Under the pieces are notes generated by a model. That model did no database searches, was not told where the DNA came from, and saw only the letters and a program-made list of their open reading frames with translations. A stretch of 64,000 nt of DNA from positions 620,001 to 684,000 of the forward strand of contig NZ_JAMHIV010000001.1 in NCBI RefSeq assembly GCF_023897065.1, in the 5' to 3' direction. This document shows positions 1 through 64,000 of the stretch, piece after piece. Position 1 is the stretch's first letter; each line of letters begins with the position of its first letter. The position numbers were made by a program, and so were the translations under genes. Origin of the DNA: Crossiella sp. SN42 (lineage in GTDB: Bacteria > Actinomycetota > Actinomycetes > Mycobacteriales > Pseudonocardiaceae).

Positions 1-15
1 GGATGATGGAGGTCT

Positions 16-1812
16 TCACGTGTGCTCCGGCTGGTATCCGGCGGCTTGGAGGTTGAACAGGTAGGCGTAGTGGCCGCCCTGGCGCATGAGTTCGGTGTGG
101 GTGCCCTGTTCGACGAGTTTGCCGCCCTCGATGACGATGATCTTGTCGGCGATCCGGACGGTGGAGAAGCGGTGGGCGACCAGCAGGCTGGTGGAGGTGT
201 CGGCGATGGTGCGGAAGCGTTGGAAGATCTCGGTTTCGGCCTCGGCGTCGATGGAGGCGGTGGGCTCGTCCAGCACCACGATCGGCGCGGCCCGCATGAA
301 CGCCCTGGCCAGTGCGACCTTCTGCCACTGGCCGCCGGAGAGCTGGTGGCCGTTCTCGAAGTGCCGGCCCAGCATGGCGTCGTAGCCCGCCGGGAGAGTG
401 TCCACAATGGAGTCAGCGCCACTGGCCTGGGCGGCGCGGCGGATCCGGTCGGTGTCGGCGCGGTGCTCGATCTGGCCGAAGCCGATGTTGTCCCGCACCG
501 GCAGCTCGTAGCGGATGTAGTCCTGGAAGATGACGCCGAGGTTGCGGCGCAGGTCCTCCAGGTCGAACTCCTGGATCGGCACGCCGTCGAGCAGGATCTC
601 CCCGCTGGTGGGTTCGTAGAGCCGGGTGAGCAGCTTGACCAGGGTGGTCTTGCCCGCGCCGTTCTGGCCGACCAGGGCCACGCAGTTGCCGGCGGGCATG
701 GTGAAGCTGACCCGGTCCAGGACCTGTTCGCTGGTGCCGGGATAGGTGAAGCTGACCTCGCGGAACTCGATGCCCTGGCGCAGCCGCTCCGGGAACTTCC
801 GTTGCCCGCCACGAATTTGCCGCTCGGGCAGGTCGAGCAGCTCGAACAGGTTGCTCACGAACAGCTTGTTCTCGAACAGGTTGGCCACGCCGACCAGCAG
901 GGTGTGCCCCGAGGCCTGCACGATGCCGATCGCCTGGAGGTACCCGGCCAGCTCGCCGATCTGCCCGGTGTCCTTGGTGGCCAGCATCGCGAACACCAGC
1001 GCCCCGGCCGAGATCAGCACGCTCACCAGACCGAACACGCCCAGCGAGACCGACTGGCGGCGGGTGATGTCGCGGTCCACCCGCAGGAACCGCTGCACCT
1101 GGTCGCGGTAGGCCTTGATCAGGTGTCCGTCGAGCTGGAAGAGCCGGACCTCCTTGAAGGAGTGGTCGGTGGTGGTCAGGTACTGGAGGTAGAACAGGCG
1201 ACGACGATCGGCGGCCCGGCCGTACTCGATCTCGTACATCTTCTTGCCGTACCACATCTGCGCGATCGCGGACGGGATCGGCGAGATCAGGATGAGCACG
1301 GCGACCCAGAAGTTCCAGGAGAACAGCACCGCGGAGACGGACAGGATGGTGATCAGCTCGCGGGCGAAGGCCAGGGTGTCGGTGAACAGTTGGTGGATCC
1401 GGGTCCCGCTGCTCTCCTGGAAGGCGCGCTGGAGCTTGTCGTAGGAGTCGGCGTCCTCGTAGTCCTGGAGCTCCATCCTGGTGCCCTTGCGCATCACCTC
1501 CTCGCCGACCGCGGTGGACAGGTGCAGGCGCAGCACCGAGTCCAGGTAGCCGTGCCACACCCCGAGCAGGTGCGCGGCCACCGAGACCGCCAGGATGAGC
1601 AACCCGACCGCGAGCACCGTGGGGCCGAAGTCGCCCTCGCCGCGGGCCGCGATCGCCTCGGCCACGGTCTGCACCGCGGTGGCGGTGAGCTGCAACTGGA
1701 TAGCGGGCACCACCGAGACCGCGACGGTGACCAGGATCAGCGCCAGCACGCGCAGCGGGCTGAGGTCCCACAGCATCTTGGCGATCCGCAGCCAGTGGTT
1801 GTTCGGGTTCAT
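16..1812 (-). CDS. Lanthipeptide-type ABC exporter (LanT-like, permease fused to ATPase)
   Basis: A 598-aa half-transporter that probably exports the modified lanthipeptide. The first ~320 residues hold hydrophobic membrane helices of the ABC exporter type. The nucleotide-binding domain has a Walker A (VGQNGAGKTT), a signature loop (LSGGQWQKVALARA) and a Walker B (IVVLDEPTASID). There is no N-terminal C39 peptidase domain, so it should not cleave the leader. The ATG at 1812 is chosen because it overlaps the lanB stop (ATGA), which suggests translational coupling; the frame stays open upstream, but only as a shadow of lanB. It is the last gene of the lanC-lanB-transporter run visible here; more cluster genes could lie left of position 1. 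The family is certain; the substrate is inferred from the neighbours. Confidence 0.88.
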   Translation of the reverse strand: MNPNNHWLRIAKMLWDLSPLRVLALILVTVAVSVVPAIQLQLTATAVQTVAEAIAARGEGDFGPTVLAVGLLILAVSVAAHLLGVWHGYLDSVLRLHLSTAVGEEVMRKGTRMELQDYEDADSYDKLQRAFQESSGTRIHQLFTDTLAFARELITILSVSAVLFSWNFWVAVLILISPIPSAIAQMWYGKKMYEIEYGRAADRRRLFYLQYLTTTDHSFKEVRLFQLDGHLIKAYRDQVQRFLRVDRDITRRQSVSLGVFGLVSVLISAGALVFAMLATKDTGQIGELAGYLQAIGIVQASGHTLLVGVANLFENKLFVSNLFELLDLPERQIRGGQRKFPERLRQGIEFREVSFTYPGTSEQVLDRVSFTMPAGNCVALVGQNGAGKTTLVKLLTRLYEPTSGEILLDGVPIQEFDLEDLRRNLGVIFQDYIRYELPVRDNIGFGQIEHRADTDRIRRAAQASGADSIVDTLPAGYDAMLGRHFENGHQLSGGQWQKVALARAFMRAAPIVVLDEPTASIDAEAETEIFQRFRTIADTSTSLLVAHRFSTVRIADKIIVIEGGKLVEQGTHTELMRQGGHYAYLFNLQAAGYQPEHT

Positions 1813-4800
1813 GCCGTGGCCTCCGGTGCGGGTCGGCCGCCGATGGCGCGCAGAGCCTGCCGCCACAGCGCGTAGAGGTGCGATTCGCGGCGCAGGTCGA
1901 TCGGCAGCAGCCGGTTGATCTGCATGTGCGCCAGGCTGCCCAGCACCCCGGCCTCGGTGCCCCACAGCTGCCCACCGGTCACCGCCGCCTGCGCCGCGGC
2001 GACCGCTTCGCGTTGCGGGGCAAGGACTTCTGCGATCATCTCGTGGTGCCGTCTGCCCTGTTCGTGCGGGCGGAAGTCCCACGGGACCAGGAGCTCGGTG
2101 AGATAGGCGCGGTGCTGCTGGAACTCCGCGCGCACGAGGTCGGCGTCCGCGCCGCCGCTGCCGGGCAGCAGTTCCATGCGTTCCTTCGGCGCGAGGCCCC
2201 ACTGCCGGTACAGGGTGTCCACGGCGGCGATCGCGGCGAAGTCGGGGCGCAGGTCACTGTCGTTGTGCAGCAGGGAAACCAGGTCGGCGGTGACCGCGCT
2301 GTTGGCGGCGAAGACCTCCTCCACCGTGTCGTAGACCAGCGGGCCGCCGTAGCGCTCGATCTCCGGGGTGTAGCCGGCCAGCGCGGTGTCGAAGGCGAGG
2401 CCCTGCTCGACCAGCTGCTTGCCCCACACCGTGAGCTGCCACAGCAAAGCGGGCTCGGCCTCGGGGTGCGCGGCGCGGAAGCGCAGTCGCAGGTGCGGGC
2501 GCGGGTCCATGTAGCGGATGTAGAACCAGCGGTCGATCAGCCCCTGCTCCCCCAGCATCGCGACCAGCTCGCGCAGGCCGGTGCTGATGATCTCGTCCTG
2601 CTGGGCCATTCCGGTGTACAGCTTGAGGAAGCTCCACTGACCGCCGGGCAGGTGCAGCCGCGCCGGAGCGTCGTCGGTGTCCACCGGCGCGGACAGCGTG
2701 ACCTCGCTACGCGCGGTGTCCGCGCTGCTGCGGGCCAGCAGCGGCACCACGATCTCCTCCAGGTAGGCCGCGCCGTCGGTGTCGCGCAGCCACTGCTGGC
2801 CAAAGGCGGGCAGCATCTCGTGCACGGTCACCGGGCCGCGGTTGAGCTCGGTGGCCAGCTCGTCCAGGCAGACCGGGTGGTCCAGGTCGAGCAGCAGCCG
2901 GTTGTCCGCCTCCACCAGGTACACGTGCCTGGGCACCCGCCACTGCTCCCGCCAGGCGCGGACCTCGGCGGCGAAGTCCTTGCCCGGCAACGGGTTCAGC
3001 CGCCACTGCGCCGGGCGCAGCACGACCTTGCCGCGGCTGACCCTGGGCAGGAAGGGCATCGTGTCCAGTGGCCCCCAGCGGAAGCCGCAGGGCATGGCGT
3101 AACCGTCGTTGGAGACCTCCAGCACGAACCGGGCCACGTTGGGCGCCACGTGCGGGCTGAGCATGTGGTTCTGCGAGACCACCACCTGCTTGCCCAGTCG
3201 CTTGGACCACAGGAAGAGCCGGTCCTCGGTGGCGCCGACGCACAGGTCGGCCAGGTCGATCACCCGCTCCGGCGGCACCGAGGGCGCGGTGTTGACCGGG
3301 ACCTCGTAGCCGCGCAGCAGCGGCCGCAGCGCCACGTTGGCCGCCCGGCCGTGGTTGGGCAGGTAGCACAGCTCGGCGTAGACCACCTCGGGGCTGAGCT
3401 CCTCCTCGCGGCGGGCGTAGCCGCGCAGCCGGTCCACCGCCTCCTCGCCGAGCAGGTCGAAGAACCGGCCGGAGGTGCGGCCGCCGAAGGCCAGGCCCTC
3501 CTCGCGCAGCACGGCCCGCCACTGCCCTGCCGAGTGGTCGGCAGCGAGCTGGGCGTAGACGTCCAGCGCCGGGTACAGCGCCAGCGACGGCGCGTCCTCC
3601 GGCGGGGCGAAGCGGTTCAGCCACTCGTCGGTCAGCTCGATCTCGGCTTCGCCGGAGCACCAGGCCTGCACCGCGAACTCGGTGAGCACCCGGTCGAAGT
3701 CCTGCTGCCAGGGCTCGCCGACGTTGTGCGGCAACGGATAGGAGCGCGGCGGCTCGGTGTAGGTGGGGGGCGCGTCCAGGCCGTGCTCCGGGCTGAGCAG
3801 CTCCAGCACCGGCACCAGCGCGAGCAGCCCGTAGCGTTCGGTGAAGGCGTCCCGGTACTGGGCGAGGTGGTGGTTGTGGCCCGGCAGCGCGGCGGACAGG
3901 CGCATCAGGCAGTCCACCGCCTCCGCCACCGCGTGCCCGACCTCGGCGGTGAGCTGGGGCTGGGCCAGGTCCAGGGTGGCGTCCAGCTGGTAGGTCGGGC
4001 CGGTGTGCTCGGGGGTCAGCGCGCGCTGGGCGGCGGTCAGCGCGGCCAGCGCGGCGGGGTCCGCGCTGGTGGCGGCGTGGTGGGCCAGGTCGATGACCTC
4101 GCGCAGCGCCTCGGCGGTGCCGGCCGCGGCCTCGATCCCGGCCAGTGCCTTGGCCAGGTGGGCCTCCGGGTGGGCCACGGTCAGCGGCGGGCGCAGGTCG
4201 CTGGTCAGGAAGTTCAGCGTGCGCAGCTCGTCCACCAGCCCGGCGACCCTGGCCGGGTCGACGCCGGGGAACTCCTCGGCCAGCGCGGTGAGCAGCTGCC
4301 CGTACGGGATCGGGGTGGCGGCCAGCCTGGTCACCGCGAGCGCGGCGGTGGTGGCCCGCACCCGCACCGCGCGGTTGTCGTTGTGGCCGTAGATGTCGGC
4401 GTAGGGCAGCACCAGCCGGTCGCCGCTGTGGTGCACGCTGGAGTTGAGCACCACCCGCAGGTGCGGCCGCAGCGCCTCGTCCTCCTCCAGCTGCTTGATC
4501 AGGGTCAGCAGCCAGGCCATGTCGGCGCGGATCCGGTTGTCCCGCAAGGCAGGGACGCCCAGCCGCGCGGTGGTCTCCGCGCCGAACTCGCCGACCGCGA
4601 CACCGGAGAACGCGCCGAAGGGGGTGGGCCGGGTGGTCATCCTGGTGAGGTAGCGCAGCAGCCGGGAGTGCAGCCGCCGGGCCCGCTTTCCGTTGGCGGC
4701 CGGGCGGTCCAGGGCGTCGACCAGGTCGCCGCTGGCCACCGCGAGCGCCCGGCGCACCTCCGGCCGCGCGGCCAGTTCGCGCAGGCGGCCGTGCACCTCG

Positions 4801-4907
4801 GCGCGGGCCTGGTCCGGATCGCCGATGGCGAGCAGGTCCTGGAAGACCTTGGCGGGCAACGCGGGGGCGCGCAGCAGGAAGAAGTCGGCGGGTTCGTAGC
4901 GGGCCAT
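1809..4907 (-). CDS. lanB: Class I lantibiotic dehydratase LanB
   Basis: A 1032-aa protein, the usual length of full LanB enzymes (NisB is about 1000 aa). LanB enzymes dehydrate Ser/Thr in the precursor using glutamyl-tRNA. The N-terminal ~750 residues match the lantibiotic dehydratase (glutamylation) domain; it opens MARYEPADFFLLRAPALP, a typical LanB start. The last ~280 residues are the SpaB_C/thiopeptide-type elimination domain (SFLKLYTGMAQQDEI, then WFYIRYMDPRPHLRLRF). Both domains are in one chain, unlike split LanBs of thiopeptide clusters. The start is the ATG at 4907, two bases after the lanC stop (TGACCATG); its own stop overlaps the exporter ATG. Genes lanC, lanB and exporter therefore form one coupled transcript. 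Confidence 0.95.
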   Translation of the reverse strand: MARYEPADFFLLRAPALPAKVFQDLLAIGDPDQARAEVHGRLRELAARPEVRRALAVASGDLVDALDRPAANGKRARRLHSRLLRYLTRMTTRPTPFGAFSGVAVGEFGAETTARLGVPALRDNRIRADMAWLLTLIKQLEEDEALRPHLRVVLNSSVHHSGDRLVLPYADIYGHNDNRAVRVRATTAALAVTRLAATPIPYGQLLTALAEEFPGVDPARVAGLVDELRTLNFLTSDLRPPLTVAHPEAHLAKALAGIEAAAGTAEALREVIDLAHHAATSADPAALAALTAAQRALTPEHTGPTYQLDATLDLAQPQLTAEVGHAVAEAVDCLMRLSAALPGHNHHLAQYRDAFTERYGLLALVPVLELLSPEHGLDAPPTYTEPPRSYPLPHNVGEPWQQDFDRVLTEFAVQAWCSGEAEIELTDEWLNRFAPPEDAPSLALYPALDVYAQLAADHSAGQWRAVLREEGLAFGGRTSGRFFDLLGEEAVDRLRGYARREEELSPEVVYAELCYLPNHGRAANVALRPLLRGYEVPVNTAPSVPPERVIDLADLCVGATEDRLFLWSKRLGKQVVVSQNHMLSPHVAPNVARFVLEVSNDGYAMPCGFRWGPLDTMPFLPRVSRGKVVLRPAQWRLNPLPGKDFAAEVRAWREQWRVPRHVYLVEADNRLLLDLDHPVCLDELATELNRGPVTVHEMLPAFGQQWLRDTDGAAYLEEIVVPLLARSSADTARSEVTLSAPVDTDDAPARLHLPGGQWSFLKLYTGMAQQDEIISTGLRELVAMLGEQGLIDRWFYIRYMDPRPHLRLRFRAAHPEAEPALLWQLTVWGKQLVEQGLAFDTALAGYTPEIERYGGPLVYDTVEEVFAANSAVTADLVSLLHNDSDLRPDFAAIAAVDTLYRQWGLAPKERMELLPGSGGADADLVRAEFQQHRAYLTELLVPWDFRPHEQGRRHHEMIAEVLAPQREAVAAAQAAVTGGQLWGTEAGVLGSLAHMQINRLLPIDLRRESHLYALWRQALRAIGGRPAPEATA

Positions 4908-4909
4908 GG

Positions 4910-6277
4910 TCACCGCGCCAGGAACGCGGTCAGCCAGGTGGGGCGGGCCGGGCTGATCGCGGCGAGCAGGGTCAGCGCCACCCCGGTCGAGCCGGTGAGC
5001 AGCCCTGGGCAGTCCACGAACAGCCCCGGCTCCTCCTGGTCGCGGAAGACCAGCGGGTGCGCCGGATCGGCGTGTGAGAGCAGCTCGGCGAGCAGCCGCG
5101 GGGTGTGCTCGCGGGCCGCTTCGCTGCCGGCGGCGGCGAACTCCAGGCAGATGGCCAGCACCCCGGCCACCCCGTGACAGAAGGTGGGTGAGAGCGCGGG
5201 CCGTTCCTCGCTGCGCCGCAGCACGCCCTCGAACGCCGCGAAGGCCGCGGCCCGCAGCTCGGCGTCGCCCAGCGCCTCGCTCGCGGCGAGCAGGGACACC
5301 GCGACCCCGGCGGTGCCGTAGCACCAGCCGATCTGGTCGTTCGGCTGGTTCGGCCGGACCTCCTCGCCGGAACCCGCGACTGGGATCTCGGTGGCCCACA
5401 CCGGACCGTGCTCGTCCGCGCGCCGGACCTCCAGCAGCCAGTCCACCATCCGCCGGATGGCCCCCACCTGCCCCGGCCGCCGGTGCCCGCGTTGCCTGGC
5501 CACGGCCAGTGCCGCGACCGCGCCGGGAATGCCGTGGGAGAGGCCGAGGTTGAGGTAGCCGCCGGGGAACTCCCTGGGGTCGCGGCCCAGTGGCGCGCAC
5601 AGCTCCGGGGAGATCAGCCAGCGGCGGGTGATGGTGAGGTCGCGGGGTGGCTCGCTGAGCCAGATGAGGTAGTCCAGCAGGCGCTGGGCGGCGGCGCGCA
5701 GCGACTCGTCGGGGTCCGGGATGGAGCAGAGGTAGACCAGGGTGCCCGCGGCGCCGGTGATCAGGTCGTAGTCGGAGTCGCTGACCGCGCGCTCGGTCAT
5801 GGGCAGTTCCAGCTCGGCGACCTGGGCGGCGAACTGCTCGTGCAGTCGGCGCAGGCTGGGCGCGAACCGGGGTTCGGCCTCCACGCAGCCGGCCACGCAC
5901 AGCGCGAGGCCGCCGGTGCCGGAGAACACGCCGGGGGCCAATAGCGGTTGGACCTGGGTGCCCGCCACCGCCTCGCGGATGAAAGCGAACCCGGCCGCCA
6001 GGGAACGCGCGCTCTCTACCTCATTGGGGGCAACGGCCGCGGCGTGCACATGGAGTAATGCGATTCCGGCGTGGCCATACCCGAAGCTGGGTAAGTACCA
6101 TTCCATCGGATGCATCGTCTGCTCGGTGAATCGCATGACATGATCGATGACCTCGGCGGAATCCGCGGTTCTCCGCGCGACCTCCCAGGCCACTTCGCGG
6201 GCTTTGGCCGCAAGCGCCGCGGGGACTACTCCGTGCCAGGCAGTCGCGGATTCCCTGGCCACTGTTTCTGCGCGCAT
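4910..6277 (-). CDS. lanC: Lanthionine synthetase C-like cyclase LanC
   Basis: A 455-aa LanC. LanC cyclases use zinc to join Cys thiols to dehydrated Ser/Thr and make (methyl)lanthionine rings. The zinc ligands are visible as Cys319 (WCYGTAGV) and Cys367-His368 (FCHGVAG); His248 lies in the conserved SHGIPG loop. The repeated Gly-rich helical turns fit the LanC alpha/alpha toroid. The start is the ATG at 6277, preceded by a G-rich AGGGG stretch about 7 nt upstream; the frame extends 23 codons further but into the lanA-lanC hairpin spacer. It lies directly downstream of the precursor gene, separated by a strong inverted repeat. Confidence 0.94.
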   Translation of the reverse strand: MRAETVARESATAWHGVVPAALAAKAREVAWEVARRTADSAEVIDHVMRFTEQTMHPMEWYLPSFGYGHAGIALLHVHAAAVAPNEVESARSLAAGFAFIREAVAGTQVQPLLAPGVFSGTGGLALCVAGCVEAEPRFAPSLRRLHEQFAAQVAELELPMTERAVSDSDYDLITGAAGTLVYLCSIPDPDESLRAAAQRLLDYLIWLSEPPRDLTITRRWLISPELCAPLGRDPREFPGGYLNLGLSHGIPGAVAALAVARQRGHRRPGQVGAIRRMVDWLLEVRRADEHGPVWATEIPVAGSGEEVRPNQPNDQIGWCYGTAGVAVSLLAASEALGDAELRAAAFAAFEGVLRRSEERPALSPTFCHGVAGVLAICLEFAAAGSEAAREHTPRLLAELLSHADPAHPLVFRDQEEPGLFVDCPGLLTGSTGVALTLLAAISPARPTWLTAFLAR

Positions 6278-6319
6278 GACAACCCCTGTTCCTCTGCACT
6301 GATGCGGTAGGGTCCAGCG

Positions 6320-6358
6320 GCGGGTGCTGCCGTGTCGTCGACACACGGCAGCACCCGC
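6320..6358 (-). terminator. lanA-lanC intergenic hairpin (attenuator or processing site)
   Basis: A perfect 16-bp inverted repeat (left arm GCGGGTGCTGCCGTGT, 7-nt loop) sits in the 105-nt gap between the precursor and lanC. No T-run follows on the transcribed strand. In lanthipeptide operons such hairpins often limit read-through so that the precursor mRNA is in excess over the enzymes; that role is inferred here. Confidence 0.75.
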
Positions 6359-6382
6359 TTCAGCCCGACTAGCTGCGGGTAC

Positions 6383-6562
6383 TTACCGCTTGGGGCAGCC
6401 GGCGGTGCACGCGCCCTGGGTGCAGCGGCAGGTGAAGCCGGAGCAGAGCGGGGTCCTGGTGCACGCCAGGCGGGTGATCACACTGGTAATCGACAGCGGC
6501 TGCGCCTGGCCGTTGCTCGCCGCCGGAGTGCTGACCCTGGCGTCCAGATCAAAAGCGTCCAT
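6383..6562 (-). CDS. lanA: Class I lanthipeptide precursor LanA
   Basis: A 59-aa precursor. The leader MDAFDLDARV carries the FDLD box recognised by class I LanB/LanC enzymes (nisin has FNLD). A likely cleavage site follows Pro22-Leu23 or Ser24 (AQPLS before ITSVITRLAC). The core then has six Cys (34, 40, 45, 47, 52, 56) and nine Ser/Thr, ending CTAGCPKR. The ITS opening resembles nisin, and the crowded FTCRC segment resembles intertwined C-terminal rings of nisin- or epilancin-like peptides. The basic, ring-rich core suggests an antibacterial cationic peptide with up to six rings. The start is chosen by the leader and by an AGAAAGGTG site about 9 nt upstream; the frame runs 35 codons further upstream without a leader-like sequence. 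I do not recognise the core as a named lantibiotic. Confidence 0.93.
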   Translation of the reverse strand: MDAFDLDARVSTPAASNGQAQPLSITSVITRLACTRTPLCSGFTCRCTQGACTAGCPKR

Positions 6563-6753
6563 TTGACATTTCACCTTTCTGTGATTGTGCGGCGCGATTT
6601 TCTCGCGCTCACTTCGGACCCTAGGCGGGGCCGCGTACACAGCGCTGTCACAGGATTGCAGTCGCATGTCAACAGGCTCTTACTGTGAGTAGTTCCGAAC
6701 ACACCGCCCGCGGGTTAAGGTGTCCTTCTCCGATGCTTAATTGGGGGTTTGAC
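6563..6753. promoter_or_regulatory. Divergent lanA / SARP control region
   Basis: A 191-nt gap between the divergent precursor and activator genes. It is less GC-rich than the flanks. It holds a 10-bp palindrome ACAGCGCTGT (6639-6648) and a TAGGGT hexamer on the lanA strand that could be a -10 element. I could not define clear SARP heptamer direct repeats by eye. Confidence 0.5.
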
Positions 6754-8586
6754 GTGCTCAAACACGACGACAGGCTTTACTGCGAGGTACTCGGGGCGCT
6801 GGCCGCGCGCCGTGGTCCGGTGCGCATCGAGCTGGGCTGGGCGCGGCAACAGGCAGTGCTGGCTGTTCTGCTCACTCGAATGAACCAGCCGGTGCCGGTG
6901 GAGGCGCTGATCGAGGCGGTGTGGGCGGACAATCCGCCGCAGGGGGCGCGGAACACGGTGCAGACCAACATCAGCAGGCTGCGCCGCGCGCTGCGGCCTG
7001 CCGGGGCCACCGACGACCGGGACGCGGTGGTGGTGCGCACCGAGGCCGGTTACCTGCTGCGCGGGGAGCCCGACCAGCTGGACGCCCTGGTCTTCGAGCA
7101 GGAGGTGGCCGCGGCCCAGGAGCACCAGCGGGCCGGGCAGTGGCGGGCGGCCGCCGAGTCGGTGGGCTCGGCGCTGCGGCGCTGGCGCGGGGAGCCGTTC
7201 AGCGGCCTGGACAGCCCGTACCTGCACGCGCACCGGCTGCGGTTGCGCGAGTGCCACCTGCTGGCCCAGGAGCTGTCCGCGGCGCTGGCGCTGGACCGCG
7301 GCGAGCACCGCACGGCGGTGGCCGAGCTGACCGCGCTGGTGACCCGGCACCCGCTGCGGGAACGGTTGCGGGAGCTGCTGATGCTCGCGCTGTACCGCTC
7401 GGGCAGGCAGGCCGAGGCGCTCGGGGTGTTCCAGGACGCCCGCGTGGTGCTGGCCGAACAGCTCGGCATCGACCCCGGCCCGGCCATGCGCGGGCTGCAC
7501 CAGCGCATCCTGACCAGGGACCCGGAACTGTCCGCGCCGCCGCGACTGGCCGGTCCGCCGGTGGTGCTCGCGCCCGCGGTGACCGTGGAGCAGCTACCCG
7601 CGGATCCGTTGTCCTGCACCGGAAGGGAGGAGGAGCTGCGGCGGCTCACCGAACCGTCGGCGGCCGTGGTGGTGCACGTGGTGGACGGCATGCCGGGGAT
7701 CGGCAAGACCACCCTGGCCGTGCGGGCCGCGAACCTGCTCGCCGCCGACTACCCGGACGGCCGGATCTTCCTGCGCCTCAACGCCTTCGCCGCCGCGCAG
7801 CCACCGCTGCCGCCGTACCAGGCGCTGGCCGCGCTGCTGCTCGCGGTCGGTGTGCCCGCCGCCGCGCTGCCGGAGACCGAGCACGCCCGCGCCGCGCTGT
7901 GGCGGGAACGCTTGCGGGACAAGCGGTTGCTGCTCATCCTGGACGATGCCGCCGGGCACGAACAGGTCCGGCCGCTGCTGCCGGGACCCGGCCGGTGCCG
8001 GGTGCTGATCACCAGCAGGCGGCGGCTGAGCGCGCTGGAGGGCGTGCGCTCGCTGGAGCTGAACCCGCTGCCGCTGGAACAGGCCGCCCGGCTGTTCCAG
8101 CGGCTGGCCGGTCCGCGCGAGCAGCCGGTGGACCCGGCCGCGGTCAACGAGCTGGTGGCGCTGTGCGGCGGGCTGCCGCTGGCGATCACGTTGCTGGCCG
8201 GTCGATTACGCCATCATCCGCGTTGGACCGAGCGTTACCTGGTGGACCTGCTCAGCTCGGCCCGGACCCGGCTGAGCGAGCTGCACGCGGAGAACCGCAC
8301 GCTCACCGCCGCGTTCGAGCTGTCCTACCAGGGCCTGCCGGTGGAGACCCAGCGGCTGTTCCGCTGCCTCGGCCTGTGCTCAGGTGTCGAGGTCGACCCG
8401 CCGCACACGGCGGCACTGGCCGGGTTGACCGCCGCGGCGGCCCGGCGCGGGCTGGAACTGTTGTACGACAACCACTTGCTCACCGAGTCCGCGCCCGGCC
8501 GGTACGTGCTGCACGAGCTGGTCAAGGAGTACGCGGCGACGCTGGCCGAGCTGGAGGACCCGACGCTGATCCAGCGCGCGGGCTGA
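6754..8586 (+). CDS. SARP-family activator with NB-ARC domain
   Basis: A 610-aa AfsR-like transcription activator. An OmpR-type winged helix (VLGALAARRGPV to NTVQTNISRLRRAL) is followed by a bacterial transcriptional activation domain (about residues 105-250, TRHPLRERLRELLMLALYRS) and an NB-ARC ATPase with Walker A (GMPGIGKTTLA), Walker B (LLLILDD) and the GLPLAIT motif. It ends without the C-terminal TPR region of AfsR. I chose GTG at 6754 because GGGGG lies 6 nt upstream and the protein then starts near the winged helix; an in-frame GTG at 6685 would add 23 residues with no visible domain. Its divergent position makes it the likely pathway activator of the lanthipeptide genes. Confidence 0.9.
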   Translation: MLKHDDRLYCEVLGALAARRGPVRIELGWARQQAVLAVLLTRMNQPVPVEALIEAVWADNPPQGARNTVQTNISRLRRALRPAGATDDRDAVVVRTEAGYLLRGEPDQLDALVFEQEVAAAQEHQRAGQWRAAAESVGSALRRWRGEPFSGLDSPYLHAHRLRLRECHLLAQELSAALALDRGEHRTAVAELTALVTRHPLRERLRELLMLALYRSGRQAEALGVFQDARVVLAEQLGIDPGPAMRGLHQRILTRDPELSAPPRLAGPPVVLAPAVTVEQLPADPLSCTGREEELRRLTEPSAAVVVHVVDGMPGIGKTTLAVRAANLLAADYPDGRIFLRLNAFAAAQPPLPPYQALAALLLAVGVPAAALPETEHARAALWRERLRDKRLLLILDDAAGHEQVRPLLPGPGRCRVLITSRRRLSALEGVRSLELNPLPLEQAARLFQRLAGPREQPVDPAAVNELVALCGGLPLAITLLAGRLRHHPRWTERYLVDLLSSARTRLSELHAENRTLTAAFELSYQGLPVETQRLFRCLGLCSGVEVDPPHTAALAGLTAAAARRGLELLYDNHLLTESAPGRYVLHELVKEYAATLAELEDPTLIQRAG

Positions 8587-8587
8587 G

Positions 8588-9889
8588 TCAGTTCGGTTTC
8601 AGCGGCTGGGCGCGGGTGGTGCGGTCCAGGTAGGCGACGCCGTCGTACTCCGCGCCCAGCCGGAAGGTCAGCGACTCCTTCTTCATCGTCTTCCAGAACC
8701 CGACCACCGAGCCGTAGCCGCGCATCTTGTGCTTGCCCGCCAGCCATTCCCTGGCCACCGGGTCCGGCCGCGCGTGCCGCAGGTCCACCAGGTGGTCACC
8801 GCCGACCTTGGCCAGCTGCCATTCCAGGGTGCCGGGCTCGGCCGGGTCCAGGACGAACTCGGCCAGCTCGGTGCCCCCCATCTGGATGGCCTGGAAGCCG
8901 CCCTCGTTGGCCACCAGCGCCAGCGCGTAGTAGCCGTCGCCGAGCCGGTCCCGCAGCTCCGCGCCGAGTGCGGCCTCCTTGCTGGAGCGGGTGGCGGCGG
9001 AGAGGTGTCCGTTGTGCGCCCACAACATCACCCGGCCGTCGGGCTGCTCGTCCAGGATGCGGCTGACGGCCGCGCCCATCATCCGGTCGCGCAGGTGCCC
9101 GCCGGCCTGGCCGAGGGTGGGCAGGGTGCGCAGCTCCGCGGCCCGGTCCACCGCCCAGGCGTGCCACTGCGCCTCGTGCCAGGCCGGGTCCTCGGCCGGG
9201 TGCGCGGCCAGCCAGGCCACTGTTTCGCGCACCACCTCCCTGGCCGCGAGCACCTCGTTGTGCTCGGCCGCGGCCCGCACGCCCGGCACGTGCCGCCACA
9301 GGTACCGGAACGCCGCGCGCAGCACGCCACCGACGCTGATCTTGGTGACGTCCGGGCGCAGCGCCCTGGCCGCGGCCCGGAACGCCCTCGCCCTTTCAGA
9401 GTCCACAGTGGACAGATACCCGCCGATGGCTTCGACGCCGGTCTTGTCCAGCACCGGATCGACCCCGCGGAAGCGCACCCGCCGCTCCAACGGGAGGTTC
9501 GCGTTGTGCGCGCGCAGCCATTCGACCAGGGCGTGCACCTCCTCGGTGTACCAGGTCCAGAAGCCGACCTTGCGCAAGGCCAGCTCGGCGGTCCCGGTGC
9601 CGTGCACCACGTAGTCGTCCACCGCGCGGCAGGCCGACCAGCCGGCCTCGATGGCGAAGGTGGTGAAGCCCAGCTCGGTCACCAGGAACTCGACCAGCCG
9701 GTGCTTGAGCGTGAAGAACTCCCTGCTGCCGTGCGTGGCCTCCCCCAGCCCGACCACCCGCACCCCGTCGAGCGCTTCGGCCAGCGGCTTCAGGTCGTCC
9801 ACCCCGTTGCCGGGCTCGACGGTGCGCAGCGGGATGGCGTGCTCGGCCAGCCAGGCGGTGATCAGCTCGGCCTGGGCATCCTGTGACAT
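8588..9889 (-). CDS. Erythromycin esterase-family protein
   Basis: A 433-aa protein of the erythromycin esterase (EreA/EreB) and succinoglycan-biosynthesis hydrolase superfamily. The GLGEATHGSREF motif carries the conserved Glu and His of the active site, and FAIEAGW carries a second Glu; MLWAHNGHLS holds a further conserved His. Family members hydrolyse macrolide lactones or have unknown roles, so the substrate here is open. The ATG at 9889 has an AGGAGG site 7 nt upstream. It converges on the SARP gene with one base between stops, and no terminator is visible. A link to the lanthipeptide cluster is not supported. Confidence 0.82.
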   Translation of the reverse strand: MSQDAQAELITAWLAEHAIPLRTVEPGNGVDDLKPLAEALDGVRVVGLGEATHGSREFFTLKHRLVEFLVTELGFTTFAIEAGWSACRAVDDYVVHGTGTAELALRKVGFWTWYTEEVHALVEWLRAHNANLPLERRVRFRGVDPVLDKTGVEAIGGYLSTVDSERARAFRAAARALRPDVTKISVGGVLRAAFRYLWRHVPGVRAAAEHNEVLAAREVVRETVAWLAAHPAEDPAWHEAQWHAWAVDRAAELRTLPTLGQAGGHLRDRMMGAAVSRILDEQPDGRVMLWAHNGHLSAATRSSKEAALGAELRDRLGDGYYALALVANEGGFQAIQMGGTELAEFVLDPAEPGTLEWQLAKVGGDHLVDLRHARPDPVAREWLAGKHKMRGYGSVVGFWKTMKKESLTFRLGAEYDGVAYLDRTTRAQPLKPN

Positions 9890-9923
9890 TCGGTGACCTC
9901 CTGACACCGGAGGGTACCGAAGA

Positions 9924-10964
9924 TCACCGGGTGCTCGAGCGCACCCGGGTGGTCCACGAGGCGCTGCCGCCCGGCGCTCGGTCGCCGAGCGCGATGAGCG
10001 CGCAGGTCCTGCCCTGATCGTGCAGCGACTGGGCGATGGTGGTCAGGCCCGCGCGTTCGGCCTCCGGGCCGTCGTCCCAGCCGGAGACCGCGAGGTCCTC
10101 GGGCACCCGGAGTCCGCGGGCGCGGGCGGCGTCGAGCACCGCGAAGGCGAGTTGGTCGCTCATGGCCACCACCGCGTCCGGCGTGCGGAAGTCGAAGAGC
10201 AGGGCGGCCACCGCGGCGGCCTCCTCGCGGTCGTTGCGGGCCACCACGGCCACCGGCAGACCGCGCGGGTCCAGGCCTGCCCGCTCGCAGTGGTCGTAGA
10301 CGCCCTGGAGGCGTTCGCGGGTGACCGGGAACGGCACCTGGTCGGCCTCCGGCCCGGTTTCCAGCCGTGGCCTGCGTTCGCGGTCGAAGGGGAAGCTGAG
10401 CACGGCCGGGCGCTGGGCTCCGGCGAAGGTGCGCGCGGCGATGTCCCTGGCGGAGGCGCGGTTGTCGATGCCGACCACCTGCACGCCGGGCACCGCCGGG
10501 CCGCCGTGGATGGCGACCGGTTTGCCCAGCCCGCGCACCACCTCCAGCACCGGGTCGTCCTGCACCGTGGTCCACACGATGTAGCCGTCGACGGCGGCCG
10601 AGCGCACCCGCTCGACGTCCTGGTCCGCGCCGGTGGTCGGGATCAGGTTCAGGCCGCTGCCTCGCTCGCGGCACACCTCGGCCACGCCGGTCAGGAACCG
10701 GCGGGCCTGCGGGTCCTCGAAGGCGTAGGCGAGGTGCTCGCCGAGCACCACCCCGATCGCGTCGTTGTGCCGCTTGCGCAACGACCGCGCGGTCGGGTCC
10801 GGTCCCTGGTAGCCCAGTTCGGCGGCGGCCTCGCGGACCCGGCGCAGGGTGTCCGGGGCGACCCGGTCCGGCTGGCTGTAGCAGTAGGACACCGTCATCG
10901 GCGAGACACCGGCGCGGCGCGCCACCGCCGCCATGGTGACGCGCGGCGATCCGGGGCTGGACAT
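9924..10964 (-). CDS. LacI-family transcriptional repressor
   Basis: A 346-aa LacI/GalR regulator. The N-terminal HTH (RVTMAAVARRAGVSPMTVSYCYSQPDRV) is followed by a periplasmic-binding-protein-like effector domain (AIGVVLGEHLAYAFED to VSGWDDGPEAE). The ATG at 10964 is used; a GTG two codons upstream is possible. It is divergent from an MFS transporter and separated from it by about 30 bp containing a LacI-type palindrome, so it very likely represses the transporter and itself. The effector is unknown; a sugar or other small exported molecule is plausible. Confidence 0.88.
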   Translation of the reverse strand: MSSPGSPRVTMAAVARRAGVSPMTVSYCYSQPDRVAPDTLRRVREAAAELGYQGPDPTARSLRKRHNDAIGVVLGEHLAYAFEDPQARRFLTGVAEVCRERGSGLNLIPTTGADQDVERVRSAAVDGYIVWTTVQDDPVLEVVRGLGKPVAIHGGPAVPGVQVVGIDNRASARDIAARTFAGAQRPAVLSFPFDRERRPRLETGPEADQVPFPVTRERLQGVYDHCERAGLDPRGLPVAVVARNDREEAAAVAALLFDFRTPDAVVAMSDQLAFAVLDAARARGLRVPEDLAVSGWDDGPEAERAGLTTIAQSLHDQGRTCALIALGDRAPGGSASWTTRVRSSTR

Positions 10965-10978
10965 GCCCACACCCTATC

Positions 10979-10994
10979 TGTGTATCGTTACACA
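10979..10994. promoter_or_regulatory. LacI-type operator between lacI-like and MFS genes
   Basis: The palindrome TGTGTATCGTTACACA has 6-bp arms around a central CG, as in LacI/GalR operators. It ends immediately before the MFS ATG at 10995, so a bound repressor would cover the start site and perhaps a leaderless transcript start. Confidence 0.75.
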
Positions 10995-12215
10995 ATGCGC
11001 GCGGCGACAAGCTCTCGAACGGGTATGGCCCTGGTGGCGCTGAGCACCGCCTGCTTCATCTCGGTCACCTCGGAGAACCTGCCGGTGGCCCTGTTACCGC
11101 AGCTCGCGGCGGGTCTGAATGCATCGGACGCGGCGATCGGCCTGCTGATGACCGGCTACGCGGTGGTCGTCGCGATCACCGTGATGCCGCTGGTGGTGCT
11201 CACCGCCCGCTGGGACCGCCGGACCACGGCCCTGGTCACGGTGATCGCGATCGCGCTGTCCAACCTGCTGCTGGCCCTGGCGCCCAGCTACGGCGTCGCG
11301 GTGGCCGCCCGGCTGGTCTCCGCGGTGGGCCACGGGGTGTTCTGGTCGGTGGTCGCGCCGATGGCCGCCCGCCTGCTGGGACCGGAGCGGGCCGGACGGG
11401 CCACCGCGGTGGTCTTCGCCGGGAACTCACTGGCCCTGCTGTTCGGCCTGCCCCTGAGCTCCTGGCTCGGCTCGACCCTGGGCTGGCGGCCCACCGTGGT
11501 CGTGCTGGCCGTGGTCGCGGCACTGTCCGCGGTGGCCATCCGCGCCACGGTCGAGCCGATGCCGGCGGAGCACGCCACGCCGGGACAAGGACTGTCCGCG
11601 CTCCGGCAGGTGGTGACCGACCGTTCGCTGGCCGCGGTGAACCTGACCACGGTGCTGGTGGTGCTGGGCCACTTCACCGCCTACACCTACATCACCGCGA
11701 TCATCGCCGACTACGCCCACCTCACCGGATCGGCGACCGCGGCCCTGCTTTTCGCTTACGGCGCAGCGGGTCTGCTCGGCCTGGTGCTGATCGGCCGAGC
11801 GCTGGACAGCCACCCCCAGGCCACCGGCCTGTTCGTGGCCGGCGGTCTGGCGGTCTGCATGCTGGCGCTGCTGACCCTCGGCCCAAGTTCGGGACTGCTC
11901 AGCGGCGCGGTGGTCGTGCTCTGGGCGGCACCCGCAGGCGCGATCGGCGTGGTGCTGCAAGCCGCGGTGCTGCGCGCCACCGCGACCCGGCAAGACCTGG
12001 CTTCCAGCGTCTACATCGTGGCCTTCCAGATCGGCATCGCGGCGGGCGCCGGCCTCGGCGGCTTCTTCCTCGCCCAGGACGCGCTGCCGCTGGCGGTGGC
12101 CACGACGGCGGTCTGCGGACTCATCGCGCTGCTCGTGGTGCGCCGATCGACCGCTTTCGCCGCGCCAGCCGACCGCGTCAGCCAGGCCAGAACCGCACGG
12201 CGAACAACAGCATGA
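10995..12215 (+). CDS. MFS transporter (DHA1-type drug/sugar efflux)
   Basis: A 406-aa major facilitator with about 12 hydrophobic segments in two halves. It opens MRAATSSRTGMALVALSTAC and has a DHA1-like profile (PVALLPQLAAGL at the first loop, RLVSAVGHGVFWSVVAPMAARL in helix 4). Such proteins export drugs or sugars by proton antiport. There is no ribosome site between the operator and the ATG, which suggests leaderless translation. Its 3' end overlaps the convergent membrane protein gene by 38 nt. Regulation by the divergent LacI-type protein is inferred from the operator. Confidence 0.87.
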   Translation: MRAATSSRTGMALVALSTACFISVTSENLPVALLPQLAAGLNASDAAIGLLMTGYAVVVAITVMPLVVLTARWDRRTTALVTVIAIALSNLLLALAPSYGVAVAARLVSAVGHGVFWSVVAPMAARLLGPERAGRATAVVFAGNSLALLFGLPLSSWLGSTLGWRPTVVVLAVVAALSAVAIRATVEPMPAEHATPGQGLSALRQVVTDRSLAAVNLTTVLVVLGHFTAYTYITAIIADYAHLTGSATAALLFAYGAAGLLGLVLIGRALDSHPQATGLFVAGGLAVCMLALLTLGPSSGLLSGAVVVLWAAPAGAIGVVLQAAVLRATATRQDLASSVYIVAFQIGIAAGAGLGGFFLAQDALPLAVATTAVCGLIALLVVRRSTAFAAPADRVSQARTARRTTA

Positions 12216-12516
12216 ACCCCAGGCCGATCGAGAAGAACACCGTGAAGCCCCAGCGCTTGACGCAGGTGGCGATCACCGTCCCGGCCGCGGGCGGCAGTAC
12301 GGCGCAGGCGGTCGCGGCCCAGGCCAGCGTCGCACTGGCGTCCGCGCGCAAGGCGGCGAAGTAGGCGCTCAACCCCAGGACGGGCAGGACCAGCAGCCAG
12401 CTGATGGCCAGCGCGGGCAGCAGCACATCGCCCGGCTTGCCTCCCGGCTCCGGTTCCGCATCGGTCACCGGTGCAGTGTGCGCCGATCCAGCGGCCCGGC
12501 ACATGAGTGGAACCAC
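12178..12516 (-). CDS. Small membrane protein of unknown function
   Basis: A frame of up to 112 aa with three strongly hydrophobic segments (LPALAISWLLVLPVLGL, TLAWAATACAVLPPAAG, FFSIGLGFMLLFAV). I do not recognise a family. The start is uncertain: ATG at 12516 or 12504, or GTG at 12468 just before the DAEPEPGGKPGD segment; none has a strong ribosome site. It overlaps the convergent MFS gene by 38 nt at the 3' end. The hydrophobic pattern on a strand without another gene supports a real gene. Confidence 0.5.
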   Translation of the reverse strand: MVPLMCRAAGSAHTAPVTDAEPEPGGKPGDVLLPALAISWLLVLPVLGLSAYFAALRADASATLAWAATACAVLPPAAGTVIATCVKRWGFTVFFSIGLGFMLLFAVRFWPG

Positions 12517-12684
12517 CTAGTGTCCTGAGTCGGAAGTTCGCCAGCGGTCTCGACGGCCCAGCTTCCCACTGACCGCACCGCCGGAAAGCCCACGTACAAC
12601 CCGGTACGAGGGCTTCCCTGCGGCACGCCCAGCGGAAACCTGGACCGCCGATACCGCCACCGAACTTCCGACTCAGGACACTAG
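12517..12684. mobile_element. 168-bp MITE-like palindromic element (copy A)
   Basis: Perfect 24-bp terminal inverted repeats (12517-12540 and 12661-12684, beginning CTAGTGTCCTGAGTCGGAAG) bound a non-coding element. A nested central hairpin has arms AAGCCCACGTAC and GTACGAGGGCTT around AACCCG. The ends are CTAG, the preferred target of IS630-type transposases, which duplicate TA. A second element of nearly the same length and centre occurs at 35611-35776. No transposase is present, so it would have to be mobilised in trans. Whether it still moves, or acts as a terminator or insulator, is unknown. Confidence 0.7.
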
Positions 12685-12966
12685 CGCACCGCACCCCGGC
12701 TGTTCATTGACATGAACAACCCAGGTACCTTATGGTCTAGACCACATTACCCTGTGTGACATTCGGACCCGCCGCCTCGTCCGTGTGCCACGGAGCCGGC
12801 TCGCCGGTCGGTGTCGTGACGCGCGTGAGCGGAGCGAGGTGGTGGCGTGTCCGTGCCTCCCGCGCCGCGGCGCCGGCCCTGCCCGGCGCAGGCACCTGTT
12901 GATCGCGTGCGACGGGGCACGACGTCGGGCGCAGCCGCCGGGACGATCCCGGCAGGGAGCTGACCC
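12685..12966 (+). promoter_or_regulatory. LPMO promoter and long 5' leader
   Basis: This stretch has no supported gene. A TTGACA hexamer (12707-12712) faces a TATGGT-like -10 (12731-12736) with an 18-bp spacer. The -35 lies in an 18-bp inverted repeat (TGTTCAT TGAC ATGAACA, 12701-12718), a second possible operator. The -10 overlaps the DasR site. The remaining ~220 nt would be an unusually long leader before the LPMO start, with no further motif that I can name. Confidence 0.6.
12733..12744. promoter_or_regulatory. DasR-responsive element (dre)
   Basis: TGGTCTAGACCA is the exact palindromic core of the operator bound by DasR, the GntR-family GlcNAc regulator of actinomycete chitin metabolism. 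It overlaps the putative -10 of the chitin-active LPMO gene, so GlcNAc-dependent derepression is expected. Confidence 0.85.
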
Positions 12967-13698
12967 ATGACTCTCAGACGCCTGTTCACCATGGCCGTGG
13001 CCGCCCTCGGCATCACCCCCTTCCTGCTGGTGGTGATGCCCGCGAGCCCGGCGTTCGCGCACGGCTACATCTCCTCCCCGCCCAGCAGGCAGGCCCAGTG
13101 CGCGCAGGGCACCGTGCCCTGCGGGCCGATCAAGTACGAGCCGCAGAGCGTGGAGGGACCCAAGGGGCTGCGCAGTTGCAGTGGCGGCAACGCGCCGTTC
13201 ACCGACCTCGACGACGACAGCAAGGGCTGGAAGGCCACCGCGGTCGGCGGCACGGTGAACTTCACCTGGACCTTCACCGCCCGGCACCGCACCCGCGACT
13301 ACGAGTACTACCTCAACGGCCAGCGGGTGGCGCTGATCGACGGCGGCAACGTGCAGCCACCGCCCACCGTCTCGCACACGGTGAACCTGGGCGGCGCGAC
13401 CGGCAGGCAGAAGCTGCTGGCGATCTGGAACATCGGCGACACCCCGATGGCCTTCTACGCCTGCGTGGACCTGCAGATCGGCGGCGGCGGCACCCCCACC
13501 ACCAGCCCGACCACCAAGACCACCACGCCGACCACGACCAGCACTCCCCCGCCCGGCGGCACCTGGGCCTCGGGCACCGCCTACCAGGTCGGCAGCCAGG
13601 TCACCTACAACGGCAGCACGTTCCGCTGCACCCTGGCGCACACCGCGCTGCCCGGCTGGGAACCCCCGAACACCCCCGCCCTGTGGCAACAGGTCTGA
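12967..13698 (+). CDS. Secreted AA10 lytic polysaccharide monooxygenase with CBM5/12
   Basis: A 243-aa secreted copper enzyme that should oxidatively cleave chitin (or cellulose). A signal peptide ends at SPAFA, leaving His32 of HGYISSPPSRQ as the mature N-terminus. Together with His107 (FTARHRTRDYEYY) it forms the copper histidine brace. The AA10 motif SCSGGNAPFTDLDDDSKGW is intact. A Thr/Pro linker (about 168-190) leads to a C-terminal carbohydrate-binding module (TWASGTAYQVGSQVTYNG ... ALWQQV) of the CBM5/12 type found on chitinases. The upstream dre supports a chitin role. Confidence 0.95.
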   Translation: MTLRRLFTMAVAALGITPFLLVVMPASPAFAHGYISSPPSRQAQCAQGTVPCGPIKYEPQSVEGPKGLRSCSGGNAPFTDLDDDSKGWKATAVGGTVNFTWTFTARHRTRDYEYYLNGQRVALIDGGNVQPPPTVSHTVNLGGATGRQKLLAIWNIGDTPMAFYACVDLQIGGGGTPTTSPTTKTTTPTTTSTPPPGGTWASGTAYQVGSQVTYNGSTFRCTLAHTALPGWEPPNTPALWQQV

Positions 13699-13759
13699 CC
13701 GCTACCGGCTCGCGCCCCAGCCGCCGGGGGCGCGGGCCGGTGTCCGAAAGGCAACCACC

Positions 13760-14353
13760 GTGAACCGAGCCCTCCTCGCCGCCGTGCTCGCCGTCGTGCT
13801 GCTCGCCGGCTGCGCGAGCACCCCGCCAAACCCCGCTGCCGCAACGCCTTCACCGTCCGCGTCGCCCGCCACGGCCACGGCCGCCGCGAACTTCAACGAC
13901 GCGGACGTGATGTTCCTGCAGATGATGCTCCCGCACCACGGACAGGCAGTGCAGATCGCCAAGCTGGCCAAGGACAAGGCCACCCGCAAGGAGATCAAGG
14001 ACCTGGCCGTCGCCGTCGAGGCCACCCAGCTCGCCGAGGCGGAGACCATGACCGGGTGGCTGCGGTCCTGGGGGCGACCGACCACAGTGGACACCAACCC
14101 GGACCTGCACGCCCACCACGGCGGCATGCCCGCGACCTCGAAGGAGGTGATCGACGCGCTGGCCAGGACCGGCGGGGGCAAGTTCGACCGGGATGCGGTG
14201 AACGTGCTGACCGGGCACCAGCACGGGGCGGTGGAGATGGCCCGAAACGTGTTGCGGGATGGCAGCAATCCGCAGGTGAAGGAGCTGGCGGACCGGATCG
14301 TGAAGTCGCGCACGGCGCAGATCCAGCAGCTGCTGGCGTTCCTGGGTCAGTAA
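13760..14353 (+). CDS. DUF305-family lipoprotein
   Basis: A 197-aa lipoprotein: a short hydrophobic leader ends in the lipobox LAGC (Cys about residue 18), followed by a Pro/Ser/Ala-rich spacer and a DUF305 four-helix domain. The family signature residues are present (MMLPHHGQAVQIAKLA, HHGGMPATSKEV, LTGHQHGAVEMA). DUF305 proteins bind ferritin-like helices and some are tied to copper handling, but the role is not settled. GTG start at 13760 with AAAGG upstream. It lies 61 nt after the copper-dependent LPMO, which makes a copper-related job worth testing. Its 3' end overlaps the convergent hydrolase by 7 nt. Confidence 0.85.
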   Translation: MNRALLAAVLAVVLLAGCASTPPNPAAATPSPSASPATATAAANFNDADVMFLQMMLPHHGQAVQIAKLAKDKATRKEIKDLAVAVEATQLAEAETMTGWLRSWGRPTTVDTNPDLHAHHGGMPATSKEVIDALARTGGGKFDRDAVNVLTGHQHGAVEMARNVLRDGSNPQVKELADRIVKSRTAQIQQLLAFLGQ

Positions 14354-15309
14354 CCGGAGAGCAGCAGGTCCATGCCGGGGCGGTCGACCGAGGAGGCGGT
14401 GGCCGACAACAGGACCACGCCCCGGCCCGCGGCCCGGTCGAGTCCCAGCCAGCTGCGGAACCCGCCGGTTCCCCCGTTGTGCCAGGTGATCTCGCGCCCC
14501 CGCCGCGCCGTGGTCAGCCAGGCCGCGCCGATGCGCACCGAGGGCCCGGCCACCTCGGTCACCGGGTCCAGGGCGGCGATCCCCGGCGCGGAACCGTTGA
14601 GCAGCGCGGACATCAGGGTGGCCATGTCCGCGATGGTGGCCCGGATGCCACCGGCCGGAGCGACCGCCTCGCCGGTCCACGGCTCGCGTGGCCGGCCCGA
14701 GGCACTGCGGCCGGGCAGGGCGCTGGGGCGGAGCTCGGCGGGGGTGGCCGGGACGTACCAGGACAGGCCGAGGGGGTCGCTGAGGCGTTGCTGGAGCAGG
14801 GCGGGGTAGGTGGTGGTGGCGGACAGGGCGTGGCCGAGGAGCTGGTAGCCGAGGTTGGAGTAGCGGAAGCGGGGTTTTTTCGGGCGGGCGCGGTGCAGGT
14901 CGGCGAGTAGCTGGGCGCGGGTTTCGCCGTAGGGGTTGGCGCCGTGCCGCCACAGCGCGATCGACCTGCGGAGGAGGTCGCCGGTGGGCAGCAGCCTGGG
15001 CATGCCGGAGTGGTGGGTGCTGAGGGCGGCCAGGGTGATGCGCGCGGCCGGGATTCCGTTGAGCGGCAGGAGATCGCCGAGGGTGGTGGCCGGGGTGATC
15101 TCGCCGCGGGCCAGCGCTTCGGCGTAGAGCAGGCCGGTGACGCCCTTGCTGATCGAGCCGATCTCGAAGTCGGCGGAGAGGTCGGCGCCCGCGCAGGCCA
15201 GCCGGGTCGACCCGGCGGTCACGATGGCCGCGGCGAAGACCGGGTGGCGCTTGCCGAGGGTGGCGCGCAGGCGGGTCGCGAGGGCCTGGTCGCCGTGGGT
15301 TTCGGTCAC
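14347..15309 (-). CDS. Serine hydrolase (class C beta-lactamase / DD-peptidase family)
   Basis: A 320-aa protein of the Beta-lactamase (PF00144-type) family. The nucleophile motif SxxK is in EIGSISKGVTG, the Tyr motif in RYSNLGYQLLG, and HNGGTGGF takes the place of the KTG box. No signal peptide is seen, so a cytoplasmic esterase or peptidase is more likely than a secreted beta-lactamase. The GTG at 15309 is chosen because upstream sequence lacks domain features. It is divergent from the GH29 operon and converges on the DUF305 gene. Confidence 0.82.
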   Translation of the reverse strand: MTETHGDQALATRLRATLGKRHPVFAAAIVTAGSTRLACAGADLSADFEIGSISKGVTGLLYAEALARGEITPATTLGDLLPLNGIPAARITLAALSTHHSGMPRLLPTGDLLRRSIALWRHGANPYGETRAQLLADLHRARPKKPRFRYSNLGYQLLGHALSATTTYPALLQQRLSDPLGLSWYVPATPAELRPSALPGRSASGRPREPWTGEAVAPAGGIRATIADMATLMSALLNGSAPGIAALDPVTEVAGPSVRIGAAWLTTARRGREITWHNGGTGGFRSWLGLDRAAGRGVVLLSATASSVDRPGMDLLLSGY

Positions 15310-15412
15310 GGCGGAAACCCTATCCGGTTGGGCCGAACGGGTGAACTCGTATGCATATGGATTCCCTGGCTGGCTAGCGTCGGTTTTCCACCGCCAAGGG
15401 AAATGTGAGGAC

Positions 15413-16753
15413 ATGGCGAATTCATCGTGGTTCGACGAGGCCAAGTTCGGGGTCATGATTGTGTGGACACCCGCCGCGATACCGGCGTTCGCGCCGTTGT
15501 TCCCCTCGCCTGAGGAATGGGCGGAAATGTCCGAGGAGGACGCGGGCACGCTGCTGCGCGATCGACTGCCGTTCGCGGAGATGTACCTGAACCAGCTGCA
15601 CATCCCGACCAGCGCGGTCGCGGAGCACCACGCCGAGTACCATCCGGGGACTGACTACGCGTCTTTCGCCGAAGAATTCCGGAACGGTGTGCAACGGTGG
15701 AATCCGGAGCCCTGGCTGGATCTTTTCGTCGCGGCTGGCGTGAAATACGTGGTGCTCACCGTCAAACACCAGGACGGCTTTCTGCTCTGGCCCAGTTCGA
15801 CACCCAACCCGCATCGGCGGAATTGGCAGGTCGAGCGGGATGTGGCGGGTGAGCTGGCCGAGGCGGTGCGGGCGCGCGGGCTGGAGTTCGGGGTTCTCTA
15901 CAGCAGCGGGCTGGACTTCACCTTCGCCGAGCCGCCCGCGCCCGAGGACTACGAGAACCTGCCCCCGGCCATCGCGGAGAACCCGGACTACCTCGTCTAC
16001 GCCGAGGCGCACTGGCGCGAGCTGGTCGAGCGCTACCGGCCGTCGGTGCTGTGGAACGACGCGGGATACCCGGGGGACGCCGGGAAACTCGTGTCCTGGT
16101 ACCGGGAGCAGGTGCCGGACGGGGTGGTCAACGACCGGTTCGGTCCAGCGCCGACGGGTTCGGAGGAGCAGCTGGCCGACTTCGCGACCCTGGAGTACCA
16201 GCGCGACTACCAGAACGACGCGCCGGCGGACCGCAAGTGGGAGTCCTGCCGGGGACTGGGTTCCTCCTTCGGCTACAACCGGATGGAGCACGACGAGTCC
16301 TACCTCAGCCCGGCCGAGCTGATCCACGAGTTCGTCGACTGCGTCGCGCGCGGCGGCAACTTCCTGCCCGCCGTCGGGCCGACCGCCTCGGGTCGAATCC
16401 CGTGGGCGCAGTCCACCCGGCTGCTCACCCTGGGCTGGTGGCTGCGGGAGAACGGCGAGGCGATCTACCGGACCCGGCCCTGGCTGCGCGCCACCGGAAC
16501 CACCGGCTGCGGCCTGGACGTCCGCTACACCCGATCCGCCGACGCGGTGCACGCGATCGTGCTGGGCACACCGGCCACTGAGTTGGTCGAGCTGGATGTG
16601 TCCGTTGACGCGGGGGCCGAGATCTCCTTGCTGGGCAACGCTGTGGCCTGGGAGCCGGGCGAGGGCGGGGTTCGGGTGCGGCTGCCGGAGGCGCCGGACG
16701 AGCAGGTCGCGCTGGTGCTGCGGATCTCGCCCGCCGAGGCGGTGGCGGGATGA
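15413..16753 (+). CDS. GH29 alpha-L-fucosidase-like protein (paralogue 1)
   Basis: A 446-aa glycoside hydrolase of family GH29, which removes L-fucose with retention. The nucleophile Asp is in SVLWNDAGYP and the WESC segment carries a conserved Glu. The usual GIFIHWG start of the barrel reads GVMIVWTP, so the sugar-binding His is replaced by Val; the usual HHDGF reads HQDGF. No signal peptide, so it acts inside the cell on imported oligosaccharides. The ATG at 15413 has GTGAGG upstream. It overlaps the second paralogue by 4 nt. Substrate may differ from simple fucosides. Confidence 0.85.
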   Translation: MANSSWFDEAKFGVMIVWTPAAIPAFAPLFPSPEEWAEMSEEDAGTLLRDRLPFAEMYLNQLHIPTSAVAEHHAEYHPGTDYASFAEEFRNGVQRWNPEPWLDLFVAAGVKYVVLTVKHQDGFLLWPSSTPNPHRRNWQVERDVAGELAEAVRARGLEFGVLYSSGLDFTFAEPPAPEDYENLPPAIAENPDYLVYAEAHWRELVERYRPSVLWNDAGYPGDAGKLVSWYREQVPDGVVNDRFGPAPTGSEEQLADFATLEYQRDYQNDAPADRKWESCRGLGSSFGYNRMEHDESYLSPAELIHEFVDCVARGGNFLPAVGPTASGRIPWAQSTRLLTLGWWLRENGEAIYRTRPWLRATGTTGCGLDVRYTRSADAVHAIVLGTPATELVELDVSVDAGAEISLLGNAVAWEPGEGGVRVRLPEAPDEQVALVLRISPAEAVAG

Positions 16754-18102
16754 CCGAGCGCGTCACGCCCGCCTGGTTCGACCAGGCCAAGCTGGGCATC
16801 TTCATCCACTGGAACCCAGCGGTGGTCCCGGCCTACGCGCCGGTGCCCTCGGCGCACCCGGTCGATGAGCTGCTCGGCTACGACGAGTCCGGCGTGCAGG
16901 CCATGCGCCGCAACCCGTACGCGGACATGTACTGGAACACCATGCACATCCCCGGCAGCCCCACCGAGCGCCACCACCGGGAGAACTACCCCGGGCTGGA
17001 CTACGCCGACTTCGTGCGGATCTTCCGCGACGAGGTGCTCCCGGCCTGGGATCCGCGGCCCTGGGCCGAGCTGTTCGCCCGCGCCGGCGCCCGCTATGTC
17101 GTGCTGACCACCAAGATGGACGACGGGTTCCTGCTCTGGCCCAGCGCGCACCCCAATCCGCACCGGGAGGGCTGGCAGTCCACCAGGGACGTGGTCGGTG
17201 ATCTCGCGGACGCGGTGCGTGCCAAGGGTTTGCGGTTCGCCACCTACTACTGCGGCGGCGCGGACTGGACCTTCACCGGCCTGCCGCTGACCGACCTGGA
17301 GAAGTTCTTCAACGGCTGTCCGCCGGGCAAGCAGTACGCCGAGTACGCCGGCGCGCATCTCCGCGAGCTCATCGACCGCTACTCCCCTTCGGTGCTGTGG
17401 AACGACTACAGCTACCCGGCCGAGTCCGATGTGCCCGCGATCTTCCAGCGGTACTGGGAAAAAGTTCCCGACGGGCTGGTCAACGACCGGTTCGGGGCAG
17501 AGGATTCGGGCATCCACTTCGACTTCCGCACTCCCGAGCAGACCACCAAGGGCGAGTTCACCGGCAAGTGGGAGTCCTGCCTGACCCTGGGCACCGCCTG
17601 GGGCTACAACCGGATGGAACCGCCCAGCACGCACCTGAGCGGGAAGCAGCTGATCCACACCTTCGTCGACGTGGTGGCCCGCGGCGGCAACCTGCTGATC
17701 AACGTCGGGCCGACCGCGGCCGGGGCGATCCCGTGGATGCAGGCCGAACCGCTACTCGCCCTGGGCTGGTGGCTGGAGACCAACGGCGAGGCCATCTACG
17801 GCACCCGGCCCTGGCACAAACCCAAGGGGCTCACCGGCGAGTCGCTCGACATCCGCTACACCCGCTCCGCCGAGGCCGTGCACGCCATCGTGCTGGGCAC
17901 CCCGGCCGGGCGGCAGGTGGACATCGACGTCCAGCTCGACGACGGAGCCCGGGTTTCCCTGGCGGGCAACCACGCGGCACTCGACTGGGCGCCGAGTGCG
18001 ATGGGGGTCCGCGTCCGGTTGCCCGACCAACTCGATCCCCGGCCCGCCTGCAGCCTCCGGCTCGAACCCGCGTCACACGTGCGGCCCTTCACCGAAGTGT
18101 GA
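16750..18102 (+). CDS. GH29 alpha-L-fucosidase-like protein (paralogue 2)
   Basis: A 450-aa GH29 protein, similar along its length to the preceding gene and coupled to it by an ATGA overlap. It keeps the canonical GIFIHW start with the fucose-binding His and the nucleophile Asp in SVLWNDYSYP. The active-site HHDGF motif reads MDDGF, and the Glu of the usual AEWY-like motif reads Asp (YADMYWN). The two paralogues thus depart from the family consensus at different positions. No signal peptide. A tandem duplication followed by divergence is the simplest history; working as a pair on a branched substrate is a hypothesis. Confidence 0.87.
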   Translation: MTERVTPAWFDQAKLGIFIHWNPAVVPAYAPVPSAHPVDELLGYDESGVQAMRRNPYADMYWNTMHIPGSPTERHHRENYPGLDYADFVRIFRDEVLPAWDPRPWAELFARAGARYVVLTTKMDDGFLLWPSAHPNPHREGWQSTRDVVGDLADAVRAKGLRFATYYCGGADWTFTGLPLTDLEKFFNGCPPGKQYAEYAGAHLRELIDRYSPSVLWNDYSYPAESDVPAIFQRYWEKVPDGLVNDRFGAEDSGIHFDFRTPEQTTKGEFTGKWESCLTLGTAWGYNRMEPPSTHLSGKQLIHTFVDVVARGGNLLINVGPTAAGAIPWMQAEPLLALGWWLETNGEAIYGTRPWHKPKGLTGESLDIRYTRSAEAVHAIVLGTPAGRQVDIDVQLDDGARVSLAGNHAALDWAPSAMGVRVRLPDQLDPRPACSLRLEPASHVRPFTEV

Positions 18103-18182
18103 GGATCGATGCGGTGGGAGCGCCGTGACCCGATACTGGTTCGGTTGACCTCCATGCGGCACGGGGACTGAGGGGTACTGGG

Positions 18183-19154
18183 ATGAAACGCATGTTCGGG
18201 GCTTGCCGGCGGCTGTTGCTGGCGCTCACGCTGGTGCTCACCGCGACCACGGCGGCGGTGCCAGGGGTGGCGCAGGCGGTGGACTACCCGGGTGGCAAGC
18301 GGATCTACGCGGTCAGCATCGGCGGTTTCCACTCCGACAGCGGGCAGCAGTCCTTCGCCCGGCTGGCCATGTACTACTTCAACGGCAACGGCACGGTGAC
18401 CGAGTCGTTCTGGTTCTGGGACTGGGGCACCGGCTACCCGCACGCCACCATCCGGCCCACCTCGGCCGGGTGCGACAACTGCGCGATCCACACCTCCGGC
18501 GGGTTCCAGGCAGGCGCCCCGACCAAGTCGCTCAACGGCACCTACACCAACAACGGCACCGAGGTCGTGATCACCTGGGACGGCGGGCAGACCGAGACCT
18601 GGGCGGTGGCCAAGCCGACCGAGCGGCTCAGCGCGATCAGCCTGACCGGCTCCAACTACGGCGCCAACGTCGGCAAGGGCTACGGCAGCAACGCCCCGCA
18701 CGACACCTCGGTGCCGCTGACCAAGGTCCCCAAGCACAAGTACCTCGGCCGGTCCAACCACATCACCTACGTGGTGGCCACCGGTCAGATCACCACTGGC
18801 ACCAACGCCTCGGTGATGGATCTGACCTCCACGGCCTGGAAGCAGTGCAACGGCGACTGCCTCAGCGCGGGCCTGCCCGCCTCGGAGAACGCCTGCACCG
18901 CCTGCAAACCCGGTGAGGTCAGGGCGATCCGGTACTACCTGGCCTCGGAGGGCGGGCGGAAGAACTACTACGAGCACCACTGCACCTGCCTGCGCCAGGG
19001 CAGCAACGACTGCTACGCCGGCGGCTCGCACATCAAGCCGCAGTTGCAGGTCATCGACGACGACGGGGTGCTGCACGGCTGGGTCGGCGTGGAAGCCTCC
19101 AACCGGCAGGCCAAGAGGGGCACCCTGGGCGTGCACTGGCACGTGGACGTCTGA
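18183..19154 (+). CDS. Secreted Cys-rich protein of unknown function
   Basis: A 323-aa exported protein. A clear signal peptide (RRLLLALTLVLTATTAAVPG) ends at AQA before VDYPGG. The mature part is rich in Gly, Thr, Trp and Tyr. It has nine Cys, many in close pairs (CDNC, CNGDC, CTAC, CTC), which suggests disulfides or a metal site. The C-terminal part ends in GVHWHVDV. I do not recognise a catalytic motif or family. The gene stands alone after the GH29 operon, with ATG at 18183. An extracellular binding or enzyme role is possible, not shown. Confidence 0.75.
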   Translation: MKRMFGACRRLLLALTLVLTATTAAVPGVAQAVDYPGGKRIYAVSIGGFHSDSGQQSFARLAMYYFNGNGTVTESFWFWDWGTGYPHATIRPTSAGCDNCAIHTSGGFQAGAPTKSLNGTYTNNGTEVVITWDGGQTETWAVAKPTERLSAISLTGSNYGANVGKGYGSNAPHDTSVPLTKVPKHKYLGRSNHITYVVATGQITTGTNASVMDLTSTAWKQCNGDCLSAGLPASENACTACKPGEVRAIRYYLASEGGRKNYYEHHCTCLRQGSNDCYAGGSHIKPQLQVIDDDGVLHGWVGVEASNRQAKRGTLGVHWHVDV

Positions 19155-19163
19155 GTGCCCCAT

Positions 19164-19200
19164 CCCGCACCGCCTGAGCCGCCGACTCAGGCGGTGCGGG
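19164..19200. terminator. Bidirectional terminator hairpin
   Basis: A perfect 15-bp stem (CCCGCACCGCCTGAG with its complement, 7-nt loop) lies between the convergent secreted-protein and alpha/beta-hydrolase genes. Its right arm covers the last codons of the hydrolase. Confidence 0.75.
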
Positions 19201-19894
19201 CCGCGGCGTCGAGGATGACCTCGGCCACCACGTCCGGCCGGGACACCGAGACCGCGTGCGAGGCGGCCACCCTGGTCACCACCGAGCCGGCCCGCTCGGC
19301 CATGAACTCCTGCGCCGCGGCCGGGATCGCGTTGTCCTGGCTCGCGATCAGCGCCCAGGAGGGCAGCTTCGACCAGGCGGGCACCCCGTCGAAGGCCGCG
19401 GCCAGCGCCCGCTCAGCCACCGGCCGCTGAGTTACCGCAAGCACCGCGGCGGTCTCGGCGGGCAGGTCGGCGGCGAACACCTCGGCGAAGTCCTCGGCCT
19501 TGATCGAGAGTTCCGCCTCGCCGTTGTGCGCCAACACGTTCGTGGTCTCCGGACCGAGCTTGCCGCCGGCGAACCGCCCGGCGAGACCGAACACGCTCTC
19601 CCCCGCCTCCGGCTGGAACGCGGCGATGTAGACCAGCGCGCGGACGTTCGGCAGGTCCGCGGCGGCCCGGGTGATCAGCACGCCGCCGTAGGAGTGGCCG
19701 ACCAGGACCACGGGTCCGGGGATGTGGCCGGCCACCTCGGTGACGTAGGCGGCGTCGGAGTCCGTGCCGCGCAGCGGGTTGGCCACCGCGACGACCGGGA
19801 AGCCCTGCTCGCGGAGCCGGGTGATCACGCCGGTCCAGCTGGACGAGTCGGCGAACGCGCCGTGGACCAGGACGATGGTGGGCTTGGTGCTCAT
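19187..19894 (-). CDS. Alpha/beta hydrolase
   Basis: A 235-aa alpha/beta-hydrolase of the small esterase type. The oxyanion loop VLVHGAF, the nucleophile elbow GHSYGG and the C-terminal SHAVSVSRPD with the catalytic His are visible; Asp in ASQDNAIP is the likely acid. No signal peptide. ATG at 19894 with GAGGAG 6 nt upstream. Immediately upstream is a 14-bp palindrome of TetR-operator type, so induction by a small molecule is likely. Substrate unknown. Confidence 0.85.
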   Translation of the reverse strand: MSTKPTIVLVHGAFADSSSWTGVITRLREQGFPVVAVANPLRGTDSDAAYVTEVAGHIPGPVVLVGHSYGGVLITRAAADLPNVRALVYIAAFQPEAGESVFGLAGRFAGGKLGPETTNVLAHNGEAELSIKAEDFAEVFAADLPAETAAVLAVTQRPVAERALAAAFDGVPAWSKLPSWALIASQDNAIPAAAQEFMAERAGSVVTRVAASHAVSVSRPDVVAEVILDAAARTA

Positions 19895-19908
19895 GGCAAC
19901 TCCTCGAC

Positions 19909-19922
19909 AGAACGATCGTTCT
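19909..19922. promoter_or_regulatory. TetR-type palindrome (site 1)
   Basis: AGAACGATCGTTCT is a perfect 14-bp palindrome 14 nt upstream of the hydrolase ATG. A related GAACG-AA-CGTTC site lies 75 bp further on the other promoter. No tetR gene is adjacent. Confidence 0.65.
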
Positions 19923-19983
19923 TTCTGCCGCAGACGCTACGGCCGTCCGGCAACCTGGACAAGGTGACGGACCCAACCTTGCG

Positions 19984-19995
19984 GAACGAACGTTC
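19984..19995. promoter_or_regulatory. TetR-type palindrome (site 2)
   Basis: GAACGAACGTTC repeats the half-sites of site 1 (GAACG with CGTTC) and lies 20 nt before the kinase ATG, so one regulator may control both divergent units. Confidence 0.55.
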
Positions 19996-20014
19996 TGTCT
20001 CTAGGGTGCGGCGG

Positions 20015-20467
20015 ATGGAGCTGGCGATCCTCATCGGCCTACAGGCCTCGGGCAAGACCACGTTCTACCGCCGGCGCCTGGCCGCCACGCACGAGCACGT
20101 CAGCAAGGACAACTTCCCCCGCGCCCGCCACCGGCAGCGCCGCCAGCTCCGCCTGATCGACGAGGCCCTGGCCGCGGGCCGGGACGTGGCCGTGGACAAC
20201 ACCAACCCGGATGCCGAGACCTGGCAGCCGCTGATCGAGCTCGGCCGCGGGCACGGGGCGCGGGTGGTGGCCTACTGGTTCCCGCCGGACCCGGTGGGCT
20301 CGGCGGCCCGGAACGCGTTGCGCCCGCTGGAAACCAGGGTGCCCGAGGTCGGTCTACGTGCCACCCTGGGACGCCTGCGCAGGCCCCGGCTCGCCGACGG
20401 CTTCGACGAGGTGCGGACGGTGCGCTTCGACGGCGCGGGCGGATTCACGGTGGAGGGGGCCGGGTGA
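20015..20467 (+). CDS. P-loop kinase (polynucleotide kinase-like)
   Basis: A 150-aa P-loop NTPase of the AAA_33/polynucleotide-kinase fold. Walker A is GLQASGKTT (residues 8-16); SKDNFPR and VDNTNPDAETW are the lid and acidic loops typical of 5'-OH nucleic acid or small-molecule kinases. Its stop overlaps the GTG of the next gene (GTGA), so the two are translated together. A kinase that supplies 5'-phosphates to the partner Thg1-like polymerase is a reasonable inference. ATG at 20015 with weak ribosome site. Confidence 0.82.
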   Translation: MELAILIGLQASGKTTFYRRRLAATHEHVSKDNFPRARHRQRRQLRLIDEALAAGRDVAVDNTNPDAETWQPLIELGRGHGARVVAYWFPPDPVGSAARNALRPLETRVPEVGLRATLGRLRRPRLADGFDEVRTVRFDGAGGFTVEGAG

Positions 20468-21246
20468 ACAGCGCGGAGTTCGAGGCGGCGCAGCGGGCGC
20501 GGGAGTGGTTCCAGGGGCTGACCCTGTTGCCGGGGGCGTGGGCGGTGCTGCGGCTGGACGGGCGCTCGTTCACCAGGTTCACCGAGCAGCGCTTCAGCAA
20601 GCCGTACGACGAGCGGTTCGCCGGGTTCATGGCCGAGACCGCGCGACTGCTGCTCACCGAGCTGGGCGGCCGGTTCGCCTACACCCAGAGCGATGAGATC
20701 TCGGTGCTGCTGCCACCGGAGTTCGCGTTGTTCGGGCGGCGGCAGGAGAAGCTGGTGTCGATCTCGGCCGGTCTCGCCTCGGCGGCGTTCACCCACGCGG
20801 CAGGCGCGCCCGCGCACTTCGACAGCCGGGTGTGGCTGGGCGGTTCCCCGGCCGAGGTGGCCGACTACTTCTCCTGGCGGCAGGCGGACGCGGCGCGCAA
20901 CGCGCTCAACGCCTGGAGCTACTGGACCCTGCGCGGCGAGGGCCGCAGCGGCGGGCAGGCCACCGCGGAGCTGCGCGGGCTGCCGGAGGCGGCCAAGCAC
21001 GAGCTGCTGTTCGCGCGCGGGATCAACTTCACCGCACTGCCCGCCTGGCAGCGGCGCGGGATCGGGCTGTGGTGGCAGGCGGTGCCGGTGACCGGGTTCG
21101 ATCCGGTGCGGGAGACCGAGGTGACCAGCAGTCGCCGCCGGGTGCACGTGGAGCGGGAGCTGCCGGTGCGGCGGGAGTACCGGGAACTGGTGCTGGCCCA
21201 GGCCGGTTCCGGAGTCGCGACCGGGCGTGCGCCGACGGCGGATTGA
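20464..21246 (+). CDS. Thg1-like protein (tRNA-His guanylyltransferase family, 3'-5' polymerase)
   Basis: A 260-aa member of the Thg1 superfamily, enzymes that add nucleotides to the 5' end of RNA in the 3'-to-5' direction. The metal-binding residues are clear: Asp32 in RLDGRSFTRF and Asp77-Glu78 in QSDEIS. Bacterial Thg1-like proteins repair 5'-truncated tRNAs rather than only adding G-1 to tRNA-His. GTG start at 20464 overlaps the kinase stop. The kinase-polymerase pairing suggests an RNA end-repair unit. The C-terminal ~100 residues are less conserved by eye. Confidence 0.85.
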   Translation: MNSAEFEAAQRAREWFQGLTLLPGAWAVLRLDGRSFTRFTEQRFSKPYDERFAGFMAETARLLLTELGGRFAYTQSDEISVLLPPEFALFGRRQEKLVSISAGLASAAFTHAAGAPAHFDSRVWLGGSPAEVADYFSWRQADAARNALNAWSYWTLRGEGRSGGQATAELRGLPEAAKHELLFARGINFTALPAWQRRGIGLWWQAVPVTGFDPVRETEVTSSRRRVHVERELPVRREYRELVLAQAGSGVATGRAPTAD

Positions 21247-21299
21247 CTTCCCCGCCCGGCGGGCAATGCTCGGATCATGCGGTGGTCGACCCCGATCTG

Positions 21300-22277
21300 T
21301 CACTCGCCCTGAGCGCGGGCGAAGCGGTCGGTGGCGGCGATGATCGCCGCGGTCAGGCCGCCGCCGGTGTGACCGGTGTCGTCGAGGACCACCAGCTCGC
21401 TTCCTGGCCAGGCCCGGTGCAGCGCCCAGGCGGTGTCCAGTGGGCTGCTGACGTCGTAACGCCCGTGGATCAGCACGGCCGGAATCCCGTGCAACCGCTC
21501 GATGCCACGCTGTAGCTGCCCCTCCTCCAGGAAGCAGCCGTGGGACCAGTAGTGGGTCACGATGCGGGCGAAGGCCAGCTGGAACGCCGGGTCGGCCACC
21601 GACAGGCGGGGTGCGGCGTCGGGGGCCAGCGACATGTGCGTGTCCTCCCACTCGCACCACCCGCGGGCGGCCTGGGCGCGGACCTCGGGGTCGGGGTCGT
21701 GCAGCAGCTTGCTGTAGGCGGCGGACAGGTCGCCGTCGCGTTCGGCGGCCGGCACGCCGTCGCGGAATCTTTCCCACTCGCGCGGGAAGACGCGGCCCAT
21801 GTCCCGGGTGATCCAGTCGGTGTCGCGGCGGTCGCCGTTGGTCACCGCCGCGAGCACCAGTTCGCTCACCCGTTCCGGATGCGCCTGCGCGTAGGCCAGG
21901 GCGAGGGTGACGCCCCACGAGCCGCCCCACACCAGCCAGCGATCGAGGCCCAGGTGCACCCGCAGGGCCTCGATGTCGGCGATGAGGTGCTGGGTGGTGT
22001 TGGCCGACAGGTCGACGACCGGGTCGGTGGCCGACGGGGTGCTGCGCCCGGAGTTGCGCTGGTCGAACTGGACCACCCGGTACCGGTCCGGGTCGAACAG
22101 GCTCCGCCTGGCCGGCGTGCTGCCCGACCCGGGACCGCCGTGCAGCACGACGGCCGGTTTGCCGCCGGGGTTGCCCGAGACCTCCCAGTACAGCGAATGA
22201 CCGTCGCCGACCTCCAGCATTCCGGTCTCGTCTGGCTCACTCAGTGGATAACGCCCGTCGCCGGATGTGGTCGCCAT
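21300..22277 (-). CDS. pip: Prolyl aminopeptidase (proline iminopeptidase)
   Basis: A 325-aa alpha/beta hydrolase of peptidase family S33 that frees N-terminal proline from peptides in the cytoplasm. The HGGPGSGS oxyanion segment, DQRNSGRSTP, and nucleophile elbow GGSWGVTLAL are characteristic; the Asp is in HGRYDVSSP and the His in DTGHTGGG. Length fits the family. ATG at 22277 chosen; a GTG six codons upstream is possible. It is 21 nt downstream of the beta-galactosidase stop on the same strand strand order reversed (pip lies after lacZ in transcription), so read-through is likely. Confidence 0.92.
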   Translation of the reverse strand: MATTSGDGRYPLSEPDETGMLEVGDGHSLYWEVSGNPGGKPAVVLHGGPGSGSTPARRSLFDPDRYRVVQFDQRNSGRSTPSATDPVVDLSANTTQHLIADIEALRVHLGLDRWLVWGGSWGVTLALAYAQAHPERVSELVLAAVTNGDRRDTDWITRDMGRVFPREWERFRDGVPAAERDGDLSAAYSKLLHDPDPEVRAQAARGWCEWEDTHMSLAPDAAPRLSVADPAFQLAFARIVTHYWSHGCFLEEGQLQRGIERLHGIPAVLIHGRYDVSSPLDTAWALHRAWPGSELVVLDDTGHTGGGLTAAIIAATDRFARAQGE

Positions 22278-22298
22278 GCAGCCATGATCGCGCACCGG

Positions 22299-25169
<2,871 letters not shown>

Positions 25170-25223
25170 TCAACCCTTGCGGGCGTCGAGCCAGCGTCAT
25201 CGAGGACCCTTTCGGGCGGGTCC

Positions 25224-25247
25224 GTGAACGTTCACGTGAACGCTCAC
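25224..25247. promoter_or_regulatory. Tandem LacI-type operators upstream of lacZ
   Basis: GTGAACGTTCAC (perfect 12-bp palindrome, 25224-25235) is followed without a gap by GTGAACGCTCAC (one mismatch). The CG-centred form fits a LacI/GalR repressor of the beta-galactosidase. Confidence 0.72.
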
Positions 25248-25284
25248 GGGATGGTCGAAGTCTCACCCCCGCCGGCCGCGACTG

Positions 25285-25944
25285 TCAAGCAGTGCCCAGG
25301 TCACGGCCATGGAGATAGGTCAGCACGGCCAGCACGCGGCGGTTGGTGGTGTCGTCGGTGATACCGAGTTTGCCGAAGATCGAGGTGGTGTACTTGCTGA
25401 TGGCGCTCTCGCTGAGGAACAGCCGCCGGCCGATGGCGTGGTTGGCCAGTCCCTCGGCCATCAGGGCGAGCACCGAGTGCTCGCGTTCGGTGAGCCGCGC
25501 CAGCCGCCGGTTGGACGTGCCGCTGGCCAGGAGTTTGGCGATCACGGCCGGGTCGATCGCGGTGCCGCCGCCCGCCACGCGCTGGAGGGCGTCCATGAAC
25601 TGGTCGGCGTCGAAGACGTTCTCCTTGAGGAAGTAGCCGACTCCCCCGGCGCCGTCGGCGAGCAGCTCGCGGGCGTAGAGCTGCTCGACGTGCTGGGACA
25701 GGATCAGCACCGGCAGGCCGGGGACCTCCTTGCGGGCGGCCAGCGCGGCCCGCAGCCCTTCGTCGGACTGGGTCGGTGGCATCCGGACGTCGACGATGGC
25801 GACCTCCGGGCGGTGGGTCAGCAGCGCGTCCAGGGTCTCCGGTCCGGTGCCCGCGGTGGCCACCACCTCGTGCCCGAACGCCTCCAGCAGGCGGACCATG
25901 CCGTCGCGCAGCAGGTAGAGGTCCTCGGCTACCAGGATTCGCAT
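25285..25944 (-). CDS. NarL/FixJ-family response regulator
   Basis: A 219-aa response regulator. The receiver has the acidic pair (VAEDLYLL), the phospho-acceptor Asp in VAIVDVRMPP and Lys in YFLKENV. A linker leads to a LuxR/GerE HTH (LTEREHSVLALMAEGLANHAIG ... split here into LTEREHSVLALMAEG and SESAISKYTTSIFGKLGI). The ATG at 25944 lies inside the kinase gene (16-nt overlap), so the pair is coupled. It probably acts at the direct repeats in the divergent promoter region at 27.2 kb. Confidence 0.92.
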   Translation of the reverse strand: MRILVAEDLYLLRDGMVRLLEAFGHEVVATAGTGPETLDALLTHRPEVAIVDVRMPPTQSDEGLRAALAARKEVPGLPVLILSQHVEQLYARELLADGAGGVGYFLKENVFDADQFMDALQRVAGGGTAIDPAVIAKLLASGTSNRRLARLTEREHSVLALMAEGLANHAIGRRLFLSESAISKYTTSIFGKLGITDDTTNRRVLAVLTYLHGRDLGTA

Positions 25945-27176
25945 GGCACCATCATCCGCGCTCGGGTCGGGCCGCCGGGCGGGCTGTCGATCTCCAGGGT
26001 GCCGTCGAAGACCGCGAGGCGGCGGCGCAGGCCGTCGAGTCCGCCGCCGGGCCGGGCGAGCGCGCCGCCCCGGCCGTTGTCCGCCAGGTCGACCACGATC
26101 GCGTTGTCCTGGCGGGTGATCACGATCCGCGCCTCGCTGGCGTGGGCGTGTTTGACCGCGTTGGTGAGCAGTTCGGCGATGCCGAAGTACACCGCGGACT
26201 CGATCGGCGGGTCCAGGGGCGGCAGGTCCTCGGCGCTGACCTCGGTCTCCAGCGGGCTGTCCAGGGCGAGGGCGCGCACGGCGTCGGTCAGGCCGCGTTC
26301 GGTCAGCACCGGCGGGCTGATGCCGCGCACCAGCTCCCGGATCTCGGTCAGCGAGGTGGCCGCGCCGGTCCGTGCCTGCCGCAGCAGCGCCTTGGCCTGC
26401 TCCGGGTTGGTCTCCATCAGCTTCTCCGCGGTGGCCAGGGAGAGGCCGAGCGCGACCAGGCGGGCCTGCGCGCCGTCGTGCAGGTCCCGTTCGATCCGGC
26501 GGATCTCGGCGGCCTGGGTGACCGTGGCGTCCGCGCGCTGGGCGGTCAGCTCCTCCACCCGGTCGGCCAGCGCCATGGTGACGGAGGCGCGCAGGAACCG
26601 GACGGCCACCGGTTCGAGGGCCCGCCAGGCGTACGGGGCGGTGGCCACGGCCACCAGCAGGCCGAGCACGCCGATGACGGGCGAGCCCTGGAGCAGTCCG
26701 AGGAGCGCGACCGCCACCCCGGCAGGCGGGACCGCGGCGAGCACGCCGACGGTGAGCGGTGCGATCGCGGTGAACCGCAGGTCGCGCCAGGTGGCCGGAT
26801 CGCTCCACCACAGCCGCAGCCGCTGGTCCTGGCGGGCGTCCCGGCTGGTCCGCTCGTAGGAGAAGCCGTTCCACCAGTACCCGGTGGACATCCGCACCAC
26901 CGGCGCGGCCTGCCGGTACCCGCCCGGGATCACGGTGCCGGTCCACCTGGATACGAGGCCGCGAGTCAGCCTGCACACCGGACGGGACAGCGCGACGGTG
27001 CCGATCCCCGCCCAGGCGAACGGCGCGAGCCAGGACCACGGGCCCGCGCCCCACCAGATCCACAGCCCCGCCGCGGCGGCCCACAGCACCGGCACCAGCA
27101 GGACGACCGCCAGCACGGCGCAGGCCCGCAGGAAGCCCGTGCCGGCACCGGCCAGCCAGATCACCAGCTTGCTCAT
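25929..27176 (-). CDS. NarL/DesK-type sensor histidine kinase
   Basis: A 415-aa membrane kinase. Hydrophobic helices (about residues 4-35, 45-65, 125-190) surround a short loop. The HisKA_3 dimerisation helix has the phospho-acceptor in IERDLHDGAQARLVALG, and the ATPase domain has the N-box ELLTNAVKHAHA and G-box DNGRGG. ATG at 27176 chosen since upstream sequence is promoter-like. The stimulus is unknown; such actinomycete kinases often sense cell-envelope stress or antibiotics. Confidence 0.9.
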   Translation of the reverse strand: MSKLVIWLAGAGTGFLRACAVLAVVLLVPVLWAAAAGLWIWWGAGPWSWLAPFAWAGIGTVALSRPVCRLTRGLVSRWTGTVIPGGYRQAAPVVRMSTGYWWNGFSYERTSRDARQDQRLRLWWSDPATWRDLRFTAIAPLTVGVLAAVPPAGVAVALLGLLQGSPVIGVLGLLVAVATAPYAWRALEPVAVRFLRASVTMALADRVEELTAQRADATVTQAAEIRRIERDLHDGAQARLVALGLSLATAEKLMETNPEQAKALLRQARTGAATSLTEIRELVRGISPPVLTERGLTDAVRALALDSPLETEVSAEDLPPLDPPIESAVYFGIAELLTNAVKHAHASEARIVITRQDNAIVVDLADNGRGGALARPGGGLDGLRRRLAVFDGTLEIDSPPGGPTRARMMVPCESW

Positions 27177-27209
27177 GTGTCCACTGTGCACCCGCGGGGC
27201 CGGCTCCGG

Positions 27210-27248
27210 GAGTGGGGCCAGACCCACTCCGCCGGGCGTCCAGACCCA
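27210..27248. promoter_or_regulatory. Direct repeats and inverted repeat in the kinase / membrane-protein promoter region
   Basis: CCAGACCCA occurs at 27218-27226 and again at 27240-27248, exactly 22 bp apart (two helical turns). The first copy sits in an inverted repeat GAGTGGG-6-CCCACTC (27210-27229). This layout fits binding by the adjacent NarL-type regulator. Confidence 0.5.
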
Positions 27249-27312
27249 TACCGGCCCGGCCGCGCGCTGCCTAGCGTCGAGTCCACATCGGACAACAGCA
27301 GGGAGCGGAAAC

Positions 27313-27687
27313 ATGGGCACAGTGAAGAAACTCGTCGCCGTCTACGGGGTGATCAGTGTCGCGGTCCTCGCCGTGGTGATCATCCTCTCGGCCACCGGTG
27401 GCGAGGTGAGCTCGTTCATGTGGGGTCGCGCGGGCGGCATGGTGGCCAGCGCCGTGGTGACCTACTGGCTGGCCGAGCGAGCCGCGCGCGGGGCCCGGTG
27501 GGCGTATGTGCGGGTGCGGATCATCTGCGTGGTGGTGCCGATCGCGGTCATCGCCATGGACAGCATTCCCGGCGCGCTGCCGGTGTGGTTCGCCGCGACG
27601 CAGATCGCGGGCGCGCTCGCGCTCATCCCGGCCGCGGTGCTGGTCAACCGGGCCGGGCTGCGCGCGGCCTTTCCCAAGCCGAGCTGA
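27313..27687 (+). CDS. Four-helix membrane protein divergent from two-component system
   Basis: A 124-aa integral membrane protein with about four hydrophobic helices (LVAVYGVISVAVLAVVIIL, MVASAVVTYWLA, IICVVVPIAVIAM, FAATQIAGALALIPAAVLV). I do not recognise a family. ATG at 27313 follows GGGAGCGG. It is divergent from the histidine kinase and shares its control region, so it is the most likely target of the two-component system. A role in envelope stress or resistance is a guess from context only. Confidence 0.75.
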   Translation: MGTVKKLVAVYGVISVAVLAVVIILSATGGEVSSFMWGRAGGMVASAVVTYWLAERAARGARWAYVRVRIICVVVPIAVIAMDSIPGALPVWFAATQIAGALALIPAAVLVNRAGLRAAFPKPS

Positions 27688-27691
27688 CCGG

Positions 27692-27925
27692 TCACTCCTC
27701 GGTGGCGCTCGCCCTCCCCTCCGCGGTGTAGCGCAGCAGGAAGGCGAGCACCCCGGCGATGGCCGCGGTGACGCAGGCCAGGTCGGTGACCGGGCCGCCG
27801 AAGGTCTTGACCAGCGAGCCGGAGCCGAGCAGCAGGCCGAGGGACTGGCCTGCCACGGCCAGCACCCCGGCGAGCAGGAACGCGAGCAGGCACAGGCGGC
27901 TGGCGGTGAGCAGGACGCGGTGCAC
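27692..27925 (-). CDS. Small membrane protein at the end of the tetronate operon
   Basis: A 77-aa protein with two hydrophobic helices (RLCLLAFLLAGVLAVAG and DLACVTAAIAGVLAFLL). GTG at 27925 has an AAGGAGAG ribosome site 7 nt upstream. It lies 20 nt after the DctM-like permease in the same operon. It could act as a small DctQ-like subunit, but DctQ proteins usually have four helices, so that is uncertain. It converges on the neighbouring membrane protein gene with 4 nt between the stops. Confidence 0.72.
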   Translation of the reverse strand: MHRVLLTASRLCLLAFLLAGVLAVAGQSLGLLLGSGSLVKTFGGPVTDLACVTAAIAGVLAFLLRYTAEGRASATEE

Positions 27926-27945
27926 GGGCGCACTCTCCTTCGCGG

Positions 27946-29292
27946 TCAGCTGGGCAGCCACAGCACGCCGACGGCCAGCAGCACGCCGAAGAGCAGGGTG
28001 GGCAGCAGGTAGTAGAGGACGACCGGGACGAACACGCGCACCGGGTTGATCTCGGCGATGCCCGCGGCCACGTACAGCGGCGCGGCGCCGGGCGGAGAGC
28101 AGCCTTCGGAACTGGCCCAGACCAGGATCGCGGCGAAGGCCACGTGCGGCGGGATACCGGCCGCGGTCAGCGCGGCGAAGGCGACCGGGCCGACCGCGGC
28201 CACCGTGGAGGTGGTGTTGAGCGGTCCGGCCACGACCACGATCACCAGGCCGACCACGATGGCCGCGACCAGCGGCGACACCCCGGTCAGCCCGGCCAGC
28301 AGCGGGGTGAGCTGGGCGCCCAGGCCCAGGGTGCTGAGCACGTTGGAGGCGGCGAAGGCGGCGATCATGGTGACGCCGACGAGGCCGAGCTTCGGGCCGA
28401 CCCGGCCCAGCAGCTCCCACCACTGGGCCCGGCCCGAGGGCAGGGAGCGCCGTTCCACCAGGAGTCCGGCCAGCAGCAGCACCACCGGCAGCCAGACCAG
28501 CAGCGGGACCTCCTTGGCCACCGAGACCCCGGTGTGCGCGGAGACCAGGTCGCTGGTGGGTGGCGCGGTGAGCAGGACCGGCACCGCGATGGAGGCCAGC
28601 ACCAGCAGCGAGGTCCAGCCCGCGCGGAAGGAGCGGCGGAACGGGTGCACGTCGGCCGGGTTCATCGCGCCCACCCCGCGCCTGGCCACGATCGCGTAGG
28701 CCACGATCAGGCGCATCACCACCATCCACGCGCCGGTGACGAACATGGTGGCCACCATGCCGCCGGTGCCCAGCACGGGCAGCACGGTCGGCGCGGCCAG
28801 CAGGATGAAGAACGCGCCGCTGAACGGGAAGGTCGCGCCGACGCCCGCGTTGCCGGACAGGACGAGCGCGGCGGTCTCCCCGCTGGCGCCGGAGCGCTTC
28901 ATCCACGGGATGGTGATGGAGCCGATGGTGGCCACGATCGCCGCGCCGTTGTGCGCGACCGCGCCGAACAGTCCGGAGGCCACCGTGGCGGCGTAGGCCG
29001 AGCCGCCGCGGCGGCGGCCCAGCACCGAGCTGAGGATGTCGACCAGGCGCTGCACCAGGCCGGTCCTGGTGAGCAGTTCGCTGACGAAGACGAAGGCCAG
29101 CGCGGCGAAGGTGATCTCCGACTTCAGCCCGTCCACCAGGCCCTGCCAGCCGACCGCGAGCGCGTCCCGGCCGGCGAACGCGGCGGTGACCAGGAAGCCG
29201 ACCACCATCGCCTCGCCGATGTTGCGCTTGAGCACGGCGTTCCACAGCACGATGGCGGCGATGAAGGCCACCAGGGCGTACACGGCGTTCAT
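27946..29292 (-). CDS. TRAP/DctM-like large permease (ion transporter superfamily)
   Basis: A 448-aa permease with 11-12 hydrophobic helices. It resembles the large (DctM) subunit of TRAP transporters and relatives: two similar halves, each with a re-entrant Gly/Pro-rich loop (SGNAGVGATFPFSG; SSEGCSPPGAAPLYVAAGI). Such carriers import carboxylates or acid sugars with Na+ or H+. Its ATG overlaps the stop of the binding-protein gene. Because the operon breaks down four-carbon acid sugars, it probably imports a tetronate. No ordinary DctP gene is present. Confidence 0.78.
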   Translation of the reverse strand: MNAVYALVAFIAAIVLWNAVLKRNIGEAMVVGFLVTAAFAGRDALAVGWQGLVDGLKSEITFAALAFVFVSELLTRTGLVQRLVDILSSVLGRRRGGSAYAATVASGLFGAVAHNGAAIVATIGSITIPWMKRSGASGETAALVLSGNAGVGATFPFSGAFFILLAAPTVLPVLGTGGMVATMFVTGAWMVVMRLIVAYAIVARRGVGAMNPADVHPFRRSFRAGWTSLLVLASIAVPVLLTAPPTSDLVSAHTGVSVAKEVPLLVWLPVVLLLAGLLVERRSLPSGRAQWWELLGRVGPKLGLVGVTMIAAFAASNVLSTLGLGAQLTPLLAGLTGVSPLVAAIVVGLVIVVVAGPLNTTSTVAAVGPVAFAALTAAGIPPHVAFAAILVWASSEGCSPPGAAPLYVAAGIAEINPVRVFVPVVLYYLLPTLLFGVLLAVGVLWLPS

Positions 29293-29966
29293 GCGGGCAG
29301 CAGCCCGGCCTCGGCGAAGGCGGCGACCGCCTCCGGGCCGGTGAGGAAGTCCAGCAGCTCGCGCGCCTGCGGACCCGCGGTCACGCCGAGTGCGATGGAC
29401 AGTTCGCTGTACTGCTGGACCTCCTCCGGCAGCGGACCGGCGATCCGGACTTGCGGCACGAAGGCCAGTTCGCTGAGCTGTTGCACGGCGAGGTCGGCGC
29501 GGCCATCCAGGAGGGCTTCGGCGGTGAATCCCTTGGGCAGCACGGTGGCGCGGGCGTTCACCTGTTCCGCGATGCCCAGCTCCTCGATCAGGTTGGCGAA
29601 GTGGATGCCGCTGGCTCCGGTGCGGGAGTAGGCGACCGAGCGGGCCGAGGTGAGCGCAGTGCGCAGATCGTCCACTGTGGACAGATTGGGCAGGTCGGCC
29701 TCCGCTGGCACGGCAACGCCGATACCGCTGCGGGCCAGCGCTTTCTGGGAGGCCGGGTCGATGGCGCCCAGCTCGGCCAGGGCGGGGAAGGCCCCGGAGA
29801 TCGCGATCAGCACCTCCGGCCGCGCACCCTCGGTGATGCGGTTGACCAGCACGGTGGTCGGGTCGTAGCTGACCTCGACCGGCGCGGCGGTGAAGGCGGG
29901 CAGCACCGCGTCCAGCGCGGTGCGCACGGAGAGCGCGCTGAACAGGGTGAGCGGTGGCTGGGTCAT
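29289..29966 (-). CDS. Periplasmic-binding-protein-like protein without signal peptide
   Basis: A 225-aa type-2 periplasmic-binding fold of the molybdate/sulfate (ModA-like) kind: TLFSALSVRTALDAVLPAF opens the first lobe, VAYSRTGASGIHF the second, and GPEAVAAFAEAGLLP closes the protein. No signal peptide or lipobox is visible and the start is fixed by a 4-nt overlap with the decarboxylase gene, so the protein looks cytoplasmic. It may be a ligand sensor, a chaperone for the permease, or exported by another route. Its place inside the operon between enzyme and permease is unusual. Confidence 0.75.
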   Translation of the reverse strand: MTQPPLTLFSALSVRTALDAVLPAFTAAPVEVSYDPTTVLVNRITEGARPEVLIAISGAFPALAELGAIDPASQKALARSGIGVAVPAEADLPNLSTVDDLRTALTSARSVAYSRTGASGIHFANLIEELGIAEQVNARATVLPKGFTAEALLDGRADLAVQQLSELAFVPQVRIAGPLPEEVQQYSELSIALGVTAGPQARELLDFLTGPEAVAAFAEAGLLPA

Positions 29967-30571
29967 GGCGGGTCCGTTCGGCTGGGGACGAGGGTAGTGG
30001 GCAGGCCGCGGGTGAGCAGCAGGATCGCGGCGGTGTGTTCGAGCTCTTCCAGGGCGTCGAGCGCGGTGTCCGGGTCGGGGCCGCAGACCACGGGTCCGTG
30101 GTTGGCCAGCAGCAGGGCGTGGTGCTCGTGGGCGGCTTCGGCCACGAGTGGGCCGAGGGCCGGGTCGCCGGGTGCGTGGTAGGGCAGCAGCGGGAGCTTG
30201 CCGATGCGCAGGGTGAAGTAGGCGGTCAGCGGGGGGATGGCGTTGGCGGGGTCGAGTCCGGCCAGGCAGGACACCGCGGCGGCGTGGGTGGAATGGGTGT
30301 GCAGCACGGCATTCGCCTGCGGGCGCTGCCGCAGCACGGCCGCGTGCAGGAAGGCCTCTTTGGACGGTGGCGGGCCGCTGAGGTGCCGTCCGCGCAGGTC
30401 GATCTCGGACAGGTCCTCGGCGGTGAGTGAGCCCAGGGACGCGCCGGTCGGGGTGATGAGTAGGTGCTCGCCCGCGCGGAGGGAGACGTTGCCGGTGCGG
30501 CCGTGGGTGAGTCCGCGCGCGTGCAGCGCTCGGGCCGTGGCCACCACCTGCTCTCGCAGTTGCCGGGTCAT
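29963..30571 (-). CDS. otnC: 3-oxo-tetronate 4-phosphate decarboxylase (OtnC-like class II aldolase)
   Basis: A 202-aa class II aldolase/adducin family enzyme. Zinc ligands are the HTHSTHA pair of His and a later His in ANHGPVVCG; the catalytic Glu is in PSKEAFLHA. In tetronate catabolism this family decarboxylates 3-oxo-tetronate 4-phosphate to dihydroxyacetone phosphate. ATG at 30571 overlaps the kinase stop. The OtnK-OtnC pairing is diagnostic of the pathway; alone the protein could also be an L-fuculose-phosphate-type aldolase. Confidence 0.87.
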   Translation of the reverse strand: MTRQLREQVVATARALHARGLTHGRTGNVSLRAGEHLLITPTGASLGSLTAEDLSEIDLRGRHLSGPPPSKEAFLHAAVLRQRPQANAVLHTHSTHAAAVSCLAGLDPANAIPPLTAYFTLRIGKLPLLPYHAPGDPALGPLVAEAAHEHHALLLANHGPVVCGPDPDTALDALEELEHTAAILLLTRGLPTTLVPSRTDPP

Positions 30572-31794
30572 GAGTCCGGTCCCGAGGCGGTGGCCAGCAG
30601 CTCGGGGCCGCCGAAGTTGCCGGATTTGAGCAGCAGCAAGGGATGTGCGGGGTCCACTGGCTTGATCCAGGGCACGCCGGGTGCGGCCTCGGTGCCGACC
30701 GCGCCGCCGCGCACGCCCAGCGCGGCCACCACCGCGCCGGAGGTCTCTCCCCCGGCGGTGATCAGCCTGCGGATGCCGCGTTCGACCAGGCCGAGCGCGA
30801 TCAGGCCGGTGGCGCGCTCCAGGATTCGCGCCGAGTTCGCCACGCCCAGGATGTCCTGGACCTGGCGGAGTTCGGCCGGGCTCATCGAGGAGTAGATCAG
30901 CGGGCCGTCCGCGCCGGTGCTGTCGAACCAGGCGAGCGCGCGGGCGGCGAGGGCCTCGGGGTCGGGGAGGGCGACCGGGTCCAGGCGGTGTGCGGGCCTG
31001 CCCTGGCGGAGCAGTTCCGCGACCTGTTCCAGGGTGCGGGCCGAGCAGCTGCCGGAGAGCACCGCGGCCGGTCCGCTCGGGTGGAAGTCGTCCTCGGGTG
31101 GGCGGCCGCTGCCGGTGGCCGCGGCGAGACCGCCTGCCAAGCCCGCCGCTCCGGCGACCAGTGGCGCGTTCGCCAGTGCCCGGCCCAGCACCAGCAGGTC
31201 CTCCTCGGTGGTCGCGTCGGCGAGCAGGTAGCGGGCGGTGGCCTGCTGGATCGCTTGCCGCACAGCGGTTTCGCCCGCGCGCACGGTGTCGTGGGTGAGC
31301 AGGCCGACTGGCTGGTGGAGCTGGGCGTGCAGCAGGTGGACCAGGTTCGACTCGCGCATCGGGGTCACCGGGTGCTCGCGCATCGGCGAGTCGGCCAGCA
31401 GCTGGTCGCCGACGAACAGGTGGCCGCGGTACTGGGTGCGGCCGTGCCGCGGCGAGCTGGGCGTGGTCACCACGGGGTCGGCGTCCAGCGCGGTGGCCAG
31501 GGCGGCCAGTACCGGGCCGATGTTGCCGTCGCTGGTGGAGTCGAAGGTGGAGCAGTACTTGAAGTAGACCTGCCGGACCTGGCGTGCGCGCAACCATTTC
31601 AGGGCGCGCAGCGAGTCCGCGACCGCGGTGGCCGCCGGGGCCATCCGGCTGGTCAGCGCCACCACCACGGCCTCCGCCGCGGGCAGGTCCGGCTCCGGCA
31701 CGCCGAAGTAGAGCAGGGTGCGCAACCCGTTGCGGCGCAAGGCCACGGCCACGTCGGTGGCCCCGGTGACGTCGTCGGCGATCGCCCCGATCAT
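30568..31794 (-). CDS. otnK: 3-oxo-tetronate kinase (OtnK, four-carbon acid sugar kinase)
   Basis: A 408-aa DUF1537-type four-carbon acid sugar kinase. N-terminal domain signature IGAIADDVTGATDVA and YFKYCSTFDST; C-terminal nucleotide-binding domain RRLITAGGETSGAVVAALG and LKSGNFGG. It phosphorylates 3-oxo-tetronate at C4. ATG at 31794 overlaps the racemase-like gene stop (ATGA), and its own stop overlaps otnC. Length matches the family. Confidence 0.93.
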   Translation of the reverse strand: MIGAIADDVTGATDVAVALRRNGLRTLLYFGVPEPDLPAAEAVVVALTSRMAPAATAVADSLRALKWLRARQVRQVYFKYCSTFDSTSDGNIGPVLAALATALDADPVVTTPSSPRHGRTQYRGHLFVGDQLLADSPMREHPVTPMRESNLVHLLHAQLHQPVGLLTHDTVRAGETAVRQAIQQATARYLLADATTEEDLLVLGRALANAPLVAGAAGLAGGLAAATGSGRPPEDDFHPSGPAAVLSGSCSARTLEQVAELLRQGRPAHRLDPVALPDPEALAARALAWFDSTGADGPLIYSSMSPAELRQVQDILGVANSARILERATGLIALGLVERGIRRLITAGGETSGAVVAALGVRGGAVGTEAAPGVPWIKPVDPAHPLLLLKSGNFGGPELLATASGPDS

Positions 31795-32414
31795 CGGCCC
31801 ACCAACGCCTTCAGCCGTTCCGCCGCGCTGCGCGGGCCGGAGAACACCGGCAGGCCGGTCCGGGTGGCCAGCGGCGCGGTGGCCGGGGCGAGAGTGTACT
31901 GGGCCAGCAGCACAGCGTCCACAGTGGACAGATGGCGTTCAGCGGCCGTCAGCAGGAGGTTGGTCAGCTCCTCGCCGGTCGCGGTGAACGCCTCCGGCAC
32001 GTGCAGGCCCACCAGCTGGGTTCCCGGCGCGCGGGCGCGGAGCCGGGTGAGTGAGTCGCGCAGCGCGGCCGCCACGGAGGCCAGTACCAGTACCCGGCGC
32101 GGACCGAGCGCCAGCAGGTCGTCGAAGGCGGCGTCGTCCGGGGCGAGCACGGGCACCGGCGCGGCGGTGGCGCGGGCCAGCTCGCCGTAGAGCGAGCAGG
32201 TCAGCAGCACCGCGTCCGCGCCGCCGCGCACCGCGTAGTCGATGAGTCGCCGCATCCGTTCGGCCAGGTCGGGGGTGAGGCCCTCGCTGGCGTCGGCCAG
32301 CAGCTTGTCGTCGAGCAGGGTCCACGGCTCCGCGGCCGGGAAGCGCTCGGCCAGCGCGGCGGTGGCCGGGCCGATCGCGCCGGGGGTCGCGTTGATCAGG
32401 GCCACCCTGGTCAT
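31791..32414 (-). CDS. Aspartate/glutamate racemase-superfamily protein
   Basis: A 207-aa Asp/Glu/hydantoin racemase-fold protein. The two catalytic-Cys regions are approximated by LLTCSLYGELA (Cys present) and VLLAQYTLAPA, where Gln/Tyr replace the second Cys. With one Cys missing, a classical two-base racemase reaction is doubtful; a decarboxylase, isomerase or lactonase-like role is possible. It sits between the isomerase and the kinase with 4-nt overlaps on both sides, so it should act on the same acid sugar, perhaps by inverting or rearranging a stereoisomer. Confidence 0.78.
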   Translation of the reverse strand: MTRVALINATPGAIGPATAALAERFPAAEPWTLLDDKLLADASEGLTPDLAERMRRLIDYAVRGGADAVLLTCSLYGELARATAAPVPVLAPDDAAFDDLLALGPRRVLVLASVAAALRDSLTRLRARAPGTQLVGLHVPEAFTATGEELTNLLLTAAERHLSTVDAVLLAQYTLAPATAPLATRTGLPVFSGPRSAAERLKALVGR

Positions 32415-33181
32415 CGGGTCTCCTGTCTGGTCCAGCCCAGCCCGTCGGGGCTGTGCGGGCGGTACTCGCAGCCGATCCAGCCCTCGTGCGCGCGCAGCGC
32501 CTCGAACACCGCGGGCCACGGGAGGTCGCCGGTGCCGGGCTCGCCACGGCCGGGCACGTCGGCGATCTGCACGTGGCTGGTCAGCGGCAGGAACTTGGCC
32601 AGCGCCGCCAGCAGGTCCGGTTCGTCCTGCTGGGCGTGGTAGACGTCGAAGAGCAGGCCGACGTGGTCCCCACCGACCGCTTCCACCGCGGCGGCGGCGT
32701 GGGCCTGGTCGTCGAGCAGGAAGCCCGGCGCGTCCCGTTTGTTCTGCGCTTCCAGCACGATCCGCACGCCGGAGTCGCGGGACTGCTGGGCCGCCCAGGC
32801 GATGTTGGCCACGTAGCAAGCGAAAGCGCGGTCGCGGCTGAGGTGCGCTGGCCGTTTTCCGGCAGGCACGTGCAGGAACGAGGCGCCCAGCTCGACCGCG
32901 TAGCCCAGGCCGAGGGCCAGTCCGGCGCGGAACTCGGCCCTGCGCTCCGGCAGGCAGGCGGTGCCCACCTCGCCGGGACCGCCCATCGGCGAGTTGATCA
33001 GCACCTGGGTCAGGCCCGCGTCGGAGAGCCTGCGGCGCAGCGTGGCGGCCGGGTGCGGATACGGGTCGGGGTACTCCACGGCGGTGAACCCGGCGGCGGC
33101 CGCGGCCGCGAAGCGCTGCTCGAAGGGCAGTTCGGTGAACAGCCACTTGAGGTTCGCGGCCAGCCGCGCGGTGCCGATCAC
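32411..33181 (-). CDS. otnI: 2-oxo-tetronate isomerase (OtnI-like, hydroxypyruvate isomerase family)
   Basis: A 256-aa xylose-isomerase-like TIM barrel of the Hyi/OtnI family. Opening LAANLKWLFTELPFEQRF and the metal-binding Glu/Asp loops VLEAQNKRDAPGF, LLFDVYHAQ and the final GCEYRPHSPD are typical. OtnI converts 2-oxo- to 3-oxo-tetronate. GTG at 33181 overlaps the dehydrogenase stop (GTGA). With otnK and otnC it completes the core of the pathway. Confidence 0.9.
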   Translation of the reverse strand: MIGTARLAANLKWLFTELPFEQRFAAAAAAGFTAVEYPDPYPHPAATLRRRLSDAGLTQVLINSPMGGPGEVGTACLPERRAEFRAGLALGLGYAVELGASFLHVPAGKRPAHLSRDRAFACYVANIAWAAQQSRDSGVRIVLEAQNKRDAPGFLLDDQAHAAAAVEAVGGDHVGLLFDVYHAQQDEPDLLAALAKFLPLTSHVQIADVPGRGEPGTGDLPWPAVFEALRAHEGWIGCEYRPHSPDGLGWTRQETR

Positions 33182-34158
33182 CGGGTCACCCGCGCGTACT
33201 CGGGGTTGACCAGGTGCTGGGGTGCCCGGCCGTGCAGGACGTCGAGCACCTGGCGGGCGGCCAGCAGGCTGGAGCGGGAGCGAGCCTGGGTGGTCGCGCC
33301 GCCGATGTGCGCGGTGACCAGCACGTTGTCCAGGCCGCGCAGCCTGCTGTCGGCGGGCAACGGCTCCTGGGCCAGCACGTCCAGCGCCGCGCCGCCGAGG
33401 TGGCCCTCGGTCAGGGCGTCGGCCAGGGCGTCCTCGTCGACCACCTCGCCGCGGGCGGTGTTGATCAGGAACGCGCCGGGTTTCATGGCGCGCAAGGCTT
33501 TCGCGTCGATCAGGCCCCTGGTGGTCTCGTCCAGGAACAGGTGCAGGCTGACGAAGTCGGATTCGGCCAGCAGCTCGGGCAGCGGCAGGACCGGCACGCC
33601 GGTCTCGGCCAGGAAGTCGTGGTCCGGGAACGGATCGGTGGCCAGCACCCGCATGCCCAGCGCGAGCGCGAGTCGGGCCACGGTCTGGCCGATCGAGCCC
33701 AGCCCGACCAGGCCGAGGGTCGCGCCCTGGAGCTCAAGCCCGCTGCGCTGTGCCCAGTCGCCCGCGCGGACCCCGGCGATGTTCTGCGGGATGTGCCGGG
33801 CGCAGTTGAGCATCAGCGCGAGCACGTGCTCGGCGACCGAGCGGCGGTTCGCGCCGGGGGTGTGCGTGACGGCGACGCCGTGCCGGGTCGCCGCGGCCAC
33901 GTCGATGTTGTCGTAGCCGGCCCCGCAGCGGCCGAACACCTTGAGCCGGGGCGCGGCCTCGATCACCTCGGCGGTGAACGCGTCCGTGCCCGCCACCACG
34001 GCGTCCGCCTCGCGCACGGCCTCGGCCAGCGCCTGGCCGGTGGCGCGGCGGTGGGCCGCGGCGGCGAAGACGGTGGTCAGCCCGGCTTCGGTGAGCAGCC
34101 GGTCCACCTCGCCGCCTGGCTCCAGGTAGGGCGTGGTGATGAGAACGCGGTAGGTCAT
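33178..34158 (-). CDS. D-isomer-specific 2-hydroxyacid dehydrogenase (acid sugar oxidation)
   Basis: A 326-aa NAD-dependent dehydrogenase of the phosphoglycerate-dehydrogenase family. The Rossmann motif GLVGLGSIGQTVA binds NAD; Arg in NTARGEVVDEDAL, Glu in AQEPLP and His in TAHIGGAT form the catalytic triad. As first gene of the operon it probably oxidises the tetronate at C2 to the 2-oxo acid for OtnI. Known tetronate pathways use beta-hydroxyacid (LtnD-type) dehydrogenases, so this would be a substitution by another family. ATG at 34158. Confidence 0.87.
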   Translation of the reverse strand: MTYRVLITTPYLEPGGEVDRLLTEAGLTTVFAAAAHRRATGQALAEAVREADAVVAGTDAFTAEVIEAAPRLKVFGRCGAGYDNIDVAAATRHGVAVTHTPGANRRSVAEHVLALMLNCARHIPQNIAGVRAGDWAQRSGLELQGATLGLVGLGSIGQTVARLALALGMRVLATDPFPDHDFLAETGVPVLPLPELLAESDFVSLHLFLDETTRGLIDAKALRAMKPGAFLINTARGEVVDEDALADALTEGHLGGAALDVLAQEPLPADSRLRGLDNVLVTAHIGGATTQARSRSSLLAARQVLDVLHGRAPQHLVNPEYARVTR

Positions 34159-34162
34159 GCGG

Positions 34163-34194
34163 AAACTATAGGATCGATGTCAATAGTATAGTTT
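34163..34194. promoter_or_regulatory. GntR operator candidate between dehydrogenase and regulator
   Basis: Inverted repeat AAACTATA-16-TATAGTTT in an unusually AT-rich gap of 76 bp between the divergent operon and its GntR/FCD regulator. It is the only strong dyad in the gap. Confidence 0.65.
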
Positions 34195-34234
34195 TGGCGA
34201 GCGGGATATCGTGTCGCGACGACTAGGAGGGCGC

Positions 34235-34927
34235 ATGGCTTCCCCGCGGAGGTCCGGCCGGCAGCCGCTCGCGGACCGGATGTACGAGGTGCTGCTCGCG
34301 CAGTTCACCGACGGAAAGTGGTCGGCGGGGGAACCGGTGAACATCGGCGCGCTCTCCCGCGAGCTCGACGTCAGCCAGACCCCGCTGCGCGAGGCGCTGG
34401 CCCGCCTGGAGCACACCGGGCTGGTGCAGCGGGAGGCGCTCAAGGGCTACCGGGTCGCGCCGCTGCTCAGCGAGCAGGAGCTGGTCAAGCTGATGGACGC
34501 CCGGCTGGTGCTGGAACCGGCGCTCGCGCACGAGGCGGCCCGGCGCACCACCCCGGAGTTCCTGGCCGAGGTGCTGGCCAGCGTCGAGGAGCTGGCCAGT
34601 GCCGCGAAGTCCCCGGATGACAAGGTGTTCAGCTCCTACTGGCTGATCGACGAGCGCTTCCACCAGCTGATCGCCACCCAGGCGGACAACCCGTTCCTGG
34701 CCAAGGCCTACCGCGCCCTCGGCGGCCAGGTGCAGCGGTTCCGGTTCTTCGCCAAGCTCGGCTCGGCCCGCGGCGCGCCCGGCCTGGCCGCCGAGGAGCA
34801 CCGCGCGGTGTACCAGGCGCTGGCCGACGGCGACCCGGAGCGGGCGGCGGCGCGGATGCGCGAGCACATCGAGAACGCCAAGCAGCGGGTGCTGGCCGAC
34901 CGGCGCTCGGTGGCGGCCGGCGACTAA
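34235..34927 (+). CDS. GntR/FCD-family regulator of the tetronate operon
   Basis: A 230-aa GntR regulator of the FadR subfamily. The winged helix (INIGALSREL-like NIGALSRELDVSQTPLREAL, then LEHTGLVQREALKGYRVAP) is followed by an FCD ligand domain (ARLVLEPALAHEAARR, metal-binding DERFHQLI and AEEHRAVYQAL, EHIENAKQRV). FCD domains bind carboxylate acids, often through a metal, in line with an acid-sugar inducer. ATG at 34235 has AGGAGG 5 nt upstream, preferred over the GTG at 34211. Divergent from the operon. Confidence 0.92.
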   Translation: MASPRRSGRQPLADRMYEVLLAQFTDGKWSAGEPVNIGALSRELDVSQTPLREALARLEHTGLVQREALKGYRVAPLLSEQELVKLMDARLVLEPALAHEAARRTTPEFLAEVLASVEELASAAKSPDDKVFSSYWLIDERFHQLIATQADNPFLAKAYRALGGQVQRFRFFAKLGSARGAPGLAAEEHRAVYQALADGDPERAAARMREHIENAKQRVLADRRSVAAGD

Positions 34928-35008
34928 GCGGCACGCGTGAAGTCAGTGATCAGTTCGAGGGCCGATTCCCGCCGGTAGCAGCGGCACGCACTGACCAGAC
35001 TTGGCACC

Positions 35009-35608
35009 ATGCAAGCCACGGACAGCGCGTTGCGCACCCACTTCGACACCGCGGTCGAAGGTTTCGCGGATCGGTTGCGGGCGGTGCCGCACACGGACTG
35101 GCAGAACCCCACGCCGTGCACCGAGTGGGACGTGCGTCAACTCGTCAACCACATGATCCAGGGAAGTCGCATCTACACCTCGCTCCTCCGCGGTGGGAGC
35201 AGTGCGGAGTTCATGGCAAGCCTGAACCAAGACCCGCTCGACAGCGATCCGGTGGCCACCTACCGGGACGCGGTGGCCGAGTGCCGGGCGGCGTTCCACC
35301 TCGCCGGTGCGCTCGACCGGACCGTCGACTATCCGTTCGGTCCCGTGCCTGGCCGGCAGTTGCTCGGCCTGTACGTGGTGGACGCGATCACGCACACCTG
35401 GGACCTCGCCCGCGCGGTCCGGCTCGACGAACGGCTCGACCCGCGCACAGTGCGCTGGGTCCTCGACAACTTCGAGTGGATCTACCACGGCGTCAGCGAA
35501 AGCCCCAGCACGGACGGACACCGCTACTACGGGCCACCGACGCAGGCACGGGCGTCGAACAGGTCCGAGCAGGACCGTCTCCTCCACCTGATGGGGCGCG
35601 AGCCGTAG
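35009..35608 (+). CDS. TIGR03086-type DinB/maleylpyruvate-isomerase-fold protein
   Basis: A 199-aa four-helix DinB-like protein of the mycothiol-dependent maleylpyruvate isomerase superfamily. PCTEWDVRQLVNHMI, with the metal-binding His, and the second His region ITHTWDLARA are the family hallmarks. Members are mycothiol transferases or of unknown function. ATG at 35009. It stands alone between the GntR gene and the second palindromic element. Confidence 0.82.
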   Translation: MQATDSALRTHFDTAVEGFADRLRAVPHTDWQNPTPCTEWDVRQLVNHMIQGSRIYTSLLRGGSSAEFMASLNQDPLDSDPVATYRDAVAECRAAFHLAGALDRTVDYPFGPVPGRQLLGLYVVDAITHTWDLARAVRLDERLDPRTVRWVLDNFEWIYHGVSESPSTDGHRYYGPPTQARASNRSEQDRLLHLMGREP

Positions 35609-35610
35609 GG

Positions 35611-35776
35611 CTAGGGCGTGTCCGCACAGTCCCGCCCGCGATAGCCGCGCCGGTTCGGCCGCTGGCGGCACGGCCGGAACGCCCGAATACACCCGGTATG
35701 AGGCCGTCCCGGCCGCACCGCCAGCGACCGAACCGATCACGACTCTCGCAGACGAGACTGTGCGGACACGCCCTAG
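35611..35776. mobile_element. 166-bp MITE-like palindromic element (copy B)
   Basis: Perfect 21-bp terminal repeats (35611-35631 and 35756-35776, beginning CTAGGGCGTGTCCGCACAGT) enclose a long hairpin: GGTTCGGCCGCTGGCGGCA pairs with the right half with few mismatches. The centre has TACACCCGGTATGAGG, close to the centre of copy A (TACAACCCGGTACGAGG). Ends are CTAG as in copy A. The terminal sequences differ between copies, so they are two subfamilies sharing an architecture. It begins two bases after the stop of the TIGR03086-type gene and could also end its transcription. Confidence 0.7.
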
Positions 35777-35787
35777 GCGACCTCGGC

Positions 35788-36774
35788 TCAAGCGGAGCCG
35801 CGCAGCCGCAGTTCGCCGCGCACCACCAGGTCCTCCGGTGCGGCGGCGCGCTCGCCGGTGAGCAGCCGGGCCACGTCCTCGATGGCCAGCCTGCCCAGCC
35901 GGGTGGTGTCGATGGCCACGCTGGTCAGCGGCGGCTCCACCAGCGCGCCCAGCTCCAGGCCGTCGAAGCCGATCACCGCGAGGTCGGCCGGCACGCGCAG
36001 GCCGAGCCGGCGGGCCTCGCGCAGGGCACCGATGGCGATGATGTCGTTGAAGGTGAACAGCGCGGTCAGCTCCGGGTGCGCGGCGTGCAGCTCGGCGAAG
36101 GCCGCCGCTCCCCCGGCCACCGACTGGTCCGCGCCGAGCACCCAGGCCGGGTCCAGCTCCAGGCCCGCGGCGGTGGCGGCGGAGCGGAACCAGCGCTGGC
36201 GGATGCTGGGCGACGGCTTGCGGTTGTGGTCGAGCATGCCGATCCGGGTGTGCCCGGCGGCGATCAGGTGCGCCACCGCCTCGGCGATGCCCTGCGCACC
36301 CTCGATCCGGATCGAGCTGAACCGGGGGTTGCGGTGCTCGCGGCCGAGGAAGACCACCGGCAGCCCGCCGATGTGCCGTTCGATCTCGGCCTCGGGCTGG
36401 CTGAAGTAGCCGACCACCGCGTCCACCTGGGAGCCGATCACCCGCAGCGTGGCGATCTCCTGCTCGGCCTGGTCGGTGGTGTCGTGCACGACCACGTGCC
36501 AGTCCAGTGCCCTGGCCGCCTCCAGCGCGCTGGCCGCGATCTCGGTGAAGAACGGGTTGCGCAGGTCGGGGATGACCAGGCCGATGGTGACGGTGTCCTG
36601 CCGCACCAAGCCCCTGGCGAACCGGCTGGGCCGGTAGCCGAGGGCCCTGGCGGCCTCCAGCACCCGCGCCTTGGTGCCGCCGTCGATCTCGGCCTTGTCG
36701 TTGAGCGCGCGGGACACGGTCTGCCTGGACACCCCGGCAGACCGCGCCACGTCGTTGATCGTCACCCGCTTCAT
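35788..36774 (-). CDS. LacI-family transcriptional regulator
   Basis: A 328-aa LacI/GalR regulator. HTH TINDVARSAGVSRQTVSRAL with hinge ALGYRPSRFARGL, then the sugar-binding-like domain (VTIGLVIPDLRNPFF ... IGFDGLELGALVEPPLTSV). ATG at 36774 overlaps the stop of the DUF2306 gene, so the two are co-transcribed. No sugar genes adjoin it. The distant beta-galactosidase has LacI-type operators but no local regulator; a link is only speculative. Confidence 0.92.
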   Translation of the reverse strand: MKRVTINDVARSAGVSRQTVSRALNDKAEIDGGTKARVLEAARALGYRPSRFARGLVRQDTVTIGLVIPDLRNPFFTEIAASALEAARALDWHVVVHDTTDQAEQEIATLRVIGSQVDAVVGYFSQPEAEIERHIGGLPVVFLGREHRNPRFSSIRIEGAQGIAEAVAHLIAAGHTRIGMLDHNRKPSPSIRQRWFRSAATAAGLELDPAWVLGADQSVAGGAAAFAELHAAHPELTALFTFNDIIAIGALREARRLGLRVPADLAVIGFDGLELGALVEPPLTSVAIDTTRLGRLAIEDVARLLTGERAAAPEDLVVRGELRLRGSA

Positions 36775-37427
36775 CGCCGACGAGTATGCCCTGACCTGCG
36801 CAGCCACCACTCGGCGGCGGACACGCAGAAGCCGAAGCTGACCCAGGTCGCGATGGCGTAGGCGGTCTTCGGCTCGACCACCTGGAACAGCGGCACGGTG
36901 AGCACCCGGTCCATCATGATCGAGATGGTCAGGGCGAAGCTGCGGATCATCCAGCGCCGGTGCTCGCGGAAGCGCCGCCGTCGCGCGGCCAGGTAGGCGG
37001 GCACGGTGACCCCCAGCCAGAGCACCGCGCCGGTCAGGTTGCCGATCATGGTCAGCGGCCCGCGTTCGCTGAGCGCGCCCACCACCAGCGCGGTCAGCCC
37101 GGCAGGCAGCACCCCGCCGAAGACGTAGATCCGCCCGACCCAGCGGTGCATCTGCAGCGACCAGGCGCGCAGCGCGGGCCAGATCTGGAAGCACACGGTC
37201 AGCAGCGCGATCGAACCGAAGATCACGTGCACGGCCAGCAGCGGGAAGTGCCAGTCCACCCCCGGCCGCAGCGGGGTGCGCGCCTGGGCGGGATCGGGTT
37301 GCAGGTAGGGCGGCAGCGAGACCAGCACGAACAGCACCGAGACCGCGAGCAGTGGGACGGTCCAGGGTCGCCGCAGCAACGGCTTCCGGGTTGCGCGCTC
37401 GCGCACAGTCGTCGTCACGGTGACCAT
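36771..37427 (-). CDS. DUF2306-family membrane protein
   Basis: A 218-aa protein with about six hydrophobic helices. FPLLAVHVIFGSIALLT and SLQMHRWVGRIYVFGG match the DUF2306 family, which has conserved His in a cytochrome-b561-like arrangement (HVIFG, MHRWVGR). Function unknown. ATG at 37427; a GGGGG stretch is immediately adjacent. Its stop overlaps the LacI ATG. Confidence 0.82.
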   Translation of the reverse strand: MVTVTTTVRERATRKPLLRRPWTVPLLAVSVLFVLVSLPPYLQPDPAQARTPLRPGVDWHFPLLAVHVIFGSIALLTVCFQIWPALRAWSLQMHRWVGRIYVFGGVLPAGLTALVVGALSERGPLTMIGNLTGAVLWLGVTVPAYLAARRRRFREHRRWMIRSFALTISIMMDRVLTVPLFQVVEPKTAYAIATWVSFGFCVSAAEWWLRRSGHTRRR

Positions 37428-37533
37428 CCCCCAGTTGGATCGGCCACGTGCTCGCGGCCTCGGCACCAGGAACTCTGCCCGCGGTGGCCGCCCCGGAGCC
37501 TCAGTCAGATCGACTGCACCTAGGGTCGGCTGA

Positions 37534-40209
37534 GTGATCCACGGCAGGCAGGCTGAGCGCGCCGCCCTCACCGCTCTGCTCCAGGACGCCCGCGCCGGGC
37601 GGGCCGGGGCGCTGGTGCTGCGCGGGGAAGCCGGTATCGGCAAGAGCACCCTGCTGCGGGACACCGAAGCCGCCGCCGAGGGGTTCGCGGTGCTGCGCTG
37701 CGCGGGGGTGGAGTCGGAGGTGCGGCAGCCCTTCAGCGGACTGCACCAGCTGCTGCACCCCGGACCGCTGCCCCTGGACGCCCTCTCCCCCGCCGCCGCG
37801 ACCGCGCTGCGCCGCGCCCTCGGCCAGGAAGAAGGACCGCCCGGCTCGGAGCTGCTGCTGTGCGGGGCGCTGCTGGACCTGTTCGGGACCTTGGCGGCGC
37901 GGCAGCCGCTGCTGGTGCTGGTCGACGACTTGCAGTGGCTGGACCGGTCCTCGGCGACCGCGCTGGTCTTCGCCGCGCGCAGGCTCGGCGCGGAGAACCT
38001 GGCCGTGCTGCTGGCCGTCCGGTCGCCGGATGAGTCCACTGTGGACATCGCGGACCTGCCGGAGCTGCCACTGTCCGGTTTGGACAGTGCGGCCGCCGCC
38101 GGGCTGCTGGCCGAGCTGGACTGGCCCGCGCCGGAACCGGTGCGCGCGGCGGTGCTGGGCCACACCGGCGGCAATCCCCTCGCCCTGGTGGAGCTGGCCG
38201 CATTGGGCGGTCCCGGCGAGGTGGCCGAGGAGCTGGCGTTGCGCGGCACGCTGCCGGTGGGCGCGCGCATCCGGGCCGCCTTCCAGCGCCGCCTGGACGC
38301 GCTGCCCGAGCAGGCCCGCGCGGCGCTGCTGCTGGCCGCGGCCGAGGACTCCGGGCGCACCGCCGTGGTGCTGGGCGCGCTGCCCCGGCTCGGGCTGCCC
38401 GCCGGGGCGCTGGACGCGGCCTGCGCCGCCGGACTCGTTGACCTCACCGGGCCGCAGCTGCGGTTCCGGCATCCGCTGGTGCGCTCGGTGGCCTACGCCC
38501 AGGCCGCGTTCCCGGCGCGGGCGGCCGCGCACCGGGCGCTGGCCGAGGAAGCCGCGGCCCGCGGCGACCGGCAGCGGGCGGTGTGGCACCGGGCGGTCGC
38601 GGCCACCGAACCGGACGAGGAGCTGGCCGCCGAGCTGGAGCGGACCGCGGAGTCGGTGCGCGGCCGGGGCGGGGAGGCCGCGGTCACCGCCGTGCTGCGG
38701 CACGCCGCACGGCTGAGCACCACACCAGAAGGCCGCCGGGACCGGTTGCTGGCCGCGGCGTTCGTGGCGCTGGACTCCGGGCAGCCCGAGCTGGCCCGCG
38801 CGCTGGCCACGGAGATCATGGCCGAGCCCGCGCCCGCGGTGGTGCTGACCAGGCTCACCGCGACCATCGAGGCCTACAGCGGTCACCCCGACCTGGCCTG
38901 GCGGCAGCTCCAGCGCTGCGCCGAACTGCTGACCGACCCCCTGGAAGCGGCCTGGACACTGGTGCTCACCGCCAACGCCGCCTACCACGCCGACGACCTG
39001 GACGCCGCCCAGTCCGCCTCCGCCCGCATCGCCGAACTCGACCTGCCGCCCGCGGTGCGCCGCGCGGGCGAGCGGCTGCACCTGGCCATCCAGGCCGGCT
39101 GCGACCTGTGGGGACTGCTCGCCGAACTGACCCCGACCCAGCCCGCGGTGGGCGGCCGGGCCTGGATGTGGGTGCTGGCCATCGGCTGGCTCAGCCCGGA
39201 CGCCCGCCAAGCGCTGGCCCTCGCCGAGGCGGCCCGCGGCCAGCTGCGCGCGGTCGGCTCGGCCGGTTCGCTGGTGGAACTGCTGTTCTGGCAGGCGGAC
39301 CTGGCCTACCGCGCAGGCGACTGGGACGCCGGGGTGGCCGCCGCCGAGGAGGGCCTGCGCCTGACCCACGAGACCGGCCAGCGCGGCCAGCAGGCCAACC
39401 TGCACGCCCAACTGGCCCGCTACGCCGCCGCCAGGGGCCAGGCCGACCACTGCCGCGAACACGCCGCACGAGCGCTGGAGCTCGCCCTGCCACTGCGCCA
39501 GCGGTCCGCCGCGGCGGTGGCCGGCCACGCCCTGGGCCTGCTCGCCCTGGCCGAAGGCGACCCGGCCACCGCACTGACCCGCCTCGGCGAGGTGACCGCG
39601 CCCGGCGGCCCGCGCTCACACCGCCTGGTCACCCTGCACGCCCTACCCGACCTCGCCGAAGCCGCCCTCCGCCTGGACCGCCCGGACCTGGCGCACAACC
39701 TGCTGCCGGAGACCGCAACCTCACCGCTGCGCGAAGTCCCGTGGATCCACGCGGTGTTCGCCAGGGTGCGCGCCCTGGCCACCGGCGAACTCGCCGACCA
39801 CGAACAGGCCATGGCCGCCGCCGAGGCCGCCGACCACCCGTTCGAGCTGGCCCGGACCGCGCTCCAGCTGGGTGCCCGGCTGCGCCGCGAAGGCCAGCCA
39901 GTCCGGGCCCGGCCCCCGCTGAGCACCGCCGCCGACCTGTTCACCCGCCTGGACGCCCGCCCATGGGCCGAACAGGCCGCCGCGGAGCTGCGCGCCGCGG
40001 GCGGCACGGCACCGGCGCGGGGCACCGCGGGCGAGGTGCTCAGTCCGCAGGAGCTGGCCGTGGCGCGGCTGGCGGCCCGCGGCCTGAGCAACCGCGAGAT
40101 CGGCGAACACCTGTTCCTGAGCCCCCGCACAGTCGGCTCGCACCTGTACCGGCTGTTCCCGAAACTCGGCATCACCAGCCGCGCCCAGCTCCGCGACCTA
40201 GCGCTCTAG
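37534..40209 (+). CDS. LAL-type LuxR-family regulator
   Basis: An 891-aa large ATP-binding LuxR regulator. N-terminal AAA ATPase with Walker A LRGEAGIGKSTLL and Walker B LLVLVDDLQWLD; a long TPR-like helical middle; a C-terminal GerE HTH (LSPQELAVARLAARGLSNRE, RTVGSHLYRLFPKLGI). LAL proteins often activate catabolic or antibiotic genes. GTG at 37534. The downstream carboxylesterase is the nearest same-strand gene and may be its target, not shown. Confidence 0.93.
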   Translation: MIHGRQAERAALTALLQDARAGRAGALVLRGEAGIGKSTLLRDTEAAAEGFAVLRCAGVESEVRQPFSGLHQLLHPGPLPLDALSPAAATALRRALGQEEGPPGSELLLCGALLDLFGTLAARQPLLVLVDDLQWLDRSSATALVFAARRLGAENLAVLLAVRSPDESTVDIADLPELPLSGLDSAAAAGLLAELDWPAPEPVRAAVLGHTGGNPLALVELAALGGPGEVAEELALRGTLPVGARIRAAFQRRLDALPEQARAALLLAAAEDSGRTAVVLGALPRLGLPAGALDAACAAGLVDLTGPQLRFRHPLVRSVAYAQAAFPARAAAHRALAEEAAARGDRQRAVWHRAVAATEPDEELAAELERTAESVRGRGGEAAVTAVLRHAARLSTTPEGRRDRLLAAAFVALDSGQPELARALATEIMAEPAPAVVLTRLTATIEAYSGHPDLAWRQLQRCAELLTDPLEAAWTLVLTANAAYHADDLDAAQSASARIAELDLPPAVRRAGERLHLAIQAGCDLWGLLAELTPTQPAVGGRAWMWVLAIGWLSPDARQALALAEAARGQLRAVGSAGSLVELLFWQADLAYRAGDWDAGVAAAEEGLRLTHETGQRGQQANLHAQLARYAAARGQADHCREHAARALELALPLRQRSAAAVAGHALGLLALAEGDPATALTRLGEVTAPGGPRSHRLVTLHALPDLAEAALRLDRPDLAHNLLPETATSPLREVPWIHAVFARVRALATGELADHEQAMAAAEAADHPFELARTALQLGARLRREGQPVRARPPLSTAADLFTRLDARPWAEQAAAELRAAGGTAPARGTAGEVLSPQELAVARLAARGLSNREIGEHLFLSPRTVGSHLYRLFPKLGITSRAQLRDLAL

Positions 40210-40404
40210 AAGAACAACTCCACCACCGCGTCACCACGACCGGTCCGGTGCAGCCGGACCTCGCGGCCACGTGCGCGATGAGGCAGACCGGCCCACCCCT
40301 GTCGACGCCGGAAAGGGCAACCGGCCGGGTAATTGGTTGGCGCTGCGCACGAAGCGGTGGGAATGATCCGCCACGGCGTCCTGCCGTGGCGAGAGGGAGT
40401 GGCG
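40210..40404 (+). promoter_or_regulatory. Upstream region of carboxylesterase with hairpin
   Basis: The 195-nt gap has no gene. A 9-bp hairpin (CGCCACGGC-5-GCCGTGGCG, 40369-40391) sits 13 nt before the esterase ATG and directly before the GAGGGAG ribosome site, where it could affect translation or bind a regulator. Confidence 0.5.
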
Positions 40405-41913
40405 ATGACCGAGGTGCGCACGACGGCGGGGCTGGTGCGCGGGGTCGGGCAGGCGGGGCTGGAGGTGTTCCGCGGGATCCCGTTCGCCGAGCCGCCGGTG
40501 GGGGCGCTGCGCTTCGCCGCGCCACAACCCGTGCGGGGCTGGGACGGGGTGCGCGAGGCCGTGGCCTACGGTCCGCCGCCGCCACAGCCCGGGGTGTTCG
40601 GCATGGACGCGCTGGCCGGGGAGACGCCGGGCGAGGACTGGCTGACGGTCAACGTGTTCACCCCCGGCATTGGCGCGGAGCTGCCGGTCATGGTGTGGAT
40701 CCAGGGCGGCGCCTACACCATCGGCATGGCCAGCCTGCCCGAGTTCGACGGCGCCCGCCTCGCCGGCGAGGGCGGCGTGGTGGTGGTGACGTTCAACTAC
40801 CGGGTGGGCTTCGAGGGTTTTGGCCAGCTTGAGGGCGCGCCGGGCAACCGAGGCCTGCTGGACCAGCTGGCCGCGCTGGAGTGGGTGCGCGACAACATCC
40901 GCGCCTTCGGCGGAAACCCTGACCGGGTCACGATTTTTGGCCAGTCCGCGGGCGGCGGGTCGGTCGCCGCGCTGCTGGCGATGCCGAGGGCGCGCGGGCT
41001 GTTCCGGCGGGCGATCGCGCAGAGCGTGCAGGGCACCTTCTTCAGCCCCGAGCTGGCCGCCGACATCGCCGCGGTGTGCGCCGCCGAGCTGGGACTGCGG
41101 CCCACCGTCGCCGGTCTGTCCACTGTGGACCCAGCGAGGCTGGCGTCGGTCGGGGACACGGTAATCGCCAAGATCGGCCAGTGGGCGGACCGCTGGGGGC
41201 CGGCCGCGCACAAGCTGATCCCGTTCGCGCCCGTGGTCGACGGCGACCTGCTGCCGGTCACCCCGTGGCAGGCATTGGCCGAGGGCGCGGGCCGGGACGT
41301 CGAGCTGATCGCGGGTCACGTCCGGCACGAGGACCGCCTGCTCGCCCTGGTGCACGGCCTGCTCGGCCAGGTCACCGAGGAACAGGCCGCCGACGCGCTG
41401 ACCCAGTTCGCCCCCGGCCCTGACGGCCCGGCCCGCTACCGCGAGCACTATCCGCAGGCCGGTCCGGACGAGCTGTACGACCTGGTCAACTCCGACTGGT
41501 TGTTCCGGATGCCGTCCCTGCGCCTGGCACACGCCCAGGCCGTCGGCGGCGGCCGGGCCCACCTCTACGAGCTGACCTGGCCCGCCCCCGGCATGGACGG
41601 CCTGCTCGGCGCCTGCCACGGCCTGGACGTGCCGCTGGTCTTCGGCACCCTGACGCAGGGCCAGCCCGCGATGCTGCTCGGCGGCGAGCTGTCCGAGGCC
41701 GAACCGCTCTCGGCCCGGATGCGCGCCGCGTGGACCGCCTTCGCCACCCACGGCGACCCCGGCTGGCCGGCCTACGACCCGGAGCAGCGCCTGACCCAGG
41801 TCTTCGACATTGAGCCCATCGTCACCGCCTACCCGGAGGATGCCTCCCGCCTGATCTGGCAGCACCACACCTTCGCCCCGCTGCCCCTGCTCGCCAGGGA
41901 ACCAGGGCGCTGA
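40405..41913 (+). CDS. Carboxylesterase type B
   Basis: A 502-aa carboxylesterase/lipase type B. The nucleophile Ser181 is in FGQSAGGGS; the oxyanion loop is WIQGGAY, slightly changed from the usual HGGG/A; the catalytic His is in GACHGLDVPLVF. FRGIPFAEPPVGALRF is the family N-terminal signature. No signal peptide. ATG at 40405 preceded by GAGGGAG. Natural substrate unknown (p-nitrobenzyl-esterase-like). Confidence 0.92.
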   Translation: MTEVRTTAGLVRGVGQAGLEVFRGIPFAEPPVGALRFAAPQPVRGWDGVREAVAYGPPPPQPGVFGMDALAGETPGEDWLTVNVFTPGIGAELPVMVWIQGGAYTIGMASLPEFDGARLAGEGGVVVVTFNYRVGFEGFGQLEGAPGNRGLLDQLAALEWVRDNIRAFGGNPDRVTIFGQSAGGGSVAALLAMPRARGLFRRAIAQSVQGTFFSPELAADIAAVCAAELGLRPTVAGLSTVDPARLASVGDTVIAKIGQWADRWGPAAHKLIPFAPVVDGDLLPVTPWQALAEGAGRDVELIAGHVRHEDRLLALVHGLLGQVTEEQAADALTQFAPGPDGPARYREHYPQAGPDELYDLVNSDWLFRMPSLRLAHAQAVGGGRAHLYELTWPAPGMDGLLGACHGLDVPLVFGTLTQGQPAMLLGGELSEAEPLSARMRAAWTAFATHGDPGWPAYDPEQRLTQVFDIEPIVTAYPEDASRLIWQHHTFAPLPLLAREPGR

Positions 41914-41944
41914 TGGTGGCGTTGAACCAGCCGTGGAGAACGCG

Positions 41945-42229
41945 ATGCTGTGGACGGTGCCCGGCTTCGTGCTGCTGATGGTCGCGGTCGGGATGTACGA
42001 GCTGCTGCGCCACCGCCGCGACCGCCGCCGCGGCACCCCACTGACCGGCACCTACGTCAACGAGCTGACCGCCACCTTCTACGGCACCAAGCGCACCGAA
42101 CTGGAGCACCGCCAGTCCATGTCGATGATGGCCGAGGACCAGGCCCAGGGCGCGCCACCGCCATTGGGCATCGACCTGGACCGGGGCACGGCGACGCTGC
42201 GGCCGGAGGACCACCGCAAGCCGGGCTGA
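41945..42229 (+). CDS. Small membrane-anchored protein (DUF6191-like)
   Basis: A 94-aa protein with one N-terminal helix (WTVPGFVLLMVAVGMYELL), a basic stretch and a soluble tail with GTYVNELTATFYGTKRTELEHR and GIDLDRGTATLRP. It resembles a small actinobacterial family I know as DUF6191; function unknown. ATG at 41945 has GGAGAA 5 nt upstream, preferred over GTG at 41933. It follows the carboxylesterase by 31 nt and could share its mRNA. Confidence 0.72.
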   Translation: MLWTVPGFVLLMVAVGMYELLRHRRDRRRGTPLTGTYVNELTATFYGTKRTELEHRQSMSMMAEDQAQGAPPPLGIDLDRGTATLRPEDHRKPG

Positions 42230-42239
42230 GTCAGGGACT

Positions 42240-42713
42240 TCACAGCGGCGGGGCCGCGCCGGGGCCGCCCGGTCCGTGGTCGCCGTGCCGGGCCACCTGG
42301 AGCAGCAGTTCGCCCGCTACCCGCACGATCTCCCGTTCGGCGGGTGTCAGCACCTGCTCGAACGCCTCGGCGAGCCACCGGTTGCCCGCGCGCACGTGTT
42401 CCCGCAGCGCCGCGTGCCCGGCCTCGGTGATCTCCACCCGCTGGGCCCGCCGGTCCTGCTCGTCCCGCCTGCGGGACACCCGGCCGTCGGCTTCCAGCGC
42501 GTGCAGGACCCGGGTCAGCGACTGGGGTTGCAGGCCCTCGATGGCGGCCAGCGCGGTGACCGTCAGCGGGCCGCTGTGCCGCAGGTTCGCCAGCACCGAC
42601 GCGCCGACCCTGGTCAGCGAGCTCGCCTCGTCCGACTGCTGGGCGCGCAGCCGCGAGGACAGCCGGGACACCGCCCAGCGCACGGTGTCGGCTGCGGTCG
42701 CGGCATCGCTCAT
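42240..42713 (-). CDS. MarR-family regulator
   Basis: A 157-aa MarR winged-helix protein: GPLTVTALAAIEGLQPQSLT recognition region, ALEADGRVSRRRDEQDRRAQ wing, dimer helices at both ends. ATG at 42713. It is divergent from the ABC-2 permease/HIT pair with a TATCCGGATA palindrome in between, so it likely represses them and itself. Confidence 0.92.
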   Translation of the reverse strand: MSDAATAADTVRWAVSRLSSRLRAQQSDEASSLTRVGASVLANLRHSGPLTVTALAAIEGLQPQSLTRVLHALEADGRVSRRRDEQDRRAQRVEITEAGHAALREHVRAGNRWLAEAFEQVLTPAEREIVRVAGELLLQVARHGDHGPGGPGAAPPL

Positions 42714-42735
42714 GAAACCACGCTAGCACTTCGCA

Positions 42736-42745
42736 TATCCGGATA
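42736..42745. promoter_or_regulatory. MarR operator candidate
   Basis: The 10-bp palindrome TATCCGGATA lies 23 nt upstream of the MarR ATG in an AT-richer stretch of the 75-bp divergent gap. Confidence 0.5.
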
Positions 42746-42788
42746 GAGCGACCCTCCCAGGCCAATCTATTAAGCGTAAGCTTGCCAT

Positions 42789-43553
42789 ATGCGGCTGCGG
42801 GTGTTCTGGGGTCTGCTGGAGCGCGACCTGGTCGCGACCCGGCGGCAGCTCGGCAGCGTGCTGGCCCAGGTGCTCATGCAGCCCCTGCTGTTGCTGCTGG
42901 TCTTCGGCAAGGTGCTGGGCGCGCTCGGCTACACCCCGCCCGGTTACGCCCAGCTGCTGCTGCCCGGCCTGGTGGCGCTGAACGCGTTCTTCGCCTCGGC
43001 GCAGAACGCCTCGTTCCCGCTGGCCATGGAGTTCGCCACCCGCGCGGTGGAGAACCGCCTGCGCGCGCCGGTGAGCCTGCCCTGGATAGTGGCCGAGCGG
43101 ATCGTGGCCGCCGCGGCCCGCGGCATCATCACCGCGGTGCTGATGGTGCCGGTCGGCGCCGTTGTGCTCGGCGAGCTCGACTGGCCGGTCTCCGGGATGC
43201 CGGCCGCGCTGGCCTTCACCGTGCTGGGCGCGCTCACCGGCGGCGCGGTCGGGGTCACCATCGGCTCGCTGGTGCCCCCGACCCGGATCGGCTTGACCTT
43301 CTCACTGGTGATGCCGCCGCTGCTGTTCACCGGGTCGGCGCAGTTCCCGTTCCGCGAGCTTCGCGCGGTGCCGTGGTTCCAGGCGCTGTGCGCGCTCAAC
43401 CCGATGACCTACGTCAGCGAAGGCCTCCGGGGCGCGCTCACCCCGCACATCGCGCACCTGCCGGGCTGGCTCTGCCTCGCCGCACTGGGCCTGGCGCTGC
43501 TGATCTTCGCGCCGGCCAGCGTGCGGACGTTCCGGCGCCGGGCCGTGGTGTGA
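42789..43553 (+). CDS. ABC-2 type permease without a partner ATPase gene
   Basis: A 254-aa ABC-2 membrane protein (DrrB-like) with six helices and the family segment MPPLLFTGSAQFPFRELRAV before LNPMTYVSEGLRGAL. Such permeases need an ATPase, usually encoded next door; none is found here. GTGA overlap with the HIT gene. MarR control and the DrrB resemblance suggest drug efflux with an ATPase encoded elsewhere. Confidence 0.87.
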   Translation: MRLRVFWGLLERDLVATRRQLGSVLAQVLMQPLLLLLVFGKVLGALGYTPPGYAQLLLPGLVALNAFFASAQNASFPLAMEFATRAVENRLRAPVSLPWIVAERIVAAAARGIITAVLMVPVGAVVLGELDWPVSGMPAALAFTVLGALTGGAVGVTIGSLVPPTRIGLTFSLVMPPLLFTGSAQFPFRELRAVPWFQALCALNPMTYVSEGLRGALTPHIAHLPGWLCLAALGLALLIFAPASVRTFRRRAVV

Positions 43554-43966
43554 GTCAGCCCGGCACCGGTCCACTGGCCACTCCCCTGGTCTGGGCTTCC
43601 GAGCTGCTCGTGGTCTCGCACCGCGCCGCCGACGTCACCGGCACCGGCTTCCCCGGCTACCTGTTCGTCGAGACCCGCCGCCACGCTCCCACCCTCGACA
43701 CACTGGAACCGCCGGAGGTCGGCGCGGTCGCGCAGGCGGTCTGGCAGGCGTCCCGGGCGCTTCGGGCCGAGCTGGCGCCCGAGTTCGTCTTCTCCGCCAT
43801 TGTCGGGCGCGGGGTGGCGCACTTCCACCAGCACGTCTTCGCCCGCCACCCCGGCACGCCAGCGCACATCAGCTGGATGGACAGTCACGACTGGGCCGGC
43901 GCGCCGCGGGTGACCGCCCAGGAGATTGACGAGCTGTGCGATCGCCTGGGTCGTCACTTCCGATGA
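43550..43966 (+). CDS. HIT-family nucleotide hydrolase/transferase-like protein
   Basis: A 138-aa protein with the histidine triad HFHQHVFAR (His91, 93, 95). The fold is Fhit/GalT-like, acting on nucleotide phosphoramidates or dinucleoside polyphosphates. The frame starts at GTG 43550, which overlaps the permease stop. Coupling of a HIT protein to an ABC-2 permease is unusual. It converges on the ABC transporter gene with one base between stops. Confidence 0.8.
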   Translation: MSQPGTGPLATPLVWASELLVVSHRAADVTGTGFPGYLFVETRRHAPTLDTLEPPEVGAVAQAVWQASRALRAELAPEFVFSAIVGRGVAHFHQHVFARHPGTPAHISWMDSHDWAGAPRVTAQEIDELCDRLGRHFR

Positions 43967-43967
43967 G

Positions 43968-45674
43968 TCAGCCCGGGGTCATCGCGATCTCCCAGAACCC
44001 GGCGTAGCGCCCGCCCCTGGCCAGCAGCTCCTCATGGCTGCCCGACTCCACGATCCGGCCGCCGTCCAGGAACACCACCCGGTCGGCGCTGCGGACCGTG
44101 CTCAGCCGGTGCGCCACCAGAACCACGGTGCGGCCGGCCATCAGGCGCTGGATGCCCGCGTGCACGGCCGCCTCATTCACCGGGTCCAGCGCGGAGGTCA
44201 CCTCGTCCAGCAGCACGATGGGCGCGTCCTTGAGCAGGGCCCTGGCGATGGAGACGCGCTGGCGTTCGCCGCCGGACAGGCGGGCGCCGCCCTCGCCGAC
44301 CTGGGTCGACCAACCGTTCGGCAGGCGGTTGGCCACCTCGTCCAGGCGGGCCGCGGTCGCCGCCGCGCGGACTTCGGCCTCGGTGGCACTGGGGCGGCCG
44401 AGGCGGATGTTGTCCTCGATGGTGCCGTCGAAGAGGTAGACGTCCTGGAAGACGATGGCGATCCGGGACATCAGCGCCTCGGGGCCGATCTCGCGCACGT
44501 CCGCGCCACCCAGGCGGACCGTCCCGGCGTCGACGTCGTAGAAGCGGGCGAGCAGGCGCAGCAACGTGGTCTTGCCCGCGCCCGACGGACCGACCACGGC
44601 CAGGCGCTGGCCTGCGGGCACGGTCAGCGACAGGTCGTTGATGACCTTGCGGTTGTCGTGGTGGAAGGTGACGGCGTCGAGCTCCAGGCCGTGGTGGGCG
44701 GGCTCGACCGGCTCGGCGGCTTCGGGCAGGGGTTCGGTGCGCAGCACGGTGTCCAGCCTGGTCAGGTCCACCTGGGCGGCGCGGAGCTGGCCGCTCAGGT
44801 CGGTCAGGGTGAGCAGCGGATCGGCGCAGCGGGCGGCCAGCACCAGGGCCGCCAGCACCTCGGCCACCCCGGTCTGCCCGCCCAGGGCGAGGTGCGCGCC
44901 CAGGGCCAGCAGCGCGGTGAACACCGCCTGCACGGTCACGGTCAGGCCCACCGCGCCGGGCAGCACGGAGAGCACGGCGCGGCGGGCGGAGCGGTGCAGC
45001 TCGTGCAGCGAGTCGTCGAGCAGCCGGAAGCGTTCGGTGGTGCGGCCACCGGCCCGCAGCACCGGCTGGGCCTGGAGGTACTCGATGACGCGCGCGGCGG
45101 CCTCGTCGCCGAGCCTGGTGCGCTCGGCGTCGGTGCGGGCCATCGACCGGCCGGTCCAGACCAGCGTCGCCGCCACCACCGGCGCGGCGAGCAGCGCGGC
45201 CAGGCCCAGCTGCCAGTTGTAGGCCAGCAGCACGACCACGATGGTCAGCGGGGTCACGCTGGCGGAGATGAACGGGCCCAGCAGGTGTGCCGGAATCCCC
45301 ATGGCCTGCAACACACCCTGGCTGGCCAGCACCGACACCTCGCCAACCCGGCCCGCGGTGAACCAGCCCAGCGGCAGCCGGGCCAGGTGGTCGCCGAGGC
45401 GGCGGTACATCCCGCGCAGCAACGAGATCCCGACCCGGAACCCGGCCAGGTCGCCCACGTAGCGCAGCACCGCGTACCCGGCGACCGCCGCGCCAAAGGC
45501 GAGCAGCCACGGCCAGGCGGCAGCGGGATCCTCGCTGAACAGCGCGCGCAGCACCGGCACCAGCAGCGCGTAGGACAGGCCCTCGGCGATCGCGGTGGCC
45601 GTCATCAGCGCCACCGTGCGGCGCAGCGGGCGGGCGTGCTGCTCGCCCAGCACGCGCAACATCGTGCGGATCAT
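43968..45674 (-). CDS. ABC transporter, fused permease-ATPase (IrtB/YbtQ-like)
   Basis: A 568-aa half-transporter: five or six helices, Walker A VVGPSGAGKTTLL, Q-loop FQDVYLFDGTI, signature LSGGERQRVSIARAL, Walker B IVLLDEVTSALD. ATG at 45674 overlaps the stop of the partner half-transporter, so they form a heterodimer. The exporter fold with such pairing matches IrtAB/YbtPQ siderophore importers, but no siderophore genes are nearby; a heterodimeric exporter is equally possible. Confidence 0.85.
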   Translation of the reverse strand: MIRTMLRVLGEQHARPLRRTVALMTATAIAEGLSYALLVPVLRALFSEDPAAAWPWLLAFGAAVAGYAVLRYVGDLAGFRVGISLLRGMYRRLGDHLARLPLGWFTAGRVGEVSVLASQGVLQAMGIPAHLLGPFISASVTPLTIVVVLLAYNWQLGLAALLAAPVVAATLVWTGRSMARTDAERTRLGDEAAARVIEYLQAQPVLRAGGRTTERFRLLDDSLHELHRSARRAVLSVLPGAVGLTVTVQAVFTALLALGAHLALGGQTGVAEVLAALVLAARCADPLLTLTDLSGQLRAAQVDLTRLDTVLRTEPLPEAAEPVEPAHHGLELDAVTFHHDNRKVINDLSLTVPAGQRLAVVGPSGAGKTTLLRLLARFYDVDAGTVRLGGADVREIGPEALMSRIAIVFQDVYLFDGTIEDNIRLGRPSATEAEVRAAATAARLDEVANRLPNGWSTQVGEGGARLSGGERQRVSIARALLKDAPIVLLDEVTSALDPVNEAAVHAGIQRLMAGRTVVLVAHRLSTVRSADRVVFLDGGRIVESGSHEELLARGGRYAGFWEIAMTPG

Positions 45675-47422
45675 CGACTGTCTCCCGTCGCGGAGTGGTG
45701 GGATCGCCAGAACTCGGCGAACTTTCCGTGCTGTGCCAGCAGCTCCGCCGGGCTGCCCTGTTCGGCGATCACCCCGTTGTCCAGCACCACCACGGTGTCG
45801 GCCTCGGCTACGGTCTCCAGGCGGTGCGCGATCACCAGCAGCGTCCGGTCACTGGCCATTGTGGACAGTGCTTGCCGCACGGCCTGTTCGGTGCGCGGGT
45901 CGGCGAAGGCGGTGGCCTCGTCCAGCACCAGCACGGGCGCGTCCGCGAGCAGCGCGCGGGCCACCGCGATCCGCTGCGCCTCACCGCCGGAGAGCCCGGC
46001 GTCCTCGCCGATCACCGACTCGTAGCCGCGTGGCAGCTCCAGGATCCGGTCGTGGACGCAGGCCAGCCGGGCCGCGCGTTCCACCTCGGCGCGGTCGGCG
46101 CTGGGCACGGCCAGGGCGATGTTGTCGGCCACCGAGGCGCGCAGCAGCCGGACGTCTTGGAAGACAAAGGAAACCATCCTGCGTAGCTGCTGGCTGCCGA
46201 GGTCGCGCAGGTCGACGCCGCCGAGCAGGACCGCGCCGTGGTCGGGGTCGAAGAACCGGGGCAGCAGCTGGACCAGGGTGGACTTGCCGCTGCCGGAGGG
46301 CCCGACGATCGCGGTGACCGTGCCGGGTTTGAGCACCAGGTCGATCCCGCGCAGCACCTCGTGCCCGGACTCGTAGCCGAACCGCACGTCCCGGAGCTCC
46401 ACCTGATGTCCTTGCGGCGCAACAGGATTCTCCGGCTCCGGCAACGGCGGCACCGCGAGCAGGTCGCGGATGCGGCCGAGGGCGCGCCGAGCGGTCTGCA
46501 CCGGGTCGAGGCCGTGTCCGACCGCGGCCAGCGGCGCGGTCAAACCCAGTCCCAGCAACAGGAACGGCAGCAGGTCGGCCGGGGCCAGCGAGCCGCCGGT
46601 GATCAACGCGGTGCCGCCGATGAGCACCACCAGCAGCACGAACGGCGGCGAGAGCGCGAGCTGGAGCCCGGCCGCGATCCGGGAGGCTCCGCGCACCCAG
46701 CGGCGCAGGACCTCGGCGAAGTCCTCGGCCGCGGCGCGGAACTCGTGGTGCGCGCGCTCGCCGCCGCCGAAGGTCTTGACCACCGCGATGCCCTGCACGA
46801 AGTCCACCGCGGCGCTGGAGATCCGCGCCATCGCCGCGTCCCGCGCCACCTCCGCGCGCCGCAGGGACGGGGCCGACATCAGCGGGATCAGCGCCACCGC
46901 CAGACCCAGCGGGATCAACGTGATCAGGGTGAGCCGCCAGTCCACGGTGAACAGGTAGGCCAGCGACACCAGTGGCACCACGAACGCGGAGACCAGCTCG
47001 CCCGGCACGTGCGCGATCAGCGGGTGCATCGCGCTCACGTCCTGCTCCACCACCGTGGCCAGCTCACCGCTGCGGCGGCGGGCGAACCAGCTGATCGGCA
47101 CCCGCCCCAGGTGCGCGGCCAGCCGCCGCCGGAAAGCCAGCTGCACCCGCCCGTCCAGCAGGTGCCCGACCCCGGAGGAGGCTGCGGTGCCCAGCAGCCG
47201 GATGAGCATCCCGGCCGCGCCCAGCAGCACCACCAGCCAGACGTGCCCGTGGTCGATCGGCCCCGGCGAGAGCAGCACCCGGCCCAGTTCGACCACCGCC
47301 AGCAGTGGGGCGAGTCCCGCGATCGCGCCGATCAGCTGGGACAGCAGGACAAAGGCGAAACCGCCCAGGTAGGGGCGCAGCAAGGCGGCCACGCCAGGGG
47401 TCGGTTCCGGCATCGCGCTCAT
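45671..47422 (-). CDS. ABC transporter, fused permease-ATPase (IrtA/YbtP-like)
   Basis: A 583-aa half-transporter and partner of the following gene. Six helices; Walker A IVGPSGSGKSTLV, Q-loop FQDVRLLRASV, signature LSGGEAQRIAVARAL, Walker B VLVLDEATAFADP. There is no siderophore-interacting FAD domain as in mycobacterial IrtA. ATG at 47422 overlaps the hydrolase stop. The hydrolase-ABC-ABC operon could import an ester-containing ligand and hydrolyse it, as in tri-lactone siderophore use. Confidence 0.85.
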   Translation of the reverse strand: MSAMPEPTPGVAALLRPYLGGFAFVLLSQLIGAIAGLAPLLAVVELGRVLLSPGPIDHGHVWLVVLLGAAGMLIRLLGTAASSGVGHLLDGRVQLAFRRRLAAHLGRVPISWFARRRSGELATVVEQDVSAMHPLIAHVPGELVSAFVVPLVSLAYLFTVDWRLTLITLIPLGLAVALIPLMSAPSLRRAEVARDAAMARISSAAVDFVQGIAVVKTFGGGERAHHEFRAAAEDFAEVLRRWVRGASRIAAGLQLALSPPFVLLVVLIGGTALITGGSLAPADLLPFLLLGLGLTAPLAAVGHGLDPVQTARRALGRIRDLLAVPPLPEPENPVAPQGHQVELRDVRFGYESGHEVLRGIDLVLKPGTVTAIVGPSGSGKSTLVQLLPRFFDPDHGAVLLGGVDLRDLGSQQLRRMVSFVFQDVRLLRASVADNIALAVPSADRAEVERAARLACVHDRILELPRGYESVIGEDAGLSGGEAQRIAVARALLADAPVLVLDEATAFADPRTEQAVRQALSTMASDRTLLVIAHRLETVAEADTVVVLDNGVIAEQGSPAELLAQHGKFAEFWRSHHSATGDSR

Positions 47423-48315
47423 CCGGCCAGCGCCCGGCGCAGCGCCCCGGCCAGCTCGGCGTTCTGCCGCTGCGAGATCTCCGCGGAGATCAGCGCGTGC
47501 GAGCCGTGGAAGGTGCCGGACCACTGGTGCAGCTCGACCGGCACGTTGGCCTGCAACAGGCGCAGCGCGTAGGCGATGTCCTCATCCCGGTTCGGGCACA
47601 GCTCGGCGGTGGCGATGTAGGCCGGTGGCAGCCCGGTCAGGTCCGCGGCCCGCGCCGGGGCGGCGTACGGCGAGGCGGGCGCGCCGCCCAGGTAGTGCGC
47701 CCAGGCCGCGGTGCTCTTGGCCCGGTTCCACCAGGGCGTGTCGGTGAAGGTGCGGGCTGACCAGCTTTCCTGCCGGTCGTCCAGCGCGGGCTGGTTGAGC
47801 AGCTGGAAGCACACCGGCAGCCGCTGTTCGTCGCGGGCCCGCAGGGCCACCGCGGCCGCGATGCCGCCACCGGCGCTGTGCCCGCCGACCGCGATCCGGC
47901 CGGGGTCGATGCCCAGCTGGTCCGCGTTCTGCGCCGCCCAGGCCAGCACCGCGTAGGCGTCGTCGAAGGCGGCCGGGAACGGGTGTTCCGGGGCCAGCCG
48001 GTAGCCCACCGAGATGACCGTCTCGCCGGAGCTGTCCGCGAGCCGGGCGGCCCACGGGTGCTCGGTGTGCACGTCCCCCATGACAAAACCGCCGCCGTGC
48101 AGCCAGACCACCGCGCCCCTGGCGTGCGGCGGCCGGTAGACCCGCACTGGCACCGGCGGATCCGCGGGCACCAGGTGGTCCTCGACTTCCAGTTCCGAGG
48201 TGTCCGGCGGCGGCACCGAGGCGATCACCCCGGCCAGCTTCGCCCGCGCCGCGACCGGATCGGACAGGTCGGACACCGGGAACATGGGCAGGAACGCTTC
48301 GAGTTCGGGATCCAT
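47419..48315 (-). CDS. Alpha/beta hydrolase, hormone-sensitive-lipase type
   Basis: A 298-aa alpha/beta hydrolase-3 (HSL family IV) esterase: WLHGGGFVMGD oxyanion motif, GGHSAGGGIA nucleophile elbow, and His in TFHGSHAL; the Asp of NRDEDIAYAL is a likely acid. No signal peptide. ATG at 48315. First gene of the leftward ABC operon; divergent from the PucR-type regulator, which may control it. Confidence 0.9.
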   Translation of the reverse strand: MDPELEAFLPMFPVSDLSDPVAARAKLAGVIASVPPPDTSELEVEDHLVPADPPVPVRVYRPPHARGAVVWLHGGGFVMGDVHTEHPWAARLADSSGETVISVGYRLAPEHPFPAAFDDAYAVLAWAAQNADQLGIDPGRIAVGGHSAGGGIAAAVALRARDEQRLPVCFQLLNQPALDDRQESWSARTFTDTPWWNRAKSTAAWAHYLGGAPASPYAAPARAADLTGLPPAYIATAELCPNRDEDIAYALRLLQANVPVELHQWSGTFHGSHALISAEISQRQNAELAGALRRALAG

Positions 48316-48410
48316 GCCGGGAATGCTGCCCGGCTCCCCCGCTGAGTTCGTCCGCCGGGCGTCGCGCATTCCACCACCCGCGCGCGCCGATCGTCGCTAT
48401 CCTCCGGTGC

Positions 48411-49445
48411 GTGGAGGCACTGGCCCAGCGACTGTCGCACCTGGACTCGGAGGCGGGCGGCGCGCTGCGGGTGGTGATGTACTTCGACACCCTGATCCGC
48501 CGGCGGGTCGACCTGCCCGCGCTGGCCAGGGCCTCGGCCGCGCTGGCCGAGTGCGTGGCCGGGATCCGCCTGCACGGCACCGGCCGGGTGATCAGGGTCG
48601 GCCCCGACGGTCGCCCTGCCCCCACCCCACCCGCACCCGCCTCCACCAGCACGCCGATCACCCTGGACGAGGAGGAGATCGGCACGGTCTGGCTGGAGCG
48701 CCCCACCCCGCCCGGTCCCCTGGACGAGCTGCTGCTGGACCGCCTGGCCCTCGGCGCGGCCGCGGTGCTGGAACGCTACGGCCCGGCCAGCACCACCATG
48801 GCCGACCCGGCCCTGATCGAACTGGTGATCAGCCCCGGCACCGACGACGCGGCCAGGACCCGCGCCCTGCGCCTGCTCGGCTTCCCCGCCGACCTGCCGC
48901 TGCGCGCCATCGCGGTCCGCTCACCCCGCCCGCTGGACCGGATCGGCGGCCTGATCTGCCCAGCGCACCCGGTGAAGGCCGCGCCACTGGCCGAGGCCGG
49001 CGTCATCCTGGCCCCCACCGTGGACCCGGCCCGCTTCCCGGACGGCACCCGCGCGGGCATCGGCGCCGCCGACCGCCCCGACCGGTCCTGGCAGCAGGCC
49101 CGCACCGCGCTGCGCTTCACCACTGACCGCCAGCCCGTGGTGCACCACGACGACCTGGGCGCACTGGCCCTGCTCGCGCACATCCCCCAGGAAGCCTTGC
49201 GGGACAACAAAGACGTCACCGCGATCGACCGCCTGGCCACCGCAGGCGACGACCTGGACACCCTGGACGCCTACTGCGCCACCGGTTCCGTCCGCCAGGC
49301 CGCCGACACGCTGCACCTGCACCACAGCAGCGTCGCCCGCAGGCTCACCCAGATCGGCCGGACCCTGGGCATCGAGCTGACCGAGCCCGCCGGACTGACC
49401 AGGGCCCGGCTCGCGCTCACCGCCTGGCGACTGCGCGGAGGCTGA
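48411..49445 (+). CDS. PucR/CdaR-type regulator with C-terminal HTH
   Basis: A 344-aa regulator. The C-terminal ~60 residues have the PucR HTH (LDAYCATGSVRQAADTLHLH, then SSVARRLTQIGRTLGIEL). The N-terminal part is a GAF-like or unassigned sensory region (GGALRVVMYFDTLIRRRVDL). GTG at 48411. It is divergent from the hydrolase-ABC operon with 95 bp between, so it is the likely regulator of that operon. Confidence 0.82.
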   Translation: MEALAQRLSHLDSEAGGALRVVMYFDTLIRRRVDLPALARASAALAECVAGIRLHGTGRVIRVGPDGRPAPTPPAPASTSTPITLDEEEIGTVWLERPTPPGPLDELLLDRLALGAAAVLERYGPASTTMADPALIELVISPGTDDAARTRALRLLGFPADLPLRAIAVRSPRPLDRIGGLICPAHPVKAAPLAEAGVILAPTVDPARFPDGTRAGIGAADRPDRSWQQARTALRFTTDRQPVVHHDDLGALALLAHIPQEALRDNKDVTAIDRLATAGDDLDTLDAYCATGSVRQAADTLHLHHSSVARRLTQIGRTLGIELTEPAGLTRARLALTAWRLRGG

Positions 49446-49481
49446 CGTCCCCGCCCTGTGGAGCAGGCACCCGGGCAATAA

Positions 49482-49499
49482 ATCCGTACCACTACGGAT
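49482..49499. promoter_or_regulatory. Inverted repeat upstream of the subtilisin gene
   Basis: ATCCGTA-CCAC-TACGGAT is a perfect 7-bp dyad in the 133-nt AT-richer gap before the protease gene. A regulator is not identified. Confidence 0.45.
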
Positions 49500-49578
49500 A
49501 GGTCCTCGGATTGTTCCCCCGCGACCCCCTCACCATGATCAGTGCATCCGTTTCCCTGCTACGAAAACGGAGCACGGC

Positions 49579-51369
49579 ATGCGAACACTCGGAAGCCTCC
49601 TGCTCGCCACCGCCCTGGTGCTGACCGGCCACGCGGCCCAGGCCGAGCCACGTGGCGTGGTGCTCAACGCGGGTGCGCCGGACTCGATCCCCGGCCAGTA
49701 CATCGTCGGCCTGCACGGCGCCACCTCGCTGGCCGCCGACGCCGCGGCCTCGGTCCAGGCGGAGTCCGCCGAGCTCGCCCAGCGCTACGGCGGCCAGCTG
49801 GGTTACGCCTACTCCGCGGCGCTGCGCGGGTTCTCGGTGAAGATGTCCGCGGCCCAGGCCCAGCGGCTGGCGGCCGATCCCCGGGTGGAGTTCGTGCAGC
49901 AGTCGCTGTGGGTGCGCTCGGCCGCGGTCAAGGCGCCCGCCGGGGAGCAGCCGAACGCCCCGTGGGGGCTGGACCAGGTCGACGGCGCCAACGACGGCAC
50001 CTACAAGTACCCCAACGTCGGCACCGGGGTCACCGTCTACAACACCGACACCGAGCTGAACACCGACCACGTCTCCTTCGAGGGCAGGGCCAAGTCCGGC
50101 TACGACTTCATCGACAACGACAACAACGTCAACGACTGCAAGGGCCAGTTCGACCAGGGCCACGGCTCGCACACCGGCGGCACCTCCAGCAGCGAGGCCT
50201 ACGGCGTGGCCAAGGACGTCACCATCGTCGGCGTCAAGGTGCTCGGCTGTGACGGCAACGGCCCGGACGCCGCCTCGATCAAGGGCATCGACTGGGTCAC
50301 CCAGAACGCGAAGAAGCCCGCGGTGGCCAACGCCAGCTGGACCTCCGGCGGCGCGGGCGCGGACCCCGAGGGCATCAACCGGGCGATCAAGAACTCCATC
50401 GCGGCCGGCATCACCTGGGTCGCGGCCGCGGGCAACGAGAACCAGGACGCCTGCAACGTCAGCCCGGCCAAGGTGCCCGAGGTGATCACCGTGGCGGCCA
50501 CCCAGGACGAGCAGAACAACGAGGCCGGCTACTCCAACCACGGCACCTGCGTGGACATCTACGCGCCCGGCTCCAACATCAACTCCGCCAGCAACTCCAG
50601 CAACACCGGCAGCAAGGGCATGCAGGGCACCTCGATGGCCGCCCCGCACGTCACCGGCGCCGCCGCGCTGTACCTGGCAGGCAACTCCGGCGCCAGCCCG
50701 CAGCAGGTCAGGGACGCGCTGGTGAACAACGCCCAGTCCGGTGTGGTGCGCAACCCCGGCCCCGGCTCGCCGAACAAGTTCCTCGACGTCAGCAAGCTCG
50801 GCGGCGGCACCGAGCCGGGTAAGCCCACGGCGGACTTCACCGGCGACTGCGCCAGCTCGCTGACCTGCTCCTTCGACGCCTCCGCCTCCAAGCCCGGCAC
50901 CGGCGGCAGCAGCATCGCCGGCTACAAGTGGGACTTCGGCGACAACAACACCGGTGACGGCGTCAAGCCCGCGCACACCTACGCCAAGGACGGCGAGTAC
51001 CGGGTCACCCTGACCGTCACCGACGACAAGGGCGCCACCTCCGCCCCGGTCACCAAGGCCGTCCGCGCGGGCAAGCCCCCGGCCGGTCAGCCGCCCGTGG
51101 CCTCCTTCACCGTCTCCTGCCAGCGCAACCGGTGCTCGGTGGACGGCTCCGGCAGCACCGACCCCGACAACGACATCAGCGGCTACGCCTGGGAGTTCGG
51201 CGACGGCAAGACCGGCACCGGCGTCACCGCGGCCAACGACTACCCGGCCAAGCAGGCCAGCTACTCGATCAAGCTGACCGTCACCGACAAGACCGGCAAC
51301 AGCAACTCGACCACCAAACAGGTGCAGTGCTGGAGCTTCGGCGCCAACCAGGCGTTCTGCTTCGCCTGA
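49579..51369 (+). CDS. Secreted subtilisin-like S8 protease with two PKD domains
   Basis: A 596-aa secreted protease. Signal peptide ends near HAAQA; an I9-type propeptide (GQYIVGLHGATSL ... RVEFVQQ) follows. Catalytic residues: Asp157 in YNTDTELN, His198 in GHGSHTGG, Ser352 in GTSMAAPHV, with oxyanion Asn286 in AAGNENQ. The usual DTG reads DTE, a rare change next to the catalytic Asp. Two PKD domains (WDFGDNNTGDG and WEFGDGKTGTG) form the C-terminus and may bind protein or polysaccharide substrates. ATG at 49579 with GGAG upstream. Confidence 0.94.
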   Translation: MRTLGSLLLATALVLTGHAAQAEPRGVVLNAGAPDSIPGQYIVGLHGATSLAADAAASVQAESAELAQRYGGQLGYAYSAALRGFSVKMSAAQAQRLAADPRVEFVQQSLWVRSAAVKAPAGEQPNAPWGLDQVDGANDGTYKYPNVGTGVTVYNTDTELNTDHVSFEGRAKSGYDFIDNDNNVNDCKGQFDQGHGSHTGGTSSSEAYGVAKDVTIVGVKVLGCDGNGPDAASIKGIDWVTQNAKKPAVANASWTSGGAGADPEGINRAIKNSIAAGITWVAAAGNENQDACNVSPAKVPEVITVAATQDEQNNEAGYSNHGTCVDIYAPGSNINSASNSSNTGSKGMQGTSMAAPHVTGAAALYLAGNSGASPQQVRDALVNNAQSGVVRNPGPGSPNKFLDVSKLGGGTEPGKPTADFTGDCASSLTCSFDASASKPGTGGSSIAGYKWDFGDNNTGDGVKPAHTYAKDGEYRVTLTVTDDKGATSAPVTKAVRAGKPPAGQPPVASFTVSCQRNRCSVDGSGSTDPDNDISGYAWEFGDGKTGTGVTAANDYPAKQASYSIKLTVTDKTGNSNSTTKQVQCWSFGANQAFCFA

Positions 51370-51397
51370 CCCCAGTACTCCTCCGGGCAGGGGGAGA

Positions 51398-51429
51398 GCG
51401 GCCCGTGCGTCCAACCACGCACGGGCCGC
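51398..51429 (+). terminator. Terminator after the subtilisin gene
   Basis: A perfect 13-bp stem (GCGGCCCGTGCGT with complement, loop CCAACC) begins 28 nt after the protease stop and is followed by TT. Confidence 0.8.
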
Positions 51430-51515
51430 TTGCCGTGCCCGCGACGGCCCCGGTGTGCTCGCCCCGGTTCCGGCGTGCTGAGATCGTCACCGGAGCTCGG
51501 AGGAGGAGGTAGCCG

Positions 51516-53120
51516 GTGGTTGCCGGGTTGAGACGCACGAGGTCGGCCTCTCCTGGCACGCCCGCACCCGCCCGCGACCACCGCGCCTGGCTGCTGCGCG
51601 TACCGGCCGCGATCCTGGCCGGGGTGCTGCTCTACCTCAGCTTCCCGCCGTACCGGAGCTGGTGGCTGGCGCCGGTCGCGCTGGCCGTGCTCGGCCTGGT
51701 CCTGCACGAACGCCGCAAACGGGCCGCCGCGGGTTACGGCATGGTCTTCGCCAGCACGTTCTTCCTGCTGCACCTGTTCTGGCTGCAGGACTTCCTCGGC
51801 CGCGAGTTCGGCCCCTGGCCCTGGCTGGGCCTGAGCCTGCTGATGGCGCTCTACATCGCCGTGGTCACCACGCTGTTCCCGCTGGTCGCGGGCCTGCCCG
51901 GCGGACCGGTGTGGCCGGCCGCGCTGATCGTGCTCTCCGAGGCCCTGCGCGGCCGGGTCCCCTACGGCGGCTTCCCCTGGGCCAAGCTCGGCTTCGGCCA
52001 GGTCGAAGGGCCGCTGCTGGGACTGGCCGCGGTCGGCGGGGTGCCGCTGGTGACCTTCGCGGTCGCGCTGACCGGCTTCGGCCTGGCCGCGCTGATCCTG
52101 CGCGCCCGCACCCGGCTGTCCGTCCGAGGCTGGCTTGCCACCGCCGCCCCGGTCGTGCTGCCGGTGGTCGCCGCGCTGGCCGCCTGGCCGCTGGTCGGGG
52201 TCGAGGCGCAGCAGGGCACCCGCACGGTCGCCCTGGTCCAGGGCAACGCCCCCGACGCGGGGATCGGCCTGCTCAGCGAGCTGCCCACGATCCGCCGCAA
52301 CCACCTGGAAGCCAGCCGGATCCTGGCCGAGAAGATCCGCACCGACGCCGGCCCCAAGCCCGATCTGGTGGTGTGGCCGGAGTCCACCACCCGCATCAAC
52401 GGCCCCGACCCGGTCCTGGACGCCGCCGTGGCCGACCTGGGCGTGCCCACCCTGATCGGCGGCCTGTACCGCACCCCGGCAGGCCAGGAGAACGCGGTGG
52501 TCAGCTGGGACCCGGCCACCGGCCAGGGCCCCCGCTACACCAAACAGCAGCTGGTCCCGTTCTCCGAGTTCATCCCGCTGCGCGACGTGGCCCGCCTGAT
52601 CACTCCCTTCGTCGACGTCCCCGACCTGGTCGCTGGCACCCGCACCGGCCCGCTCACCGTCGCGGGCGCCCCGCTGGGCGTGGCCATCTGCTACGAGGTC
52701 GCCTACGACTACGTCCTGCGCGAGAACGTCGACCAGGGCGCCCAGCTGCTCATCGTGCCGACCAACAACGCCTGGTTCGGCCGCGGCGACATGACCTACC
52801 AGCAGCTGGCCATGGCCCGCCTGCGCGCGGTGGAACACGGCCGCGCGGTGGTGGTCGCGGCCACCAGCGGCGTCAGCGCCATGGTCCGGCCAGACGGCAC
52901 GGTGACCCAGTCGCTGGAGATGTACACCTCGGGCTCGCTGACCGAGACGCTGCCGCTGCGCAGCTCGGTCACGGTGGCCGACCGGCTGGGGCCGTGGACG
53001 GAGATCGTGCTGATCGCACTGGGCCTGCTCGCGGTCGCCGCGGGGATCCGTCAGTCGTCCTCGAAGAGTGCGCGCAAGTCGAGTGAGACCACATCAGGAT
53101 CCGGCCAACCGGCCGCGTAG
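51516..53120 (+). CDS. lnt: Apolipoprotein N-acyltransferase
   Basis: A 534-aa Lnt, the membrane enzyme that adds the third acyl chain to lipoproteins. Eight or so helices flank a nitrilase domain with catalytic Glu289 (VVWPESTT), Lys343 (RYTKQQLVPFSEF) and Cys392 (VAICYEVAYD). GTG at 51516 has AGGAGGAGG upstream. The last 70 nt overlap the convergent GIY-YIG gene; the Ser/Lys-rich tail beyond the last helix looks added, so this end may have been extended by loss of an older stop. Confidence 0.93.
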   Translation: MVAGLRRTRSASPGTPAPARDHRAWLLRVPAAILAGVLLYLSFPPYRSWWLAPVALAVLGLVLHERRKRAAAGYGMVFASTFFLLHLFWLQDFLGREFGPWPWLGLSLLMALYIAVVTTLFPLVAGLPGGPVWPAALIVLSEALRGRVPYGGFPWAKLGFGQVEGPLLGLAAVGGVPLVTFAVALTGFGLAALILRARTRLSVRGWLATAAPVVLPVVAALAAWPLVGVEAQQGTRTVALVQGNAPDAGIGLLSELPTIRRNHLEASRILAEKIRTDAGPKPDLVVWPESTTRINGPDPVLDAAVADLGVPTLIGGLYRTPAGQENAVVSWDPATGQGPRYTKQQLVPFSEFIPLRDVARLITPFVDVPDLVAGTRTGPLTVAGAPLGVAICYEVAYDYVLRENVDQGAQLLIVPTNNAWFGRGDMTYQQLAMARLRAVEHGRAVVVAATSGVSAMVRPDGTVTQSLEMYTSGSLTETLPLRSSVTVADRLGPWTEIVLIALGLLAVAAGIRQSSSKSARKSSETTSGSGQPAA

Positions 53121-54196
53121 CCGTACCGCTCAACTGCGGTCTGGAACAACCGAGCCGCCTGCACAACCGCTGCCCGCCGCATGCCAGAACTAACCAGCCC
53201 ACGATCGCGAATCTGGGCGGTCAACCGCGCCAGAGTCTCCGCACGCCGCGCCAAGAGCACGTCCAGGTCAGCTCGCTCGACGCGCATCTCCTCATCGAGC
53301 AGATCGAAGCGGAACGACCGGGGCAGCTCCCTATCAATCTCACTGAGCCTGGGGGGCGTCTTTTCGTTGAGCAACACGCCCAGCCTGTTCTCGTTCACCG
53401 CTCGCCGATAAACCGCGCGCTCCAGCAGGTCGAGATCCCTGGTCGCCTGTACCCGGTCTTCCCCGCGGTGCTCCTGCCACTCCCAAAGCGGCCACAGTTC
53501 GATTTCCGCGACCTCGTCCACGTCCAGGATGTTGAAGGTAACGGCGTCCGTGCGCCGGTTGGTCAGATGCCTGCGGATCCTGGTGCTCAAGCCTTCGCGG
53601 GTCTGCCCAACGTAGATCGGGTTCTGGTTGATGTCGTAGAAGACGTAGCAGCCGTACCTGGCATCTGCCCAGGCTCGCCCCTGACCGTCTTCGGCCGCCA
53701 GCGCCCGGCTGAGTTGATCACGGAAGCGCCGTACCCGGAGTGGCAGCTTAGGAGCCGGTCGCCGGTCGCCGAACGAATCCTGCTGTGGTGCCCGCCAATT
53801 CAGCCTCAGCCGGTCGCCGGACCGGAGCGGTTCCCGGACCCATGGCTCAACAGGCCCACTGACCACAGGCGCAGGCTCGGGCGCGACCGATGTCTCCGGA
53901 GCGCTTCGACGAGCCAGTCGCCACCGTTCCTCCCATGCACGGACTACCTCGTCATGCGCAGCGAACCGGTCCGGATCCGCCCGGTCCCGGTGCAGGAGTA
54001 CGGCTCGCACAAAGGCCCTGACGAAGTCCAGCTTGAGCTGCCTCCGCTTTCCCGCCAGGGTCTCGCTGAGCGTCGTCTTCGAAACCACGAAGGCGCAGCT
54101 CTCCGTAGCGATCTTGGCCACGGTCGCCAGACTCGGCTCGCCACAGTCCACGCGCAGCTCTCTCAGCCCGGCCAGCAGGTCGCCCTCATGGTCCAT
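53051..54196 (-). CDS. HTH - GIY-YIG nuclease fusion protein
   Basis: A 381-aa protein. Residues 1-70 look like an XRE-like HTH (PSLATVAKIATESCAFVVSK, then TTLSETLAGKRRQLKLDFVR). Residues 182-211 hold a GIY-YIG nuclease core: GCYVFYDINQ, IYVGQTREG and Arg in STRIRRHL; the later LLERAVYRRAVNENRLG with Glu and GVLLNEK with Asn complete the usual catalytic set. A helical C-terminus follows. ATG at 54196. It is less GC-rich than its neighbours and overlaps lnt. The N-terminal HTH resembles that of the STAND/WD40 protein 0.3 kb away. A regulated nuclease of a conflict system is a hypothesis. Confidence 0.78.
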   Translation of the reverse strand: MDHEGDLLAGLRELRVDCGEPSLATVAKIATESCAFVVSKTTLSETLAGKRRQLKLDFVRAFVRAVLLHRDRADPDRFAAHDEVVRAWEERWRLARRSAPETSVAPEPAPVVSGPVEPWVREPLRSGDRLRLNWRAPQQDSFGDRRPAPKLPLRVRRFRDQLSRALAAEDGQGRAWADARYGCYVFYDINQNPIYVGQTREGLSTRIRRHLTNRRTDAVTFNILDVDEVAEIELWPLWEWQEHRGEDRVQATRDLDLLERAVYRRAVNENRLGVLLNEKTPPRLSEIDRELPRSFRFDLLDEEMRVERADLDVLLARRAETLARLTAQIRDRGLVSSGMRRAAVVQAARLFQTAVERYGYAAGWPDPDVVSLDLRALFEDD

Positions 54197-54211
54197 GAGT
54201 GAAGGGTAGCC

Positions 54212-54290
54212 GAACGATATAGAACGAGCGCGATGCGGTTTCAGCAGCACAGAACGATCTAGTGCGTTCGGATCTGTTCCGCATCGTTCT
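54212..54290. promoter_or_regulatory. GAACGA repeat region upstream of the HTH/GIY-YIG gene
   Basis: GAACGA recurs at 54212, 54222 and 54252, with inverted TCGTTC at 54284. Two nested dyads are AGAACGAT/ATCGTTCT (54251-54258 with 54283-54290) and CGATGCGG/CCGCATCG (54231-54238 with 54279-54286). The stretch is less GC-rich than its surroundings. It is a candidate operator cluster for one of the adjacent HTH proteins. Confidence 0.6.
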
Positions 54291-54331
54291 AGGTGGATGA
54301 ACCACTCATGATGCTGTGCTCAGCTAGGCCC

Positions 54332-54511
54332 ATGACTCCGAACGAGCCTTCCCCGACCCGGCCCCGCGACCGCGTCCTCGACCTCGTCGCGCTCCTGTCG
54401 CTGCTTGCCATCGCCACCGCGGTCTACCTGACTGCTGGCGAAGCGGCGCTAGGCGTGGTCAGCACAGTCGCCATCACGTTCTACACGCTCTGGCGTTCCA
54501 GCCGCCGTTGA
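54332..54511 (+). CDS. Small single- or two-helix membrane protein
   Basis: A 59-aa protein: MTPNEPSPTRPRDRVLD, then a hydrophobic helix (LVALLSLLAIATAVYLTAG) and a second weaker one (VVSTVAITFYTLW), ending RSSRR. Function unknown. ATG at 54332 is in a good position; a GTG at 54293 would add 13 residues. It lies in the gap between the HTH-nuclease and the STAND/WD40 gene, divergent from the first, and may be a membrane partner. Confidence 0.5.
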   Translation: MTPNEPSPTRPRDRVLDLVALLSLLAIATAVYLTAGEAALGVVSTVAITFYTLWRSSRR

Positions 54512-54539
54512 CCCCGGCAGCACAAGACGCCCGCCGCGC

Positions 54540-57500
54540 TCACTCCGGGCAGGGCGGCCGGAACTCCAGGCCCGGCAGGTACTTCTCCCACTCCTGCTCG
54601 GTGATCCGCGGATACGCCATCGCGCAGATCCGCGCCGCCGACCGCTCCACGTCGATGTCCCAGATCCGCAAGGTCCGGTCGCTGCCCACGCTGCCGATCC
54701 GGCTGCCGTCCGGGCTGAACTGGATCTGCTGGATCGTCTCGCCGTGACCGCGCAGCGCCGCGTACTCCCTCGGCGCGCGCGGGTCGGCCAGGTCGAACAG
54801 CCGGATGGCCCGCTCGTTGCCGGCCAGCGCCAGGGTCCGGCCGTCGGGGCTGAAGGTGACCGACTGGACGGTGGTCCTGGAGTCGCCGACCTCGGCCAGC
54901 GCCTCTTCACCGGCCGGGTCGGTGATGTCCCACAGGCGGACCTTGCGGTCGCCGCCCAGGGTGACCAGTTTGGTGCCGTCCGGGCTGAAGGCGACCCGGT
55001 AGGCGCCGCCGGGGTGCTCGCGCAGGGCGTTGACCTCCCTGGGCGCGCCGCGGTCGGTCAGGTCCCACAGGCGGACCACGCCGTCCATGCCTGCCGAGGC
55101 CAGCAGCTTGCCGTCCGGGCTGAACCGCACCTCCAGCACGTCGACCCCGTGCTCGACCAGCATCAGCGGCTTGCCGGGCTTGGCCGGGTCGCGGATGTCC
55201 CACAGGCCGACCCGGTTGTCCCAGCTGCCGGTGGCGAGCAGGGTGCCATCGGGGTGCACGTCCACCGAGCCGACCGCGTTCTCGTGCCCGGTCAGGGTGG
55301 AGATCTCCTTGGGCTGGGCCGGATCGGCCAGGCTCCAGATCTTGACCACGCGGTCCAGCCCGCCGGTGAACAGGTACTTGCCGTCCTGGCTCACCGCCAC
55401 CGTCTCCAGCGGCCCCTGGTGCTGGTTCAGCCGGGCCACCGGCTCCACCAGGCCGTCCCCGGTGACCTGCCACAGGTTGACCATGCGGTCCCGGCCGCCG
55501 GTGACCACCGTCTTGCCGTCCGGGGTGAAGGCCAGCGTGGTCACCGCGTCCTCGTGCTGAGGCAGACCCTGGCGGCGCAGGTCGGCCAGCTGCACGGTGT
55601 GGTCGTCGCTGCTGGTGGCCAGGGTGATGCCGTCAGGGCTGAACGAGGCGCGCCAGGTCGCGTCGGTGTGCCCGCGCAGCACGGCCAGCTCGCGCACCTG
55701 GCGGGGGTCGGTGATGTCCCACAGCCGGGTCGAGGAGTCCGCGCTGCTGGTGGCCAGCGCCCGGCCGCCGGGGGCGAAGGCCACCGCGTGCACCGAGTCC
55801 AGGTGACCGGCCACAGTGGACAGTTCGACCGGGCGGTCCGGGTCGCGCACGTCCCACAGCTTGACCAGCCGGTCGCTGCCGGTGGTCACCAGCAGGTTCC
55901 CATCCGCGCTGAACAGCGCGTCCTGCGCGCCGTCGGTGTGCCTGCCGGGGAAGGGCAGCTCGCGCGGGCGGCGCGGATCGCGCACGTCCCACAGCTTGAC
56001 CGCGCCGTCCCAGCCCGCGGTGGCCAGCAGCGGACGGGCCGGGCTGAAATCGAGCCCGTGCACCAGGTCGGTGTGCGCCTCGGTCGCGCTGAGCTGCTGC
56101 GGCTGCTCGGGGTTGGCGATGTCCCACAGCCGCAACGTCTTGTCCACCGAGACGCTGGCCAGCACCCGGCCGTCGGCGCTGAAGGAGACGTCCTGGATGT
56201 TGCCGCCGTGCCCGGCCATCAGGGCCAGCGAACGCGGGCGGCGCGGATCGCTGAGGTCCCACAGCCGGATGTTGCGGTCCAGGCCCGCGGTGGCCAGCAT
56301 GGTGCCGTCGGCGCTGAACTCCGCGTTGTGCAGCCCGAAAAGATGACCCTCCATTGTGGACAGCAGCTGGGGCCGGTTCCGGTCCCGCACGTCCCACACC
56401 CGCACCACCTTGTCATCGGCGGCGCCCGCGGTGACCAGGATCGGCTCGGTGGGGTGGAACAGGGTGGCCGAGGTGGCCCTGCTGTGCGCGGTGATGCTGG
56501 TGCTGAAGGCCTCCGCGGAGGTGCCGCGCACGCTGTCGGCGGCCTCCCGCGAGCCGTCGGTGCGGTAGGCGGCCAGCCGCAGCTGCCAGGACAGCGCCGG
56601 GTTGCTGGCCCGGATCGCCTCGGCCTGCACCACCGCCTTCTGCGCCAGCGCGGCGGTGCGCTGCGCGGTGGCCTCCTGCTGGGCCCACACCGCGTACCCG
56701 GTGGCCGCGCCCGCCAGCAGCAGCAACGTGGTCAGCAGCGCCACCAGCTGCCGCAGCCGCCGGTCCCGCTGCCGCCTGCTGCGCACCTCTTTCTGCTCGG
56801 CGGCGGCGCTGGCGGCCAGGAAGTCGGCCTCCCGGTGGTTGAGCAGCCGGTCCCGGCCGCGCTGGGCCCAGTCGGTGGCCAGGGCGAGCTGCGCGCCGCG
56901 GTAGAGCGCGCCGGGGTCGCGGTCCAGCCGCTCCCACTCCTCGGCGGCCTCGCCGAGCCTGCGCGCGGTGCGCAGCCCGTCCCGGTCCTCGGTCAGCCAT
57001 TCCCGCAGCCTGGGCCAGCAGCGGATGATCGCCTCGTGCGCGAGGTCCGCGCTGTCCTGGTTGAGGGTGAGCAACCTGGCCTGCGCCAGGCGTTCCAGCA
57101 CCACGGTCAGGTCGTCCTCGCCGGTGTCCAGCTCGGCGCGGGAGACCCGGCGCTTGGTGTCCTCGGTGCCCTCGCCAAGCTCGATCAGCCGCAGGAACAC
57201 CTGCCGGGCCAGGTCCTGCTGGGCCTCGGTGAAGCTGTTGTAGACGGTCTCCGCGGTCTGCCCGATCGCGCCCTCGATCCCGCCGCTGGCCTCGTAACCG
57301 GCCAGGGTGAGGGTGTTGCCGCGGCGCCGCCGCCAGGTCTCCACCAGCGCGTGCGAGAGCAGCGGCAGCACCCCAGGCTGCCCGGCCGCCTCGCTGACCA
57401 GCCGGGCCACCAGCGCGGTCTCCACCGCGCAGCCCGCGCCGACCGCGGGCCGGGTGATCGCCTGCCGCAGCTCCTCCGCGGTCATCGGCGTGGCCAGGAT

Positions 57501-58292
57501 CTGCCCGTCCTGCAAGGCTTCGGCCAGCTCCGGGTAGCGGGCGCAGTGCGCGTAGAAGTCCGCGCGCAGCCCGAGCACCACCTTGATCCGGCCGCCGGTG
57601 GTGGCCGCGGCCGAGGTGAGCGCGGTGACGAAACGCTGCCGCTCGGCCGGGTCGTGGCAGCGGGTGAACAGCTCCTCGAACTGGTCCACCACCAGCACCA
57701 GCTCGCCCTCGGCCGGGCGCGCGCCGTCGAGCAGGAAGGCGACCTCGTCCATCGGATGCGGGCCAGGGGTGAGCAGCACGCCCTCGGTCAGCCTGGGCAG
57801 CACCCCGGCCCGCAGCAGCGAGGACTTGCCGGAACCGGAGGCCCCGACCACCACCACCAGCGGCCGCGCCGCGAGCAGGTCCAGCACCTGGTCGATCAGG
57901 ACCTGCCTGCCGAAGAAGCGGTCCGCGTCCCCCGGCCCGAAGGCGGTCAGCCCGACGTAGGGCGAGTCCTGGGCTTCCGGCTCCAGCCCGGCCAGCGCGC
58001 CGAGGTCGATCTCCTTGGCCAGCTCCCGCCAGCGCTGCTCCCACTCCTCCTCACGGCCGCCACAGGCGCGCACGTAGGCCAGGGTCACCGCCAGGCTGGG
58101 GAGCCGGCGGCCGCGCGCGGCCTCGGAGAGCGTGCTCACCGAGTAGTGCACCACGCGGGCGAGGTCCCGGTAGGACGGGTTGCCCGCCTTCTCCCGCAAC
58201 CGCCGCAGCTCGTAGGCGAAACGCTGCAACTCTCCGGCATCCGGATCCACTGGCAGCTCTGGCCGCGGCACTACCGTCCTTCCTGTGACCAT
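54540..58292 (-). CDS. HTH - STAND NTPase - membrane helix - WD40 protein
   Basis: A 1250-aa nSTAND-type protein. Residues ~20-85 form an XRE-like HTH (SYRDLARVVHYSVSTLSEAA, RGRRLPSLAVTLAYVRAC). A P-loop NTPase follows after SPYVGLTAFGPGDADRFFG, with Walker A GASGSGKS (150-157) and Walker B LVLVVDQFEEL. One membrane helix (QLVALLTTLLLLAGAATGYA, around residue 540) precedes 14 WD-type repeats (VRVWDV, IRLWDL ... LRIWDI), enough for two seven-bladed propellers. The helix would place the propellers outside the membrane if the NTPase is inside. Signal-sensing ATPase, possibly defence or development related. ATG at 58292; the frame upstream lacks domains. Confidence 0.9.
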   Translation of the reverse strand: MVTGRTVVPRPELPVDPDAGELQRFAYELRRLREKAGNPSYRDLARVVHYSVSTLSEAARGRRLPSLAVTLAYVRACGGREEEWEQRWRELAKEIDLGALAGLEPEAQDSPYVGLTAFGPGDADRFFGRQVLIDQVLDLLAARPLVVVVGASGSGKSSLLRAGVLPRLTEGVLLTPGPHPMDEVAFLLDGARPAEGELVLVVDQFEELFTRCHDPAERQRFVTALTSAAATTGGRIKVVLGLRADFYAHCARYPELAEALQDGQILATPMTAEELRQAITRPAVGAGCAVETALVARLVSEAAGQPGVLPLLSHALVETWRRRRGNTLTLAGYEASGGIEGAIGQTAETVYNSFTEAQQDLARQVFLRLIELGEGTEDTKRRVSRAELDTGEDDLTVVLERLAQARLLTLNQDSADLAHEAIIRCWPRLREWLTEDRDGLRTARRLGEAAEEWERLDRDPGALYRGAQLALATDWAQRGRDRLLNHREADFLAASAAAEQKEVRSRRQRDRRLRQLVALLTTLLLLAGAATGYAVWAQQEATAQRTAALAQKAVVQAEAIRASNPALSWQLRLAAYRTDGSREAADSVRGTSAEAFSTSITAHSRATSATLFHPTEPILVTAGAADDKVVRVWDVRDRNRPQLLSTMEGHLFGLHNAEFSADGTMLATAGLDRNIRLWDLSDPRRPRSLALMAGHGGNIQDVSFSADGRVLASVSVDKTLRLWDIANPEQPQQLSATEAHTDLVHGLDFSPARPLLATAGWDGAVKLWDVRDPRRPRELPFPGRHTDGAQDALFSADGNLLVTTGSDRLVKLWDVRDPDRPVELSTVAGHLDSVHAVAFAPGGRALATSSADSSTRLWDITDPRQVRELAVLRGHTDATWRASFSPDGITLATSSDDHTVQLADLRRQGLPQHEDAVTTLAFTPDGKTVVTGGRDRMVNLWQVTGDGLVEPVARLNQHQGPLETVAVSQDGKYLFTGGLDRVVKIWSLADPAQPKEISTLTGHENAVGSVDVHPDGTLLATGSWDNRVGLWDIRDPAKPGKPLMLVEHGVDVLEVRFSPDGKLLASAGMDGVVRLWDLTDRGAPREVNALREHPGGAYRVAFSPDGTKLVTLGGDRKVRLWDITDPAGEEALAEVGDSRTTVQSVTFSPDGRTLALAGNERAIRLFDLADPRAPREYAALRGHGETIQQIQFSPDGSRIGSVGSDRTLRIWDIDVERSAARICAMAYPRITEQEWEKYLPGLEFRPPCPE

Positions 58293-58617
58293 CCCGTCGT
58301 GACGAGTTAGTGTACGGCAGGACCGGACCGGAAATCGCGGCCAGTGCCGGAAGCTTTTGATACCCCTGGTACCGACCGGCAACGATAGCCGGTGGGCAAT
58401 TGTGGCGACACCCGCATCCAGAACTTGGATGTGAGCGAAACGACAGCGACGGGCGGTCTACCAGGCGCGACGAGTCATCCGACAATCGGATGACCGCGAG
58501 ACGGCGAACGCTCGGATCCGTTCCGTCGAATTCACGGAAAGGATATCCGCGCCCGGTCGACGGGGAAACAAACAGGTCAAGATTCCGTGACCGTCGCGCT
58601 CCCGCGATAATGGGAGC
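58293..58617. other. Intergenic region with small inverted repeats
   Basis: This 325-nt gap between divergent ATPase genes has no convincing gene. It holds GTCATCCGA-CAA-TCGGATGAC (58474-58494) and CATCCA-GAACT-TGGATG (58415-58431), both possible operators. No clear promoter hexamers were found. Confidence 0.5.
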
Positions 58618-61600
58618 GTGTTCACCCCAGAGCTGCTCGGTCGCGACACGGCCTCGGCCACCCTGTGCTCGCTGGTGCGCGGCGGCGGGTTCGCCCTGGT
58701 CACCGGGGAGGCCGGGATCGGCAAGACCAGCCTGGTCAGCGCGGTGGCCGCGGAGACCGGCGCGCTGGTGCTCACCGGGGCGTGCTGGGGCGATGCGGGG
58801 GTGCCGGACCGGTGGCCGTGGGTGCAGGTGAGCCGTGCCCTGCGCGCCGCCGCCACCCCCGCCGAGTGGGCCGCCGCGGCTCCCGCGCTGGAGGCGTTGC
58901 TGGGTGAGCGGGAACCGGCGGCGTTCCCGCTGGCCGACGCGCTGACCGGGCTGCTGACCACGCTGGCCGCGCGGACGCCGGTGCTGCTGGTGCTGGAGGA
59001 CCTGCACTGGGCCGACACCGCCTCGGTGGCCCTGCTGGAGTTCGTGGTCCAGCACAGCGCGCGCACCCCGCTGGCCATCGTGGCCACCTACCGGGACGGC
59101 GAGGTCAACGACCCCGGCCACCCGCTGGCCGGCACCCTGCCCGCGTTGTCCGCCAAGGCGGTCCAGCTGCCGCTGGGCGGCTTGGACGAGCAGGCGGTCG
59201 GCGCGCTGATCCAGCGCACCACCGGCCTGGACCCCGAGCCCGAGCTGGTCACCCGGATCCACCGGCGCACCGAGGGCAACCCGTTCTTCGTCGAGCAGAC
59301 CGCCCGGCTGTGGCAGGGCGGCAGCTCGCTGGACACCCTGGACCCCGGCATCACCGCCCTGTTGCGGCGCAGGCTGTCCCGGCTGCCGGAGCAGGTGGTG
59401 GACCTGCTCGGCACGGTGGCGATCCTGGGCCGCAGCGCGCACCGCGACCTGCTCGCCGCGCTGCACCCCGGGCTGCCGGTGGCCCGGCTGCTGGACCAGG
59501 CGCTGGCCGCGCGGCTGATCCGGGCCGAGGGCGAGCAGGTGCGGTTCCAGCACGAGCTGCTCCGCGACACCGTCCGAAGTGGACTGTCCACACCGGCCGA
59601 ACGGCACGCCGCGGTGATCCGCGCCGAGATCGCGCACGAGCTGCTGATGCCTGCCGAGCTGGCCCACCACGCCCACCACGGCGCGGCCGCGCTGCCCTCG
59701 GCCGAGGTGCTGCGGCACCAGCTGCGCGCCGCTCAGGACGCCACCGCCCGGTTCGCCTTCGACGAGGCCGCCCGGCACTACCGCAACGCGCTGCCGCACG
59801 CGCGGGAGACCGAGCGCAACCGGGTCCAGCTGCACCTGGGCGAGTCGGCGCACCTGGCCGGGGAGCGGGGCACCGCCCGCGCGGCCTTCCGCACCGCGAT
59901 GGCCACCGCCCGCGACCTGGACGACCCCGACCTGCTGACCCGCACCGCGCTCACCCTGACCTGGCTGACCAGCAACGACAGCGCCGACCCCGACCAGCTG
60001 GCCTTCATCCGCGAGACGCACGCCAGGCTGCTGCCCGGCTCCCCCGCCGGGGACGACCAGACCGCCAGCGCACTGGCCCGGCACGCCGCCGACCTGGCCC
60101 GCCAGGCCGGTGATGACAACGCGCTGCGCTTCGCCCTGTTCAACCACCTCGGTTTCCTGTGGTCGATGGACACCGTGCACACCCGCCTGGACCTGACCAC
60201 CGAGCTGCTGGAGCTGGCCCAGCGCACCCAGGACGAGGACCTGGCCTTCGAGGCCACCGCCTGGCGGGCCGGGGCCTACCTGGAGCTGGGTGACCCGGCG
60301 CACCTGGCCTTCCACCGCAGGCTGCTGGCCATGGCCGAGCAGAGCGGCCTGCCGGTGCACCGGCACGAGGCCGAGGTCGTCCAGTGCCTGCTGGCCACCC
60401 TGCGCGGTGACTTCACCGCCGCCCGCGCGCACGCCGACCAGGCCCGCGGCATCGGCGACCAGCCCTACTTCACCGCGGCCGACCTGTGGACGGTGCACCG
60501 GGCCGCCATCGCCGTCCGCCAGGGCGACCTGACCGACCTGGACCGCGTGCTGGCCGGCCGGGACCCGCGGTTCATGCCGCTGCTCGACGGCCTGTCCGCC
60601 ACCCGGCGCGGCGACCTGGCCACCGCCACCCGCCTGCTGGCCGAGGAGGGCACGCCGTCGCGGTGGAGCACCGCGCTCTGGCTGCGCCTGCGGGTGGAGA
60701 CCGCCCTGCTCTCCGGTGATCCGGACCGGCTCGCCGAGATCCACGCCGAGCTGCTGCCGCAGGCCGACCGCTGGGCGATCACCGGCACGGTCGTGCTGGA
60801 GGCCCCGGTGCGCACCTGGCTGGCCAAGCTCAGCACCGCCATGGGCGACTGGCCGCAAGCCACCGCGCACGCCGAAGCCGCCCTCACCGCCGCCACCACG
60901 CTAGGAGCCCGGCCCTGGGCCGCGGAAGCTCACGCGGACCTGGCTCACATCCTGCTCGCCCAGGGCAATCCCGCTGGCACGGCGCTACTGGCGGAAGCGG
61001 AGCGGGAAGCCGCCGGACTCGGCATGACCCTGCCCCAGCCGGTGGCCGCGCCCCCGCGCGACCACGCCCCCGCCGGACAGCCCAGCGACCCCATCCCGGC
61101 CCCGGACAACGTCTTCCGCCGCTCCCCCACCGGCTGGCAGCTCACCTTCGCCGGGCACACCACCCACCTGCCCGACGCCAAGGGCCTGCAAGACCTGCAC
61201 CACCTACTCAGCGCGCCGGACCGGGAAGCCCCTGCCGTGCAACTGCTCTCCCCCGGCTCTGCCCCCGCTCTGGGCAGCGACCCGGTCCTGGACGACACCG
61301 CCAAAGCCGCCTACCGAGCCCGACTGGCCGCCCTGGACGAACAGATCGAGGACGCCTTCGACGACGCCCGCGCCGAACGCCTGGAGCAGGAACGGCAGGC
61401 CCTGATTGAGGAACTCCGCACGGCCACCGGCCTGCTCGGCCGCTCCCGCCGCCTCGGCGACGAGGCCGAGCGCGCCCGCAAGGCGGTCACCAACCGCATC
61501 CGGGACACCTTGCGCCGCTTGGACTCCAGCCATCCCGAGCTGGCCGCGCACCTGCGCGCCTCGGTGTTCACCGGCTCGATCTGCCGCTACCGCCCGGCGA

Positions 61601-61623
61601 CCCCGGTGACCTGGCGGTTGTAA
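58618..61623 (+). CDS. Large AAA_16-type ATPase with coiled-coil C-terminus
   Basis: A 1001-aa protein with the LAL-type ATPase start: LLGRDTASATLCSLVRGGGF, Walker A GEAGIGKTSL, Walker B LLVLEDLHWAD, then a long helical TPR-like region. No GerE HTH is present. The last ~120 residues are charged and coiled-coil-like (AAYRARLAALDEQIEDAF, ALIEELRTATGLLGRSRR) and end in CRYRPATPVTWRL, a tail seen on other actinobacterial ATPases with N-terminal regulator modules. GTG at 58618. Possible signalling scaffold; function unknown. Confidence 0.85.
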   Translation: MFTPELLGRDTASATLCSLVRGGGFALVTGEAGIGKTSLVSAVAAETGALVLTGACWGDAGVPDRWPWVQVSRALRAAATPAEWAAAAPALEALLGEREPAAFPLADALTGLLTTLAARTPVLLVLEDLHWADTASVALLEFVVQHSARTPLAIVATYRDGEVNDPGHPLAGTLPALSAKAVQLPLGGLDEQAVGALIQRTTGLDPEPELVTRIHRRTEGNPFFVEQTARLWQGGSSLDTLDPGITALLRRRLSRLPEQVVDLLGTVAILGRSAHRDLLAALHPGLPVARLLDQALAARLIRAEGEQVRFQHELLRDTVRSGLSTPAERHAAVIRAEIAHELLMPAELAHHAHHGAAALPSAEVLRHQLRAAQDATARFAFDEAARHYRNALPHARETERNRVQLHLGESAHLAGERGTARAAFRTAMATARDLDDPDLLTRTALTLTWLTSNDSADPDQLAFIRETHARLLPGSPAGDDQTASALARHAADLARQAGDDNALRFALFNHLGFLWSMDTVHTRLDLTTELLELAQRTQDEDLAFEATAWRAGAYLELGDPAHLAFHRRLLAMAEQSGLPVHRHEAEVVQCLLATLRGDFTAARAHADQARGIGDQPYFTAADLWTVHRAAIAVRQGDLTDLDRVLAGRDPRFMPLLDGLSATRRGDLATATRLLAEEGTPSRWSTALWLRLRVETALLSGDPDRLAEIHAELLPQADRWAITGTVVLEAPVRTWLAKLSTAMGDWPQATAHAEAALTAATTLGARPWAAEAHADLAHILLAQGNPAGTALLAEAEREAAGLGMTLPQPVAAPPRDHAPAGQPSDPIPAPDNVFRRSPTGWQLTFAGHTTHLPDAKGLQDLHHLLSAPDREAPAVQLLSPGSAPALGSDPVLDDTAKAAYRARLAALDEQIEDAFDDARAERLEQERQALIEELRTATGLLGRSRRLGDEAERARKAVTNRIRDTLRRLDSSHPELAAHLRASVFTGSICRYRPATPVTWRL

Positions 61624-61633
61624 GCGCGGAAGT

Positions 61634-61665
61634 CCTGCCCGCCCGTGGTGAGGCGGGCGGGCAGG
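61634..61665. terminator. Bidirectional terminator between ATPase and epoxide hydrolase genes
   Basis: CCTGCCCGCCC pairs with GGGCGGGCAGG across a 10-nt loop in the 49-nt convergent gap. Confidence 0.72.
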
Positions 61666-61672
61666 CGGGGAG

Positions 61673-62776
61673 TCAGCGCAACTGGCTGAAGAACTCCCGG
61701 ACATCCGCCGCGAACAACCTCGGTTGTTCCATGGCCAGGAAGTGCCCGCCGCGGTCGGTCTCGGTCCACCGCACGATGTGGTGGTCGCGCTCGGCCCACG
61801 GCCGGATGGTGACGTCCATTGTGGACACCAGCACCGCGGTCGGCACCCCGCTCACCGTCGTCTCGTCATGCGGTTCGGCGGTGATGCTCTCGTAGTAGAC
61901 CTGGGCGGCCGAGCCCGCGGTGCCGGTCAGCCAGTACAGGCTGATGTTGGTCAGCATCCGGTCCCTGGCAACGGATTCCTCCGGCAGGCCCTCCTCCAGC
62001 GCGGTCAGCTCCTTGAACTTCTCCACGATCCAGGCCAGCTGCCCGGCCGGGGAGTCGTGCAGGGCGTAGGCCACCGTCTGCGGGCGCTTGGAGTTGACCT
62101 GGAGGTAGCCGTCGTTGAACTCCTGCATCGCGGCCCAGCGAGCCAGGTCCGCCTCGCTCAGCTCGTCGAACTCGCCCTCCTCGCCGTTCGGGAAGGAGAT
62201 CATCCCGTTCAGGTGCACACCGAGCACCCGCTCCGGGGCCAGCCTGCCCATCTCCGGGCCGACCCAGGAACCGGTGTCCCCGCCCTGCACGCCGTAGCGC
62301 TGGTAGCCCAGCCTGGCCATCAGCTCGGTCAGCGCGCCCGCCATCCGCCGCGGCGACCAGCCCGGCTCGGCCAGCGGTGCGGAGAAGCCGAACCCCGGCA
62401 GGGACGGGATCACCAGGTGGAAGGCGTCGGTGAGCAGGCCGATGACGTCCTGGAACTCCACGAACGAGCCCGGCCAGCCGTGCAGCAGCACCAGCGGGGT
62501 CGCCGCCGGGTCGGCCGAGCGGATGTGCTGGAAGTGCACGGTCTGCCCGTCGATGACGGTGGTGAACTGCGGGTGCTCGTTGAGCGCCGACTCGTGCGCC
62601 CGCCAGTCGTAGCCGGTGCGCCAGTACTCGGCCAGCTCGCGCAGGTAGTCCACGGGCACGCCGCGGGCCCAGCCGACGCCGGGCAGTTCGGCAGGCCAGC
62701 GGGTGGCCAGCAGCCGGTTCCGGAGGTCGGCCAGGTCCGCCTCCGGAACCGCGATGCGGAAGGGGGTGAAGGTCAC
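61673..62776 (-). CDS. Epoxide hydrolase, N-terminal EHN domain type
   Basis: A 367-aa epoxide hydrolase. EHN-type N-terminus ([36 protein letters not shown]) then an alpha/beta-hydrolase core: [10 protein letters not shown] oxyanion motif, nucleophile Asp in [10 protein letters not shown] and His in [11 protein letters not shown]. Converts epoxides to diols in the cytoplasm. GTG at 62776 follows AGGGA; 8 nt after the NmrA-family gene, with which it forms an operon. Likely detoxification. Confidence 0.92.
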
Positions 62777-62784
62777 CGGTTCCC

Positions 62785-63597
62785 TCACGCCTGGAACAGC
62801 TTGGCGTTCTCGGTGGCCCACTGGGCGAAGGTGAGCCCGGGCCGCCCGGCCACCTCGGCCACCGTGGGCGCCGGGTGCTTGCCGATCTCCGGCGGGTTGG
62901 CGCCGAGGTGGATGGCGAAGTCGATGTAGCCCTCGTCGAAGCCGAAGGAGGCCAGCTGCTCCCGGTACTGCGCCTCGGTCAGGTGCACCACCTCGATCGG
63001 CTTGCCGATGGCGGTGGCCAGGCACTCGATCCGCTCGGTCGCGGTGAGCGCCTCCGGACCGGTGAGCAGGTAGCTCTGGCCGGCGTGCCCGTCCTGGGTG
63101 AGTGCGGCCACCGCCACCGCCGCGATGTCGGCCTCGTGCACCGCCGCGCTGGGCTCGTTGCCGAACAGGCGGACCTTGCCCTCGGTGCGGATCTCCTCGG
63201 CCCACTCGGTGGCGTTGGCCATGAACTCCACCGGCCGCAGCCAGGTCCAGCCCAGGTCGCTGGCGTTGAGCGCCCGCTCGACGCTGCTCTCCTCCCAGCC
63301 GCTGAGCACGCTGACCCGCCGCACCCCGGCCCGCTTGGCCAGTGCCACCAGCTCCTCACCGGTCTGCAGCACGCCCTCGCCGTCCACGGTGATCAGGTGC
63401 AGCCCGGTGACCCCCTCCAGGGCGGGCTCCACGCTGGCCGGGTTCGACAGGTCGCCACGGGCGAGCTCCACCTCGGCGGGCAGCCCGGCCTGCTCCGGCC
63501 GCCGGGTCAGCGCCCGCACCCGGTGCCCCGCGGCCACCAGTTGGCCCACGATCTGTCGTCCCACCGTGCCGGTCGCCCCGGTAACCAGGATCGTCAT
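62785..63597 (-). CDS. NmrA-like NAD(P)-binding oxidoreductase
   Basis: A 270-aa atypical short-chain dehydrogenase of the NmrA/quinone-oxidoreductase (QorB) kind. Rossmann motif [24 protein letters not shown] for NADPH, and [12 protein letters not shown] replace the usual YxxxK. ATG at 63597. First gene of the operon with the epoxide hydrolase. Probably reduces quinones or other electrophiles. A perfect 16-bp palindrome upstream suggests control by a TetR-type repressor. Confidence 0.88.
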
Positions 63598-63873
63598 GAG
63601 TGCTCAAGTCCTCCCCGCGCCGGCTCTCGGCGCTCATCCAGAAGGCGCCAGACCGGATCTAGCGATCGCTAGACGCGGGCCAGGCGGTGCTGTGCTTTCA
63701 TTTTGAATAACCCGCGTTGCTTATTTCAAGGCAAAAACAAAAACGGACTAATCTACCGTCGGATCAGTTATCCCTATGCGGGTTAGCACTTACGGTCGAC
63801 ACCACGACGACAGTTTCATGACATTCGCGGGCTAACCTGACGAAGAATCGCGCGGTGGACCGAAAGGGCGCTG
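63598..63873. promoter_or_regulatory. AT-rich divergent control region
   Basis: A 276-nt gap, much richer in A/T than anything else in the window in its middle (63700-63780). It holds the TCTAGCGATCGCTAGA palindrome and the similar segments CGGGTTAGC (63780s) and CGGGCTAACC (63820s). No gene is seen on either strand. Confidence 0.55.
63658..63673. promoter_or_regulatory. TetR-type operator upstream of the NmrA-epoxide hydrolase operon
   Basis: TCTAGCGATCGCTAGA is a perfect 16-bp palindrome 60 nt upstream of the NmrA-like ATG. No adjacent tetR gene lies inside the window. Confidence 0.7.
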
Positions 63874-64000
63874 ATGGGAACGTGTGCCTCCCCCGTTCTG
63901 CTGGACCGGGACCGTGAGCTGGTTCAGCTGGCAGAACAGGCGGCGCTGGTCGCGGCCGGGCAGTCGCGGGTGGTGCTGGTGGAGGGTCCGGCCGGAATCG
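63874..64000 (+). CDS. ATPase / LAL-type regulator, N-terminus only (cut by window edge)
   Basis: The first 42 codons of a protein starting MGTCASPVLLDRDRELVQLA and reaching a Walker A-like EGPAGI at the edge. This is the typical opening of LuxR-LAL regulators and related AAA_16 ATPases. ATG at 63874 follows GAAAGGG. The C-terminal HTH cannot be checked, so the class is inferred from the N-terminus. Confidence 0.7.
   Translation, partial: MGTCASPVLLDRDRELVQLAEQAALVAAGQSRVVLVEGPAGI

What the first reader, a model, noticed from the sequence alone, without database searches (positions are those of the whole stretch)
16..8586. Class I lanthipeptide cluster with an unfamiliar six-Cys core peptide
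Seen: a 59-aa precursor with FDLD leader, six Cys and nine Ser/Thr in the core, followed by complete lanC, lanB and an exporter, with a divergent SARP activator. Known: these enzymes make lanthionine rings. Inferred: a basic peptide (ending CPKR) with up to six rings, an ITS N-terminus like nisin and a crowded FTCRC segment. I do not recognise the core among named lantibiotics. No leader protease is in view.
Basis: partly seen in the sequence, partly recalled or inferred. Interest (0 to 1): 0.75.

Follow-up and report, generated by a model that had tools for sequence, protein, structure and literature searches.

The report
Lanthipeptide operon with a D-amino-acid enzyme
A bacterium of the genus Crossiella carries a complete gene set for an antibiotic-like peptide with up to six predicted rings, and just outside the stretch first read lies one more gene that probably converts some of its building blocks into mirror-image amino acids, which is not yet established for this class of peptide.

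Summary
Window 16-8586 carries a divergent SARP regulator and an operon lanA-lanC-lanB-exporter; the 59-aa precursor has an FDLD leader and six Cys, and its orthologues show purifying selection. The genus is Crossiella. All 10 homologous clusters found in five Crossiella genomes (three in this genome) and 18 Streptomyces loci carry it after the exporter. In this genome its only close relatives are the two sister clusters' copies and the LLM of a class V lanthipeptide-like cluster (E 5e-96; the next LLM is at 1e-12). It most likely is LanJC, the F420H2-dependent enzyme that reduces dehydroalanine to D-alanine (as LxmJ of lexapeptide does). Ser24, ahead of the first ring and kept in 17 of 17 precursors counted, is the likeliest target. 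The TCxC motif predicts an interlocked ring pair like nisin rings D/E. A Pro at -2 puts the core start at Ser24 rather than at 'ITS'. No clear leader protease was found nearby; an erythromycin-esterase-like neighbour is a weak candidate. Verdict: a new variant of class I lanthipeptide; the product is untested.

The parts
6383..6562 (-). lanA: 59-aa precursor, leader MDAFDLDARVSTPAASNGQAQPL, predicted core SITSVITRLACTRTPLCSGFTCRCTQGACTAGCPKR (core start inferred)
   Evidence: (NF038155 31.2 bits, cut-off 20)
4910..6277 (-). lanC cyclase, 455 aa; C319, C367, H368 (zinc ligands by recalled analogy to NisC) invariant in 8 of 8 aligned
   Evidence: best solved relative MadC 8byk, E 4.3e-49
1809..4907 (-). 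lanB full-length dehydratase (glutamylation plus elimination domains), ATG at 4907, 2 nt from lanC stop
   Evidence: best solved relative MadB 9g04, E 4.6e-143
16..1812 (-). ABC exporter (lanT-like), 598 aa, no C39 peptidase domain found; ATG overlaps lanB stop
1..19 (-). first codons of the LanJC-like LLM oxidoreductase; the gene continues for 977 bases left of base 1 (L009 15024-16019); its GTG overlaps the exporter stop
   Evidence: PF00296 1.1e-29; TIGR03564 is the best family, below its cut-off
6631..6650 (-). promoter-side element TGACAGCGCTGTGTACGCGG upstream of lanA, kept with few changes in 10 of 10 Crossiella clusters; possible SARP site (inferred)
6685..8586 (+). divergent SARP/AfsR-like regulator (BTAD, NB-ARC)
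   Evidence: next to lanA in 10 of 10 Crossiella clusters (in L010 cut by the contig end)
8588..9907 (-). erythromycin-esterase-like (PF05139) hydrolase, possible accessory gene
   Evidence: link weakened by an unlinked 63% identical paralogue

Best explanation
A five-gene operon, probably switched on by the divergent SARP, makes a class I lanthipeptide with D-alanine. LanB binds the FDLD leader and dehydrates Ser/Thr through glutamyl esters. LanC then closes up to six thioether rings, including an interlocked pair at the TCxC motif. The F420H2-dependent LanJC reduces dehydroalanine that is not used for rings to D-alanine, most likely at Ser24 and, in this precursor, perhaps Ser27. The ABC transporter exports the peptide, and a protease encoded elsewhere removes the leader, probably after Leu23 (Pro at -2). 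Shown here: genes, order, domains, orthology, conservation and LanJC kinship. Inferred: regulation, the reductase's reaction and sites, ring pattern, cleavage point and activity.
For: Domains and order. Same SARP-A-C-B-T-LLM order in 10 of 10 Crossiella clusters from 5 genomes. Of the 80 LanB loci kept (of 222 relatives), 20 carry the LLM within about 200 nt after the exporter: 2 Crossiella (the same clusters as G003's) and 18 Streptomyces. Own genome: the four best LLM matches are the three class I copies and the copy in the C25 cluster (E 5.3e-96 or lower); the fifth is 1.1e-12. The C25 cluster has HopA1, M16 peptidase and PF02441 flavoprotein domains, which I read as class V (recalled). Of 24 other close LLM loci, from 23 further genomes among the 394 searched, 10 lie with homologues of the C25 HopA1 protein and of its 380-aa neighbour, 3 near weak lanC-like sequence (27-30% identity), 3 beside aminotransferase and/or Fe-ADH genes as in daptide clusters, and 8 were not assigned. 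Nine of the ten best fold matches of the predicted model are F420-dependent enzymes. cofD of F420 synthesis is present above cut-off. LxmJ, of the same MSMEG_4879 family, reduces Dha to D-Ala and not Dhb (PMC8068269, passages); a daptide LanKC/LanJC pair turned five Ser to Ala (PMC10036551, passages). Ser24 is kept in 17 of 17 precursors counted, and a second Ser not needed for the first ring in 14 of 17. FDLD-LanB recognition is established for MadB (PMC12241602, passages).
Against: No product has been seen. The LLM falls below the TIGR03564 cut-off (135.8 against 234.25 bits), but so do the class V and daptide-type copies tested. FMN-dependent alkanesulfonate monooxygenases are also among the fold matches. 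In the three C-type precursors counted, the second Ser probably serves the first ring, so only Ser24 is spare. Extra Ser/Thr over Cys also occurs in relatives where no LLM was found, such as Glycomyces L073 and Allokutzneria L070, so the surplus alone proves nothing. Five of 28 class I LLMs fall outside the main clade, and the deep branches are weak. Eight of 24 outside LLM loci had no assigned context. No sequence of LxmJ itself was at hand. No clear protease or immunity gene was identified.
Confidence: 0.72

Rival explanations
1. An ordinary class I lanthipeptide operon in which the LLM enzyme oxidises or otherwise tailors the peptide (or a small substrate) instead of reducing dehydroalanine.
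For: The LLM fold includes FMN monooxygenases; the score is under the TIGR03564 cut-off; 8 of 24 outside relatives have no assigned context.
Against: Sharp kinship gap to the other LLMs of the genome except the one in the class V-like cluster; nine of the ten best fold matches are F420 enzymes; many clade-mates sit in class V-like and daptide-like loci.
Confidence: 0.15
2. The LLM reduces dehydrobutyrine as well, or instead, giving D-2-aminobutyrate at spare Thr (Thr26, Thr35 or Thr37).
For: Cacaoidin carries D-Abu and its cluster has a LanJC-type enzyme (PMC8068269 passages); spare Thr exist in the core.
Against: LxmJ cannot reduce Dhb (same passages); the spare position kept in 17 of 17 precursors is a Ser.
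Confidence: 0.12
3. The cluster is silent or decaying and makes no modified peptide.
For: No expression data; one sister precursor (C-type) has lost its last Cys, CTAGRMR.
Against: The operon genes are open throughout with overlapping or near-overlapping ends; lanA dN/dS up to about 0.36 in 10 comparisons and a kept upstream element in 10 of 10 clusters.
Confidence: 0.05

Closest known systems
Nisin (class I, LanB/LanC)
   Same: FxLD leader (recalled for nisin); LanB profile matches NisB 4wd9 at E 3.4e-74 and LanC profile NisC 2g02 at 2.1e-30; TCxC fits the interlocked D/E ring pair (nisin ring pattern recalled)
   Different: No lanP or lanFEG seen next to it; first rings have another spacing; adds a LanJC-like reductase
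Maddinglicin (MadA/MadB/MadC)
   Same: FDLD leader; MadB and MadC are the closest solved enzymes by sequence
   Different: Clostridium peptide; no LanJC mentioned in the passages I saw
Lexapeptide LxmJ and cacaoidin Cao12 (LanJC, class V)
   Same: F420-dependent LLM of the MSMEG_4879 family, the best NCBIfam family of the present enzyme
   Different: Class V uses no LanB/LanC (recalled); here the enzyme sits in a class I operon and, with 13 Streptomyces copies, forms its own clade
Birimositide LanJC (class II)
   Same: PF00296 enzyme proposed to reduce Dha (PMC7268733 passages)
   Different: Two-component class II peptide
Embleporicin and dmxorosin (actinobacterial class I)
   Same: LanB/LanC products without a clustered protease (PMC11672506, PMC11855644 passages)
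   Different: Four-Cys cores; dmx splits LanB in two; no LLM reductase mentioned in the passages I saw

Membership tests
Class I lanthipeptide | Separate full-length LanB dehydratase with both domains | tested here: met
   PF04738 and PF14028 over nearly full length
Class I lanthipeptide | Separate LanC cyclase with Cys-Cys-His zinc site | tested here: met
   PF05147; C319, C367, H368 invariant in 8 of 8; ligand role by recalled analogy to NisC
Class I lanthipeptide | Precursor with F(D/N)LD leader and Ser/Thr/Cys core | tested here: met
   NF038155 above its cut-off for the three paralogous precursors of this genome
Class I lanthipeptide | Lanthionine or methyllanthionine in the product | not testable with these tools
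   needs mass spectrometry
Class I lanthipeptide | Clustered LanP protease and LanFEG immunity (common, not obligatory) | tested here: inconclusive
   none among ten flanking ORFs scanned with Pfam, but a trypsin-like ORF (26.9 bits, cut-off 27.6) lies 4.8 kb from the LLM; exporter has no C39 domain
LanJC reductase | LLM (PF00296) enzyme encoded in a lanthipeptide operon | tested here: met
LanJC reductase | TIGR03564 (MSMEG_4879) family above its curated cut-off (a family sign, not an accepted definition of LanJC) | tested here: not met
   best family but 135.8 against 234.25 bits; the class V-like and daptide-like copies tested also fall below
LanJC reductase | Kinship with LLMs in other LanJC contexts | tested here: met
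   8 of 24 outside loci unassigned; no LxmJ sequence was at hand
LanJC reductase | F420H2 dependence and Dha to D-Ala activity | not testable with these tools
   only indirect: cofD present, fold closest to F420 enzymes
Nisin-type lipid II binder | Nisin-like A/B rings SxxxC-TPxC at the N-terminus | tested here: inconclusive
   TRLAC and TPLC fit in Crossiella, but the ten Streptomyces relatives aligned lack TPxC

The most novel reading that the evidence does not exclude
Crossiella and Streptomyces share a class I lanthipeptide family whose mature N-terminus is D-alanine: LanB dehydrates the invariant Ser24, LanJC reduces it to D-Ala (and Ser27 where it is free), which protects an N-terminal dehydroalanine from breaking down, and the erythromycin-esterase-like (Tiki superfamily) hydrolase is its unusual leader peptidase or clears stray glutamyl esters.
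Probability: 0.22. Interest if true: 0.68.

Novelty: new variant of a known kind. Interest (0 to 1): 0.5.

Why it matters
A 2024 paper states that LanJ-made D-amino acids occur primarily in class II and class V lanthipeptides (PMC11519912, passage), and a 2020 survey foresaw them in class I from LanJA- and LanJB-type genes (PMC7268733, passage). A conserved LanB-LanC-LanJC operon, found in two actinobacterial genera and three times in one genome, makes D-Ala in class I directly testable. It would also offer a reductase adapted to LanB/LanC substrates, useful for making stable peptide antibiotics.

Tried and rejected
Nisin-like A/B lipid II module: TRLAC plus TPLC fits Crossiella, but TPxC is missing from the ten Streptomyces relatives aligned, so I do not claim it. 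'Surplus Ser/Thr only where the LLM is present': rejected, since L070 and L073 have surplus and no LLM match. 'Two spare Ser in every precursor': my first wording, withdrawn on recheck; in C-type precursors the second Ser lines up with the ring-forming Thr30, so only Ser24 is spare there.

Erythromycin-esterase-like gene as a fixed cluster member: near 4 of 5 A-type clusters (own and G004 within 10 nt of the SARP, G001 and G003 about 1 kb away), 0 of 4 C-type (B-type not determinable, contig ends), 13 of 13 Streptomyces loci of the main LLM clade, 0 of the 5 other Streptomyces LLM loci, one Saccharothrix locus without LLM (47% identity), a weak 27% match in Thermosporothrix L076, and 0 of 24 outside LLM loci. 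A 63% identical paralogue in this genome stands away from lanthipeptide genes, so I keep it as possible only. In the tree the C7 row was an ORF on the wrong strand; its placement is void, and one search gives the right protein.

A lanP nearby: Pfam on ten flanking ORFs found no subtilase; a secreted trypsin-like ORF (L009 9346-10191) lies 4.8 kb from the LLM. It was not shared with other clusters' flanks, but the flanks compared were only about 2 kb long on that side for G001 and G003, so it is not excluded. LanC alone against genome contigs found nothing; the second scan used a LanB profile. A precursor profile against PDB found nothing at E 1.
Full report
What is there. On the minus strand of window 16-6562 lie lanA, lanC, lanB and an ABC exporter; a SARP regulator faces away at 6685-8586. 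The lanB start is at 4907, 2 nt from the lanC stop; the exporter ATG overlaps the lanB stop; and the exporter stop overlaps the GTG of one more gene that runs out of the window to the left. That fifth gene encodes a 331-residue luciferase-like (LLM) oxidoreductase (PF00296, E 1.1e-29). The window is contig C1 620001-684000 of a 9.72-Mb genome in 82 contigs. Two contigs of a same-genus genome have exactly the lengths of named Crossiella sp. S99.2 contigs (539,781 and 988,117 bases), so the genus is Crossiella.

Is it real. The precursor scores above cut-off in the NCBIfam model for FDLD-family class I lanthipeptides. Matches lie in 5 of 5 genomes of the genus. In the family search, 7 of 390 genomes match: the five Crossiella genomes, and two with weak hits over the first 35-39 positions only. 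Ten homologous clusters in five Crossiella genomes share the order SARP-A-C-B-T-LLM; three are in this genome. In ten pairwise comparisons of the short lanA gene dN/dS runs from 0 to about 0.36, and an element TGACAGCGCTGTGTACGCGG upstream of lanA recurs in all ten clusters with few changes.

How far it reaches. A LanB profile against genome contigs gave 222 relatives, of which the best 80 were kept. Twenty of 80 have the LLM within about 200 nt after the exporter: two Crossiella loci (the same clusters as genome G003) and 18 Streptomyces loci. In the DNA held for the other 60 no LLM match was found; a few of these loci end soon after lanB. Thirteen of the 18 Streptomyces LLMs join Crossiella's in one clade. 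A precursor was seen in 11 of those 13 loci; L051's contig starts too late to hold one, and none was found in L053. The ten counted have six or seven Cys, and L061's equals L054's. Four loci of the S. noursei type carry a precursor with only two Cys and many Ser/Thr, and L069 a five-Cys one.

The core. Sixteen precursors were aligned: six of the ten Crossiella ones (two of them through their named S99.2 loci) and ten of the eleven Streptomyces ones. Invariant are FDLD, Ser24-Ile25, four Cys, Thr53 and the TCxC motif with its Thr. Ser24 is present in 17 of 17 precursors counted (the sixteen and L011). A further Ser ahead of the first ring-forming Thr is present in 14 of 17; in the three C-type ones the second Ser takes that Thr's place. 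TCxC preceded by another Ser/Thr is the arrangement of nisin's interlocked D and E rings (recalled). In the Streptomyces precursors it is [S/T]-x-T-C-x-C; in Crossiella the first partner sits one residue further away. Pro at -2 to Ser24 in 15 of 16 fits the Pro-2 rule mentioned in PMC11672506 (passage), so I place the core start at Ser24. This is inference.

The fifth gene. Three lines make it a LanJC. First, kinship inside this genome: the four best LLM matches are the three class I copies and the copy in a cluster on C25 (E 5.3e-96 or lower); the fifth is 1.1e-12. The C25 cluster shows HopA1, M16 peptidase and PF02441 flavoprotein domains, while its 380-aa protein has no Pfam match; I read it as class V (set of genes recalled, and listed for lanthidins in PMC8068269, passage). 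Second, of 394 genomes of the class, 24 have an LLM this close (one is this genome). The 24 outside loci lie with homologues of the C25 HopA1 and 380-aa proteins (10), near weak lanC-like sequence (3), beside aminotransferase and/or Fe-ADH genes as in daptide clusters (3), or were not assigned (8). In a tree of 53 LLMs the ten Crossiella and 13 Streptomyces class I copies form one clade (98/96); five further class I copies fall elsewhere, and deep branches are weak. Third, the predicted fold of the L049 orthologue (mean pLDDT 86.7) best matches F420-dependent Mer and alcohol dehydrogenase (TM about 0.7-0.76), though FMN monooxygenases also rank high. The F420 gene cofD is present. Against: the score is under the TIGR03564 cut-off, as it is for the class V-like and daptide-like copies tested.

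What is known. LxmJ, the first LanJC, reduces Dha28 to D-Ala in lexapeptide and cannot reduce Dhb (PMC8068269, passages); the reduction raises potency (PMC8498797, passage). A daptide LanKC/LanJC pair turned five Ser into Ala (PMC10036551, passages). LanJ chemistry is described as primarily class II and V (PMC11519912, passage). A class I member with LanJC did not appear in the listings and passages I saw from my searches of the open-access library; subscription papers are not covered. Class I, III and V clusters in Crossiella are in print as antiSMASH predictions (PMC9415966, passages).

The missing protease. No peptidase domain was found in the exporter. Ten flanking ORFs scanned with Pfam gave no subtilase and no LanFEG-like gene; one trypsin-like ORF 4.8 kb from the LLM scores just under its cut-off. 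Clusters without a protease are typical of actinobacteria (PMC11672506, passage). An erythromycin-esterase-like gene abuts the SARP here and recurs directly after the LLM in 13 of 13 main-clade Streptomyces loci. Its closest solved relatives are 'succinoglycan biosynthesis' proteins and EreC. A free-standing 63% identical paralogue in the same genome makes its role uncertain. A homologue of unclear function was noted in graspetide loci (PMC8939145, passage). Two literature searches listed three papers and one paper; of these I opened only PMC8939145.

Verdict. A genuine class I lanthipeptide operon of a sub-family shared by Crossiella and Streptomyces, whose notable feature is a LanJC-like reductase outside the original window. 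It is a new variant of a known kind. All chemistry remains to be shown.

Noticed in passing
L157 (G000:C25:84001-104000), 9265-17684: A class V lanthipeptide-like cluster in the same genome: PF02441 flavoprotein, LanJC-like LLM, ABC transporter, HopA1 domain protein, a 380-aa protein without Pfam match, two M16 peptidase genes and two small ORFs with VDVEEL/VDVAEL segments.
   Followed up: partly
L011 4044-4220: The C-type sister precursor has lost its last Cys (CTAGRMR); the same-species genome G004 keeps it (CTAGCMR), while G001 and G003 have CTSGSVR and CTSGSTR.
   Followed up: partly
L193 (G000:C10:16001-36000), about 9842-16998: Two further LanB-like genes (746- and 777-aa ORFs; PF04738 hits) beside genes that read like a carbamoyltransferase, an aminotransferase and an NRPS (by eye): another pathway.
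   Followed up: no
L063 8428-8610, and L064-L066: S. noursei-type class I clusters with the LLM but a two-Cys, Ser/Thr-rich precursor; possibly a peptide with many D-amino acids and few rings.
   Followed up: no
window 12967-13698: Secreted-looking protein with a HGYISSPPSRQ stretch, resembling an AA10 lytic polysaccharide monooxygenase (recalled, not tested).
   Followed up: no
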